49,378 nucleotides of DNA from Fidelibacterota bacterium. GTDB taxonomy: Bacteria > Fidelibacterota > UBA8477. Each line of letters starts with the position of its first letter. Position 1 is the first letter of the stretch. The translations under genes and the position numbers were made by a program. The stretch lies in the NCBI GenBank assembly GCA_021734065.1, contig JAIPJQ010000005.1, positions 1-49,378 on the forward strand. The letters run 5' to 3'. The notes below the pieces were generated by a model that was not told the DNA's origin, searched no databases, and was given only the letters and a program-made list of their open reading frames with translations. Below, piece after piece: positions 1 through 49,378 of this stretch.

Positions 1-2
1 CG

Positions 3-1532
3 ACCGGGGAGACAACCCTGAGGAGTACAAATCTTGGCGTACCACAGACCGTGATACCGTCGGATGAGGATGCGTTTTGGGTGAGCACAGATGAAGCATT
101 TTTAAGAAGGATATCACCTGATGGTGAGGAGCGGTTTCAACCGAATATGGCGCTTTCCCGGACATTCAGCCAGATAAAGGTCCTGGAGGACGGAGTGCTG
201 TTTGGAGCCGGGCGGGAAGGTATCAGCATGCTGTATCCCTTTGGATGGCGCGTCATTGAAATGGCGGATCGCACTGTGCAGCATGACTTCAATCCCCAAA
301 CACAAAGTGATCGGGTGACTGATTCATTGAATTATTTCCGGAAACCTATCTGGGAGGATGTGGTGCAGCGCTCCGATGGGCGCTTGTTTTTCTCTGTGCA
401 GGGAAAGGGTGTTCTGGAACTGGATCCTGATGATTTATCCACGGCCACACGCTATGATACCACTGGTGGCGATATCGAAATAGCGGATGGTCATCCCAAT
501 TATATGTTACCTCGCCAGCTTGTATTGGACTCCCAGGATAATGTTTGGGTCACGGTGGCGTTTGTCCCGGAAGGTGGCCAGGTTTTGACGGTGATCAGCC
601 CGGACAGTACCATTCACCAGATTCATCACAAATCAGACGGTCTTTCAACACGCCTACCCAGTGCCATAGCCATTGATCCCTATGATCGGGTTTGGATTGG
701 TGGGCAGTATCGCCATAATGAGGGTGATGTGGAGTCATCGGGCGGATTGTACTGTCTGGATACCCGTGGTGATCTGGATGACGAAGATTCGTTCCGATGG
801 GCACAGGTGTTATCCACCAGCAATCCGGGATTGGCGGGAATCGACATTTACCAACTGGAAGTGGACGCGGCTGGTTATTTGTGGGTTCGCAGTAACGCCG
901 GAGTGCAAAATATGCGAGTGCCGCAGAATTTTTTATCCACCGTCGAATTGAATGCCTATATCCGAGCCAACATGTCAAACGTAGTCTACCAATTGTCTGA
1001 TTTCACCGTTACCCAGATGGAGATTGACCAGCGTGGAAATCGCTGGTTTCTCACGGATCAGAATGGTGTCCAGATCCTCCAGTCCAATGATGTATGGATG
1101 AACGGCGGTTATGGATATAATACCAGTAATTCCGGCATCATTGATGACCAAACCTACGCGGCCGGCTTTGACGTCGAATCGGGTCTGGCTTACTTGAGTA
1201 CCGGTAAAGGATTAGCGGTGCTGCAAACCCCATTCGCCAGACCCAGATCGGATTATAAAACCGTGACCATTTATCCGCAGCCCTTCAGACCGGACAACCA
1301 GGAGAAGGTGTATATCCAAGGCTTAATGGATAATTCCACTGTGAAAATCATAACCATCAATGGTAGCGTGGTTCGTGAGTTGGCATCTGTTTCCGGTGAG
1401 GTGAAGGGCTATGAAGCCGCCTGGGATGGCAGGGACGCGGCTGGTGACCTGGTAGGCACGGGCGTCTATTTATTACTCTATTATACGGAAAATGGCGATT
1501 CGGAAGTGGGGAAGCTGGCTGTGGTTCGCTGA
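3..1532 (+). CDS. Secreted beta-propeller protein with T9SS-type C-terminal domain (5' end missing)
   Basis: The reading frame is open to the left edge of the window, so the gene starts upstream. A GTG at 51 is only an internal candidate and the codons before it are in frame and coding-like. The product has repeated propeller-like blades of the two-component-regulator/streptavidin-lyase type, such as DNVWVTVAFVPEG, DRVWIGGQY, GYLWVRSNAG and GNRWFLTDQNG, each a D-x-x-G-x-x-W-type strand. The last 85 or so residues form a T9SS/FlgD-like Ig domain (YPQPFRPDNQ, WDGRDAAGD, GTGVYLLLYY) ending in KLAVVR. Known for the family: such domains direct export through the type IX system to the cell surface. 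The propeller resembles those in the giant proteins at 12.1 and 21.4 kb, so this may be the end of a similar protein. The ligand is unknown. Confidence 0.8.
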   Translation, partial: TGETTLRSTNLGVPQTVIPSDEDAFWVSTDEAFLRRISPDGEERFQPNMALSRTFSQIKVLEDGVLFGAGREGISMLYPFGWRVIEMADRTVQHDFNPQTQSDRVTDSLNYFRKPIWEDVVQRSDGRLFFSVQGKGVLELDPDDLSTATRYDTTGGDIEIADGHPNYMLPRQLVLDSQDNVWVTVAFVPEGGQVLTVISPDSTIHQIHHKSDGLSTRLPSAIAIDPYDRVWIGGQYRHNEGDVESSGGLYCLDTRGDLDDEDSFRWAQVLSTSNPGLAGIDIYQLEVDAAGYLWVRSNAGVQNMRVPQNFLSTVELNAYIRANMSNVVYQLSDFTVTQMEIDQRGNRWFLTDQNGVQILQSNDVWMNGGYGYNTSNSGIIDDQTYAAGFDVESGLAYLSTGKGLAVLQTPFARPRSDYKTVTIYPQPFRPDNQEKVYIQGLMDNSTVKIITINGSVVRELASVSGEVKGYEAAWDGRDAAGDLVGTGVYLLLYYTENGDSEVGKLAVVR

Positions 1533-1562
1533 ACGAATTTTCATATTCCCAGCCCGATATTT

Positions 1563-1599
1563 AAAAAGGTCACTCAATCAAATGGGCGATCTTTTTTTT
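1563..1599. terminator. Bidirectional Rho-independent terminator candidate between convergent genes
   Basis: An AAAAAGGTC arm at 1563-1571 pairs with GATCTTTTT at 1588-1596, nine pairs with one G-T wobble around a 16-base loop. T-runs follow on both strands. It lies between the stop of the left-edge gene and the stop of acs, so it would serve both. The long loop and AT-rich stem make it a weak example. Confidence 0.5.
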
Positions 1600-1617
1600 A
1601 TCCCGGTTTGCCCAGCT

Positions 1618-3585
<1,968 letters not shown>

Positions 3586-3716
3586 TTGCTCTCCTCTCGT
3601 GGTGAGTGCTAATCCCAACTGTTGTCACTGATTGATATTAAAGTTTAACGCAAATCGTTTGTGTAGCAATGTAAAACAAATGGCGGAATGACAATTAACC
3701 CGATTTTTATTGGGCG

Positions 3717-5237
3717 CTACTGAAGCAAGCGGAGCATGAGCAGGGCAAGCAAGGCGCCACTGGCGGTGCAGATGATATTCACCCAGTCATTGTCGATTTT
3801 ACGAATCCCGCCAATGAGTACGGAAGGCGCGCCACAGTGGTTGCGATTTTCTGTCTCTTTGCCGCACACGGTACAGGCGAATTTGGCCTGGATAGTTGCG
3901 CCCACAATGCTGTCCACCAGGCTCGCAAGAAATCCACTCCCAGCGGTAACCAGCAGGAATTTGGGAAAAGTGAGTAAATCGGGACGCAAAAGATAACCGA
4001 TGCTACCGATGATTACAGCCCCAAATATTCCTCCCATAGTACCGGGCAGGGACACACCACCGGAATAGCCCTTCACTACCGGTTTCCAGGTGATGATATG
4101 GCGGGGATTATGGCGAGACAATCTTCCCAACTCAGTCTCCCAGGTGTCTGACATGGCAGCCGCCAGTGAGGCTAAGAAAACAGTGAAAAGCATCGGCTCG
4201 TCCAGGAAATACCATGTAATGGTCACCAGCAGGGCAATTCCACCATTGGCGTAAACCTGAATAATGTCCCGGTTGGAACCTTTTTCGTTCACATGGTACA
4301 GGTGGGGTCCGCGGTGGTCGGATATTTTTGAAAGCAGGCTGGAAAGGGCAAAAAATGCGATGAGAGGGACCATAAATTGCCAGCCACCCATCCCAAACAT
4401 AAAGACACCCAGAATGAAGGCGCCCACACCACCACCGGCCGTGAGCAGACGAAATTTGTAAGCGAGCCATCCCAAGGTCGCTGAAAACAAAATCCAAATA
4501 GAGAATTCCGGAAGGGACTGACTCATGTAGTTATGAAGGGTCAAATCCAAGGACAGCGCGGCCGCCAGGGTGAGGGTGAGATTATCCGAACCTTGTCGGG
4601 AAGCAGATTCGGCCAGCATACTCATGAGTGCTGTAATCACTCCCAGCAGCAAAAGGAACGATAAAGGGAGAGCCCCATGATTGTTGTCCTCCAATCCGTA
4701 AAAAAAGGGGAAAAACAGTAAGACGACGATCAAAGCAGTGATGAAAAATGTGAGACTACCAGCCAGAGTCTTTTTATCCTGCCAGAAAATAAAAGTTTTT
4801 GGATAGGTAAGTTGTTCTCCCACAATGGAGGCAGCAGTATCGGCAAAGGCAAGGATGAGCAGCGCCGTAAGCATGACTGCCGGGCTGCGATTCCAATACA
4901 GGGCGATGACAATAATGAACGCGATGGGGAAGTACACCGTCCCATACGAAATGCGATCTGTGGCATGCATACCGGAGAATACATGACTTTTGAGTGCGAA
5001 GTAATTGATGATAACAAACAATATCCCCAAAATGATTGCCGGTGTTGCTGAGGTGAGAATGAAGGGGGCGAAGACGAGTAAAACACCTACCAGAATATGG
5101 ACCAGTTTGCGGCTGAACTCAGGGTGCCAGTGGAAATATTTTCGCGCGATTTCTGCCAGGGTGATGGTGACGAAGATGGTCAGCAGAAATACAGCGAAGG
5201 CAAGCCATTCATTTGAGAAGGTAAAAAGTTTGGGCAT
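3717..5237 (-). CDS. Fused phytol/dolichol kinase-like and DUF92 (VTE6-like) membrane protein
   Basis: A 506-aa polytopic membrane protein with two recognisable halves. Residues 1 to about 220 resemble the SEC59/VTE5 isoprenoid-alcohol kinase family: RKLVHI near residue 43, SYGTVYFP, FADTAASIVGEQ and KKTLAGSLTFF. Residues 240-506 resemble DUF92, the VTE6/phytyl-phosphate kinase family: GGVGAFILGVFMFG, SDTWETELGRLS, GYSGGVSLPGTMGG and a closing GGIRKIDNDWVN stretch. In plants and cyanobacteria VTE5 and VTE6 act in sequence, phosphorylating phytol and then phytyl phosphate; these are usually separate genes. Here one polypeptide could make an isoprenyl diphosphate from a salvaged alcohol, which is inference. 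The start ATG at 5237 is preceded by GGAGA. A CPEC-like pair of cysteines near the end (CTVCGKE) is also seen. acs follows 131 bases downstream on the same strand. Confidence 0.8.
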   Translation of the reverse strand: MPKLFTFSNEWLAFAVFLLTIFVTITLAEIARKYFHWHPEFSRKLVHILVGVLLVFAPFILTSATPAIILGILFVIINYFALKSHVFSGMHATDRISYGTVYFPIAFIIVIALYWNRSPAVMLTALLILAFADTAASIVGEQLTYPKTFIFWQDKKTLAGSLTFFITALIVVLLFFPFFYGLEDNNHGALPLSFLLLLGVITALMSMLAESASRQGSDNLTLTLAAALSLDLTLHNYMSQSLPEFSIWILFSATLGWLAYKFRLLTAGGGVGAFILGVFMFGMGGWQFMVPLIAFFALSSLLSKISDHRGPHLYHVNEKGSNRDIIQVYANGGIALLVTITWYFLDEPMLFTVFLASLAAAMSDTWETELGRLSRHNPRHIITWKPVVKGYSGGVSLPGTMGGIFGAVIIGSIGYLLRPDLLTFPKFLLVTAGSGFLASLVDSIVGATIQAKFACTVCGKETENRNHCGAPSVLIGGIRKIDNDWVNIICTASGALLALLMLRLLQ

Positions 5238-5372
5238 TGGTCTCCGTTCCGATTTGGCTCAATTGTAATTTGGCGGTGGAAATTCAGAAACAGTTTTTCA
5301 GATAGACAGATGAAATTTATGTGTCGGAAAAAGCCGGTCGGCCAGAAGAAATTTGTTTGAATGCACAGGATA

Positions 5373-5408
5373 AAAAAAGGCCGCCTCAATGCAGAAGCGG
5401 CCTTTTTT
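5373..5408 (-). terminator. Rho-independent terminator after the FG-GAP gene
   Basis: AAAAAAGGCCGC (5373-5384) and GCGGCCTTTTTT (5397-5408) form a perfect 12-bp stem with a 12-base loop. It lies about 40 bases past the stop of the minus-strand FG-GAP gene and has a T-run on that strand. The symmetric A/T tract would let it work in both directions. Confidence 0.85.
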
Positions 5409-5447
5409 AAGATCAAACGACGCTGCGTTTGTAATCAGGTAATCTGA

Positions 5448-8297
5448 TTATTTCAGCAGGGTCATCCGTTGGGTTTTCACCACATTGCCGGCGCGGAGTT
5501 CATAGATATAGATACCGGAAGCAACGCTGCGTCCATAAGCATCTTTACCATTCCATTCCAGACTGTGGGTACCCTTCTGGTACATCTGATTGTCAGCCAG
5601 ACGGACAACTTCCTGACCCTTGATATTGTAAATGGTCAGAGAGAGTTCCTTGGCCAATGGCAGACTGAAGTTGATGGTCGTTGTGGGGTTGAACGGATTG
5701 GGGTAGTTCTGCTCCAAGACATAGTCTTCCGGAGTAATGACTGTCCAATCGCTGTTCACGCCTGTAGCCGTTTCTTCAACGACTGCGAAGGTATATCCTA
5801 ACGGATTGCCGCCGCTGTAAGGCGGTTCCAGGAAGCCCTGAACCAGTTCAGGATAACCGTCACCATCCATATCGCCACCGTAGGTTACGCCGAAGCCACC
5901 CATGGTGTTGGTATGATTCGCCACGACCTTCATGCTCCAGTTAGCTGCATCCAGAACATCACCACCGTCGTAGTTCCATTCGTAGATACGACCGTAGTTG
6001 TAGTCCACCGAATAGATTTCTTCGACGCCGTCGCCGTCGCCGTCACCCTTGGTTACGGACCAAACCGCACCAAAGTCAGAGATCCAGCTGACATGTTCAT
6101 CATCCCAGGTGCTGACACCACTAGTATCCACAACCAGGCCGGTAATATCGGAAACATCCGAACCGCTGGCAGTTACCGCATAGAGTGCCCCATGACCGTA
6201 CATGCCACCATAAAGCTCATCAGCGCCGTCGCCATCCAGATCCGCGGTGACGGTACCAGCATAGCTGACACCATCCTGCAGCGAGGAATCTAACCAGGCG
6301 TAAGTCTGGAACTCATAAGTGTTGGCATCGGTCGCTTCCACGATATAGAGACCAGCGTGATCCCATGCGGAGAAAAGCACTTCCTGCATACCATCACCAT
6401 CCAGGTCACCAACGGTGCCACCCCAGGGTGATCCACCGAAGACGCCGTCACTTTGACGGGCCATGAACTCGTTCACGGAGCTATAGAAACCGGAATCAAA
6501 GGTTCCATCAATGGAGAGGATCAGGAAGACATCAAAGTCATTGTCCGAACCGTTATTTGCAATCAGCAATTCCTGCTGGCCGTCATCATCCGGATCACCA
6601 ATGCCGAAGGATTCAAAGCGATAGCGATCAGGTTCGCCGCCATCAATCTGAATGGGTACCTGATAGTAGGTATAACCATTATCGGTACCGTCCCATTCCC
6701 AGACATGGACACCATTTTCTTCACCTGGTGCACCGGCCTGGACAAAAATGAACTCGCCACTGCCGTTACCATCCAGATCACCGGTTACCACATAGCGTGG
6801 GGTAGAACCATAGGAAGTCACGGTATCCTCAGTTGAGAAGACCCATTCCAGTGTATTGTCACCAATGACTTCATACACATGAATACCGTTGTTGGTATAG
6901 TCTGTAATGGCGATTTCGGGTTTGCCGTCACCGTCCAGATCCGAACCGGCGTGCACACCACGGGTCTGCCAACCGGGATTGTCATCGTTAGCAACGATGT
7001 AATTCACCGTGCTCGGGGCATAATCAAAGGCATCATGCTCTAACATGATGGCTTTGGGCACATCGCGGGAGACCACAAAGATTTCATCAATACCATCTTT
7101 GTCAAAATCACCCACAGCCACATCCTGCCAGCGATCGGTACCACCGGCGCTGGTGAGCTCATAGTAATCCCAGGAGGCGGGGTCGCCTACCGGACCACCA
7201 TTGTACTCGAAGTCCAGGACCTGGCCCTGAGCGGCAGTATTACCGTATGTGGCAATTAAGTCCATGCCATCAGTAGGGGTGCGCCACACATCCGGGTTGC
7301 CAACTTTAGCGCCACGGAAGCCCAGAGAATCGCCCCACCAGAGTTCATGGAAATCTGTGGAAGGATCCCAGGCACTCAGATCACCGCTATTGGTGTACAG
7401 GAACAGACCACCGCCAACTGAGGGCAGGATAATTTCTGTGTACCCGTCACCGTCGAAATCAGCGGCGTCCAGGCCACGCAGGGAGCCACCATCGGTTTCG
7501 GTAATATCATCCGACCAATAGAGGTTGGAATAGGTATCTTCGCCATCAACCTGATAAAAGGCGATGCCGTTGAAATCCCATTCCACCAGCGCGAAATTAT
7601 TGGTACCATCTGCATCGAAATCACCCACAACAGCACCATAGGCGGTGTAGCCCAGGGTAGAGTCTACAAACTCGGTCTGCCAGTTGGGAAATTCAAATGT
7701 GGAGCTGGGATCGAGTGAGAAGATAAAGACATAGTCATTGTCAGTCTCATGCATGAGGATTTCAGTGACACCGTCATCGTCCAGGTCGCCAGCCCAGAGA
7801 CTGGAAACTGAACCACCGGTGCCAACACCTGCAATGGTTAGCGGTTGAAAGGATGCTACGCGATTCATGTTGAAATCTTCACTCAGCGTGTCGTATTCAA
7901 ACACGAAAAAACCCTGCTGGGTGGAAGTGGCATCACCACCAACAAGCAGTTCCGGTAAGCCATCCTCATCCAGGTCAACCATCTGGTCAGCAGCTTCAAA
8001 ACTGTAGGTCACATCGGTGATATTGTGGGTCCAAACCTCTTCCCAGGCATTGTCCCCTGAAACCTCGAACAGATGCAGTGTGATGCCATTGAAGTCGGTG
8101 AAACCTAACATCTCATTGTTACCATCACCATCCAGGTCATAGGGACCACTGACACCCCAAAACACGTCGCCATCTTCAGTGTTGGTCATTGACCAAACTT
8201 CACTGAAGCTGTTCACGCCATTTCCGCCTGCAAAGGCGAAGCCGGCAAATACGACTAGCGATAACGCGATTGTCCATTTAGGTAGCGTTGTACGCAT
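5448..8297 (-). CDS. Secreted FG-GAP/VCBS-repeat protein with T9SS sorting domain
   Basis: A 949-aa secreted protein. Residues 1 to about 23 are a signal peptide (positive N-terminus, hydrophobic core, cleavage near GFAFAGG). The body carries about thirteen FG-GAP/VCBS-type repeats, each with a calcium-loop-like motif such as DLDGDGNNEML, DLDEDGLPELL, DFDGDGYTEII, DLDGDGKPEIA or DMDGDGYPELV. These repeats build an integrin-alpha-like propeller in known families. The C-terminal 90 residues are a classic T9SS domain, starting at NYPNPFNPTTTINF and ending MTLLK. Translation starts at ATG 8297 behind a strong GAGGAGG. It stands alone, bounded by a terminator at 5.4 kb and divergent from the TBDR cassette. 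The role is likely surface binding; no catalytic motif is seen. Confidence 0.88.
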   Translation of the reverse strand: MRTTLPKWTIALSLVVFAGFAFAGGNGVNSFSEVWSMTNTEDGDVFWGVSGPYDLDGDGNNEMLGFTDFNGITLHLFEVSGDNAWEEVWTHNITDVTYSFEAADQMVDLDEDGLPELLVGGDATSTQQGFFVFEYDTLSEDFNMNRVASFQPLTIAGVGTGGSVSSLWAGDLDDDGVTEILMHETDNDYVFIFSLDPSSTFEFPNWQTEFVDSTLGYTAYGAVVGDFDADGTNNFALVEWDFNGIAFYQVDGEDTYSNLYWSDDITETDGGSLRGLDAADFDGDGYTEIILPSVGGGLFLYTNSGDLSAWDPSTDFHELWWGDSLGFRGAKVGNPDVWRTPTDGMDLIATYGNTAAQGQVLDFEYNGGPVGDPASWDYYELTSAGGTDRWQDVAVGDFDKDGIDEIFVVSRDVPKAIMLEHDAFDYAPSTVNYIVANDDNPGWQTRGVHAGSDLDGDGKPEIAITDYTNNGIHVYEVIGDNTLEWVFSTEDTVTSYGSTPRYVVTGDLDGNGSGEFIFVQAGAPGEENGVHVWEWDGTDNGYTYYQVPIQIDGGEPDRYRFESFGIGDPDDDGQQELLIANNGSDNDFDVFLILSIDGTFDSGFYSSVNEFMARQSDGVFGGSPWGGTVGDLDGDGMQEVLFSAWDHAGLYIVEATDANTYEFQTYAWLDSSLQDGVSYAGTVTADLDGDGADELYGGMYGHGALYAVTASGSDVSDITGLVVDTSGVSTWDDEHVSWISDFGAVWSVTKGDGDGDGVEEIYSVDYNYGRIYEWNYDGGDVLDAANWSMKVVANHTNTMGGFGVTYGGDMDGDGYPELVQGFLEPPYSGGNPLGYTFAVVEETATGVNSDWTVITPEDYVLEQNYPNPFNPTTTINFSLPLAKELSLTIYNIKGQEVVRLADNQMYQKGTHSLEWNGKDAYGRSVASGIYIYELRAGNVVKTQRMTLLK

Positions 8298-8495
8298 AAG
8301 TCCTCCTCTTTTTGGTTATTTTGAACCTGCCCCTGTTTTTCTCTTTACCAATAGCCATTGACTTTCTGGTACGAGCAGGCTCCAAATTTTCATTATTGTG
8401 CAAAGAATCTACCGCTTGCCTGCTGCCAATTCAAGTAAAAATGCGGGTTGGTATAAACATTAGTTCATATAATCTTATTAACAAACCAGCGTTTA

Positions 8496-8524
8496 TTGAC
8501 AAGTGTCACACCGCCGACTATATT
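8496..8524 (+). promoter_or_regulatory. Sigma70-type promoter for the first TBDR cassette
   Basis: TTGACA at 8496-8501 and TATATT at 8519-8524 are separated by 17 bases, a near-consensus housekeeping promoter. The expected start is near 8531, giving a leader of about 30 bases before the TBDR ATG at 8563. It sits in the 265-base divergent region between the FG-GAP gene and the cassette. I saw no convincing promoter for the opposite strand there. Confidence 0.7.
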
Positions 8525-8562
8525 GCCCGCCAAATCGGATAAGAAATAGGGTGGAGTAACCA

Positions 8563-11500
8563 ATGAAGAGAGCCTCTCTCCAGATAACAAAAATTTTTAT
8601 CAATCAACTAATTGTACCGGGTATTCTCATATTCAGCACGGCTGCATTTGGTAGCACCAGCGGTAAGATCTCCGGGCGTGTAACCGATGCTGAAACCGGC
8701 ACATCACTTCCGGGCGTCAATGTCGTTTTGGAAGGGGAAACACTGGGCGCCAGCACGGACTTGAATGGCATGTACTACATTATCAATGTACCCGTGGGCG
8801 TCTATAATGTGCGCGCCAGCATGATGGGGTATGCCGAAACACGGGTAACGGAAGTCAAGGTGCTGGGTGATTTGACGACGGAAGTCAATTTTAATCTCAC
8901 AACACAGGTTCTTGAAGCCGGTCAGGTGGTTGAGGTAGTGGCCGAGCGTCCCATGGTTCAGAAAGACCTCACCAGTGGTCGCTCAATCGTGAGTGCCGAA
9001 GATATCAAAGAGATGCCGGTGGAATCGGTTAGTGGCATTATTGGGACCAAGGCTGGCGTGGTAACCGGTACGGATGGGGCAATCCACATTCGTGGCGGCC
9101 GCTCCAGCGAAGTTTCCTACATGATTGATGGCGTACCCATGACCAACCCGGCCTGGGGCGGACTTTCATCGGGTGTTGAGAACAATGCGGTGCAGGAGCT
9201 GCAAATTCTCAGCGGAACCTTCAATGCTGAATATGGCCAGGCCATGTCCGGTGTTATCAATATCGTCACCAAAGAGGGAGCGACGAAATTCCAGGGATCG
9301 CTTTCCGGCTATGTGGGCGATTACTACACCACCCATACCGATGTTTTTGAATACGCGGATCAGTTCCAAGCCACCAATATTCGCAACCTGGAAGGCTCTT
9401 TCAGTGGTCCCGTGCCGGGACTTGGAAACAAATTGTCCTTCTTCCTGTCCGGTCGCTATTATGAAAATGGCGGCTACCTGCGAGGTGTGGAGGAACACCA
9501 ACCCGGTGATGTGAACTACCTGTCCACACGGACAGTGGAAGAATTACTCAATTCTCCCTATGGCGAAGCCGGACTTCTAAATTTCGCGGAGCCTTTTGAC
9601 GATTTAAATGGCGACGGGCAGATTGAGCCCAACAGTGAACCCTATATCGATTTTGATGGCAATGGCCGCTACAATCCCGGCGAACCCTTTCGGGATGTGA
9701 ATGGCAACGGCCGGTATGATCATCCGGGCGTTGACCTGGATGGTGACGGATTCCTCAATCCGGAAGAATTGGAATTTATCGACCTGAATGGAAACGGCGT
9801 CCTGGACGGCGACCCATTTTACGATTACAACAACAATGGCGTGCTGGATGGCGAACCGTTCATCGATTTTAACGGTAACGGTGTTTGGGACAGCGGTGCC
9901 GGCGGATCAGGCGATGTGGTCCGCATGAATCACTCGGAGCGGATCAACTTCAACTCCAAGCTCACCTGGCGCATTACGCCGAAATTGAAGCTTAACTATA
10001 ATGTATTATATAATGGCGGCGTGAGTCAGGATTACAGCCTGGCTTATAAATACAATCCGCTGGGCCGCGGAACCGACGACTCCTACTCCATTTCCCACAT
10101 TCTTGACATTACACACTCCCTTTCAAATAGCTTCTTTTATAACTTGAAAGGTTCTTACTACGCGTCGGAATCCAAAACCTATTATCGGGATTTGCTGCCC
10201 AACGAGCTCACGGTCACTGACCAAAAAATATTTTCCACATTAGACGGGCTGATTGCGTACGCCCAGACGGAAGACCTGGAAAGTGGTAAATGGTACGGTA
10301 ATGCGAATGATTCGCTTTTGATTCTCAGGGTTGATGTTACGCTGATTAACAGTGGTTCCGGTGTAGACTTCAGGCTCTCCAATCCCGAAAGTAACACTTA
10401 TTATGTGGGGGATAGCCTTGGTACAACAGAGGTTGACTTTGTGGGATTATTGGAATGGATGAAAGGTCAGTGGGGTAACAGCGATTGGGAGATCACCTCC
10501 GATGTGACCCTGAGTGATGTGAAGAACAATATCTTCCTCCCCAATACCATCACCTTCTCACCGCCCAATGAATATTACGGTGGCGGACACAATTCCGGCT
10601 ATACCCGTCGCAAAAACCAGACGCTCTACTTAAGTGGCTCAATGACCTGGCAATATAACAACACGCATCAGATCAAGGCGGGTGTGGGGTACAAGAGCCA
10701 TGTGATGAATTACCAGACATTCGCTACCGAAGTAAGCAGCTCTACCGGCTGGATTCCGGATGGGAAAACACCCGAAACCAGTTATTCCAACGACAGCTAC
10801 ACCAATTGGCTGAGTGATGTGGCCAAAGTGGGTACCATTGCACAAAGTGACCGCCGTCCACAAGAATATTTTGCCTATATCCAGGACAAAATCGAGCTGG
10901 TGGATATGATCGTGAATGTGGGATTGCGTTATGATTACTTCAATCCCAATTACTATGTACCCGGTGATTACAAGGATCCGGACAATCCACGCTATTACCT
11001 CTATACGACGGTTGATTCAGTGGATGGAATGGCCTTTGTAGATACCGCGCTGGCTTCAGAGCGTGAATACCAGGGCACCGGAGAGGTGATTGATACACTG
11101 AACGCTACCGGCGGTCAGTGGCAGACCTATAAAGATTTCTATCAGTATGTTGATCCGGTTCACCAATTCAGTCCGCGAATCGGCGTTGCTTATCCGATTA
11201 CCGACAGAGGAATCATTCACTTCAGTTATGGACATTTTTTCCAGATTCCCACGTTTGCATACCTGTATGCCAATCCGGAATTTGAAATTGCCGGTGACAA
11301 CCAGTCCATTTTAGGTAATGCAGCCTTAAAACCGCAAAAAACGGTGAAATACGAAATTGGCTTGCAGCAGGAATTAGCGCCTGATCTGGCCATTGAATTG
11401 ATCGCATTCTACCAGGATTTCTCCGGCCTGCTGAGTTCGGAACTCAAGGAGACCTACAACGGCACACGCTACTCTATTTATGCCAATTCCGATTATGGTA

Positions 11501-12099
11501 ATAGTCGTGGCGTGACATTTTCGTTGACGAAACGGAGAACGGGTCTGTTCTCTGCCGCATTGGACTACACCTACCAGATCACCAAGGGCAACGCGTCGGA
11601 TCCATTGGAACAGTTCTACGCCAATCAGTCCGATCCGCCCCAGGAGGTCCAGAAGAAAATTGTTCATCTGGACTGGGACCAACGCCACACCCTGAATGCG
11701 AATATCACCTTGTCTGAACCTCAAAATTGGGGCGTCAGCCTGTTGCTCCGTTATGGTTCAGGCTTGCCTTATACGCCATCGGTGCAGGGCTTCCAATTGG
11801 ACAAACCCAATTCGGATCGTAAACCGGATGAGTATTCGGTGGATGTGAATGCCCACAAAGATTACACCATCATGGGGAAACAGGTGGTTTTCTTCGCCAA
11901 GGTCTATAACCTGTTCGATACCATGAATGAGCGGGTGGTGTTTAACGATACGGGTCGGGCGACCTATTCGTTGATACCCACCTACACGCCGGACAAGGGG
12001 AACGAACCCGGACGGCACAGTTTGGCCGATTATTTAAACCGTCCCAGTTACTTTAGTGCACCGCGCCAATTCCGCGTTGGCTTGCAGTTCGGGTTATAA
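8563..12099 (+). CDS. TonB-dependent receptor, cassette copy 1
   Basis: A 1,178-aa outer-membrane receptor. A signal sequence covers about residues 1-31. Residues 34-115 form a carboxypeptidase-regulatory-like Ig domain (GKISGRVTDAETGTSLPG, VGVYNVRASMMGY). The plug follows at about 130-240 (IHIRGGRSSEVSYMIDGVP, GTFNAEYGQAMSGVINIVT). The barrel runs to the C-terminus, ending in alternating aromatic/hydrophobic residues. Between residues about 345 and 447 an Asp/Asn-rich insert of calcium-loop-like repeats interrupts the barrel. A later stretch FSPRIGVAYPITDRG and GHFFQIPTF recurs in the other two receptors here. No TonB box is obvious, as is common for receptors with this N-domain. It is followed by the giant partner gene after 9 bases and should be co-transcribed. 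The ligand is unknown. Confidence 0.92.
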   Translation: MKRASLQITKIFINQLIVPGILIFSTAAFGSTSGKISGRVTDAETGTSLPGVNVVLEGETLGASTDLNGMYYIINVPVGVYNVRASMMGYAETRVTEVKVLGDLTTEVNFNLTTQVLEAGQVVEVVAERPMVQKDLTSGRSIVSAEDIKEMPVESVSGIIGTKAGVVTGTDGAIHIRGGRSSEVSYMIDGVPMTNPAWGGLSSGVENNAVQELQILSGTFNAEYGQAMSGVINIVTKEGATKFQGSLSGYVGDYYTTHTDVFEYADQFQATNIRNLEGSFSGPVPGLGNKLSFFLSGRYYENGGYLRGVEEHQPGDVNYLSTRTVEELLNSPYGEAGLLNFAEPFDDLNGDGQIEPNSEPYIDFDGNGRYNPGEPFRDVNGNGRYDHPGVDLDGDGFLNPEELEFIDLNGNGVLDGDPFYDYNNNGVLDGEPFIDFNGNGVWDSGAGGSGDVVRMNHSERINFNSKLTWRITPKLKLNYNVLYNGGVSQDYSLAYKYNPLGRGTDDSYSISHILDITHSLSNSFFYNLKGSYYASESKTYYRDLLPNELTVTDQKIFSTLDGLIAYAQTEDLESGKWYGNANDSLLILRVDVTLINSGSGVDFRLSNPESNTYYVGDSLGTTEVDFVGLLEWMKGQWGNSDWEITSDVTLSDVKNNIFLPNTITFSPPNEYYGGGHNSGYTRRKNQTLYLSGSMTWQYNNTHQIKAGVGYKSHVMNYQTFATEVSSSTGWIPDGKTPETSYSNDSYTNWLSDVAKVGTIAQSDRRPQEYFAYIQDKIELVDMIVNVGLRYDYFNPNYYVPGDYKDPDNPRYYLYTTVDSVDGMAFVDTALASEREYQGTGEVIDTLNATGGQWQTYKDFYQYVDPVHQFSPRIGVAYPITDRGIIHFSYGHFFQIPTFAYLYANPEFEIAGDNQSILGNAALKPQKTVKYEIGLQQELAPDLAIELIAFYQDFSGLLSSELKETYNGTRYSIYANSDYGNSRGVTFSLTKRRTGLFSAALDYTYQITKGNASDPLEQFYANQSDPPQEVQKKIVHLDWDQRHTLNANITLSEPQNWGVSLLLRYGSGLPYTPSVQGFQLDKPNSDRKPDEYSVDVNAHKDYTIMGKQVVFFAKVYNLFDTMNERVVFNDTGRATYSLIPTYTPDKGNEPGRHSLADYLNRPSYFSAPRQFRVGLQFGL
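9598..9900 (+). repeat. Array of calcium-loop-like repeats within the TBDR
   Basis: The translated segment contains seven or so short units of the type D-x-N/D-G-N/D-G-x-hydrophobic, including DLNGDGQIE, DFDGNGRYN, DVNGNGRYD, DLDGDGFLN, DLNGNGVLD, DYNNNGVLD and DFNGNGVWD. The spacing resembles EF-hand or dockerin calcium loops, but without the EF-hand helices. The corresponding DNA is recurrently aatggcaacgg-like. The position in the barrel suggests an extracellular loop, by inference. Confidence 0.75.
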
Positions 12100-12108
12100 G
12101 GAGTTAGC

Positions 12109-15100
12109 ATGCGGAAAATTATTTTATTAATCACATTAGCAACCCTGGGTCTCACTGCCGCAGACCGGGGCGGAATACAGATGCCTACACCTCCGGAGAG
12201 TAAGTCCGATGTAGTAGGCTGGAATCTCTATAACGCCCAGATGGATAGAATTCATCGCATGAGCAAGGCTGCTGCGCGCAGTGACCGGGCCTATAATTTT
12301 CACAATGGCAACCAGGTCAGGACGCTGTTTTATAACTACGGCTCCATTGGAAAACCCAATACCGAACCTTCCATGGAATGGCCTATTGGATCGGGACGCG
12401 GCTATGCGTTTGAATTTGGTGCGGTTGCCGGGGCGGAAGTGCCAACCTATGGCGGCGGAACCAAGCGGATTGTCATTGACGGTTTGACCGTGGCCGGCGT
12501 CCTGGGAAATAACCCGGCCGGCACCCCCAACGACTGGGAGCCGCTACCGGGCTACAATGATCCTTTTGTCCACAAAATCGCCATGAGTGACAGTCCGGAT
12601 GAAGATCGCGACCCTGATGCGCGCCCCGACACCTGGCCGCCCTATAAAACCTCCAATAATCCCTTCTGGTATCCCATCAATGACGTAACCAATCCCGATT
12701 ATCCCGGGAAGTTTGTCTGGCCGGGTGAGTATGGTAAGGGCGTGACAACGGCTGACCAGGAATCCTACTATGTGATGGATGATAGCTACGTTTACCGTCA
12801 CAATTCCTATCCCTGGAGCGAAACCGGTGAGTTACGGGATGATGAATTTTATGCTGATCTGGGCAATCCCGACCGTGGCGGAATTGGTCTGGAAGTGGAA
12901 GCGCGTGGTTATCAGTGGATTGCCACCCGGGCGCAGAATGTGATTTTCTTTGTCTATGAGCTTGAAAACACCGGTGGGGACACACTCGAAAGTGTCTATT
13001 TTGGCATGTACGGTGATCCGCACATCGGTGGCGCCAATGACTATAGCGATGATAATGCCTTCTACGACACATTCATAGATATGGTGTATGCCTGGGATGA
13101 CAATGCCCGCGGTGGTCCTGAATTTGCCGATATCATTCCCGGTTTTTTTGGATACAAATTTTTAGAGTCACCAGGTGAACCTTACGATTTCATCGATAAT
13201 GACGAAGATGGTATGGTGGATGAATCCATGCAGGATGGCATTGACAATGATGGTGACTGGCGACCCTATGATGATTATAACAACAATGGTCAGTGGGATC
13301 CGGGCGAGGCTATTAATGATGATTTGGGTTCCGATGGTTTAGGTCCGGAAGACCCGGGCTATCCCGGTCCCGATGCGGATTACACCGAAGCCAATGGACG
13401 GCCTGATGATGGAGAACCCAATTTTGATCAGACCGACCTGGATGAAGCGGATCAGATTGGTTTGACCGGCTTCATTGTTGAGCAGTACTCAAACAATGGT
13501 GTGGATGATAACACCTTTTTCAATCGTCTGGCCGCGCCCATCATTGACTCCACCTTCCAGCAGCGCTCCGATAATATTTTCCTCTACAGCTCCGGACCTC
13601 TGAAAATGGCTCCTGGTGACCAGCGCCGATTCTCCATTACCATGCTGTTTGGGTATAATATCACCGGAGCTTCCGGTGTAGACCTGTATGAGAATCCACA
13701 TAATACGCGTGATTTATACGCTACAGCGAATGTGGTGCAGGATATTTACAATGCGGGATACCGGTTCACCCGCCCGCCCCTTAAGCCGCGGGTTACAGCC
13801 GTTCCGGGCGATGGTCAGGTCACGCTCTATTGGGATGAGTCATCAGAACGCTCCAAAGATCCCATTTATGGGCATGACTTTGCCGGCTACGCCATTTATC
13901 GAGCCACGGACTTCGGGTTTGAAGAGGTAAAAACCATCACGGATGCCTATGGCAGTCCCTATCTGTGGAAACCCATTGCCAAATTTGACAAAAAAGATGG
14001 CTGGAGCGGACCGCACCCCATCGAGCAGGTCGTAGAGTCCGGTTTGCATTACGATATGGGCAGCAATACGGGACTGGTTCACAGTTTCGTGGACAAGGAC
14101 GTGATCAACGGGCAACGCTACTATTATGCCGTATGCGCCTATGACACCGGCTCCGTCCGCGATACCATTCCGCCCACGGAGACATCCAAAAACATTCAGG
14201 AAACCTTTTCCGGTGAAATCACACTGGACATCAATACGGCTGTAGTGACACCGGCTGCGCCTTCGGTGGGCTATGTGGCGCCTGAAGTGCTGATTTCCGA
14301 CGCTGATTCCGAAAATCCCGGTACCGGGAGCGTGGAAGTCAAAATTATTGATCCCATGCAGGTACCTCACAACCGAGAATTTGATATCCGGTTTATTGAC
14401 AGCCGGACGGATATGGTGGACAATGACGGGGACTGGAAAACCTTCACAGATGACACCTTATATATTCCGGTGGGGTCCTATGTAACCCTGGTGGTTCCAC
14501 CCACACCGGACACGGTGAGTTTCGTACAAAATCAGGATACGACCGTAGCTGTCACCGGTGCAGTAGGTGAACATTTCGTCTATAGTGGTTTGTGGTGGGA
14601 GATTAATCAGCTTATCAGTGGTACGATAAAAGATTCGGTTATCATACCGGACACCTCATTCACACTGCTACCCACACTGGATATCTGGGACCCGCTCACG
14701 GACGGCTCTGTAAACCACGATGTTGGTACTGATGGCTGCTCGGATATTTACGAAATTGCCGGTGGTGGCTGTTCCGACACGCCCATTGCCGGTGTGAATC
14801 CCGGGGATGATCCCCACGGGGACAACTGGCATCCGGAGTTGAATCCAAACGGTACCGAAGCCAATGGTCGTCCCGATGCAGGTGAACCCAATGTGGATGA
14901 GAATGACATCCAGGAACAGGTTCGTGAGACCCAGTACTTCCAGCTTTGGGATATTACCGATCCCAACAATGAATTCATTGTATTGGACCGCCAGGATGCA
15001 CTGCAGGGTGAGGACAAGAACCATATTCTGAATGGCATTCAGGTCTTTGTCCACAATGACTCCATTGCGCCGGATTCGGCCAATACCGGCTGGATCAACG

Positions 15101-16818
15101 GAAATTGTGTTTGGGATTTTAAAATTATGATTAATCCCGGTCCGCCGCAGAAGGGAATTCCATTTCCTGGAGTATATCAGTTGGCGATTGCTGATTCGAG
15201 TGTTTACACGGGACCTCTTGGCACAAACAATTTTATTATAACCGATGCATTGTCCGGGGATACTGTGGATTACTATTCACCTGAGAAATATCCCGTGTCA
15301 AATAAAAATATTGATTTTCTGGAATTGCCGGAACCCGGTCAATGGCAATCCGCCATTCGAACCTGGCGTTTGGTTCCTCAATCCAGGATTCCAAATGTTT
15401 CAGCAGTATTAAGCGATGACAATGGCATCCTGGTAGGTTCCAGTAGTGGTTTACACTATTATAATGTGAACACCAAATCTTGGACTGGCTGGACCAAAAA
15501 GTCTACTGGCGGAAATCTTATAACTAATATCATTTATGACATTAAGGCCGTGGGTTCAGCCTGGTGGATTGCTACTGGATTTGGTCCGGAAGCCTTTGAT
15601 GGAATTCATTGGTATCGTAATTATCGCTTAGAACAAATTTTCGATATAACCAATTATTCCGGGAAGGACATAAGCGATCCCGAGTTTAGTCGTACTTATG
15701 CAAAGTGCATTGCCATCGATGAAGATCAGCAAGGCAGAATCTGGTTTGCCACAGCCAAGAAAGGCTTGGTACGGGTAAACACCAATGGAACCCTCGAAAC
15801 CAGTTTGGACGATGACATCGTGCAGCTTACTACACCGAGCACGATTGACATTGATATTACGACCCGTGCGGTACGCGACATCTTAGTGGATGACCAGAAT
15901 AATCTGTGGATCGCTACAGAAGCCGGTTTGGTTATTTACGATATTGATGCCGACAGTTGGTCTACCATCAAAAAGACAACAGATAATGGTTTGCCCAATA
16001 ACAATTTCCAGACGGTTTACCAGTTGCCGGATGGTACGATTGTGGTGGGGACATCACTGGGATTGGCATTTAAGGTGGGCGACAATTTCGTCACTTATGA
16101 TGATCTGCCCAATGAGACCGTATACAGCTTCTACTACGATGAAACCCAGACGGGGAAAACACTCTGGATTGGAACCAAACAAGGCTTCGCCACCATAGAT
16201 CTTTCCAATGCGGGCAGCACCTACACGGGCTTAACAACGACTAAATTCGAAGCCAGTTATGGTGACACAAGCATTTCCCAGGATACGGATATTCGGTCCA
16301 TTCTGTTCACAGATCAGGGAGGCTGGTTTGGAACCAGTGCAGGGCTCGAACACCGTCTTGCGGAAGAGGAGTGGGATGGTTTCGGTCCGGAGCCGGGCGA
16401 TGTGTTCCAGTTCAAGACGCGCATGCCGTTCAGCTCCCTGGACAGCTACAAGTTCACAACCACCGGAGGACAGGAATCCAAAGATTTGGTGAAGAAAGAT
16501 CTGGATCAGGTGGCTGTGGTGCCCAATCCCTATGTGGCCACCGCCACCTGGGAACGCAAGCCCTACCTGCAATCGGGTCGGGGCGAGCGAAAAGTCTATT
16601 TTATCAACCTTCCTCAGGAATGTACCATCAGGATTTATACAGTGAGTGGAGAATTGGTAAGAAAAATTGAACACAGCAGTACGGTTTATGACGGCAGTGA
16701 GCCGTGGGACCTGCTGAATAATGACAACCTGGAGGTGGCGTATGGTATTTACATCTACCATATCGAATCGCCTGCCTCAGGTGCTGAAACCATCGGCAAA
16801 CTGGCGCTGATTAAATAA
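12109..16818 (+). CDS. Giant secreted FN3/beta-propeller protein with sorting domain, cassette copy 1
   Basis: A 1,569-aa protein with a short signal peptide (residues 1-18, MRKIILLITLATLGLTAA). The N-terminal 350 residues have no family I recognise. Then come an acidic Asp/Asn-rich block (about 362-450; DNDEDGMVDES, GIDNDGDW), an FN3-like domain (about 555-700; GDGQVTLYWDE, YAIYRATD, GQRYYYAVCAYD) and a second acidic module with C877-x10-C888 and GDDPHGDNWHP. Residues about 1085-1440 are propeller blades (GRIWFATAKKGLVRV, NNLWIATEAGLVIYD, TLWIGTKQGFATID). A C-terminal sorting-type domain ends KLALIK (VPNPYVATATW, GIYIYHIES). The start ATG has AAGGAG five bases upstream. It is probably exported to the surface and may partner the TBDR encoded just before it. 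A paralogue lies at 21.4 kb. The substrate is unknown. Confidence 0.85.
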   Translation: MRKIILLITLATLGLTAADRGGIQMPTPPESKSDVVGWNLYNAQMDRIHRMSKAAARSDRAYNFHNGNQVRTLFYNYGSIGKPNTEPSMEWPIGSGRGYAFEFGAVAGAEVPTYGGGTKRIVIDGLTVAGVLGNNPAGTPNDWEPLPGYNDPFVHKIAMSDSPDEDRDPDARPDTWPPYKTSNNPFWYPINDVTNPDYPGKFVWPGEYGKGVTTADQESYYVMDDSYVYRHNSYPWSETGELRDDEFYADLGNPDRGGIGLEVEARGYQWIATRAQNVIFFVYELENTGGDTLESVYFGMYGDPHIGGANDYSDDNAFYDTFIDMVYAWDDNARGGPEFADIIPGFFGYKFLESPGEPYDFIDNDEDGMVDESMQDGIDNDGDWRPYDDYNNNGQWDPGEAINDDLGSDGLGPEDPGYPGPDADYTEANGRPDDGEPNFDQTDLDEADQIGLTGFIVEQYSNNGVDDNTFFNRLAAPIIDSTFQQRSDNIFLYSSGPLKMAPGDQRRFSITMLFGYNITGASGVDLYENPHNTRDLYATANVVQDIYNAGYRFTRPPLKPRVTAVPGDGQVTLYWDESSERSKDPIYGHDFAGYAIYRATDFGFEEVKTITDAYGSPYLWKPIAKFDKKDGWSGPHPIEQVVESGLHYDMGSNTGLVHSFVDKDVINGQRYYYAVCAYDTGSVRDTIPPTETSKNIQETFSGEITLDINTAVVTPAAPSVGYVAPEVLISDADSENPGTGSVEVKIIDPMQVPHNREFDIRFIDSRTDMVDNDGDWKTFTDDTLYIPVGSYVTLVVPPTPDTVSFVQNQDTTVAVTGAVGEHFVYSGLWWEINQLISGTIKDSVIIPDTSFTLLPTLDIWDPLTDGSVNHDVGTDGCSDIYEIAGGGCSDTPIAGVNPGDDPHGDNWHPELNPNGTEANGRPDAGEPNVDENDIQEQVRETQYFQLWDITDPNNEFIVLDRQDALQGEDKNHILNGIQVFVHNDSIAPDSANTGWINGNCVWDFKIMINPGPPQKGIPFPGVYQLAIADSSVYTGPLGTNNFIITDALSGDTVDYYSPEKYPVSNKNIDFLELPEPGQWQSAIRTWRLVPQSRIPNVSAVLSDDNGILVGSSSGLHYYNVNTKSWTGWTKKSTGGNLITNIIYDIKAVGSAWWIATGFGPEAFDGIHWYRNYRLEQIFDITNYSGKDISDPEFSRTYAKCIAIDEDQQGRIWFATAKKGLVRVNTNGTLETSLDDDIVQLTTPSTIDIDITTRAVRDILVDDQNNLWIATEAGLVIYDIDADSWSTIKKTTDNGLPNNNFQTVYQLPDGTIVVGTSLGLAFKVGDNFVTYDDLPNETVYSFYYDETQTGKTLWIGTKQGFATIDLSNAGSTYTGLTTTKFEASYGDTSISQDTDIRSILFTDQGGWFGTSAGLEHRLAEEEWDGFGPEPGDVFQFKTRMPFSSLDSYKFTTTGGQESKDLVKKDLDQVAVVPNPYVATATWERKPYLQSGRGERKVYFINLPQECTIRIYTVSGELVRKIEHSSTVYDGSEPWDLLNNDNLEVAYGIYIYHIESPASGAETIGKLALIK
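14719..14925 (+). repeat. CX10C / GDNWHP acidic module, copy in giant protein 1
   Basis: The encoded segment reads DVGTDGC, a ten-residue spacer, then C (C877 and C888), followed by GDDPHGDNWHP, an NPNGTEANGRPDAGEP stretch and acidic residues. The same pattern with the same cysteine spacing occurs in the giant protein at 24.1 kb and in the TBDR at 19.1 kb. Confidence 0.75.
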
Positions 16819-16828
16819 GGAGGCTATG

Positions 16829-17869
16829 ATGTTGAAGAAAATTCTACTCGTTTTAATGGCCGGCCTGATCAGCGTTTCCTTTGCGCAGAATAAAGCCGGT
16901 ACCACGGTGGCTCAATTCCTGAAAATCGGTGTGGGCAGCCGGGCGAATGGTATGGGTGAAGCTTTTGTGGCTTTAAGCGATGACGCCTCCGGTTTGTTTT
17001 GGAATCCGGCCGGTATTTCCCGTGCCGGTGCCACCGAATTCATGTTCGTGCATACCCAATGGATCGCCGATATCGGTTTCGACTATGTGGGTGTGATTGT
17101 CCCTATGTCCGGGATTGGTACAGTGGGCGCCAGTATTACGTCATTAACTATGGCGGATATGCCGGTACGGACGGAGACGCAACCCAACGGTACCGGCGAG
17201 AAATTCTCTGCCAGTGATATGGCGATGCAAATTTCGCTCGCACGGAATCTTACGGACCGGTTTTCCATCGGGTTCAATGCCAAATTCATCCAGCAGAGTA
17301 TCTGGCACATGAGCGCCAAGGGAATGGCTGTTGATGTTGGCACGTTGTTCAAAACCCAGTTCCATGATATGCGATTGGGAATGAGTATTTCCAATTTTGG
17401 GACCTCCATGCAGATGACCGGCCGTGACGCATTGGTCACGTATGACCCGGATCCGGAAGCTGAAGGCAATAACCCTTTAATTCCGGCCTATCTGGCTATG
17501 GACGAATCAGCCCTGCCCCTCATGTTCCGGGTGGGGGTTGCCATGGATGTGTGGAGCCAGGGTTCATCCAAATTGACCGTGGCCGTGGATGCCTTGCATC
17601 CCAACGACAATTATGAGAGTTTGAATATTGGCACTGAACTGAATATCGCCAATCTGGTATTCCTGCGGGGTGGCTGGAAATCGCCATTTGTGGAGACCAA
17701 CACCGCCAGCAGCACGGAAAATTGGGAGCGTCGTGAAGAGGGATTCACAGTGGGTGCCGGCGTGGATATTCCACTCATGGGGTCAAGTGGTCTGAAATTT
17801 GACTATTCCTTTGCTGACTTTGGACGATTGAAAAATGCGCAGCGGTTTACGCTGAACCTGTATTTTTAA
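16829..17869 (+). CDS. PorV/PorQ-family (UPF0164) outer-membrane barrel, cassette copy 1
   Basis: A 346-aa protein with a signal peptide ending near SVSFAQ. It shows the PorV/UPF0164 signature at the N-terminus: GTTVAQFLKIGVGSRANGMG and SDDASGLFWNPAGISR, then FVHTQWIADI. The rest has amphipathic strands and ends in an aromatic strand (RFTLNLYF), typical of outer-membrane barrels. In Porphyromonas PorV shuttles T9SS cargo to the attachment complex; here the family match is clear but that exact role is inferred. Two ATGs occur in tandem at 16826 and 16829. The AAGGAGG overlapping the upstream stop is 5 bases from 16829 but only 2 from 16826, so I chose 16829. It directly follows the giant protein gene. 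Confidence 0.85.
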   Translation: MLKKILLVLMAGLISVSFAQNKAGTTVAQFLKIGVGSRANGMGEAFVALSDDASGLFWNPAGISRAGATEFMFVHTQWIADIGFDYVGVIVPMSGIGTVGASITSLTMADMPVRTETQPNGTGEKFSASDMAMQISLARNLTDRFSIGFNAKFIQQSIWHMSAKGMAVDVGTLFKTQFHDMRLGMSISNFGTSMQMTGRDALVTYDPDPEAEGNNPLIPAYLAMDESALPLMFRVGVAMDVWSQGSSKLTVAVDALHPNDNYESLNIGTELNIANLVFLRGGWKSPFVETNTASSTENWERREEGFTVGAGVDIPLMGSSGLKFDYSFADFGRLKNAQRFTLNLYF

Positions 17870-17969
17870 TCAGGGTAATTAAGGGCCGGTGCAGCGTTTT
17901 CGGGGAGAGAAACAGCTGAACATGAACAGACCAATCGTAAATACAGCGGTTATACCGCACCGAAAAATA

Positions 17970-17983
17970 AATTCATATGAATT
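17970..17983. promoter_or_regulatory. Perfect 14-bp palindrome between the two cassettes
   Basis: AATTCATATGAATT is its own reverse complement and lies 60 bases upstream of the second TBDR. It could be an operator for a dimeric regulator. AT-rich palindromes of this size can also occur by chance, so function is only suggested. Confidence 0.3.
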
Positions 17984-17996
17984 GCTAATAACCAGG

Positions 17997-18025
17997 GAAT
18001 CCGGCCTCTTGCCGGATTCTTTATT
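17997..18025 (+). terminator. Terminator or attenuator hairpin before cassette copy 2
   Basis: GAATCCGGC (17997-18005) and GCCGGATTC (18011-18019) form a nine-bp perfect stem with a five-base CTCTT loop, followed by TTTATTT. It ends only about 20 bases before the ATG of the second TBDR. It would end the transcript of cassette 1 and, if cassette 2 is transcribed from further upstream, it would sit in its leader. Confidence 0.7.
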
Positions 18026-18043
18026 TGTGCAAATGAGGGTAAT

Positions 18044-21000
18044 ATGCTGAAAAAAGGGGCTAAAGCACTCTTACTGGGATTGATTTTTCCTGCGTTCCTG
18101 TTTGCCGGGACCACAGGGAAGATATCCGGCCTGGTCACAGATGCCGACACCGGCGAACCGCTCATTGGGGTGAATGTGATGGTGTCAGATCTGGGTACCG
18201 GCGCCGCCACGGGCTTGGACGGGCGCTACATCATTTTAAATATCCCTCCGGGTATTTATGAGGTTCGCTTCTCCATGATTGGTTATGCCCAAAGAAATGT
18301 TGAGGGCGTGCGCGTCATGGTGGATCTCACCACCCCACTGGATGCCGAGTTAACCACCAGTATTATCGAAGGTGAGTCGGTCACGGTGACGGCTGACCGT
18401 TCCATGGTTCAGGCAGACATTACCTTTTCACAATCCAATATCAGCGCTTCCGATTTGAGCGCCATGCCCGTTGAGGAATTTGAAGAAGTCATCTCCCTCC
18501 AGGCCGGTGTGGTGCAGGGGACCGGTGGCGAAATCCATATCCGCGGCGGTCGCTCCTCAGAAGTAGGCTATATGGTTGACGGTATTTCCGTGACGGATCC
18601 CTACACAGCATCCATGGCGATTGAGGTGGAAAATAACGCCATTCAGGAACTGCAGCTCATTTCCGGTACATTCAATGCCGAATATGGCCAGGCCATGTCC
18701 GGTATTATCAATATCGTCACCAAAGAGGGCGACATGAAAAAATACGGAGGCAATATCGACTTCCGTATCGGTCGTTATGCCTCCACCGATCCCAAGATCT
18801 ATTTTGGCGGTATGCCGGATAGTATGTATGACAAAGCTGGAACGGAAAACATTAATCTGTTGGGGCTTGGTGACGGGTTTACACCGACGCTGCTCAATGA
18901 TATTCAGGGCAGTATTAATGGTCCCATACCCGGATTGAATGGCAAGGCATCCTTCTATCTCTCCGGCCGTTACTATCGCGGTGATGGGTATCTCTATGGT
19001 ATCCGGCAGTACAACCCGGAAAGCTATACCTGGAGTGTCTCCAACTCACAGGCGGTTCCCAACACAGAATACTATCTGGATTACGAAGACATCGGCATTG
19101 ATAACTGTACCGATGAATTCGAGGATGGGATGGGCGGATGTTCACCCGCTCCAACCAATCTGGGTGATGATCCCAATGGCGATAATTGGCATCCACTGTT
19201 CAATCCCGGTGGAACCGAAAATAACAATCGCTGGGATGCAGGTGAATTGGGAAATGGTGTCTGGGATGGGGGCGATTATATCGAATATTTCGGGCACAAT
19301 ATCCTTTACGATGTGGCTTCCGGTGAATGGTACCGGGACATGGACGGCAATGGCATTTTCATCGAAGGTACGGACTGGTTTGTTACCGATAGCCTCACCT
19401 TTGTGGATGCCAATGGCAATGGCGTGATTGATGGTGAAATATTTTACGATGCCAATGGTGACGGTGTTTGGAGCAGCGATTTTGGTGATGGCAGCGTGGT
19501 ACCCATGAGCCCCACCCATCAGGTGTCACTCCAGGGTAAAGTCGCTTTTAAACTTGGCAACCATATGAAAGTCTCCGTGAATACGATTTACAGCACCACT
19601 CGTAGTGAAGGCTATTCCCACAAGTGGAAATTCAATCCCGATGGCCGTGCCAGTTCGTATCGGGATAACATGAATGTGAGCGTCAGTTTACAACACAATC
19701 TGAGTCCAAGTACTTTCTACACGCTTAAAGCCTCATCCGTGGTGAATATGACCCGCGGATATCTGTTCGATGTATTTGATGTGAACTGGAGCAGCATTCT
19801 GTTAAAAAATGTCTTCTCACCATTCATCTCAAAAAGTGAAGTACTCACCGATTTTGGATTTCCGGGTGAATCGGATGTGGTGGATTCTCAACTGCAGCAG
19901 TACGCCGTTAGTGGCGACATTTTTACTGCCTCTTCCGGGTATAAATACTATCTGGGTGGTATCTCCAGCGGACAATCCCAACGGATGACCCACACCAATG
20001 TGTATAAGGCGGATATGACCAGTCAGATCAACGATGTCCATTCGTTGCGGATGGGTTTTGAATATCGCCAAAATGCAATTTTAAGTCGCAATTTCTCGAT
20101 TCTCTACGATCCCAATGGTCAATTTGCCACACCGACCATCATCTGGCCTTCGGTGGAGCCCACCAGCAGCAGTTTCGATCAGTTGCTGAAATTCCCCTGG
20201 GAAATGGCGACCTACCTGCAGGATAAAATCGAATTGCAGGATATGATTGTGAATGCCGGTCTGCGCTTTGAAGTGTTCGAACCGGACGGCGGTGTTTTGA
20301 GCGACCCGGCTGATCCCAATCCACGGGATCCTCTGAAATTAATCAACAAATATTTCGATTTGGATGGTTCCGGGACCATTACAGCAGATGAAGCGGTGCC
20401 TACGAATGGCAAAACGCTGGAAGACCGGTTGGAATATTGGTTCATCCCGGCGAAGAAGAAATACCAGTTGAGTCCGCGGGTGGCCGTTGCCTATCCCATC
20501 ACGGATGAGGGCGCGCTTCACTTCAGCTACGGGCATTTCTTCCAGATTCCACCTTATTCCTATCTGTATGCCAACCCGGATTTCGAAGTATCACGCGGTT
20601 CCGGTATCGGAACCACGCTTGGAAATGCGGATCTGGAACCGCAGCGTACGGTCCAGTACGAAGTGGGTCTGCAACAGCAATTGAGTGATAATATTGGTGT
20701 CGATATAACCGGATTTTACAAGGATATCCGCAACCTGCTGGGCTCGAAAATCGTGGATACCTTCAGTGCCGGTGATGCCTATGCGCTGTATATCAATCGG
20801 GATTATGGCAACACGCGTGGTGTTACCATTGCCCTGCGGAAACGCATGAGTGACGGTCTGGCAGCGAATATTGACTACACCTTCAGTGTGGCGCAGGGAA
20901 ATGCCTCTGATCCGGCATCGGCGTACTTTGACGCGAATAACGGCATTGAACCGGAGAAACAGTTGGTTTTTCTGGACTGGGACCAGCGGCATACGGTAAA

Positions 21001-21394
21001 TGGTTCGGTTACCTTCAATTTACCGTATGATTTCATGACCAGTTTTATCGGGACATACGGTTCCGGCCTGCCATACACACCCAGCTTTGCCGGAGAACGG
21101 ACATCGTTTGAGAATAGCGAGCGCCGTCCGGCTCAGATAAACCTGGACATGCGGGTCACCAAATCCTTCCGGATGATCGGGACAAAGTGGACATTCAACC
21201 TTAATGTGTACAATGTCCTGGATCGTCGGAATGAAGTAGTCGTCTATTCAGACACCGGTCGCTCCGGGTATTCATTGATACCCACCTACACACCGGAGGA
21301 CCAGGGCGTTAACTCGCTCAGTGATTATCTCTTCCGTCCTGACTACTACTCATCACCCCGTCAAATACGAATCGGAATGTCCGCAGCATTCTAA
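18044..21394 (+). CDS. TonB-dependent receptor, cassette copy 2
   Basis: A 1,116-aa paralogue of the receptor at 8.6 kb with the same order: signal peptide (to about FLFAG), carboxypeptidase-regulatory-like domain (GKISGLVTDADTGEPLIG, GIYEVRFSMIGY), plug (IHIRGGRSSEVGYMVDGIS, GTFNAEYGQAMSGIINIVT) and barrel. Its insert differs from copy 1. It has a C355-x10-C366 module with GDDPNGDNWHP, then calcium-loop-like units (DMDGNGIF, DANGNGVID, DANGDGVW) to about residue 482. LSPRVAVAYPITDEG and GHFFQIPPYSYLYANPDFE match the other receptors. The start has GAGGG upstream. The stop overlaps a downstream ATG by one base (TAATG), linking it to the next giant gene. The ligand is unknown. Confidence 0.92.
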   Translation: MLKKGAKALLLGLIFPAFLFAGTTGKISGLVTDADTGEPLIGVNVMVSDLGTGAATGLDGRYIILNIPPGIYEVRFSMIGYAQRNVEGVRVMVDLTTPLDAELTTSIIEGESVTVTADRSMVQADITFSQSNISASDLSAMPVEEFEEVISLQAGVVQGTGGEIHIRGGRSSEVGYMVDGISVTDPYTASMAIEVENNAIQELQLISGTFNAEYGQAMSGIINIVTKEGDMKKYGGNIDFRIGRYASTDPKIYFGGMPDSMYDKAGTENINLLGLGDGFTPTLLNDIQGSINGPIPGLNGKASFYLSGRYYRGDGYLYGIRQYNPESYTWSVSNSQAVPNTEYYLDYEDIGIDNCTDEFEDGMGGCSPAPTNLGDDPNGDNWHPLFNPGGTENNNRWDAGELGNGVWDGGDYIEYFGHNILYDVASGEWYRDMDGNGIFIEGTDWFVTDSLTFVDANGNGVIDGEIFYDANGDGVWSSDFGDGSVVPMSPTHQVSLQGKVAFKLGNHMKVSVNTIYSTTRSEGYSHKWKFNPDGRASSYRDNMNVSVSLQHNLSPSTFYTLKASSVVNMTRGYLFDVFDVNWSSILLKNVFSPFISKSEVLTDFGFPGESDVVDSQLQQYAVSGDIFTASSGYKYYLGGISSGQSQRMTHTNVYKADMTSQINDVHSLRMGFEYRQNAILSRNFSILYDPNGQFATPTIIWPSVEPTSSSFDQLLKFPWEMATYLQDKIELQDMIVNAGLRFEVFEPDGGVLSDPADPNPRDPLKLINKYFDLDGSGTITADEAVPTNGKTLEDRLEYWFIPAKKKYQLSPRVAVAYPITDEGALHFSYGHFFQIPPYSYLYANPDFEVSRGSGIGTTLGNADLEPQRTVQYEVGLQQQLSDNIGVDITGFYKDIRNLLGSKIVDTFSAGDAYALYINRDYGNTRGVTIALRKRMSDGLAANIDYTFSVAQGNASDPASAYFDANNGIEPEKQLVFLDWDQRHTVNGSVTFNLPYDFMTSFIGTYGSGLPYTPSFAGERTSFENSERRPAQINLDMRVTKSFRMIGTKWTFNLNVYNVLDRRNEVVVYSDTGRSGYSLIPTYTPEDQGVNSLSDYLFRPDYYSSPRQIRIGMSAAF
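19090..19245 (+). repeat. CX10C / GDNWHP acidic module, copy in TBDR 2
   Basis: The translated stretch is GIDNC, ten residues, C (C355 and C366), then LGDDPNGDNWHP, a PGGTENNNRWDAGE stretch and acidic residues. It matches modules in both giant proteins but is absent from the TBDR of copy 1. It is followed by calcium-loop-like units. Confidence 0.75.
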
Positions 21395-21405
21395 TGAGGA
21401 ATCCC

Positions 21406-24400
21406 ATGAAGCTAAATTTGAAAACAACTTTCAGTTTAATAATCCTGGTTCCCATGTTGGTTTGGGCTGCGGGACCGGGTAAAGCACAACGATCCGTGGT
21501 GTCACCTCAGTTGGCACGGGCAAACGGACTGGGTGTTGATGCCAATGATCATGACTCGCGCAAAATCGCCTGGCATGACGGTAATAAAATCCTGACCCGT
21601 TTTTATAACTTCGCGGCCATCTCGAATTGGAGAATAGCGGGTCGCTATGATTGCGGAATCTATCCCATCGGTTCGGGTCACTCCTATATGGCAGAGTTTA
21701 CGCCCCTCATTGCAAGTCAGGTGAAGGATGCCAGGGGACTGACCCAATACATCATCAGTGACGGAACATCCGCTTCCGCACAGGATGTGGCACCCTCCGG
21801 CTATCTTTACCAGTTTGAACCGGTGTTAGGCTATGCCAATCCAAACGACTCTCTGTTGGCCATGAGCGATGATTCCATATCCTGGCCCGATACCTGGCCT
21901 GGAAAGCCTGACAGTTGGGACGGAAAATGGAATGGCCAATACGGACAATACAACCGGGCGGACCAGGAGAGCTATTTCCATGTGGACGATTTCAATAACG
22001 ATGAATTCAACTACTATTCCTTTTACCGGGAAGGTTATGCAGATTTAAATGGCAGGTTCCTGGCTGCTGTTGATGCTGACAGCTCGCGGTATGGCTACCT
22101 CATAGATGCGGATGTGGATTTTACTACTGGTGTCGTTGACCTAGCCACTTCCAAGGAGTTGGATACTCGTGGTGGCGACCGGCCTGATGTGGTTCAAATC
22201 AATGGTGAGCGATATTATTCGGTTGAAGAAGTTCTTGACGAGCATACACTGCTGCTTGAGTCAGTACGGGCTTCAGCGGCAGAAGATGTTTCCAACGCTA
22301 ATTACACCATTTGGAATGGCATCAAACGCGGGCTGGGAATGGATGTGTCTGCCCGCGGTTACCAGTGGGCGCACCCGGCTGCCGAGGACATTCTCATCTG
22401 GACATATTGGATTGAAAATGTCTCCGATCGTGATTACGAGAAATTCGTCTTCGGTATGTATGGCGATGCGGATGTGGGCGATGACGGGGATCAGTATGAT
22501 GATGATTCCATGTTCGAAACCGTAGATGATATCGTTTACCAATGGGATCATGACATGTGGTCACCGGTAAAAGGCGGCTTCGAACCGGCCTATTTCGGCT
22601 GGAAATATCTGGAGTCACCCGGTAATCCGCTGGATGGTGTGGACAATGATGAAGATGGCATGATTGACGAAAGCCAGGATGATGGGATTGATAACGATGG
22701 CGATTGGGACCCGCGAATTGATGATGTGGGGACCGATGGTTTGGGACCTCAACATGGGGAGTATACAGGACCCGACGCGGATGGTACGGAAGGAAATGGT
22801 GTTCCGGATCCGGGTGAGCCCAATTTTGAATACACCGATAATGATGAATCGGATCAGTTGGGTTTGACCAGCTTCACGGCCGCTGCTTATCCGGCTATCG
22901 CGCCCAGCGACGACGCGCTGACCTGGACCCAGTTGGTTCCGGGCTCGTTTACGGATATTGCCCAGACAGTTGATATAACATTCATGTATGGTTCAGCCTA
23001 TTTCAAGCTGCCCCGGCAGGAAGAACGCAAGTTTGCTGTGGCCATGTTGTTTGGTGAGGATTTCCCGGATATTCTGCGCAACAGCCAGACCATGCAGCAG
23101 ATCTATAACAGTGATTACAGCTTTGCCAAACCACCCCTCAAACCCACCGTCACGGCGGTTGCCGGTGACCGGCGTGTGACGCTCTATTGGGATTCCAAAG
23201 CCGAACTGAGCCAGGATCCTATCTATGGTCGTGATTTTGAAGGGTATCGAATCTATCGCGCCACGGATCCGGCGTTCAACGAAAGCTGGGTCATTACCGA
23301 CGCGTATGGCAATCGCACCTTCAACAAGCCCATCGCACAGTTCGATATTGTGAATGGGTTAACCGGTCCTCATCCCATCGGTCTCAACGGACTGCAAATG
23401 GACATGGGCACGGATAACGGGCTGGTACACTCCTGGACCGACACCACCGTCGAAAACGGCCAGCAGTACTACTACGCCGTGGTGGCTTATGACCAGGGCT
23501 ATGCCAACGACTTCTACGAGCGGGGAATTACCGAGATGCCGAATCTGCAGGAAATTTCTCCCTCTGAAACCAATAAGAAAATTGAGGTAAGCGCCTCCGG
23601 AACCGTAGTGGCGTATGACGACAATACCGTGGGTGTGATCCCCAATGCGCCGGCAATTGATTATATGGCTCCCGAAGTGGTGGCCGATACATCCCGGACG
23701 CTGAGTACGGGTAGTTTCGATATTCAACCCGTGGATCCGAATGCCATTCAGGATGGCAGTTCCTATGAGATTCGGTTCAGAGACTGGTCCAATGATGGCG
23801 TTGATAATGACGGGGATTGGCAGACTTTCACGGATGACTCCTTGTTCATTACCATGAGCTCCACGCTTACCATGATAATTCCGCCCAACAGTGACACACT
23901 GAATCTTCGATTCAGTAACGATCGTGCCACAGTGACGGGGCCAAATGTTACACGCTTTACTGCGTTTGGTTATTTCTGGGCGACCACCACAGTTTCCGTA
24001 GATACCACCAATGGAACGCCATTCTATTATGTGGCCATTCCCGATACCCAATTGGTCATACCACCCACGCTGGGTATATGGAACGGAACAGAGAATCTGC
24101 ACGATGATTTGGGTACCGACGGGTGTAATGACGAATACGAAGATGGATCGGGCGGATGTCTGGATGCACCGGATCCCGGTTATGTGGCCGGCACGGATCC
24201 CAATGGTGATAACTGGCATCCCACCACAAACCGATTTGGTACCCAGGCCAATGCTCAGGCCGATCCCGGAGAGCCCCATTTGGACATGCGGGACATTGAT
24301 GAAATTGTTCGGTTTACCTCGTGGTATGATGTGGTGAATACGACCACCGATCAGTTGATATTGCAGCACCAGACTGAACTGAGCGGTGAAAACCGTGGCG

Positions 24401-26091
24401 AGGTGGCGGAAGGTATCCAGATAAATCTCACCAATGATGTGATTGGTCTGGATCTGGATGGCAGCGGCTGGTCGCAGAGTGGACTCAATATGACCACCCG
24501 CCTGCTGCTCATCAACTATGGGAATTTTCAGGCGGTTGCCACGCCCTTCGATTATGTGATGGAGGTGACGCCAACCATTGTGGATACGGCGAAAAATATG
24601 AAGTTCACCGCATTCTCCCTGTATGATCAGACCAATCAGCAATCGGCCGAATTCATCTATCTGCCGGTGGAAAATGACACCCTGATCAAGGATGGTGGGA
24701 AACTCTATCCTTATATTGAGGTGGAAGGCCAGCAAAGGGTCGGCTACCAGATGGAATTTGTGGCGATTGCGGCGAATATCAATCATATGGTCAAATGGCA
24801 GGATGTCATGTTCTTTGCCACTGGTGATCGGGGATTGATACTCTGGGATGGCACCAATTGGCTACCCATTACCCAAACTGACGGACTGGCCGCCAATGCC
24901 ATTTATGACATGGTCGTGGATGCCTCCGATCGTTTGTGGGTCGCCACCAGTGGTGGTTTAAACCTCCAAACGCCCTACGGCTGGGAAACCTACGGCATTC
25001 CCAAAGGCGATAAGGGCGCTCTCACCGAGTTTAACGGTCTGACTATTGATACGGATGGTAATCTATGGGCTACCAGTCCCGATGGCGTTTTCAAAACCAG
25101 CCTGGGCACTATCGCGTGGTCCAACTACGACGAAACCAATGATGGCCTGGCTCAGCTGAGCAATGTAGCCATCGTGGCGCTGGATAGCGGGAAAGTACTG
25201 GCTGGTAGCAAAAGCCGCGGCTTGAGTCTCTACCATCCGGTGGCTGATTCGTTTACCGTGATTGACCGGAATAACTCCGATCTCCCGGACAACAATATCC
25301 AGGTGCTGACCAGGCGTGGGAATCGCGTTTTCATCGGAACCCGGTTACAGGGCTTTGCTGTGTATAACGATGACGACGGTACCATTGAATACACCAACAA
25401 GGACAGCCTGCTGGACCGGGGAGTGAGTGACATTCTCATTGGTGCGGACAATGTGGTGTTACTCGCCACGAAAGATGGTGTGGATTCGCTTACATATGTG
25501 GATAAAGACAATGTTACCTATCATAATCCCTTCACACGGGAATCCGATCCGGGTATCCTGAGCGATAATGTTCAGACGTTGTTTCTTGAAAATGATGAGT
25601 TGTGGTTCGGAACGAAGTATAATGTGGCCAGACGCACTGCTGAGGGCTGGAATAATTTCAACCCCCAACCGGGCGACAAATATGTCCTGCGAACAACCAA
25701 ACCCTTCTCCGGCCTGGATACACTCCGGTTCACATCCTATGGTGCCCGGGTGACCGGTGGTTTAGCATCCTCGGTTCTGGACGATATCGCCGTAGTCCCC
25801 AATCCTTATGTCGTTACAGCCAGCTGGGAACCACAGCACCTGTACTCATCCGGTCGGGGAACCCGCAAAATTGATTTCATCCACCTGCCAAGCCAATGCA
25901 CGATCCGGATATATACCATGAGTGGTAAGCTGGTGGATACGATTGAACATGATGCACCGGCTCAGAATGGCGCACAAAGCTGGGACTTGCTCTCCCGGGA
26001 CGGATTGGAGATCGCCTATGGCATGTATATCTACCATGTGGATGCACCTGGGATTGGGACAAAAGTCGGCAAATTCGCGGTGATTAAATAG
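21406..26091 (+). CDS. Giant secreted FN3/beta-propeller protein with sorting domain, cassette copy 2
   Basis: A 1,561-aa paralogue of the protein at 12.1 kb. A signal peptide covers about residues 1-27 (MKLNLKTTFSLIILVPMLVW, cleavage near GKAQ). Then come an unrecognised N-terminal region, an acidic block (GVDNDEDGMIDESQDDG, GPDADGTEGNG), an FN3-like domain (GDRRVTLYWDSKAEL, GYRIYRATD, GQQYYYAVVAYDQG), a C907-x10-C918 module with GTDPNGDNWHP, and propeller blades (DRLWVATSGGLNLQ, GNLWATSPDGVFKT, DELWFGTKYNVARR). A C-terminal sorting-type domain follows (VPNPYVVTASWE, GMYIYHVDAP) and ends KFAVIK. I prefer the ATG at 21406 because GAGGA precedes it; the ATG at 21394 overlaps the TBDR stop and has a worse site. 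A probable surface partner of the TBDR, with no visible catalytic motif. Confidence 0.84.
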   Translation: MKLNLKTTFSLIILVPMLVWAAGPGKAQRSVVSPQLARANGLGVDANDHDSRKIAWHDGNKILTRFYNFAAISNWRIAGRYDCGIYPIGSGHSYMAEFTPLIASQVKDARGLTQYIISDGTSASAQDVAPSGYLYQFEPVLGYANPNDSLLAMSDDSISWPDTWPGKPDSWDGKWNGQYGQYNRADQESYFHVDDFNNDEFNYYSFYREGYADLNGRFLAAVDADSSRYGYLIDADVDFTTGVVDLATSKELDTRGGDRPDVVQINGERYYSVEEVLDEHTLLLESVRASAAEDVSNANYTIWNGIKRGLGMDVSARGYQWAHPAAEDILIWTYWIENVSDRDYEKFVFGMYGDADVGDDGDQYDDDSMFETVDDIVYQWDHDMWSPVKGGFEPAYFGWKYLESPGNPLDGVDNDEDGMIDESQDDGIDNDGDWDPRIDDVGTDGLGPQHGEYTGPDADGTEGNGVPDPGEPNFEYTDNDESDQLGLTSFTAAAYPAIAPSDDALTWTQLVPGSFTDIAQTVDITFMYGSAYFKLPRQEERKFAVAMLFGEDFPDILRNSQTMQQIYNSDYSFAKPPLKPTVTAVAGDRRVTLYWDSKAELSQDPIYGRDFEGYRIYRATDPAFNESWVITDAYGNRTFNKPIAQFDIVNGLTGPHPIGLNGLQMDMGTDNGLVHSWTDTTVENGQQYYYAVVAYDQGYANDFYERGITEMPNLQEISPSETNKKIEVSASGTVVAYDDNTVGVIPNAPAIDYMAPEVVADTSRTLSTGSFDIQPVDPNAIQDGSSYEIRFRDWSNDGVDNDGDWQTFTDDSLFITMSSTLTMIIPPNSDTLNLRFSNDRATVTGPNVTRFTAFGYFWATTTVSVDTTNGTPFYYVAIPDTQLVIPPTLGIWNGTENLHDDLGTDGCNDEYEDGSGGCLDAPDPGYVAGTDPNGDNWHPTTNRFGTQANAQADPGEPHLDMRDIDEIVRFTSWYDVVNTTTDQLILQHQTELSGENRGEVAEGIQINLTNDVIGLDLDGSGWSQSGLNMTTRLLLINYGNFQAVATPFDYVMEVTPTIVDTAKNMKFTAFSLYDQTNQQSAEFIYLPVENDTLIKDGGKLYPYIEVEGQQRVGYQMEFVAIAANINHMVKWQDVMFFATGDRGLILWDGTNWLPITQTDGLAANAIYDMVVDASDRLWVATSGGLNLQTPYGWETYGIPKGDKGALTEFNGLTIDTDGNLWATSPDGVFKTSLGTIAWSNYDETNDGLAQLSNVAIVALDSGKVLAGSKSRGLSLYHPVADSFTVIDRNNSDLPDNNIQVLTRRGNRVFIGTRLQGFAVYNDDDGTIEYTNKDSLLDRGVSDILIGADNVVLLATKDGVDSLTYVDKDNVTYHNPFTRESDPGILSDNVQTLFLENDELWFGTKYNVARRTAEGWNNFNPQPGDKYVLRTTKPFSGLDTLRFTSYGARVTGGLASSVLDDIAVVPNPYVVTASWEPQHLYSSGRGTRKIDFIHLPSQCTIRIYTMSGKLVDTIEHDAPAQNGAQSWDLLSRDGLEIAYGMYIYHVDAPGIGTKVGKFAVIK
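24106..24305 (+). repeat. CX10C / GDNWHP acidic module, copy in giant protein 2
   Basis: The encoded segment is DDLGTDGC, ten residues, C (C907 and C918), then GTDPNGDNWHP, an asparagine-rich stretch and DPGEPHLDMRDIDE. It aligns with the module in giant protein 1 and in the copy 2 TBDR. Confidence 0.75.
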
Positions 26092-26100
26092 GAGGCCATG

Positions 26101-27147
26101 ATGAAAAAGCTACTGATATCAGTTGTTGTGATGATGGTTGGGGCGACCTATTTACACGCGCAATTTGTGGAGAATGTCTCCAAGGTAGGTACCACAGCCG
26201 GTTCGTTTTTAGAAATTGGCATCGGCTCCCGGGCTATGGGAATGGGCGAAGCCTATGTAGGCATGGCCGATGATGTGACTGCATTATATTGGAATCCGGC
26301 CGGATTGGCGCTGATTCCCAGGAATCAGGTCACGTTCGTGCATACCCAATGGCTGGCCGACATCAATTTCAATCACATTGCCGGCGCTTTTCCCCTGGGT
26401 CGCTCCGGAACACTCGCGGCTTCGCTTACCTCGCTGAATATGGGTGAGGACAAAGTCAGAACCGTTTTTTATCCCGAAGGAACCGGCGAAATGTTCACCG
26501 CTTCCAGCGTGGCCATGAGTGTGGGATTTGCCCGTCGGTTTACGGATCGGTTCAGCTTCGGAGCTGCCGGAAAGTATATCCGGGAACAAATCTGGCACAT
26601 GAGTGCTTCAGCTCTGGCCGTTGACATTGGAACGCTGTTCCGCACCCAGTTCAATGATATGCGCATTGGGATGAGCATCTCCAATTTCGGTACAAGTATG
26701 CAATTAGAGGGACGGGATACACAAATTACCCATGACATTGATGAGTCCAAAGAGGGGAATAACTCCAAAATTTCTGCGCACCTGGATACGGACGAATGGT
26801 CGTTGCCACTGCTGTTCCGGGTCGGTATCGCCGGTGAGGTCATCCAGTCCAATCACCAGCGGCTCACTCTGGCTCTGGACGCCAATCATCCCAACAATTA
26901 CGCGGAAAGTGTACAGATTGGGGCAGAGTATGCCATCAGAGAATTCGCATTCCTGCGTATCGGTCACAAATTTTATCTGAATGATAAAAATGAAGATGGT
27001 GACCCCAATTCACCTGAGGGTTTTACAGCCGGAGCCGGCGTGAACCTGCTCATCTCCCGCAATACCAGATTCTATCTGGATTACAGCTATGGAGATTTTG
27101 GTCTGCTGGACCAGGTACAGCGGTTCAGTATAAATCTTGAGTTTTAA
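26101..27147 (+). CDS. PorV/PorQ-family (UPF0164) outer-membrane barrel, cassette copy 2
   Basis: A 348-aa paralogue of the protein at 16.8 kb. The signal peptide runs to about YLHAQ. The PorV-type N-terminus is present (GTTAGSFLEIGIGSRAMGMG, ADDVTALYWNPAGLALI, FVHTQWLADINFN), as are FRTQFNDMRIGMSISNFGTS near the middle and a C-terminal strand ending RFSINLEF. Two tandem ATGs occur at 26098 and 26101. AGGAGG overlaps the upstream stop and is better spaced (5 bases) to 26101. The gene closes the second cassette and is followed by a terminator. Two barrels of this family in one cluster suggest each is dedicated to its neighbouring cargo, by inference. Confidence 0.85.
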   Translation: MKKLLISVVVMMVGATYLHAQFVENVSKVGTTAGSFLEIGIGSRAMGMGEAYVGMADDVTALYWNPAGLALIPRNQVTFVHTQWLADINFNHIAGAFPLGRSGTLAASLTSLNMGEDKVRTVFYPEGTGEMFTASSVAMSVGFARRFTDRFSFGAAGKYIREQIWHMSASALAVDIGTLFRTQFNDMRIGMSISNFGTSMQLEGRDTQITHDIDESKEGNNSKISAHLDTDEWSLPLLFRVGIAGEVIQSNHQRLTLALDANHPNNYAESVQIGAEYAIREFAFLRIGHKFYLNDKNEDGDPNSPEGFTAGAGVNLLISRNTRFYLDYSYGDFGLLDQVQRFSINLEF

Positions 27148-27163
27148 GCTGCCGCGTGCATAA

Positions 27164-27190
27164 TTGGATAAGCCGGGATGCTGTTATAAT
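27164..27190 (+). promoter_or_regulatory. Possible promoter overlapping the terminator, for the 27.3 kb operon
   Basis: TTGGAT at 27164-27169 and TATAAT at 27185-27190 are 15 bases apart, two short of the optimum. The -10 element lies in the terminator loop. The next gene begins at 27324, which would give a leader of about 130 bases. Spacing makes this weak. Confidence 0.3.
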
Positions 27191-27223
27191 ATCCATAAGT
27201 GACAGTATCCCGGTTCCTTTTTT
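27173..27223 (+). terminator. Rho-independent terminator after cassette copy 2
   Basis: CCGGGATGCTGT (27173-27184) pairs with ACAGTATCCCGG (27202-27213), a 12-bp stem with one G-T wobble, followed by TTCCTTTTTT. It ends the second cassette. The loop holds a perfect TATAAT (27185-27190). Confidence 0.8.
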
Positions 27224-27323
27224 ATAAGCCCCATTTCAACAGATATGCCCGGTTTTATCACCCCTGGTTTCAGCCTATATTTCCTCCGAATCCTTTCACC
27301 TGCTTTAAAGGAGCTTTAACGCC

Positions 27324-28517
27324 ATGAGCAGCGTTTTCCACAAATACATAATACCCATACTTCTGCTTGCGCTTATTGGTACCGGCAGCGCTCAGAATCT
27401 TGTGCCCGGACAGAAACCTGAGCCGGTGAGATTCTGGTTGTCCAATGAGGGTGAGGCCTGGGGATATCTGACACGGGATGCAGTATTCCTCAAAGAGGAT
27501 AGTGGTTACACCCACCTGCGTGAATTAAAAGGCGTCACACAGGCACTCCTGTCACCCAACGGACAACTGGCTCTGTTGGCGCAACATGAACCCTACCGCA
27601 GCAGATTACGCCAGTCTCTCATCACAAGATTCTGGATAATTGACCAGGATGGCAGGGAATGGTTGAACTGGGAAGAAACCAATGCAGCAGATGAGACCCG
27701 CTGGCAGGCCGCCATCAGTAATGCCGGAATTCTGGCTCTGCTGGATCCCGGTTATGCCCGTCTGAAACTCATCGCCCCCAACGGGCGCATCATTCTGGAC
27801 AAAAAGCTGATCAAATCTACCCCGATGACCGAACACACCACCGTATTCAATCTGGAGCGTAAAGGGCGTCTGGGCTGGGTGAACGAACAGGTCATGGTTG
27901 TGCTGGAAGAACAGGCGTTTCGCCCCCAACATGCTGATAATGTGCTGACACTGGCGTTCGATGCAAATGGGAGCCTTGCCTGGGAATCAAAGCTTCCACT
28001 GACTCAAATTCAAGGCGCCCTGTTTGACGAAGCGGGACTTTTTATCTCCGGTTATGATTGGCATGACACCGATGCCGGGCGACAATTCCGATTTCAACTC
28101 CTGCAGGTGAATGTCCACTCCGGTCAAAGCGTAAACCAGTGGCAACGCCCGGCCAAACAAATGACCATTTCTCCCGATGGTGGCTGGCTTGCGGTTCTGG
28201 CAGAAGCTGATTCCGGTTACCGTATCGATCTGAAAAAAAATACTCTGGAGGCATTCAGCTTTCACAGTGAAACAGAATTTTTCCAACACCTGGTTGTGAA
28301 TGACGCCGGTGAAGTCATGGCCCTGGCAGTGTCAAAGTCCAATTTTCATCCATTAGAAATTTTTAAGAGCAATCGCATCAAACTGATGAAGCCACTCTCC
28401 GGTGAGACCCTGGAGCTCCAAACCACCGGTATCCAACAGGATCAGTTACACCTGCAAACCGACGGGAAAAAATATTATCTGGGCGATACCCAACGGTGGC
28501 GGGAGGTGGGGGAATGA
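27324..28517 (+). CDS. Secreted protein of unknown function, propeller-like
   Basis: A 397-aa protein with a signal peptide (about residues 1-23, cleavage near GSAQ). I do not recognise a specific family. The sequence shows recurring strand patterns typical of WD40/YVTN-like propellers: EAWGYLTRDAVFL, LLSPNGQLALLAQ, TISPDGGWLAVLAEAD and VVNDAGEVMALAVS. It lacks a sorting domain and lipobox, so it is probably periplasmic. AAGGAG lies ten bases upstream of the ATG. The stop overlaps the next start in ATGA at 28514-28517, so it is likely translationally coupled with the M23-like gene. The protein at 30.7 kb is similar in length and pattern, suggesting distant paralogy. Confidence 0.75.
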   Translation: MSSVFHKYIIPILLLALIGTGSAQNLVPGQKPEPVRFWLSNEGEAWGYLTRDAVFLKEDSGYTHLRELKGVTQALLSPNGQLALLAQHEPYRSRLRQSLITRFWIIDQDGREWLNWEETNAADETRWQAAISNAGILALLDPGYARLKLIAPNGRIILDKKLIKSTPMTEHTTVFNLERKGRLGWVNEQVMVVLEEQAFRPQHADNVLTLAFDANGSLAWESKLPLTQIQGALFDEAGLFISGYDWHDTDAGRQFRFQLLQVNVHSGQSVNQWQRPAKQMTISPDGGWLAVLAEADSGYRIDLKKNTLEAFSFHSETEFFQHLVVNDAGEVMALAVSKSNFHPLEIFKSNRIKLMKPLSGETLELQTTGIQQDQLHLQTDGKKYYLGDTQRWREVGE

Positions 28518-30676
28518 TCCACCGCTTGCTGTTCCTTTTCCTAATCCTCACCATGGCACTCCGTGCTGAGTTTCCCTGGCCATTGGCACCCATGGATGAA
28601 CAGCACCGGGTTTCTGCTACTTTTGATGAATGCCGTGAAAATCGGGACCATTTTCATAGCGGCACTGATATTCCACTGGCGCAGGGCGGAGCCGTATTGT
28701 CCATCGAGTCCGGACAGGTCACCGGTTTCGACCCCAACGGGATCAACGCCTGGATACGAGTCGGCCGCTATGCCTATGTTCACGTCACACCCAATCCGGC
28801 CCTCAGCGTGGGAAATTATGTGAATCAGGGCGATGTGGTAGGCTGGACCAATGACCAAAACCATATTCATCTTAACGACGGCGGTGGCGCCAGCGGGTAT
28901 AGCTACGCAAATTCACTGCGTACCAATGGCATCGCGCCATTTGAAGATCCCTACCATCCCCGGTCGCCCATTATATCTTTTCGCCAGGATGGTACCGATA
29001 CACGCTTTACGGGAAGTGAAATCTCAGGTCGTGTGGACATCTGGGCGCAGGCTTCGGACACGACGGATACCTGGTCAAGCATTGATATGAATAATGGTGT
29101 TTATAAAATTGGTTGGGCTTTGTACAGCAGCGATACCAGCGCCGTTTTGGAGGGACCCTATTTTCATTTTCAGGCGGATAACCTGTATAACTCCAACTAT
29201 ATCAACAATCTCTACGCCCCGGGCAGCAGTACCAGCACCTACATCCACATTCTCACCAACAGCATTTACGCCAACGGCTCTCTGGATTGTGATGGATACG
29301 ATCCCGGTGAGTATGTGGTTGCAGTTATGTCAGCAGACACACGCAACAACTGGGATACGACGTATGTATCGGTGACCTTTACCGATGAAGATTTGGTAGC
29401 GCCCGAACCGCCGGTTTTCCAGTTTGCAGGCTTGAACGATGCTGGTGAAATGACCTTGAAATGGGAACCGCCCACTGCCGCTGACCTGGCTGGCTACAAT
29501 CTCTACTATTCCTTTGATGGGAATAACTGGACCAACAATCTGGGACCCGAAACACTCACCGCTGAAATGAGCAGTTATACCTTCTCCGGATTCCCTTCCA
29601 ACAGCTATATCCACCTAAAATTGACGGCTGTGGACGCGGCGCCAATCCCAAACGAAAGTGACTTTTCCGATACCTACGGTGTGAAAATGAATCTCACCGG
29701 TACCAATGTAATGGTTGTCGATGGATTTGACCGGACGACCGGATCGTGGACTGCAGCATCGCACCATTTCAACACCATTTTTGGAAAAGCCATCAGTGAC
29801 GCCATCCCGGATGTAAATATTGCCGCCGCATCCAATGAATGGATCCTGGCCGGGCAGGCTTTGGAGGATTGTGACGCGGTAATGTGGTTTGTGGGGGACG
29901 AGAGTCGGGATGACGAAACATTTTCTGTCGCCGAGCAGACCATCATTCAGAATTATCTCACCGGTGGCGGGAATTTGTTTCTTTCCGGTTCTGAAATTGG
30001 TTATGACCTCTCCGCTGGTGATGCCACAGACCAGGCATTCTTCTCACAATGGCTGGGATTGAATTATACCGGAGATGCCTCAGGAAATTACAGCCTGACG
30101 GGCTTATCATTGTTTGACGGTTTCTCAGCAACCTATGGCAGCCAACCCTACGAAGATGACTGGCCGGATTATTTCACCACCGCTGGGACCGGCCAGGTAT
30201 ATATCGATTATGGGAATGGCTTTCATGCGGGGATTGGGAATGCCATCGTCAACGGCGAACTGACGGGAAAAGTTTTAACTGTTGGATTTGCCTGGGAAAC
30301 CATGGCACACGCCGCGACACGCACAGATTTCATGACGAGATTATTTGATTATTTCGATACACCGGTGGGCATTGCCGGGGATGAGAATGCCGCCACCGCT
30401 GCTGAATATTCCCTTTCTCCCACATATCCTAATCCGGGCAATGCTCAGGTAGCAGTGGATATTTCCACGCCAAATGCGGGCCGATTCAATCTGGAAATCT
30501 TTGATATTTCCGGTCGTTTGATCTGGGAACAGGGGTATGATCTGACCAGAGGACGGCACCAGATTAGCTGGCAGACCCGGAATGAACATGGGGCAGAGGT
30601 CAGCAGCGGGATTTACCTCATGAAAATCCAGGGAATGAATCAGAACTGGTTTCGAAAGGTAACCCTTATTAAATAG
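28514..30676 (+). CDS. Secreted M23-like metallopeptidase domain with FN3 and T9SS sorting domain
   Basis: A 720-aa secreted protein with a signal peptide of about residues 1-18. Residues about 25-130 look like a LytM/M23 domain: HFHSGTD gives the HxxxD pair (H48, D52), followed by GGAVLSIESGQV, YVHV (H90) and NHIHLN (H117, H119). All zinc and catalytic positions of the family appear present, so cleavage of peptidoglycan or another glycine-rich peptide is possible. An FN3-like segment (about 295-390; GEMTLKWEPPTAADLAGYNL) and a region of unclear fold follow. The C-terminus is a T9SS domain (LSPTYPNPGNAQVAV, GIYLMKI) ending VTLIK. I chose the ATG at 28514 because it overlaps the upstream stop and has GGAGGTGGGG before it; the longer frame from 28496 adds six residues. 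The M23/T9SS combination is noted in the findings. Confidence 0.75.
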   Translation: MIHRLLFLFLILTMALRAEFPWPLAPMDEQHRVSATFDECRENRDHFHSGTDIPLAQGGAVLSIESGQVTGFDPNGINAWIRVGRYAYVHVTPNPALSVGNYVNQGDVVGWTNDQNHIHLNDGGGASGYSYANSLRTNGIAPFEDPYHPRSPIISFRQDGTDTRFTGSEISGRVDIWAQASDTTDTWSSIDMNNGVYKIGWALYSSDTSAVLEGPYFHFQADNLYNSNYINNLYAPGSSTSTYIHILTNSIYANGSLDCDGYDPGEYVVAVMSADTRNNWDTTYVSVTFTDEDLVAPEPPVFQFAGLNDAGEMTLKWEPPTAADLAGYNLYYSFDGNNWTNNLGPETLTAEMSSYTFSGFPSNSYIHLKLTAVDAAPIPNESDFSDTYGVKMNLTGTNVMVVDGFDRTTGSWTAASHHFNTIFGKAISDAIPDVNIAAASNEWILAGQALEDCDAVMWFVGDESRDDETFSVAEQTIIQNYLTGGGNLFLSGSEIGYDLSAGDATDQAFFSQWLGLNYTGDASGNYSLTGLSLFDGFSATYGSQPYEDDWPDYFTTAGTGQVYIDYGNGFHAGIGNAIVNGELTGKVLTVGFAWETMAHAATRTDFMTRLFDYFDTPVGIAGDENAATAAEYSLSPTYPNPGNAQVAVDISTPNAGRFNLEIFDISGRLIWEQGYDLTRGRHQISWQTRNEHGAEVSSGIYLMKIQGMNQNWFRKVTLIK

Positions 30677-30681
30677 ACCGT

Positions 30682-31872
30682 ATGGCGCAATATTTCAATC
30701 GGTGGATGTTCCTGATTTTGGCTTTGCTTGGTTCTTTAAGAGCAGAGGATATCCTGCAACTGACCGCCAGATTGGAATTTACAGACCCGGTTATCTCTGT
30801 CCATTTTCGGTCAAGTCATGCGCCATCCAGAGTTTGGATTGTGCAACAGGAACAGGCGGTCCAAGTCTTGAACAGCCAGGGGCGCCAGGAAGCAACGATC
30901 GCTGCCACGGCGGAGGATGTGGTGATTGTATCGCCCTCCCGCCGTTACTTCGCGATTGTAGCCCTTTTACCCGACCAGACCGCCAGCGCCGCCGGTCGTT
31001 TGCTTTCGGTGCGTGTTTTCCACCACACCGGTACATCGCTGTATCATAGCGCGTCCCCATTCAATTCCGTTTTTAATCGTCCCCAAATTCTCCTTACCGA
31101 TGATGGCTCTCTGGTATTTACCGATCAGTATGAAACGACTATCCGGGAGATTTATGACGGAACGACCCTGAACGAAATTGAGTTGAGCCGCTTTTTCCCG
31201 AATTGGGAAACAGAAAATGATACCTGGTTAAATGCCGTCACGCCGGACCGCGGATATTATGTGGTTTCTTCAATCATGGATTCCATGACTCAACAACCCG
31301 TGGTTCAGGTTGCCATTCTCAGTAATCGGCTGAATCTGTTGTCCCATTATCAAATTCCCGGCCAGGTTCTCCGATTATTTCCTGTGACGGGGCAGGGGAA
31401 GGCGTATTTGGGATTTAATAAGAACGAGCTGACCCAACTTGCCCTCCTGGGGCGCGATAGCGTTATCACCCTGAGCGCCACCGTACCGCAGGAAATATTG
31501 CCTGCGGGTGATCCGGGACGAGCTTTGTTCATATCGCTCAAAGGTCTTCAAATATTGAATTGGAACGATGGGATGTTAGAGACCGGGTATATTCCACAGG
31601 AAATGGATAAGGTCATTTCAGCCGCCTTCTTACCAGGCGTGGAAGGCTACCTGATTCTGTATGGCCGACAGCGATTGCGTGATGATGAAATGTATTACGA
31701 TAACCTGCGATTGAATCTGGTGAATAAAGTGGGTGATTTGTGGTACGCGCAGCAATTGGATGGTCAAATGCGGTATGCACCGGGTATTACCATCATTGAT
31801 GAACAAACTGTCGCACTGAAAACGGATTATCAGATCAAAATTTACCATGTACCCATTCAATTGAATAAATAA
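30682..31872 (+). CDS. Secreted protein of unknown function, propeller-like
   Basis: A 396-aa protein with a signal peptide (WMFLILALLGSLRAED, cleavage after RA-E). No family is recognised with certainty. Repeated strand-rich units such as RVWIVQQEQAVQVL, SPSRRYFAIVALLP, LLTDDGSLVFTDQY and VEGYLILYGRQRL suggest a beta-propeller. No lipobox or sorting domain is seen. It begins 5 bases after the stop of the M23-like gene and is followed 26 bases later by the TolB-like lipoprotein gene, so it is part of the same operon. It may be distantly related to the 27.3 kb protein. Confidence 0.7.
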   Translation: MAQYFNRWMFLILALLGSLRAEDILQLTARLEFTDPVISVHFRSSHAPSRVWIVQQEQAVQVLNSQGRQEATIAATAEDVVIVSPSRRYFAIVALLPDQTASAAGRLLSVRVFHHTGTSLYHSASPFNSVFNRPQILLTDDGSLVFTDQYETTIREIYDGTTLNEIELSRFFPNWETENDTWLNAVTPDRGYYVVSSIMDSMTQQPVVQVAILSNRLNLLSHYQIPGQVLRLFPVTGQGKAYLGFNKNELTQLALLGRDSVITLSATVPQEILPAGDPGRALFISLKGLQILNWNDGMLETGYIPQEMDKVISAAFLPGVEGYLILYGRQRLRDDEMYYDNLRLNLVNKVGDLWYAQQLDGQMRYAPGITIIDEQTVALKTDYQIKIYHVPIQLNK

Positions 31873-31898
31873 TAGGGAACAGCAAAAGAGGACGATAC

Positions 31899-32960
31899 AT
31901 GACTCGAATATTCCATATGATTTTAATGCTCACCGCGACGATTCTGGTGGTTGGGTGTGGAGAAAAAATTGATTCTCTCAATGGTACTCCCCAAAAAATG
32001 CACAATGTTCAACAATTGACCTTCGAAGGTGACAACGGTGAAGCCTACTGGTCACCGGACGGACAAAAGATCATTTTTCAAAGCAAACGGGACGGTCGCG
32101 GATGTGACCAGATTTATACCATGAATGCGGATGGCTCGGACCAGCACATGGTGAGTAATGGTCTGGGTGCCTGCACGTGTGCCTATTTTACTAGCGACAT
32201 GAGTCGGATCATCTTTGCCTCCACTTTTGGTGTTGTTGACAGCTGCCCGCCCCGACCACCGTCCCGTCCAGGCAAATACATCTGGCCGCAGTTCCCCTAC
32301 GAGATTTATTCCGCCAATCCGGATGGCTCCGACCTGCGAAAAATTCGTGAAAACCCGGGATATGATGCCGAACCAACGGTCTGCTTTGCCACTAACCGGG
32401 TGATCTTTACGTCCCGGGTTGATAATGACCTGGAGTTGTTCGCCATGAATGCGGATGGATCGGATGTTCAACGGATAACGCACCGCCTGGGGTATGATGG
32501 TGGCGCTTATTTTTCCCCGGACGGGAAGGAAATCGTCTGGCGCGCCTGGTACCCGGAGGATCACGCTGATTCCCTGCGGTGGATCAACAATATGAAAGCA
32601 AGCCTGGTAGAGGCCGTTCCACTGGATGTGTATGTGATGAATGCAGATGGAACCAACATTCGGCGACTGACCCAAAATGGTGCCACCAACTGGGCGCCTT
32701 CCTGGCATCCCGATGGTGAGCATATCATCTTTTCCTCCAACATGGATGACTGGCGCCGTGAATATGGCGCCTATGGACATAATTTTGAATTGTATTACAT
32801 CCATAAAAATGGCTCCGGGCTCACACGACTCACCTATAACACTACCTTTGATAGTTTCCCCATGTTCTCACCCGATGGTAAAAAGGTTGCTTTCGCGACA
32901 AACCGAGACGCGCAAAATCCTCGGGCTACTCATGTCTATGTTGCTGACTGGGTTGATTAA
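31899..32960 (+). CDS. TolB-like (PD40 repeat) lipoprotein
   Basis: A 353-aa lipoprotein. Residues 1-20 are a signal with lipobox VVGC at C20. At least four PD40/TolB-type blades follow, each with a [YF]-x-P-D-G strand motif: EAYWSPDGQKIIFQS, AYFSPDGKEIVWRA, PSWHPDGEHIIFSSN and PMFSPDGKKVAFATN. Each pairs with a NADGSD/NADGTN turn. It resembles the propeller half of TolB without the N-terminal domain. AGAGGA lies upstream of the ATG. In the family these propellers bind outer-membrane or peptidoglycan partners; the specific partner is unknown. It follows two propeller-like genes in the same direction. Confidence 0.85.
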   Translation: MTRIFHMILMLTATILVVGCGEKIDSLNGTPQKMHNVQQLTFEGDNGEAYWSPDGQKIIFQSKRDGRGCDQIYTMNADGSDQHMVSNGLGACTCAYFTSDMSRIIFASTFGVVDSCPPRPPSRPGKYIWPQFPYEIYSANPDGSDLRKIRENPGYDAEPTVCFATNRVIFTSRVDNDLELFAMNADGSDVQRITHRLGYDGGAYFSPDGKEIVWRAWYPEDHADSLRWINNMKASLVEAVPLDVYVMNADGTNIRRLTQNGATNWAPSWHPDGEHIIFSSNMDDWRREYGAYGHNFELYYIHKNGSGLTRLTYNTTFDSFPMFSPDGKKVAFATNRDAQNPRATHVYVADWVD

Positions 32961-32981
32961 TACCATAAACGGGGCGTTAGA

Positions 32982-33170
32982 TTGCTGAATAAATTTCTGC
33001 ACCTGTACTTGCCTTATGGTGCCATTGACCTGTTCCTGGCTGTTGCCATCGTATCAGAGATTATCCTTATGAATTACCAGCTGCTGTGGGCAAATCTCCC
33101 GGTACTCATGCTGGGATTATGGTCATTTTCCAGAAAATTGAGCGAGATACAGGATGTTTCTGATAACTGA
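32982..33170 (+). CDS. Small two-helix membrane protein
   Basis: A 62-aa ORF starting with TTG. Two hydrophobic stretches (about 13-28 and 33-48) and a charged C-terminus suggest a small two-span membrane protein. No family is recognised. It overlaps the start of the next gene by 17 bases. The weak upstream site and TTG start lower confidence. Confidence 0.45.
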   Translation: MLNKFLHLYLPYGAIDLFLAVAIVSEIILMNYQLLWANLPVLMLGLWSFSRKLSEIQDVSDN

Positions 33171-33783
33171 ACTGGTCATGGTTGTGGTTACGGGGATTCT
33201 TCTCATCCATGCTGTGGAGGAAAATTCTCTGGAATTTGCCCTCTATTTCTGGCTTGGTGGTGCCTGGTTCAGTTTGTTACGCGAATTGCTCGTCGCCAAT
33301 TATTCGCATCTTTACGCCTATGGCGGATTTACCATCTGGCTATTCAAGGTGCCCGTAATCTATCTGGTATTCTGGACGAATTTCGCCTATGTGGCGTTCC
33401 GCTGGAGTGAGAATGCGTTGGAGGAGAACTTCTTTGCCCGGAAGCCTGGACAAAACTTCTATCCACTCGTGTTTTTAATTCTGGTGGTACTGGGCATCAT
33501 GGTGGAAGGCTATGGCAGCCAATTCCAGATGATCCGCTGGCAATTCGAGACGCCTCTTAGACTCTGGGGCGGGGTACCGGTGGTGATTTCCTTCAGTTAT
33601 GGAATAATGGGCGTCATATATGTGGCTGCATTTCGGGAAATATGGACCACCATATCAGATCCGCTCAAACGAGTGTATCACCTCATCGCCTGGGCACCGT
33701 TGTTGGTTCTGATTCACATGGGGGCGTTATTCATTATCAAAGTCAGTATTGACATTTTTTCAGGCCAGTTGAAACTTTATTGA
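33154..33783 (+). CDS. Six-helix membrane protein of unknown function
   Basis: A 209-aa integral membrane protein with about six hydrophobic helices and little else. I do not firmly recognise a family. FKVPVIYLVFWTNFAYVAF and GGVPVVISFSYG recall the CruF/DUF422 carotenoid-biosynthesis membrane fold, but this is a weak impression and no diagnostic motif is complete. It overlaps the 62-aa ORF upstream and its stop codon overlaps the -35 element of the tRNA promoter. It is the last gene of the 27.3-33.8 kb operon. Confidence 0.7.
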   Translation: MFLITELVMVVVTGILLIHAVEENSLEFALYFWLGGAWFSLLRELLVANYSHLYAYGGFTIWLFKVPVIYLVFWTNFAYVAFRWSENALEENFFARKPGQNFYPLVFLILVVLGIMVEGYGSQFQMIRWQFETPLRLWGGVPVVISFSYGIMGVIYVAAFREIWTTISDPLKRVYHLIAWAPLLVLIHMGALFIIKVSIDIFSGQLKLY

Positions 33784-33808
33784 CAAAGGTCATCCTCCCG
33801 TTTACTTT
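33780..33808 (+). promoter_or_regulatory. Promoter of tRNA-Leu
   Basis: TTGACA at 33780-33785 and TACTTT at 33803-33808 are 17 bases apart. The -35 overlaps the stop codon of the upstream membrane-protein gene. Transcription would begin near 33815, ten bases before the tRNA. Confidence 0.75.
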
Positions 33809-33824
33809 TGCCCGCTTTTTGGCA

Positions 33825-33912
33825 GCCCAGGTGGTGGAATTGGTAGACACGCTAGGTTCAGGGTCTAGTGCCGATTACTGGTGTGCGAGTTCGACTCTCG
33901 CCCTGGGCACCA
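33825..33912 (+). tRNA. tRNA-Leu (anticodon CAG)
   Basis: GCCCAGG at 33825-33831 pairs perfectly with CCTGGGC at 33902-33908, followed by genomically encoded ACCA. The D arm (TGGTGGAATTGGTAGACAC), the anticodon stem CTAGG/TCTAG around loop TTCAGGG, a long variable arm and the T arm with GTTCGA are all present. The CAG anticodon with a long variable arm identifies leucine. It reads CTG codons. Confidence 0.95.
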
Positions 33913-33919
33913 AAATACG

Positions 33920-33954
33920 AAAAGCCTCTAATTACTTGGTAATCAGGGGCTTTT
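33920..33954 (+). terminator. Rho-independent terminator after tRNA-Leu
   Basis: AAAAGCCTCTAATTAC pairs with GTAATCAGGGGCTTTT across a three-base TTG loop, 16 positions with one mismatch and one wobble. It lies seven bases after the tRNA and ends in a short T-run. Confidence 0.8.
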
Positions 33955-34065
33955 CAATTTCTATTAAACCAAAGAATACATTCACATGCTTATATTCACA
34001 CATTCGTGTGCATTCCAATCGTGGGATAGGTGAAATTTATTGGCTCACCATTCAGGGATTGTAAA

Positions 34066-34093
34066 TTGACACACGATGACAAAGCAATACAAC
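34066..34093 (+). promoter_or_regulatory. Candidate promoter upstream of the VOC gene
   Basis: TTGACA at 34066-34071 and TACAAC at 34088-34093 have a 16-base spacer. The start would fall near 34100, with a short leader before ATG 34116. The -10 matches at four of six positions. Confidence 0.4.
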
Positions 34094-34115
34094 TGAAATC
34101 CGAAATGGGGTGATT

Positions 34116-34484
34116 ATGGGGCGTGTCATTCATTTTGATCTGGAAGCGCAGGATCCGGATCGAGCCATGCGATTTTATCAGGAAGTCTTTCAGTGGCAAT
34201 TTAGTAAGTGGGATGGACCGTTGGAGTATTGGCTGATTAAAACCGGTGCTGATGAGGAGCCGGGCATTGATGGTGGTCTGACCAGGACAGAAGGGGACAA
34301 ACCGGAAACCACCAATACCATTGCTGTGGAGAATCTTGATTTAGTGCTGGAACGATTACGTCAATCAGGTGGAAAAATTATTCGTGAAAAGGGGGCTATT
34401 CCCGCAGTCGGATGGATTGCTTATTGCACCGATACGGAGGGTAATTATTTCGGTGTGATTGAGAATGATGGAGAGGCGAGGTGA
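34116..34484 (+). CDS. VOC-superfamily (glyoxalase/bleomycin-resistance-like) protein
   Basis: A 122-aa single-module VOC protein. It opens with GRVIHFDLEAQDPDRAMRFY, the typical first strand-helix with a His metal-ligand position. The second half has NTIAVENLDLVLERLRQSGG and closes with TDTEGNYFGVIE, where the final acidic residue is the usual second ligand. Reaction and substrate are not deducible; the family includes isomerases, lyases and binding proteins. I prefer ATG 34116, preceded by GGGGTG, over GTG 34110. It overlaps the next gene by four bases (GTGA), so the two are probably coupled. Confidence 0.85.
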   Translation: MGRVIHFDLEAQDPDRAMRFYQEVFQWQFSKWDGPLEYWLIKTGADEEPGIDGGLTRTEGDKPETTNTIAVENLDLVLERLRQSGGKIIREKGAIPAVGWIAYCTDTEGNYFGVIENDGEAR

Positions 34485-34789
34485 GCGGCATGCAAAAACA
34501 AACCTTTATTTATCAGCTAAAACTCACGGATCCATCCAAAGCGGAAACGCTTACCGAAGACGAAAAATGCATTGTGAGTGACCATTTCGAATATCTGAAG
34601 AATCTCCTGGACAAGGAGTTGTTGATTCTGGCCGGGCGCACAGAAGGTGCGGAGTTCGGGATTGTCATTTTCGAAGCAGAAAGTGGGTCCCGCGCCCGTG
34701 AAATCATGGAAAATGACCCGGTGATAAAAAATGGGCTGATGATCGGTGAAATTTATCCCTATCGGCTGGCACTGTGGCGTCGCCATTGA
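34481..34789 (+). CDS. YCII-related domain protein
   Basis: A 102-aa protein matching the YCII fold: DHFEYLKNLLDKELLILAGR with the conserved His, then IVIFEAESGSRAREIMENDP with the Asp, and a closing strand. Related proteins are small dimeric alpha-beta barrels of mostly unknown function. The start is GTG 34481, overlapping the upstream stop, or ATG 34490 with AGGTG nearby. It pairs with the VOC gene. Confidence 0.8.
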   Translation: MSGMQKQTFIYQLKLTDPSKAETLTEDEKCIVSDHFEYLKNLLDKELLILAGRTEGAEFGIVIFEAESGSRAREIMENDPVIKNGLMIGEIYPYRLALWRRH

Positions 34790-34871
34790 TACATTTTGAT
34801 AGTGTTTGACAATGAATCATGACCTAATCTGCCAGTGAGACATTACGAATTTTATCACAGGAGGTATCCGC

Positions 34872-35060
34872 ATGGCAAAACCGTATAAATTTGAATTTGA
34901 CGAAGATGAATTGATGGAACTGAAACAGCTGCTGAAGAAGCTGGAGACCAAAGAACCACGCGTTGAAGTGAAGGTGAATGGCTATGTGCGCAGCTTTGCC
35001 AAAAACATGTTACGAGCCATTCAGGAGCAGGAAGATTTTTACAAGTATGACCAATGGTAA
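34872..35060 (+). CDS. Small acidic/charged protein of unknown function
   Basis: A 62-aa ORF with a strong AGGAGG seven bases before the ATG. It is rich in Glu, Lys and Leu, with DEDELMELKQLLKKLE early on, consistent with a short helix, then EVKVNGYVRSFAKNMLRA. No family is recognised. It overlaps the DUF523 gene by seven bases, supporting it as real and co-translated. Confidence 0.7.
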   Translation: MAKPYKFEFDEDELMELKQLLKKLETKEPRVEVKVNGYVRSFAKNMLRAIQEQEDFYKYDQW

Positions 35061-35497
35061 ACAATAATGTGATTCTGGTGTCAGCCTGTCTGCTGGGTGA
35101 AAAATGTCGCTATGACGGACAGGGCAATTATTCATCAGCGGTGGAGCGGGTATTGGAAGGGCAGATGGTTGTTTCGGTATGTCCGGAAGTGGCCGGCGGA
35201 TTAGGTGTGCCAAGAGCACCAGCGGAAATTGTGGATGACCGGGTCCTGCGGGAGGATGGAACGGACGTGACCGCTGAATATGAAGCCGGGGTAAAGGCAT
35301 GCATGGAAGTTGTGGAAAAATATTCCGTGATAAAAGCCATTCTGAAAGCCCGGAGTCCGGCCTGTGGGTGTGGACTTATTTACAATGGTCAATTCAATGG
35401 CACAATAATAACCGGCGATGGACTTTTAACACGCGCACTGAAGGCTCGGGGGATTGCATGTGAAACCGAAGAAACGGTTGGTAGAGAAGAGACATGA
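35054..35497 (+). CDS. DUF523 family protein
   Basis: A 147-aa protein of the DUF523 family: VSACLLGEKCRYDG near the N-terminus, VCPEVAGGLGVPR, and RSPACGCG in the second half. The conserved cysteines suggest a metal or iron-sulfur site, but function is not established. It overlaps the upstream small ORF and the sirtuin start (ATGA), pointing to a tightly coupled operon. Confidence 0.85.
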   Translation: MVNNNVILVSACLLGEKCRYDGQGNYSSAVERVLEGQMVVSVCPEVAGGLGVPRAPAEIVDDRVLREDGTDVTAEYEAGVKACMEVVEKYSVIKAILKARSPACGCGLIYNGQFNGTIITGDGLLTRALKARGIACETEETVGREET

Positions 35498-36249
35498 TGC
35501 TGTCTGAAACAGAAATTAAGCGTGCAGCAGTCCTCATTAAAGAATCACCCTACACCGTAGCCTTCACCGGCGCTGGCATTTCAGTAGAATCTGGCATCCC
35601 GCCCTTCCGTGGTGGGGATGGTCTGTGGAATAAATTTGATCCTTCGTTTCTGGAAATCGATTATTTTTACCAACAACCCCTGAAGTCATGGGAGTTGATA
35701 CGGAAAATATTCTATCAATACCTGGGGAAAGCCCGTCCCAATAAAGCCCATGATGTATTAGCGCGGATGGAAGCGCGGAAACTTATTCACGCCTTGATTA
35801 CCCAGAATATCGATAATCTCCACCAGCAGGCCGGCAATCAGGATGTGATTGAATTCCACGGTACCACCGGCAGGTTGATCTGCACCGCTTGCCACCAAAC
35901 AATCAACGATACTGCCCAAATAACAAAACTGATTGAGAACTTACCACCTGCCTGTCCTGAGTGCGGGGGACTGCTGAAACCGGATTTTGTTTTTTTCAGT
36001 GAAATGATCCCTGAAAGCGCACGGGAGCGTAGTTTCACCGCTGCACAAAAAGCGACTGTTTTCATGATTATTGGTACATCCGGAGATGTCTTTCCGGCTG
36101 CCATGCTCCCTCCCAGATCAAAACAGACCGGCGCTACGATCATTGAAATTAATACGGCACCGACATCCTATACTGACGCCACCACAGATATTTTCCTGGA
36201 AGGCAAAGCATCGGTGGTCATGGAAGCAATTGAAAAAGCGTTGGAATGA
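35494..36249 (+). CDS. Sir2-family NAD-dependent protein deacylase
   Basis: A 251-aa cytoplasmic sirtuin. It uses NAD+ to remove acyl groups from lysines. Visible motifs: GAGIS at 26-30 with IPPFRG, the NAD/active-site stretch [12 protein letters not shown] (103-114), catalytic H122 in EFHGT, and four zinc cysteines C130, C133, C154 and C157. [14 protein letters not shown] is the usual IGTS block. It lacks the Tyr-x-x-Arg motif of SIRT5/CobB-type desuccinylases ([11 protein letters not shown] instead), so it is more likely a deacetylase. Its start overlaps DUF523 and its stop overlaps the RNase HII fusion gene by ATGA. Acs at 1.6 kb is the classic substrate class in other bacteria. Confidence 0.92.
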
Positions 36250-37262
36250 TGGCGCCATACGACTCAGACATACGCCCGGAAAAACAATGGTGGCAGCGTG
36301 GGAAGCGGGTTATCGGTGTGGATGAAGCCGGACGCGGTCCCCTGGCCGGACCCGTGGTGGCTGCCGCGGTGGAATTGAATCCTGAGAATTTACCCGTTGG
36401 CATTAAAGACTCAAAAAAACTCACTGCCAAATCACGGTCAACTGTAGCGACAACTATCTATGCACAATCTATTCAAACAGGCATTGGCATCGTTCATGAG
36501 CAGGAGATTGACCGGATTAATATTTTACAAGCCACTTTTCAGGCCATGCGATCAGGTTTAGAAAAGTTTAAAACTGAGAATACCCATGTTCTGGTCGATG
36601 GCAAATTTACCATTCCGGATTTCGAACAGGAACAGACTGCGTTGGTGGATGGAGATGATCTGAGTATCTCCATCGGCGCGGCGTCCATTATTGCCAAAAC
36701 CTTTAGGGACAGAATGATGTTGTCCTACCACGTGCTGTTTCCCGAATATGGGTTTGATGCCCACAAAGGCTATGGCTCCAAACGCCATTTGGAAGCTCTG
36801 ACGGAGTACGGTCGCTGTCCAATTCACCGGCGTTCTTTCAATCCGGTACGCGATGCACCTAATCGGCGGTTTCGCATGAAGGATAATGCCCAAAAAGCCG
36901 GGTGGTTGGGAGAAATATATGCCGGAATGTATTTTGTCCGGAATGGCTATGACCTGTTGATGCATGGCTACCACGGCAGTCGGGATGGTGAAATTGATCT
37001 TATTGCACTTAAGGGCAGGGAGGTCATTTTTGTAGAGGTCAAAAGCTATCTTCGCGCTGCAGAAGCCGAACCAGCCCATTATCGGGTTACACCCGCTAAA
37101 CAAAAGAAAATTGCGGATACTGCAGAGCATTTTTATACCAATGAGGTGTACAAAAATCGCTATCCGGCCGAACCGGAAAGTCGCTTTGATATTGTCACGG
37201 TGGATTTCAGCCGAAAAAAGCCGGTTTTAAAGCATTTTGCCGACGCATTTTTACCCCTTTGA
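36246..37262 (+). CDS. rnhB: Fusion of RNase HII and UPF0102 (YraN-like) nuclease-fold domain
   Basis: A 338-aa protein with two domains. Residues about 15-205 are RNase [18 protein letters not shown] with catalytic D26/E27, [28 protein letters not shown] and [13 protein letters not shown]. It cleaves RNA in RNA/DNA hybrids, including single ribonucleotides. Residues about 215-330 are UPF0102/Yra[18 protein letters not shown], then [19 protein letters not shown], a PD-(D/E)XK-type core. In many bacteria rnhB and yraN-like genes are adjacent; here one frame joins them with no stop, via a short linker. It overlaps the sirtuin gene by four bases; the next gene starts 84 bases later. Confidence 0.92.
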
Positions 37263-37345
37263 CCGGGATTCAGATTGGAAAAATTAGTTTGTCGTTTATG
37301 TTTCAACTTGCTCCGGAGAACGCATCAGGGAAAGAGGAAAATGAC

Positions 37346-39091
37346 ATGACCCCATTGATCACTAGACCCTTCCAATTGATAGCTAGAACACTGCTTATGA
37401 GCCTTTTTCTAATCGGTGGTATAAGCAATTCTCTTCTGGCCTGGGATCCGCCTGCCTATGGCCAGAATGGGATGGTGGTCGCCCATGATGAACTGGCCGC
37501 AGAAGCCGGCCGAAAGGTATTGGCTGCGGGAGGGAATGCCATTGATGCAGCTGTTGCAGTGGGATACGCATTGGCGGTAACCTACCCACCAGCCGGCAAT
37601 ATTGGTGGCGGTGGGTTTATGGTGATTCGAATGGCCGATGGGCGTATGGCAGCCATTGACTATCGCGAAAAAGCCCCTGCAAGAGCAAACCGAGACATGT
37701 TTTTGGACGATTCTGGCCGGGTGGTCCCGGGATTAAGTCTGCAGGGTGGTTTAGCTGTAGGTGTTCCTGGTACGGTTGCCGGTTTGCAGATGGCGCTGGA
37801 CAATTATGGGACCATGAAATTGAAAGAGGTGATCAACCCTGCCATTGATCTTGCCAAACGCGGATTCCCTGTAAATTTTTATCTGTCATACGCGCTACAC
37901 TACCTAAATCAAGCCGCTGCAAAATACCCGGAAACCGTACGGGTGTTTGGTCGGGACGGAAATCCCCCTAAGCCGGGAGAAATTTTCAAACAGCCTGACC
38001 TGGCGCGCACGCTGAAAACCATTCGGCGGAAGGGTCCGGCTGGCTTCTATCAGGGGAAGGTTGCTGAGAAGTTGGTGGAATCCGTACAGGCAGCCGGTGG
38101 TATTATTTCGCTTGAAGATTTGGAAAATTATCAGCCTGTTTTGAGACGTCCGGTCACCGGTGAATACAAAGGTTATCAAGTCCTGTCAATGCCACCACCG
38201 AGTAGTGGCGGGATTGCCCTGATTTCTATGCTCAACATGCTGAAACAATTTGAATTAGACACCATGGACTGGCACGGTGCAGATTATGTGCAGGTGTTGA
38301 CAGAAGTGGAGCGTCGTGCTTACGCTGATCGCAGCGTCTGGTTTGGCGATGCTGATTATTGGCCGGTTCCTACCGAAACATTACTCTCTATGGCTTATGC
38401 GAATACCCGTATGGCGGATTTTGTCTGGGGAAAAGCCACACCCAGTGAAATGGTGCAACCGCTGGGAGATGCCGCCATGGACTCACTAAAAGCGGTTTTA
38501 CGGGAGAGTGAGGAAACCACCCATTATTCAGTCGTTGACAAGTGGGGGAATGCCGTGAGTACAACTACCACGCTGAATTGGACGTTTGGATCACTGGTGA
38601 CCGTAAATGATTGCGGGTTTTTGCTGAATGATGAAATGGACGATTTCAGTGCGAAACCGGGCGTTCCCAACGCGTTTGGATTGGTGGGCAATGAAGCCAA
38701 TGCCATTCAACCCAACAAGCGCATGCTTTCAAGTATGACCCCGACCATTTTCGTGAAAAATGACAGCGTCCGCTATATCATCGGTACGCCCGGTGGCTCT
38801 ACCATCATTACCTCTGTGATGCAGGTGTTTTTAAATGCTATTGAGGAAAGAATGGGAATTGTGGATGCGGTCCGAATGCCCCGGGTACACCACCAGTGGC
38901 TGCCGGATGTCATCTATATCGAGCCCTATGCATTGGGACCGGAGACCATTGCCGCATTGGAGCGAAACGGTTACAGAGTGGTGATTCGCAGTACCATCGG
39001 TGAGGTAAATGCCATCGGCTGGGACCCAATTTTCAAGGGTTGGATTGGGGCGCCGGATCAGCGCGGTGCGGCGGCAGCGGTTGGGTATTAA
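37346..39091 (+). CDS. ggt: Gamma-glutamyltranspeptidase
   Basis: A 581-aa exported enzyme that hydrolyses or transfers the gamma-glutamyl group of glutathione and similar peptides. A hydrophobic signal follows the start (ARTLLMSLFLIGGI, cleavage near LLAWD). The large-subunit region has GMVVAHDELAAEAG, GGNAIDAAVAVGYALAV, GNIGGGGFMV and YREKAP. Autocleavage would occur before T392 in EETTHYSVVD, giving the small subunit with catalytic Thr, followed by NDEMDDF and GTPGGSTII. I chose ATG 37346 because AGAGGA sits nine bases upstream; the longer frame from 37259 adds an unconvincing N-terminus. It lies between the RNase HII fusion and signal peptidase genes, all plus strand. Confidence 0.93.
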   Translation: MTPLITRPFQLIARTLLMSLFLIGGISNSLLAWDPPAYGQNGMVVAHDELAAEAGRKVLAAGGNAIDAAVAVGYALAVTYPPAGNIGGGGFMVIRMADGRMAAIDYREKAPARANRDMFLDDSGRVVPGLSLQGGLAVGVPGTVAGLQMALDNYGTMKLKEVINPAIDLAKRGFPVNFYLSYALHYLNQAAAKYPETVRVFGRDGNPPKPGEIFKQPDLARTLKTIRRKGPAGFYQGKVAEKLVESVQAAGGIISLEDLENYQPVLRRPVTGEYKGYQVLSMPPPSSGGIALISMLNMLKQFELDTMDWHGADYVQVLTEVERRAYADRSVWFGDADYWPVPTETLLSMAYANTRMADFVWGKATPSEMVQPLGDAAMDSLKAVLRESEETTHYSVVDKWGNAVSTTTTLNWTFGSLVTVNDCGFLLNDEMDDFSAKPGVPNAFGLVGNEANAIQPNKRMLSSMTPTIFVKNDSVRYIIGTPGGSTIITSVMQVFLNAIEERMGIVDAVRMPRVHHQWLPDVIYIEPYALGPETIAALERNGYRVVIRSTIGEVNAIGWDPIFKGWIGAPDQRGAAAAVGY

Positions 39092-39142
39092 TGAACTTTC
39101 TGAGTCAGCCGGAGTTACAGCTACAAATTTTTAAGGATCAGA

Positions 39143-40033
39143 ATGGCTAAAAAATCAAAAGGCAAACCGAAAGACCGCGGATTTTCGCGGGGCTTACTCC
39201 ATGTCATTGTTTCTGTGTTGATTCTGCGGGCAACGGTGATTGAGGCTTATAATGTTCCTACCGGATCCATGGAAAATACGGTCAGGGTGGGGGATTTCAT
39301 TTTAGGGAATAAATTTGTCTATGGTATTCGCACACCGGACTGGATTGGCATTCCCTGGACGAATATCGGTTTCAGTGTTCCATACACCAGACTCCCGGGA
39401 TTCGCCGTTCCCAAAAGTGGTGATGTGGTGATTTTTCGGTATCCCAACGATCGCTGGCCAGCCAATGTGATCGGTCCACTGGATCCCAGTTTGAATTACA
39501 TCAAACGCTGTATTGCCGGTCCCGATGAGACGCTGCAAATCAAGCAAAAACGGGTTTATGTGAATGGTGAAGAAATGCCGCTTCCCACGCATGGAAAGCT
39601 TTCCTACGCCAATATGATGCCGCCTGAATACAAGGAGCGCATGATTTTCCCGCCCGGAATGGGAAACCGGGATAATTATGGCCCACTACGAATGCCCTCA
39701 GTCGGCGATACGCTGCGAATTGACGCCACGAATCTTGAATTTTGCAGAAATGTGATCAGCCTTGAGGGACACGAGGTGTTTTCCACCCAAAATCATAAAT
39801 TGATTATCGATGGCAAACCTGCGGATTATTATGTCTGCAGTCAGAACTTCTACTTTATGATGGGTGATAACCGGGACAATTCACATGACAGCCGATTCTG
39901 GGGACTTGTACCCGAAGACAATATCATCGGTGAAGCGCTGATGATCTATCTTTCCTGGGACCAGACTGAGCCTAATTTGGTGAAACGCTTGTTCACCCTG
40001 CGGCCATCCCGGATGTTTACACTGGTTGATTAA
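39143..40033 (+). CDS. lepB: Signal peptidase I
   Basis: A 296-aa membrane serine protease that removes signal peptides of secreted proteins. One N-terminal membrane anchor (about 18-33) is followed by the catalytic serine S42 in VPTGSMENTV. The catalytic lysine is K121 in YIKRCIAGPDE, where the family usually has PGD. MMGDNRDNSHDSRFWG is the conserved C-terminal box. An insert of about 60 residues between the lysine box and the final box is common in this phylum. AAGGAT precedes the ATG. The enzyme would process the many secreted proteins in this window. Confidence 0.95.
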   Translation: MAKKSKGKPKDRGFSRGLLHVIVSVLILRATVIEAYNVPTGSMENTVRVGDFILGNKFVYGIRTPDWIGIPWTNIGFSVPYTRLPGFAVPKSGDVVIFRYPNDRWPANVIGPLDPSLNYIKRCIAGPDETLQIKQKRVYVNGEEMPLPTHGKLSYANMMPPEYKERMIFPPGMGNRDNYGPLRMPSVGDTLRIDATNLEFCRNVISLEGHEVFSTQNHKLIIDGKPADYYVCSQNFYFMMGDNRDNSHDSRFWGLVPEDNIIGEALMIYLSWDQTEPNLVKRLFTLRPSRMFTLVD

Positions 40034-40162
40034 CCCGTCAGGTAAATCAGCAGGCAGAGCTAGCATTCCCCTCCACAAAGACCTTCTATAAAAATCCAAT
40101 TTTGGATATCAGCTAGTTGCATCCGGTAAGGGTACGCAGATGTTCTTTTGGTGCGGATTCGT

Positions 40163-41236
40163 CTATTCTTGCATGGAATCATTGTTTGGAATATGGACCG
40201 TCTTACCCAGGGGTAGGGTAACAAAGGCATCATCCGGTAAACCCTCTGCCAGAGTGGCAGCATTCAGTCTCTCAACCGGTTCCTGAATCGGTTCGTCGGT
40301 CAGAATAAAAGTTCCCCAGTGCATACCAATAGAAAATTGGGAGCGAATGTCCTGATGAATACGTACGGCTTCTTCCGGATTTACATGATGATTCTTCATG
40401 ATCCAGCGTGGATCGTACGCGCCAATGGGAATAAGTGCCAGATCGAATGGCCCCCAATCGGTACCGATCTGCTTAAATTGGATTGGGTTATAGCCGGTAT
40501 CGCCCCCAAACCAGAGCCGTTGCTCCGTGCCAATAATCGCCCAGCCGGCCCATAAGGTTTCATTTCTGTTAAAAGGCGTCCGCCCACTGAAATGTTGGGT
40601 GGGTGTACAAACAATTTTCAGATTCTCAATCCGGGTTGAGTCCCACCAATCCAATTCCTGTACCGTTTGGATCCCCAGATCCTCAAACCACTGCTTCACC
40701 TTCAACGGAACCAACCATTGCGCGGTTGTGCCCAGGTGCTCCACGGTCGTCCTATCCAAATGGTCATAATGATTATGTGAAATGACAATCACATCAATCG
40801 GTGGCAGACTTTCCATTGAAAATGCTGGCGGTGAAAGCCGTTTGGGACCGGCCCATTGAACCGGGGAGCAGCGATCAGAAAAAATGGGGTCCGTGAGGAT
40901 ATTCATTCCATCTAATTGCACCAGAAATGTACTGTGACCCAGCCAGGTTACCTGTAAACCACCATCAGCAGGCGTGTGGATCGTTTGAAATTCGGGTTTA
41001 ACACGCGGGACTGCCCGGGCGATCAAGCTGTCCGCTGGGTTTGGTATTTCCCTTTCCTAAAACCATTTCATGAGCTTTTTGAATCCGGGTTCAGATTCCT
41101 GCGAGACATACGGATTTACAAAACCACCATCCGGATGATGATGCGCTGGTGATATCCCGCTTTCAAGTTGCCCGTGGCAGCCAATGGTCAGCCAGAAAAT
41201 AAGAATGTGAAAAATTGAGCTTCGTGCCATGGTCAT
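40163..41236 (-). pseudogene. NAPE-PLD-like metallo-beta-lactamase-fold lipoprotein, interrupted by an in-frame TAG
   Basis: The intact frame would give 357 aa. A lipoprotein signal with lipobox TIGC (C20) starts at ATG 41236 behind AGGAT. Then come HHHPDGGFVNPY and KKLMKWF, then TAG at 41059-41057, then EREIPNPADS in the same frame. The downstream part has VTWLGHSTFLVQL, ILTDPIFSDRCSPV, the metal motif SHNHYDHLD, TPTQHFSGRTP, WFGGDTGYNP, IPIGAYDPRW and GMHWGTF. This order closely follows N-acyl-phosphatidylethanolamine phospholipase D, including the FVNPW...RW N-terminal block of that family. The only start within the downstream frame is TTG 41026, with no Shine-Dalgarno. The gene may be a fresh pseudogene, a sequencing error, or partly read through. 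Its own final stop is also TAG, so TAG is a normal stop here. Confidence 0.75.
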
Positions 41237-41320
41237 TAATATCCGATCCTGAAAATTAGCTGGTAGAATAATTTGCACCTGACCATTTCGCAAGTTCATG
41301 TGAGGCTGATTTTTATCAAC

Positions 41321-41349
41321 TTGGAAACACACCACTCCCAAGATATAAT
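41321..41349 (+). promoter_or_regulatory. Near-consensus promoter abutting the SDR start codon
   Basis: TTGGAA at 41321-41326 and a perfect TATAAT at 41344-41349 are 17 bases apart. The ATG is at 41357, about where transcription should start, and no Shine-Dalgarno lies between. This predicts a leaderless mRNA. Confidence 0.65.
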
Positions 41350-41356
41350 AGCCGCC

Positions 41357-42037
41357 ATGCAGAAAACCATACTCATAACTGGTTCGAATCGCGGAATTGG
41401 ACTGGCACTGACTGAAGCTTTCATGAAGCAGGGTTACCGCGTCCTGGGGACAGCGCGCCAACCGGAAAAAGCCGTGCAACTGGGTAAACTGCTCCCCGAA
41501 AAAGATATTCTCCGTCTGGATGTATCTCAGGAGGATAGTATTGGCGAGTTTGGTGTGTTTTTAGAACAGCGGAATATCCAACTCACAGGGCTGATTAATA
41601 ATGCCGGTGTGTATGGTGGCCGGGAAGGTTTTTCAGAAATTGAATCTGCCATTTTGATGGAAACATTTCTGGTGAATGCTGTGGGTCCGCTCATGGTACT
41701 TAAAAGCTGTCTGCCTGTTTTGACTCCCGGCGCTAAAGTCATGAATGTCTCCTCCAATATGGGTTCGATTACCAATGCTGGTGGCCGGCATTACGCCTAC
41801 CGCATGTCCAAATCCGCATTGAATATGGCTACCCGTATTCTCAGTATCGATTTTCCTGCTGATCGTTTCATTTTTGTCAGTGTTCACCCCGGGTGGGTTC
41901 AAACCGACATGGGCGGGGAACACGCCAATATTACCCCGCAGCAGAGCGCTGAAGCGCTTCTCACAGTTTATCTGAACCTCGATTCCGGTGATTCAGGAAA
42001 GTTTTTCAGTTACACAGGAAAGACACTGGAATGGTGA
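41357..42037 (+). CDS. Short-chain dehydrogenase/reductase (SDR)
   Basis: A 226-aa cytoplasmic NAD(P)-dependent SDR. The Rossmann motif is TGSNRGIG (about 8-15), followed by LDVSQ, NNAGV (NAG motif), NVSSN with the catalytic Ser, and YRMSK (YxxxK). HPGWVQTDMGG is the PG motif region. The substrate is unknown; it resembles sniffer/carbonyl-reductase-like SDRs. I chose ATG 41357 (MQKTILITG) because the Rossmann strand begins there; the longer frame to 41273 is implausible and would span the promoter. It is divergent from the interrupted lipoprotein gene, and the two 5' ends are 120 bases apart. Confidence 0.9.
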   Translation: MQKTILITGSNRGIGLALTEAFMKQGYRVLGTARQPEKAVQLGKLLPEKDILRLDVSQEDSIGEFGVFLEQRNIQLTGLINNAGVYGGREGFSEIESAILMETFLVNAVGPLMVLKSCLPVLTPGAKVMNVSSNMGSITNAGGRHYAYRMSKSALNMATRILSIDFPADRFIFVSVHPGWVQTDMGGEHANITPQQSAEALLTVYLNLDSGDSGKFFSYTGKTLEW

Positions 42038-42127
42038 TTATTATCACCAACAATTAACCAATCTTTCATATATTATTCCCGAATTTACCATCACGAGCAT
42101 ATCCCCATTTCCTCAGTTTGTAACAAT

Positions 42128-42143
42128 TAGCACGGTTCTTGCA
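42128..42143 (+). promoter_or_regulatory. Sigma54-like promoter element upstream of mltF
   Basis: TAGCACGGTTCTTGCA matches the sigma54 consensus TGGCAC-N5-TTGCA at all positions but one: the first G of the -24 GG is A. The predicted start is near 42155, about 60 bases before the ATG. I did not see an enhancer-binding protein gene nearby. Confidence 0.35.
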
Positions 42144-42217
42144 TCATACCTCCGCGAGTAAACGATAGCCGCAGAAATACGATGATAAAAGTAACCGACC
42201 ACGACTGAACAACCTCT

Positions 42218-43714
42218 ATGCTGAACTTATTTACAGATAAAAAAAACCGCCTGCTGATCCTACTATCCGGGATATTGGTTTCAGTAACCACTTTGTATTA
42301 TTGTAGTAGTAATTCTACCGGTAATCACGATTCGGTGTTGTCCGGCGATTTGACGGCTGCAGATAGTGCAGAAATATACGCAAAATCCACTATGGCTCGT
42401 ATTCGAGCAAAAAATGAGCTGGTCGTTCTGACACACTTCAATGCCAATAGCTATTTTATTTATCGCGGTCAACCCATGGGGTATGACTACGAGTTGTTAC
42501 AATTATTTGCCGGGGAGTTGGGTGTAAAACTCAAAATAATTGCTCTGAACAGCTGGTCCGAGATGGAACCGGCTTTGATGGCCGGTGACGGTGACATGAT
42601 CGGTACCGGGATGACAGTTACTCAAAACAATGGGAAATCTTTGGAATTTACAGATCCCTTGCGATCCACTCGTCAGGTTCTGATTCAGCGAATGCCCGAT
42701 AACTGGCAGAGGTTGAGAGAGCATGAAATCGAGAATCTGCTCATCAGGAATCCCATTGATTTACGCAATCAAACCGTGAGTGTACACGCTAATTCAGCTT
42801 TTTCCGATCGGCTGGAAAATTTATCCCAGGAAATTGGCGGGGACATTTATGTTGATTCTGTTCCTGATTCAATTGGAATTGATGGCATGATTCGTCTGGT
42901 TTCTGAAGGTGAAATTGAATACACCATTGCTAATGAAGATGAAGCGCTGCTGTATCAATCACTCTATCCCAATATTGATGTGGGAACACCCATTAGTTTT
43001 ACACAGCATATTGCCTGGGCGGTTCGTGAAGATTCACCCTTCTTGCAGAATGCGGTCAATGACTGGCTGAATCAGATGCAGTCAACTTATGATCCTACCT
43101 ACAATGTCATTTACAATAAGTACTTCAAGAACATGTCCGCATTTCGACGCCGTGTGTACAGTGATTATTTTTCCATGAATGGCAGTCGTATTTCGGCATT
43201 TGATGATTTATTCAAATCCCACGCCTCCCGGATTGGATGGGACTGGCGATTACTGGCCGCACAGGCTTTCGAGGAATCCCGGTTCAACAGACATATCGAG
43301 TCCTGGATGGGGGCTGTGGGTATCATGCAGCTTCTGCCTTCCACGGGTGAGCGGTTTGGTGCCAAGGATTTACGAAACCCATCGGAAAATATTCTAGCCG
43401 GTACCAATTATCTGAAATGGCTGGAGCGTTACTGGGAGCGGGAAATTGCCGACCCGGCCGAGCGCATGAAGTTCATCCTGGCCTCCTATAATGCCGGGCA
43501 GGGACATATTCAGGATGCTCGTCGTTTGGCCGCTAAATATGGCTATAATCGCAATGTGTGGGATGACAACGTGGCGGTTTTTCTGCTTAAAAAATCTAAT
43601 AAGAAATATTACAGCGACCCGGTAGTACGCTTTGGGTATTGCCGCGGGGATGAAGCCTATCAATATGTTAAGGACATTCTGGAGCGCTATGAGCATTATA
43701 AATTGCTCACCTGA
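42218..43714 (+). CDS. mltF: MltF-like membrane-bound lytic murein transglycosylase
   Basis: A 498-aa envelope protein. Residues 12-30 are a membrane/signal segment; C29 follows YY, so the lipobox is not canonical. Residues about 60-300 are an SBP_bac_3-type domain (GYDYELLQLFAGELGVKLK, MIGTGMTVTQNNGKSLEFT), followed by an SLT domain. FEESRFNRHIES holds the catalytic Glu (E353), with MGAVGIMQLLPSTGERFG and ASYNAGQGHIQDA. In E. coli MltF the first domain regulates the lytic domain, which cleaves glycan strands to 1,6-anhydro-muropeptides. There is no good Shine-Dalgarno before the ATG. A sigma54-like element is upstream. The next gene follows after 34 bases. Confidence 0.9.
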   Translation: MLNLFTDKKNRLLILLSGILVSVTTLYYCSSNSTGNHDSVLSGDLTAADSAEIYAKSTMARIRAKNELVVLTHFNANSYFIYRGQPMGYDYELLQLFAGELGVKLKIIALNSWSEMEPALMAGDGDMIGTGMTVTQNNGKSLEFTDPLRSTRQVLIQRMPDNWQRLREHEIENLLIRNPIDLRNQTVSVHANSAFSDRLENLSQEIGGDIYVDSVPDSIGIDGMIRLVSEGEIEYTIANEDEALLYQSLYPNIDVGTPISFTQHIAWAVREDSPFLQNAVNDWLNQMQSTYDPTYNVIYNKYFKNMSAFRRRVYSDYFSMNGSRISAFDDLFKSHASRIGWDWRLLAAQAFEESRFNRHIESWMGAVGIMQLLPSTGERFGAKDLRNPSENILAGTNYLKWLERYWEREIADPAERMKFILASYNAGQGHIQDARRLAAKYGYNRNVWDDNVAVFLLKKSNKKYYSDPVVRFGYCRGDEAYQYVKDILERYEHYKLLT

Positions 43715-43748
43715 AATCCATGTGAATTTTGTTCTGCCGGAGTGATAT

Positions 43749-44336
43749 TTGGGAAAAATGGGAATGATAACTATGTTGGGCTTTATTTTAGCCGCCATCT
43801 CGTTAATAATCGTACTGAGCGTATTTGCTATAAATCGCAAAAATATCAAAAAATCACCCCGGAAACACTGGATGATCTGGGCTGGATTAATCATCCTTCC
43901 CGCATCCTTGTTCTGGATTGGGTATGAATCATCCGTCTTGTCATTCAATATGCAGACGCGTAGCTGGCAAGCCGCTCCAGGCGTTATTTTGAAATCAGAG
44001 GTTAGTGGCGAACGGGCTATCCATCCGGCCATTACTGTCCGTTATACGGCAGGGGATGTGATACATTCCTTCACAACGGATCTTTTTGCTCCCGGATTTG
44101 GCGTACGCTCAAACCGACGCGATCAGGCGGAAAAATTGGTGGCAGAATATCCAGCCGGAGATACAGTCACAGTATATGTAAATCCCGATAATCTGTTACA
44201 GGCACGGATCCATCCCGGACCTGCCTGGAACCATTACTTGCGGGTTGGACTTGCCATGCTTTTCACCAGCCTTGGTTTTTGGTTGATTTTGGTATATTTG
44301 GGAAGCCGTGGGGAAAAAGAGGCTTTTCAACGGTAG
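43749..44336 (+). CDS. DUF3592-type membrane protein
   Basis: A 195-aa protein with hydrophobic helices near residues 5-25 and 40-58, and another at about 165-185. The central region (VILKSEVSGERAIHPAITVR, YPAGDTVTVYVNPDN) has the DUF3592 pattern. Function is unknown. TTG 43749 has GGAG six bases upstream and is favoured over the ATGs at 43758 and 43764. It lies between mltF and a zinc-ribbon membrane protein. Confidence 0.7.
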   Translation: MGKMGMITMLGFILAAISLIIVLSVFAINRKNIKKSPRKHWMIWAGLIILPASLFWIGYESSVLSFNMQTRSWQAAPGVILKSEVSGERAIHPAITVRYTAGDVIHSFTTDLFAPGFGVRSNRRDQAEKLVAEYPAGDTVTVYVNPDNLLQARIHPGPAWNHYLRVGLAMLFTSLGFWLILVYLGSRGEKEAFQR

Positions 44337-44397
44337 CAGAATTGAAAAAAATAATTATGTTATACCAAGCTATCGGGATGGAAAAAATAGGTTTGAA

Positions 44398-44991
44398 ATG
44401 AAGCGTGAATTTTCTTGGTTAACAGGTCTGCTATGGGCCGTCTCCGCTGTAGGTTACATCATCTTTTTAACCGGAATCGTTGCATTATTATGGGGTGTGG
44501 AAAAATTCGTGGCCAGTCCGGGTTCCGAAGCCTCCGCGCTGGATCTGATGGTGATCGGATTTTTTGCTTTCAGTGGCTTAATCGTGGGGACAGTGATGCA
44601 GGTTTTCCGGGTGGCAGTGAGCCTCAATGACAAAGCATTAAAAATCATAGAGCAGGTTGAACTGTTGGATGTGCGTATTCGCAGCGTTGTTCCGCAAAAT
44701 CGCCAATTGAAACAGTTGGATTCCCTGAAAGATTTGGTGGATGTGAACCGGGAGATGCTGGATAATTTGAAATCCATGGAAACGGTTCAGAGTGAGGTAA
44801 AAAAGGGGATTAAAACTGCGAAAACAGACCCGGAGGCTGAACCATCCAAACAGAGGAAACACCGCAAATCTGATTCGGATCCGGTCACGATCATGCAGGA
44901 TGAACAGAAATGGGAATGCCCCAATTGCCATGCGGAAAACCCGGGTTACCTGTTTAAATGCCGCGAGTGTGGCAAAGAAGTGAACCGGTAG
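44398..44991 (+). CDS. Membrane protein with C-terminal zinc ribbon
   Basis: A 197-aa protein. Two helices (about 5-30 and 45-65) are followed by a charged, probably coiled-coil stretch (about 75-140; NDKALKIIEQVELLDVRI, KQLDSLKDLVDV), a basic linker (KQRKHRKSD) and a C-terminal zinc ribbon with two CxxC pairs (CPNC and CREC). Similar arrangements occur in uncharacterised bacterial proteins. I chose ATG 44398 because helix 1 begins just after it; the frame opens at 44308 but that would overlap the DUF3592 gene. Its stop is 17 bases from the convergent BNR gene, with no clear terminator between. Confidence 0.7.
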   Translation: MKREFSWLTGLLWAVSAVGYIIFLTGIVALLWGVEKFVASPGSEASALDLMVIGFFAFSGLIVGTVMQVFRVAVSLNDKALKIIEQVELLDVRIRSVVPQNRQLKQLDSLKDLVDVNREMLDNLKSMETVQSEVKKGIKTAKTDPEAEPSKQRKHRKSDSDPVTIMQDEQKWECPNCHAENPGYLFKCRECGKEVNR

Positions 44992-45008
44992 CTCCTCTAA
45001 TTTAGCGG

Positions 45009-48000
45009 CTATTTAATCATCGTTACTTTTCTAACCGCCTCCACATTTTTCCCACGTAATCTGAGATAATACACACCCGATCCCAGCACATGACCATTCT
45101 CGTCCGTGCCGTCCCAGGTGATGGAATAATTTCCCGCCGGGTGGGGGTGGGCGTCAGAGATGAGGGTTTTCACCAGTCGGCCCCGAATGTCATAAACAGT
45201 CATCTGAATATGTGAAATCGTGCTGAGTGAATAGGGTATGGTGGTGGATGCGTTAAATGGATTGGGATAATTTGCTTCCAATGCAAATTGCGCCGGTATC
45301 GTCTGTTCCGATGTGAGTCCGGTGGGGGATGTGATGACTATATCATCAATAGCCCAACCCCAACCGGTTACATATTCATCGGCGAAAAGCCGGAATCGAA
45401 TGCGAATGGTATCACCAGTGGCGTAAAAGTCATTCAGGTCGATGGAATGTTGCCGCAGAAGGTTTTGGGATCCGTCTGAACCAGCATTGTAGGCATTCTC
45501 CCAGGCATCATCAAACCGGGCATCATACGGATCTATGAACATTGTCCAGTTCGAACCATCAAGCGAGCCCTCAACCGTCACATAATCCCATATCACCTGA
45601 TCCGGATAGGAAGAACCCGGTTCGCCGGGCTCCACCAGCGCCACATCAGAATAGGTCAAAATCGACGCCTCAGTGATGATGATGGGGGGTGCAAGATATG
45701 TTTGATAATTCTGACCGGAAGCATAGGGGTGTAATGTTTGGAGGATATTCGAATCAAATCCGGGAGCAGCACCGCTCTCCATATCACCAACCATGAGTAC
45801 ACCTGTGCTGTCAAAATTTGCTGCAAAATTGGAGACAGGTGCAAAGAGTGATACGGACTGAGATTCGCTGGGATAAGCAAATCCGTCTGTATAGCCCACC
45901 ACAGTCACGCCAAGCGTGTCACCGTATTCACCTGTAATTTCTGCATTCAATTCGGAGTAGGCCGTGGTTGCGCCAAAAACATGAACGGCCTGGTCATTGA
46001 CAACAACCTGCACTGAATCATGATCACTGCGTGTGCTGAATTGAATCTGAATGCTTGTATTATTAGGTGGTGGCGGATCAATTTGAGCCAGAATTGGGGC
46101 GAGCGTCGGTATCTCCAGCGGTGGGAGAGAATCCAGATGAACACTCCAGATACCCCGACCATGGGTGGCAGCTGCGATTTCCTGCCCCACAATCTTAAGT
46201 CTTTTGATGGCAACCGCCGGAATGCCATTGTCAGCATACGCCCAACTATTTCCGCTGTCCATGGATATGAATAATCCGATGTCCGTTCCGACCCAGATCT
46301 GTGATGTATCGAATGGCATCACAATCAGAGTATGTACCGGCACATTTGGCAGATCATTGGTCAGATCCGTCCAGGATTGTCCCAGATCATCCGTACGGAA
46401 TATTTTTGGTGAGTAACTTACCCCAAAAGTTACGAAGGCTGTGCTGTCCAGAACGGGATGGGTACCCATACCAATCACTCTGCTGTAAGGAGCCGAACCA
46501 GGTGGTGTGACCGCATGGAAATGCCGACCATGATCTGTGGAAACATTTATGCCATCACGGGCAGCTGCTGCCCAGACGATATTGGAATTGGCTGCTGAGA
46601 ACTGAAAAACTTTGTAGGAATATCCGTTAAATTCACCCTGAATACCCTCCCAGTTATCACCACCATCTGCTGTGCGGTATACAAAATTACCATCTCCCAC
46701 GACCAGCAGGACATCCGAATCCCGGGGGTCCATGGCCAGGCTGGTGTAGAAAACACTACTTTGGGGTAAGCCACCCTCAACACTCTGAAAATGACTCCCG
46801 CCATCGGTGCTTTTAAAGAGTCGGGAGTAATACAAAGACCCGTAAACGATATTGCCATCGTACTTATTCCAGGCGCATTCAAAACCATCACCACCGATAA
46901 CTTCATCCCAACTGCTGCCCTGATCTGGTGAAAGGGGCGAACGATTGGTGCCATTATCCTGTGTACCACCCAGAAATTGTGCATGTACCGGATGTTTGTC
47001 GGCATCATAGAATTGGGTCACATTATAGCCATTATCCCGCATGGACCAGGTATTTCCATTGTCAGGTGAATAGAAAACACCGCCGTCATTCCCGGCCACA
47101 ATAGCGTATTGGTTTTCTTCAGTGGGTATTGTCACAAGAATATGTTGATCCGCATGGACGTAGGGATACCCGGCATCCGGATACCAGTTGGAAATCTTGG
47201 CCACGGACATGGATGAGGTATTTGCCGTTACCCGGTAGAGGTCAATGCCGCCCACAATGATCTCGTTGGGATTGTGGGGTGAGACCACCAGCGTATTGTC
47301 GTACCAGCCCTGGCCGCCCAGCCAATTGGGTGAATTTCCCAGATATGACCAATTTTCGCCCGCATTTGACGACCGGTAAAAACCTCCCAAACTGCTACTG
47401 GCTGTGGTGAGCGTGGCATATAAAACGGAGGTGTCAGAAGGGGCAATAGCCAACTCAATCCGCGCGAAACTCCCATTAAACGAACCCACGGATGACCAGG
47501 TGACGCCGCCATCGGTTGATTTAACCACACCTTCTCCATTTATTCCCGCGTACTGGGTATGGAAATTTTGGGGATTGGCAATGATATGCTGGACACGACC
47601 ACCAGGATTATACACTTCATTCCAGGAAGCGCCACCATCCACGGATCGATAAATCCCTTCATTAGTAGCTACAAGCAGGAGATCAGGATTGGTGGGATGC
47701 ACGATGATTCGATTAACATATTTAAAATGAGGCTGTCCGGCTGTGCTGTTGAGCTGCTGCCAGGATTCACCGTGGTCAGTGGATTTGAACAAACCGTCAC
47801 CGATAACCGCATCAAAATTGTAAAATCCCTCGCCGGTTCCCGCGTACGTCACATTAGGTTGGGAATCACACTGGGCTAAAGCGGTGATTGACAGAATCGG
47901 CAGGTCGTCAGATACGGGTCTCCACGATTGTCCCGCGTTTTCCGTCTTCCAGATGCCACCACCAACAGCGCCGGCGATCCAGACGGAACTGGAATCGGGA

Positions 48001-48425
48001 TGGACCAGAATCGCCCGGGTGCGTCCACCTACATTTGCGGGACCACGCTCAACCCATGGTAATACTTCACGACGCGCCAACCGGCGATTCGCTCGTGCTT
48101 CACGCAATGCCTCAAACCGATAACTTCCGGAGTAACTGTAGGGTCCATCAATCTCCGAACGCAGCATCACCTCAAGCGCCATGGCCTCGTCTGGTTTATC
48201 ATATTTCGAATTTTTATTGACCTGTGCATTGGGATCAGCGCTCGCTTCCCGGCGGCGTCGTTCCATCTTTTGGTCATAGGCATAGGCCATGAGTCCTTCG
48301 GCCGTGGACAAATCGTATTTGAGTTTGGGGTGGACGGGTTGCTCATTTCTATCAGATTGACGAATGAGAAGTATTATGGCAAAAGCCGCTATTGCACTGA
48401 TTGTCAGCAATATATTGCGTTTCAT
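45009..48425 (-). CDS. Secreted BNR/VPS10-type propeller protein with T9SS sorting domain
   Basis: A 1,138-aa protein with an N-terminal hydrophobic signal (residues 5-22). The body has about twelve BNR/sortilin-like units with S-x-D-x-G-x-x-W, such as FKSTDHGESWQQL, YRSVDGGASWNEV, VKSTDGGVTWSSV, YRTADGGDNWEGI and FRTDDLGQSWTDL. These form large propellers in sialidase/VPS10-type proteins; no sialidase catalytic set is evident. A jelly-roll-like region (GWGWAIDDIVI) precedes the C-terminal T9SS domain (ANYPNPFNASTTIPY, GSGVYYLRLRGK), which ends VTMIK. CGGAG lies before the ATG. It starts 18 bases after the truncated TBDR, on the same strand, so the two form an operon. Confidence 0.88.
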   Translation of the reverse strand: MKRNILLTISAIAAFAIILLIRQSDRNEQPVHPKLKYDLSTAEGLMAYAYDQKMERRRREASADPNAQVNKNSKYDKPDEAMALEVMLRSEIDGPYSYSGSYRFEALREARANRRLARREVLPWVERGPANVGGRTRAILVHPDSSSVWIAGAVGGGIWKTENAGQSWRPVSDDLPILSITALAQCDSQPNVTYAGTGEGFYNFDAVIGDGLFKSTDHGESWQQLNSTAGQPHFKYVNRIIVHPTNPDLLLVATNEGIYRSVDGGASWNEVYNPGGRVQHIIANPQNFHTQYAGINGEGVVKSTDGGVTWSSVGSFNGSFARIELAIAPSDTSVLYATLTTASSSLGGFYRSSNAGENWSYLGNSPNWLGGQGWYDNTLVVSPHNPNEIIVGGIDLYRVTANTSSMSVAKISNWYPDAGYPYVHADQHILVTIPTEENQYAIVAGNDGGVFYSPDNGNTWSMRDNGYNVTQFYDADKHPVHAQFLGGTQDNGTNRSPLSPDQGSSWDEVIGGDGFECAWNKYDGNIVYGSLYYSRLFKSTDGGSHFQSVEGGLPQSSVFYTSLAMDPRDSDVLLVVGDGNFVYRTADGGDNWEGIQGEFNGYSYKVFQFSAANSNIVWAAAARDGINVSTDHGRHFHAVTPPGSAPYSRVIGMGTHPVLDSTAFVTFGVSYSPKIFRTDDLGQSWTDLTNDLPNVPVHTLIVMPFDTSQIWVGTDIGLFISMDSGNSWAYADNGIPAVAIKRLKIVGQEIAAATHGRGIWSVHLDSLPPLEIPTLAPILAQIDPPPPNNTSIQIQFSTRSDHDSVQVVVNDQAVHVFGATTAYSELNAEITGEYGDTLGVTVVGYTDGFAYPSESQSVSLFAPVSNFAANFDSTGVLMVGDMESGAAPGFDSNILQTLHPYASGQNYQTYLAPPIIITEASILTYSDVALVEPGEPGSSYPDQVIWDYVTVEGSLDGSNWTMFIDPYDARFDDAWENAYNAGSDGSQNLLRQHSIDLNDFYATGDTIRIRFRLFADEYVTGWGWAIDDIVITSPTGLTSEQTIPAQFALEANYPNPFNASTTIPYSLSTISHIQMTVYDIRGRLVKTLISDAHPHPAGNYSITWDGTDENGHVLGSGVYYLRLRGKNVEAVRKVTMIK

Positions 48426-48443
48426 GTAAACTCCGGTTTATGA

Positions 48444-49378
48444 TTAATAATTGATTCCAATGCCAACACGGGCACGCCGTCGATAATCAATCGCGCCCGG
48501 ATCTTCCAATAAACCACCCGGCCGTCCGGCTGTATCCATCCATAAGATATTTTCAGCATCCAACAGATTCATCGTCTCGACAAACAGGTATGCGGAGGTG
48601 TGATTTGTAATTTCAAATGACCGGTGCAACCGGATATCCACAGTTGTGGTGGACTCCATACGGGCATTGTTGGGATGGGTTACTTCTGCCTGATCCAGCG
48701 TGTAGGGAAACGGGCTGTTGTAGCGCCACAAAATATTGATACCGCCCCAGCCGGGTCTTTTCATGTCCAGATTCAATACCAGTGTATGACGCTGGTCCCA
48801 ACTGAGATAGTATTGGTTTACCGGTACACGATAACCCTGCTGAATCCAGCTGAATTTCTCAAATGAACTTGATCCGGTCCCTGTTCCAATCATGTATGTG
48901 TAGCTGATTTTACCGGATATGTTTTCATTATACGTGCGCTTCAGATAGATCTCCAACCCCTGAATATTGACCATGGCCAGATTCACAAATTGGGTGTATC
49001 CACTGCTACGATAAACATCCGTGGAAGTAACGGATTTATATGTATTTGCATCCACCAGATTGGTCGCTTCTTTCTTGAAAATGGTGAAATCAATCATGGT
49101 GGATTTCGTCATTTCACCACGGCAACTCACTTCCCACATCACCGTCTTGGCAGGACGCAGATCCGGATCGCCCAATGGTGAAAATCCATTTGCCTGATTG
49201 TAGTTGGAGTTGGTGTACAGGTAGTCGAACAGGGGCATTTGGAAAAACCAGCCGTAGTTCATATGAATCACGGCGGTGGAGGTGATGGGGAAAGCCACAC
49301 CCAGTCGCGGACTCACCTGATGTTTGGGTGTTGCTTCCACCATTTCATCATAATTCAAAATCCAGGTTTCTCTGTTAT
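48444..49378 (-). CDS. TonB-dependent receptor, C-terminal part (truncated by window end)
   Basis: The frame is open through the right edge of the window, so the N-terminus, plug and most of the barrel lie beyond it. Residues read WILNYDEM before HQVSPRLGVAFPITSTA and YGWFFQMPLFDYLYTNSN, matching the equivalent stretch in the two other receptors here. SWDQRHTLVLNLD is also shared. The barrel ends RRRARVGIGINY. A TTG at 49358 is internal, not a start. It is co-directional with, and 18 bases upstream of, the BNR-propeller gene. Confidence 0.85.
   Translation of the reverse strand, partial: NRETWILNYDEMVEATPKHQVSPRLGVAFPITSTAVIHMNYGWFFQMPLFDYLYTNSNYNQANGFSPLGDPDLRPAKTVMWEVSCRGEMTKSTMIDFTIFKKEATNLVDANTYKSVTSTDVYRSSGYTQFVNLAMVNIQGLEIYLKRTYNENISGKISYTYMIGTGTGSSSFEKFSWIQQGYRVPVNQYYLSWDQRHTLVLNLDMKRPGWGGINILWRYNSPFPYTLDQAEVTHPNNARMESTTTVDIRLHRSFEITNHTSAYLFVETMNLLDAENILWMDTAGRPGGLLEDPGAIDYRRRARVGIGINY

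Follow-up and report, generated by a model that had tools for sequence, protein, structure and literature searches.

The window, by which we mean the whole stretch of DNA that was analysed (49,378 nucleotides), is contig C70 of genome G000, an assembly of 2.5 Mb in 170 contigs that is 82% complete. On its reverse strand, the frame 41236-40163 (-) spans 358 codons of a NAPE-PLD-like metallo-beta-lactamase-fold hydrolase gene, and its translation contains exactly one internal stop, a TAG at codon 60 (41059-41057, -) flanked by KWF and ERE. The terminal codon is also TAG (40165-40163, -), and the 297 codons 3' of the internal stop hold no second lesion. The statement of the earlier note that a single in-frame amber interrupts an otherwise intact frame was thus borne out by translation. 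For comparison we used this one genome of the species and two genomes of the same genus, G001 and G002. The features of the locus are:

40163..41236, reverse strand: NAPE-PLD-like metallo-beta-lactamase-fold hydrolase gene with one internal stop (Pfam, 4qn9_A, orthologues in G002 and G001)
41177..41236, reverse strand: N-terminal signal peptide ending in the lipobox-like LTIGC, with a non-canonical Thr at -3 (pattern test)
41108..41122, reverse strand: FVNPY block, 5' of the stop, equivalent to FVNPW of human NAPE-PLD via the alignment of the G002 orthologue
41057..41059, reverse strand: in-frame TAG, codon 60; TGG (Trp) in both same-genus orthologues
40163..41026, reverse strand: fragment 3' of the stop from the first possible start (TTG), 287 aa, without signal peptide (open reading frame)
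40754..40780, reverse strand: SHNHYDHLD, the HxHxDH zinc motif (alignment with 4qn9_A)
40583..40600, reverse strand: TQHFSG, aligned with His253 of human NAPE-PLD
40490..40507, reverse strand: GGDTGY, aligned with Asp284 of human NAPE-PLD
40307..40324, reverse strand: MHWGTF, aligned with His343 of human NAPE-PLD
40163..40165, reverse strand: the gene's own terminator, TAG (translation)

The 5' part of the gene holds the signal peptide and FVNPY, and the 3' part the full catalytic domain. Such a division, with FVNPY before the stop and a complete metal site behind it, had been described from the sequence alone; here, the motifs were located and all ligands were aligned with 4qn9_A. The 287 residues 3' of the stop match Pfam Lactamase_B_2 (PF12706, E 1.3e-43), and residues 103-390 of the human NAPE-PLD chain 4qn9_A are matched over the whole catalytic domain (E 9.2e-83), which confirms the NAPE-PLD-like identity that had been proposed. 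The positions His185, His187, Asp189, His190, His253, Asp284 and His343 (4qn9_A numbering), which we take to be the individual zinc ligands of human NAPE-PLD, are identical in seven of seven cases. The lipoprotein signal, earlier called perfect, was overstated: LTIGC fits a permissive PS51257-type pattern only and fails the strict lipobox [LVI][ASTVI][GAS]C at -3 (Thr), and the orthologue of G001 has no lipobox Cys.

How does this gene compare with known systems? Human NAPE-PLD (PDB 4QN9), whose di-zinc site is built by conserved motifs of the fold (PMC4819959), is similar end to end in the catalytic part and shares all zinc-ligand positions, and in the 5' region its FVNP block and KW/RW stretch align with the intact G002 orthologue. 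Unlike the human enzyme, the window gene is bacterial, carries an N-terminal signal peptide and a stop at codon 60, and has a putative substrate. Many bacterial NAPE-PLD-like MBL-fold hydrolases (PF12706) have the same N-terminal block, and the group is widespread; across the genome collection, at least 586 stretches were confirmed. A stop in the N-terminal region is peculiar to the window copy among the homologues compared. The UPF0173 metal-dependent hydrolases (TM_1162, PRK00685) have the fold and superfamily in common with the window protein, but the match is far weaker, at 71 bits against an NCBIfam cut-off of 144. A literature search on bacterial NAPE-PLD-like lipoproteins found nothing specific. 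The uninterrupted reading frame expected of NAPE-PLD-like MBL-fold hydrolases is broken here by the TAG at codon 60. Judged by its sequence, the gene is classed as an interrupted member of this family, with hydrolysis of N-acyl-phosphatidylethanolamine as a putative activity.

Do the two halves belong to one gene? The same-genus homologues read through codon 60 and the sequence is conserved on both sides of it, so that the halves can be regarded as one gene. A comparison with close relatives, proposed in the earlier note, was run on the two same-genus genomes and found both orthologues intact, at 79% identity in G002 and 63% in G001, with TGG (Trp) in place of the TAG within the conserved block KWF-W-ER. 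The contig that carries the G002 orthologue is colinear over its whole length with window positions 39013-49378, at 75-82% DNA identity over 10.4 kb. Of the restoring codons that had been suggested (TTG, CAG or TGG), TGG is the one that the relatives support. Further afield, a stop at the aligned column was seen in none of 95 homologues from many phyla, which were picked as open stretches with metal motifs and in which such a stop would show as a gap; Trp is the commonest residue there (25), ahead of Phe (18) and Arg (17), and the N-terminal part of the frame is uninterrupted in the homologues. Parsimony suggests a single G-to-A transition, TGG to TAG, private to G000 and probably later than its split from G002. 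A search of plasmids found distant homologues only, below 60% identity. In G000 itself, no paralogue was found at E 0.001 or better, therefore nothing replaces the interrupted gene in the sampled part of this 82%-complete genome.

The age of the lesion was assessed from the sequence 3' of the stop. With G001 as outgroup, we counted 9 private amino-acid changes in G000 and 12 in G002; pairwise dN was 0.14, dS was saturated near 2.8 and dN/dS was about 0.05. Constraint 3' of the stop shows no relaxation in G000. As a rough estimate from these values, more than 1-2 percent of the branch spent in neutral drift should have produced a recognisable excess. Since no such excess is present in G000, the lesion is either very young or not real. 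An old pseudogene was ruled out by the lack of both acceleration and further lesions.

Based on these observations, we consider it probable that a vertically inherited gene for a NAPE-PLD-like exported zinc hydrolase underwent one recent TGG to TAG change in the strain or population that was sampled. Ribosomes beginning at the native start would then halt after 59 codons and yield a short exported peptide lacking the catalytic domain; production of that domain would depend entirely on weak internal initiation or trace misreading, and the change may be so recent that further decay has not yet accumulated. The sequence anatomy, the Trp of the relatives and the missing decay are observed directly, whereas we infer that function is lost and that the change exists in the living population.

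A consensus error of the assembly, or a minority variant that entered the consensus while most cells carry an intact gene, would give exactly the same sequence picture as a real nonsense change, and we regard it as a serious, if rather unlikely, alternative. One base differs, other decay is absent, the orthologues are intact in both congeners, and the genome is both fragmented (170 contigs) and 82% complete, all of which would suit an error. Against it, the assembly does not appear generally error-prone: when 684 kb of G000 was compared with 374 kb of the sister genome G002, 129 ORFs could be matched at 55% identity or more, and these 129 comparable genes of the 684-kb sample yielded no second clear mid-gene stop. 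The other apparent stops in the sample, each of which was inspected, fell in over-extended 5' ends, in antisense ORFs or a few residues from the natural C-terminus, and frame differences were confined to one tandem pair of paralogues. An error-riddled assembly was ruled out, as the NAPE-PLD-like gene alone has a clear mid-gene stop in the sample. As nonsense errors do not abound in the assembly, a real nonsense allele is somewhat favoured over a consensus error. A tandem pair of paralogous genes (L143, 6020-7461, and L173, 17216-18657), which share about 65% identity with each other, is conserved at 96-99% identity from G000 to G002; the NAPE-PLD-like protein reaches 79%, far less.

Could the interrupted gene still deliver a hydrolase? 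A split gene that remains partly useful, in which initiation 3' of the stop gives a cytoplasmic hydrolase without signal peptide, would be consistent with a downstream ORF of 287 aa that retains the entire Pfam domain and all metal ligands, and with amino-acid change that is not in excess. However, the missing decay is equally explained by a young lesion, the relatives keep the N-terminal frame open, and the first in-frame start is a TTG at 41026, about 30 bases 3' of the stop, with no obvious ribosome-binding site by eye; we consider this arrangement improbable. The intact frame on both sides of the TAG would also allow programmed or suppressor-tRNA readthrough of UAG to a full-length protein, which we judge to be very improbable. 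TGG occupies the codon in the congeners, none of the homologues carries a stop at the column, RF1 (prfA), the release factor for UAG, is present in intact form, and TAG closes the NAPE-PLD-like gene itself as well as 84 of the 465 ORFs with 150 aa or more (about 18%) in the 684-kb sample of G000; within the window it terminates 7 of 29 genes. A TGA that had been considered inside prfA does not lie within the gene, whose ORF is open from MLLDKL to LAEL. A suppressor tRNA with a CUA anticodon, which the earlier note had suggested looking for, was not found with ARAGORN among the 27 tRNAs that an RNA-family search detected in the whole 82%-complete assembly; one tRNA at a contig edge was missed by ARAGORN and has by eye an apparent UGA anticodon. 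tRNA-Trp was not among these 27 either, which shows the survey to be incomplete; a CUA suppressor could sit in the missing part of the genome. A reassigned UAG was ruled out by the use of TAG as terminator, the intact RF1 and the tRNA survey. Thus, of the three origins first offered for the amber, a recent lesion and an assembly error are kept, while readthrough became unlikely on the evidence of the tRNAs seen, RF1, the common TAG terminators and the relatives. That the amber is a real, maintained site of readthrough or restart, setting the amounts of exported and cytoplasmic hydrolase in the species, seems to us scarcely credible. G000 also encodes a selenocysteine tRNA with anticodon UCA (L199, contig C18, 14740-14830), which reads UGA, not UAG; UGA-encoded selenoproteins are therefore likely in the lineage.

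With the recent nonsense change as the preferred reading, the case is an ordinary one: a member of a widespread family hit by a recent nonsense change, or by a consensus error. It matters little beyond annotation, where an entry as an interrupted NAPE-PLD-like hydrolase with intact relatives is appropriate; citing the sequence in support of recoding is not. Independent of the lesion, the lipid substrates of the intact bacterial NAPE-PLD-like enzymes are worth testing.

Elsewhere in the window, one ORF at 36246-37262 (+) combines ribonuclease HII (PF01351, E 3e-41) with a UPF0102 YraN-type endonuclease-like domain (PF02021, E 1e-15). Two successive similar sets at 8563-17869 and 18044-27147 (+) each comprise a TonB-dependent receptor, a propeller-type protein of about 1570 aa and a PorV-like protein (the domain scan refers to the first set); the arrangement resembles a three-gene block duplicated in tandem.
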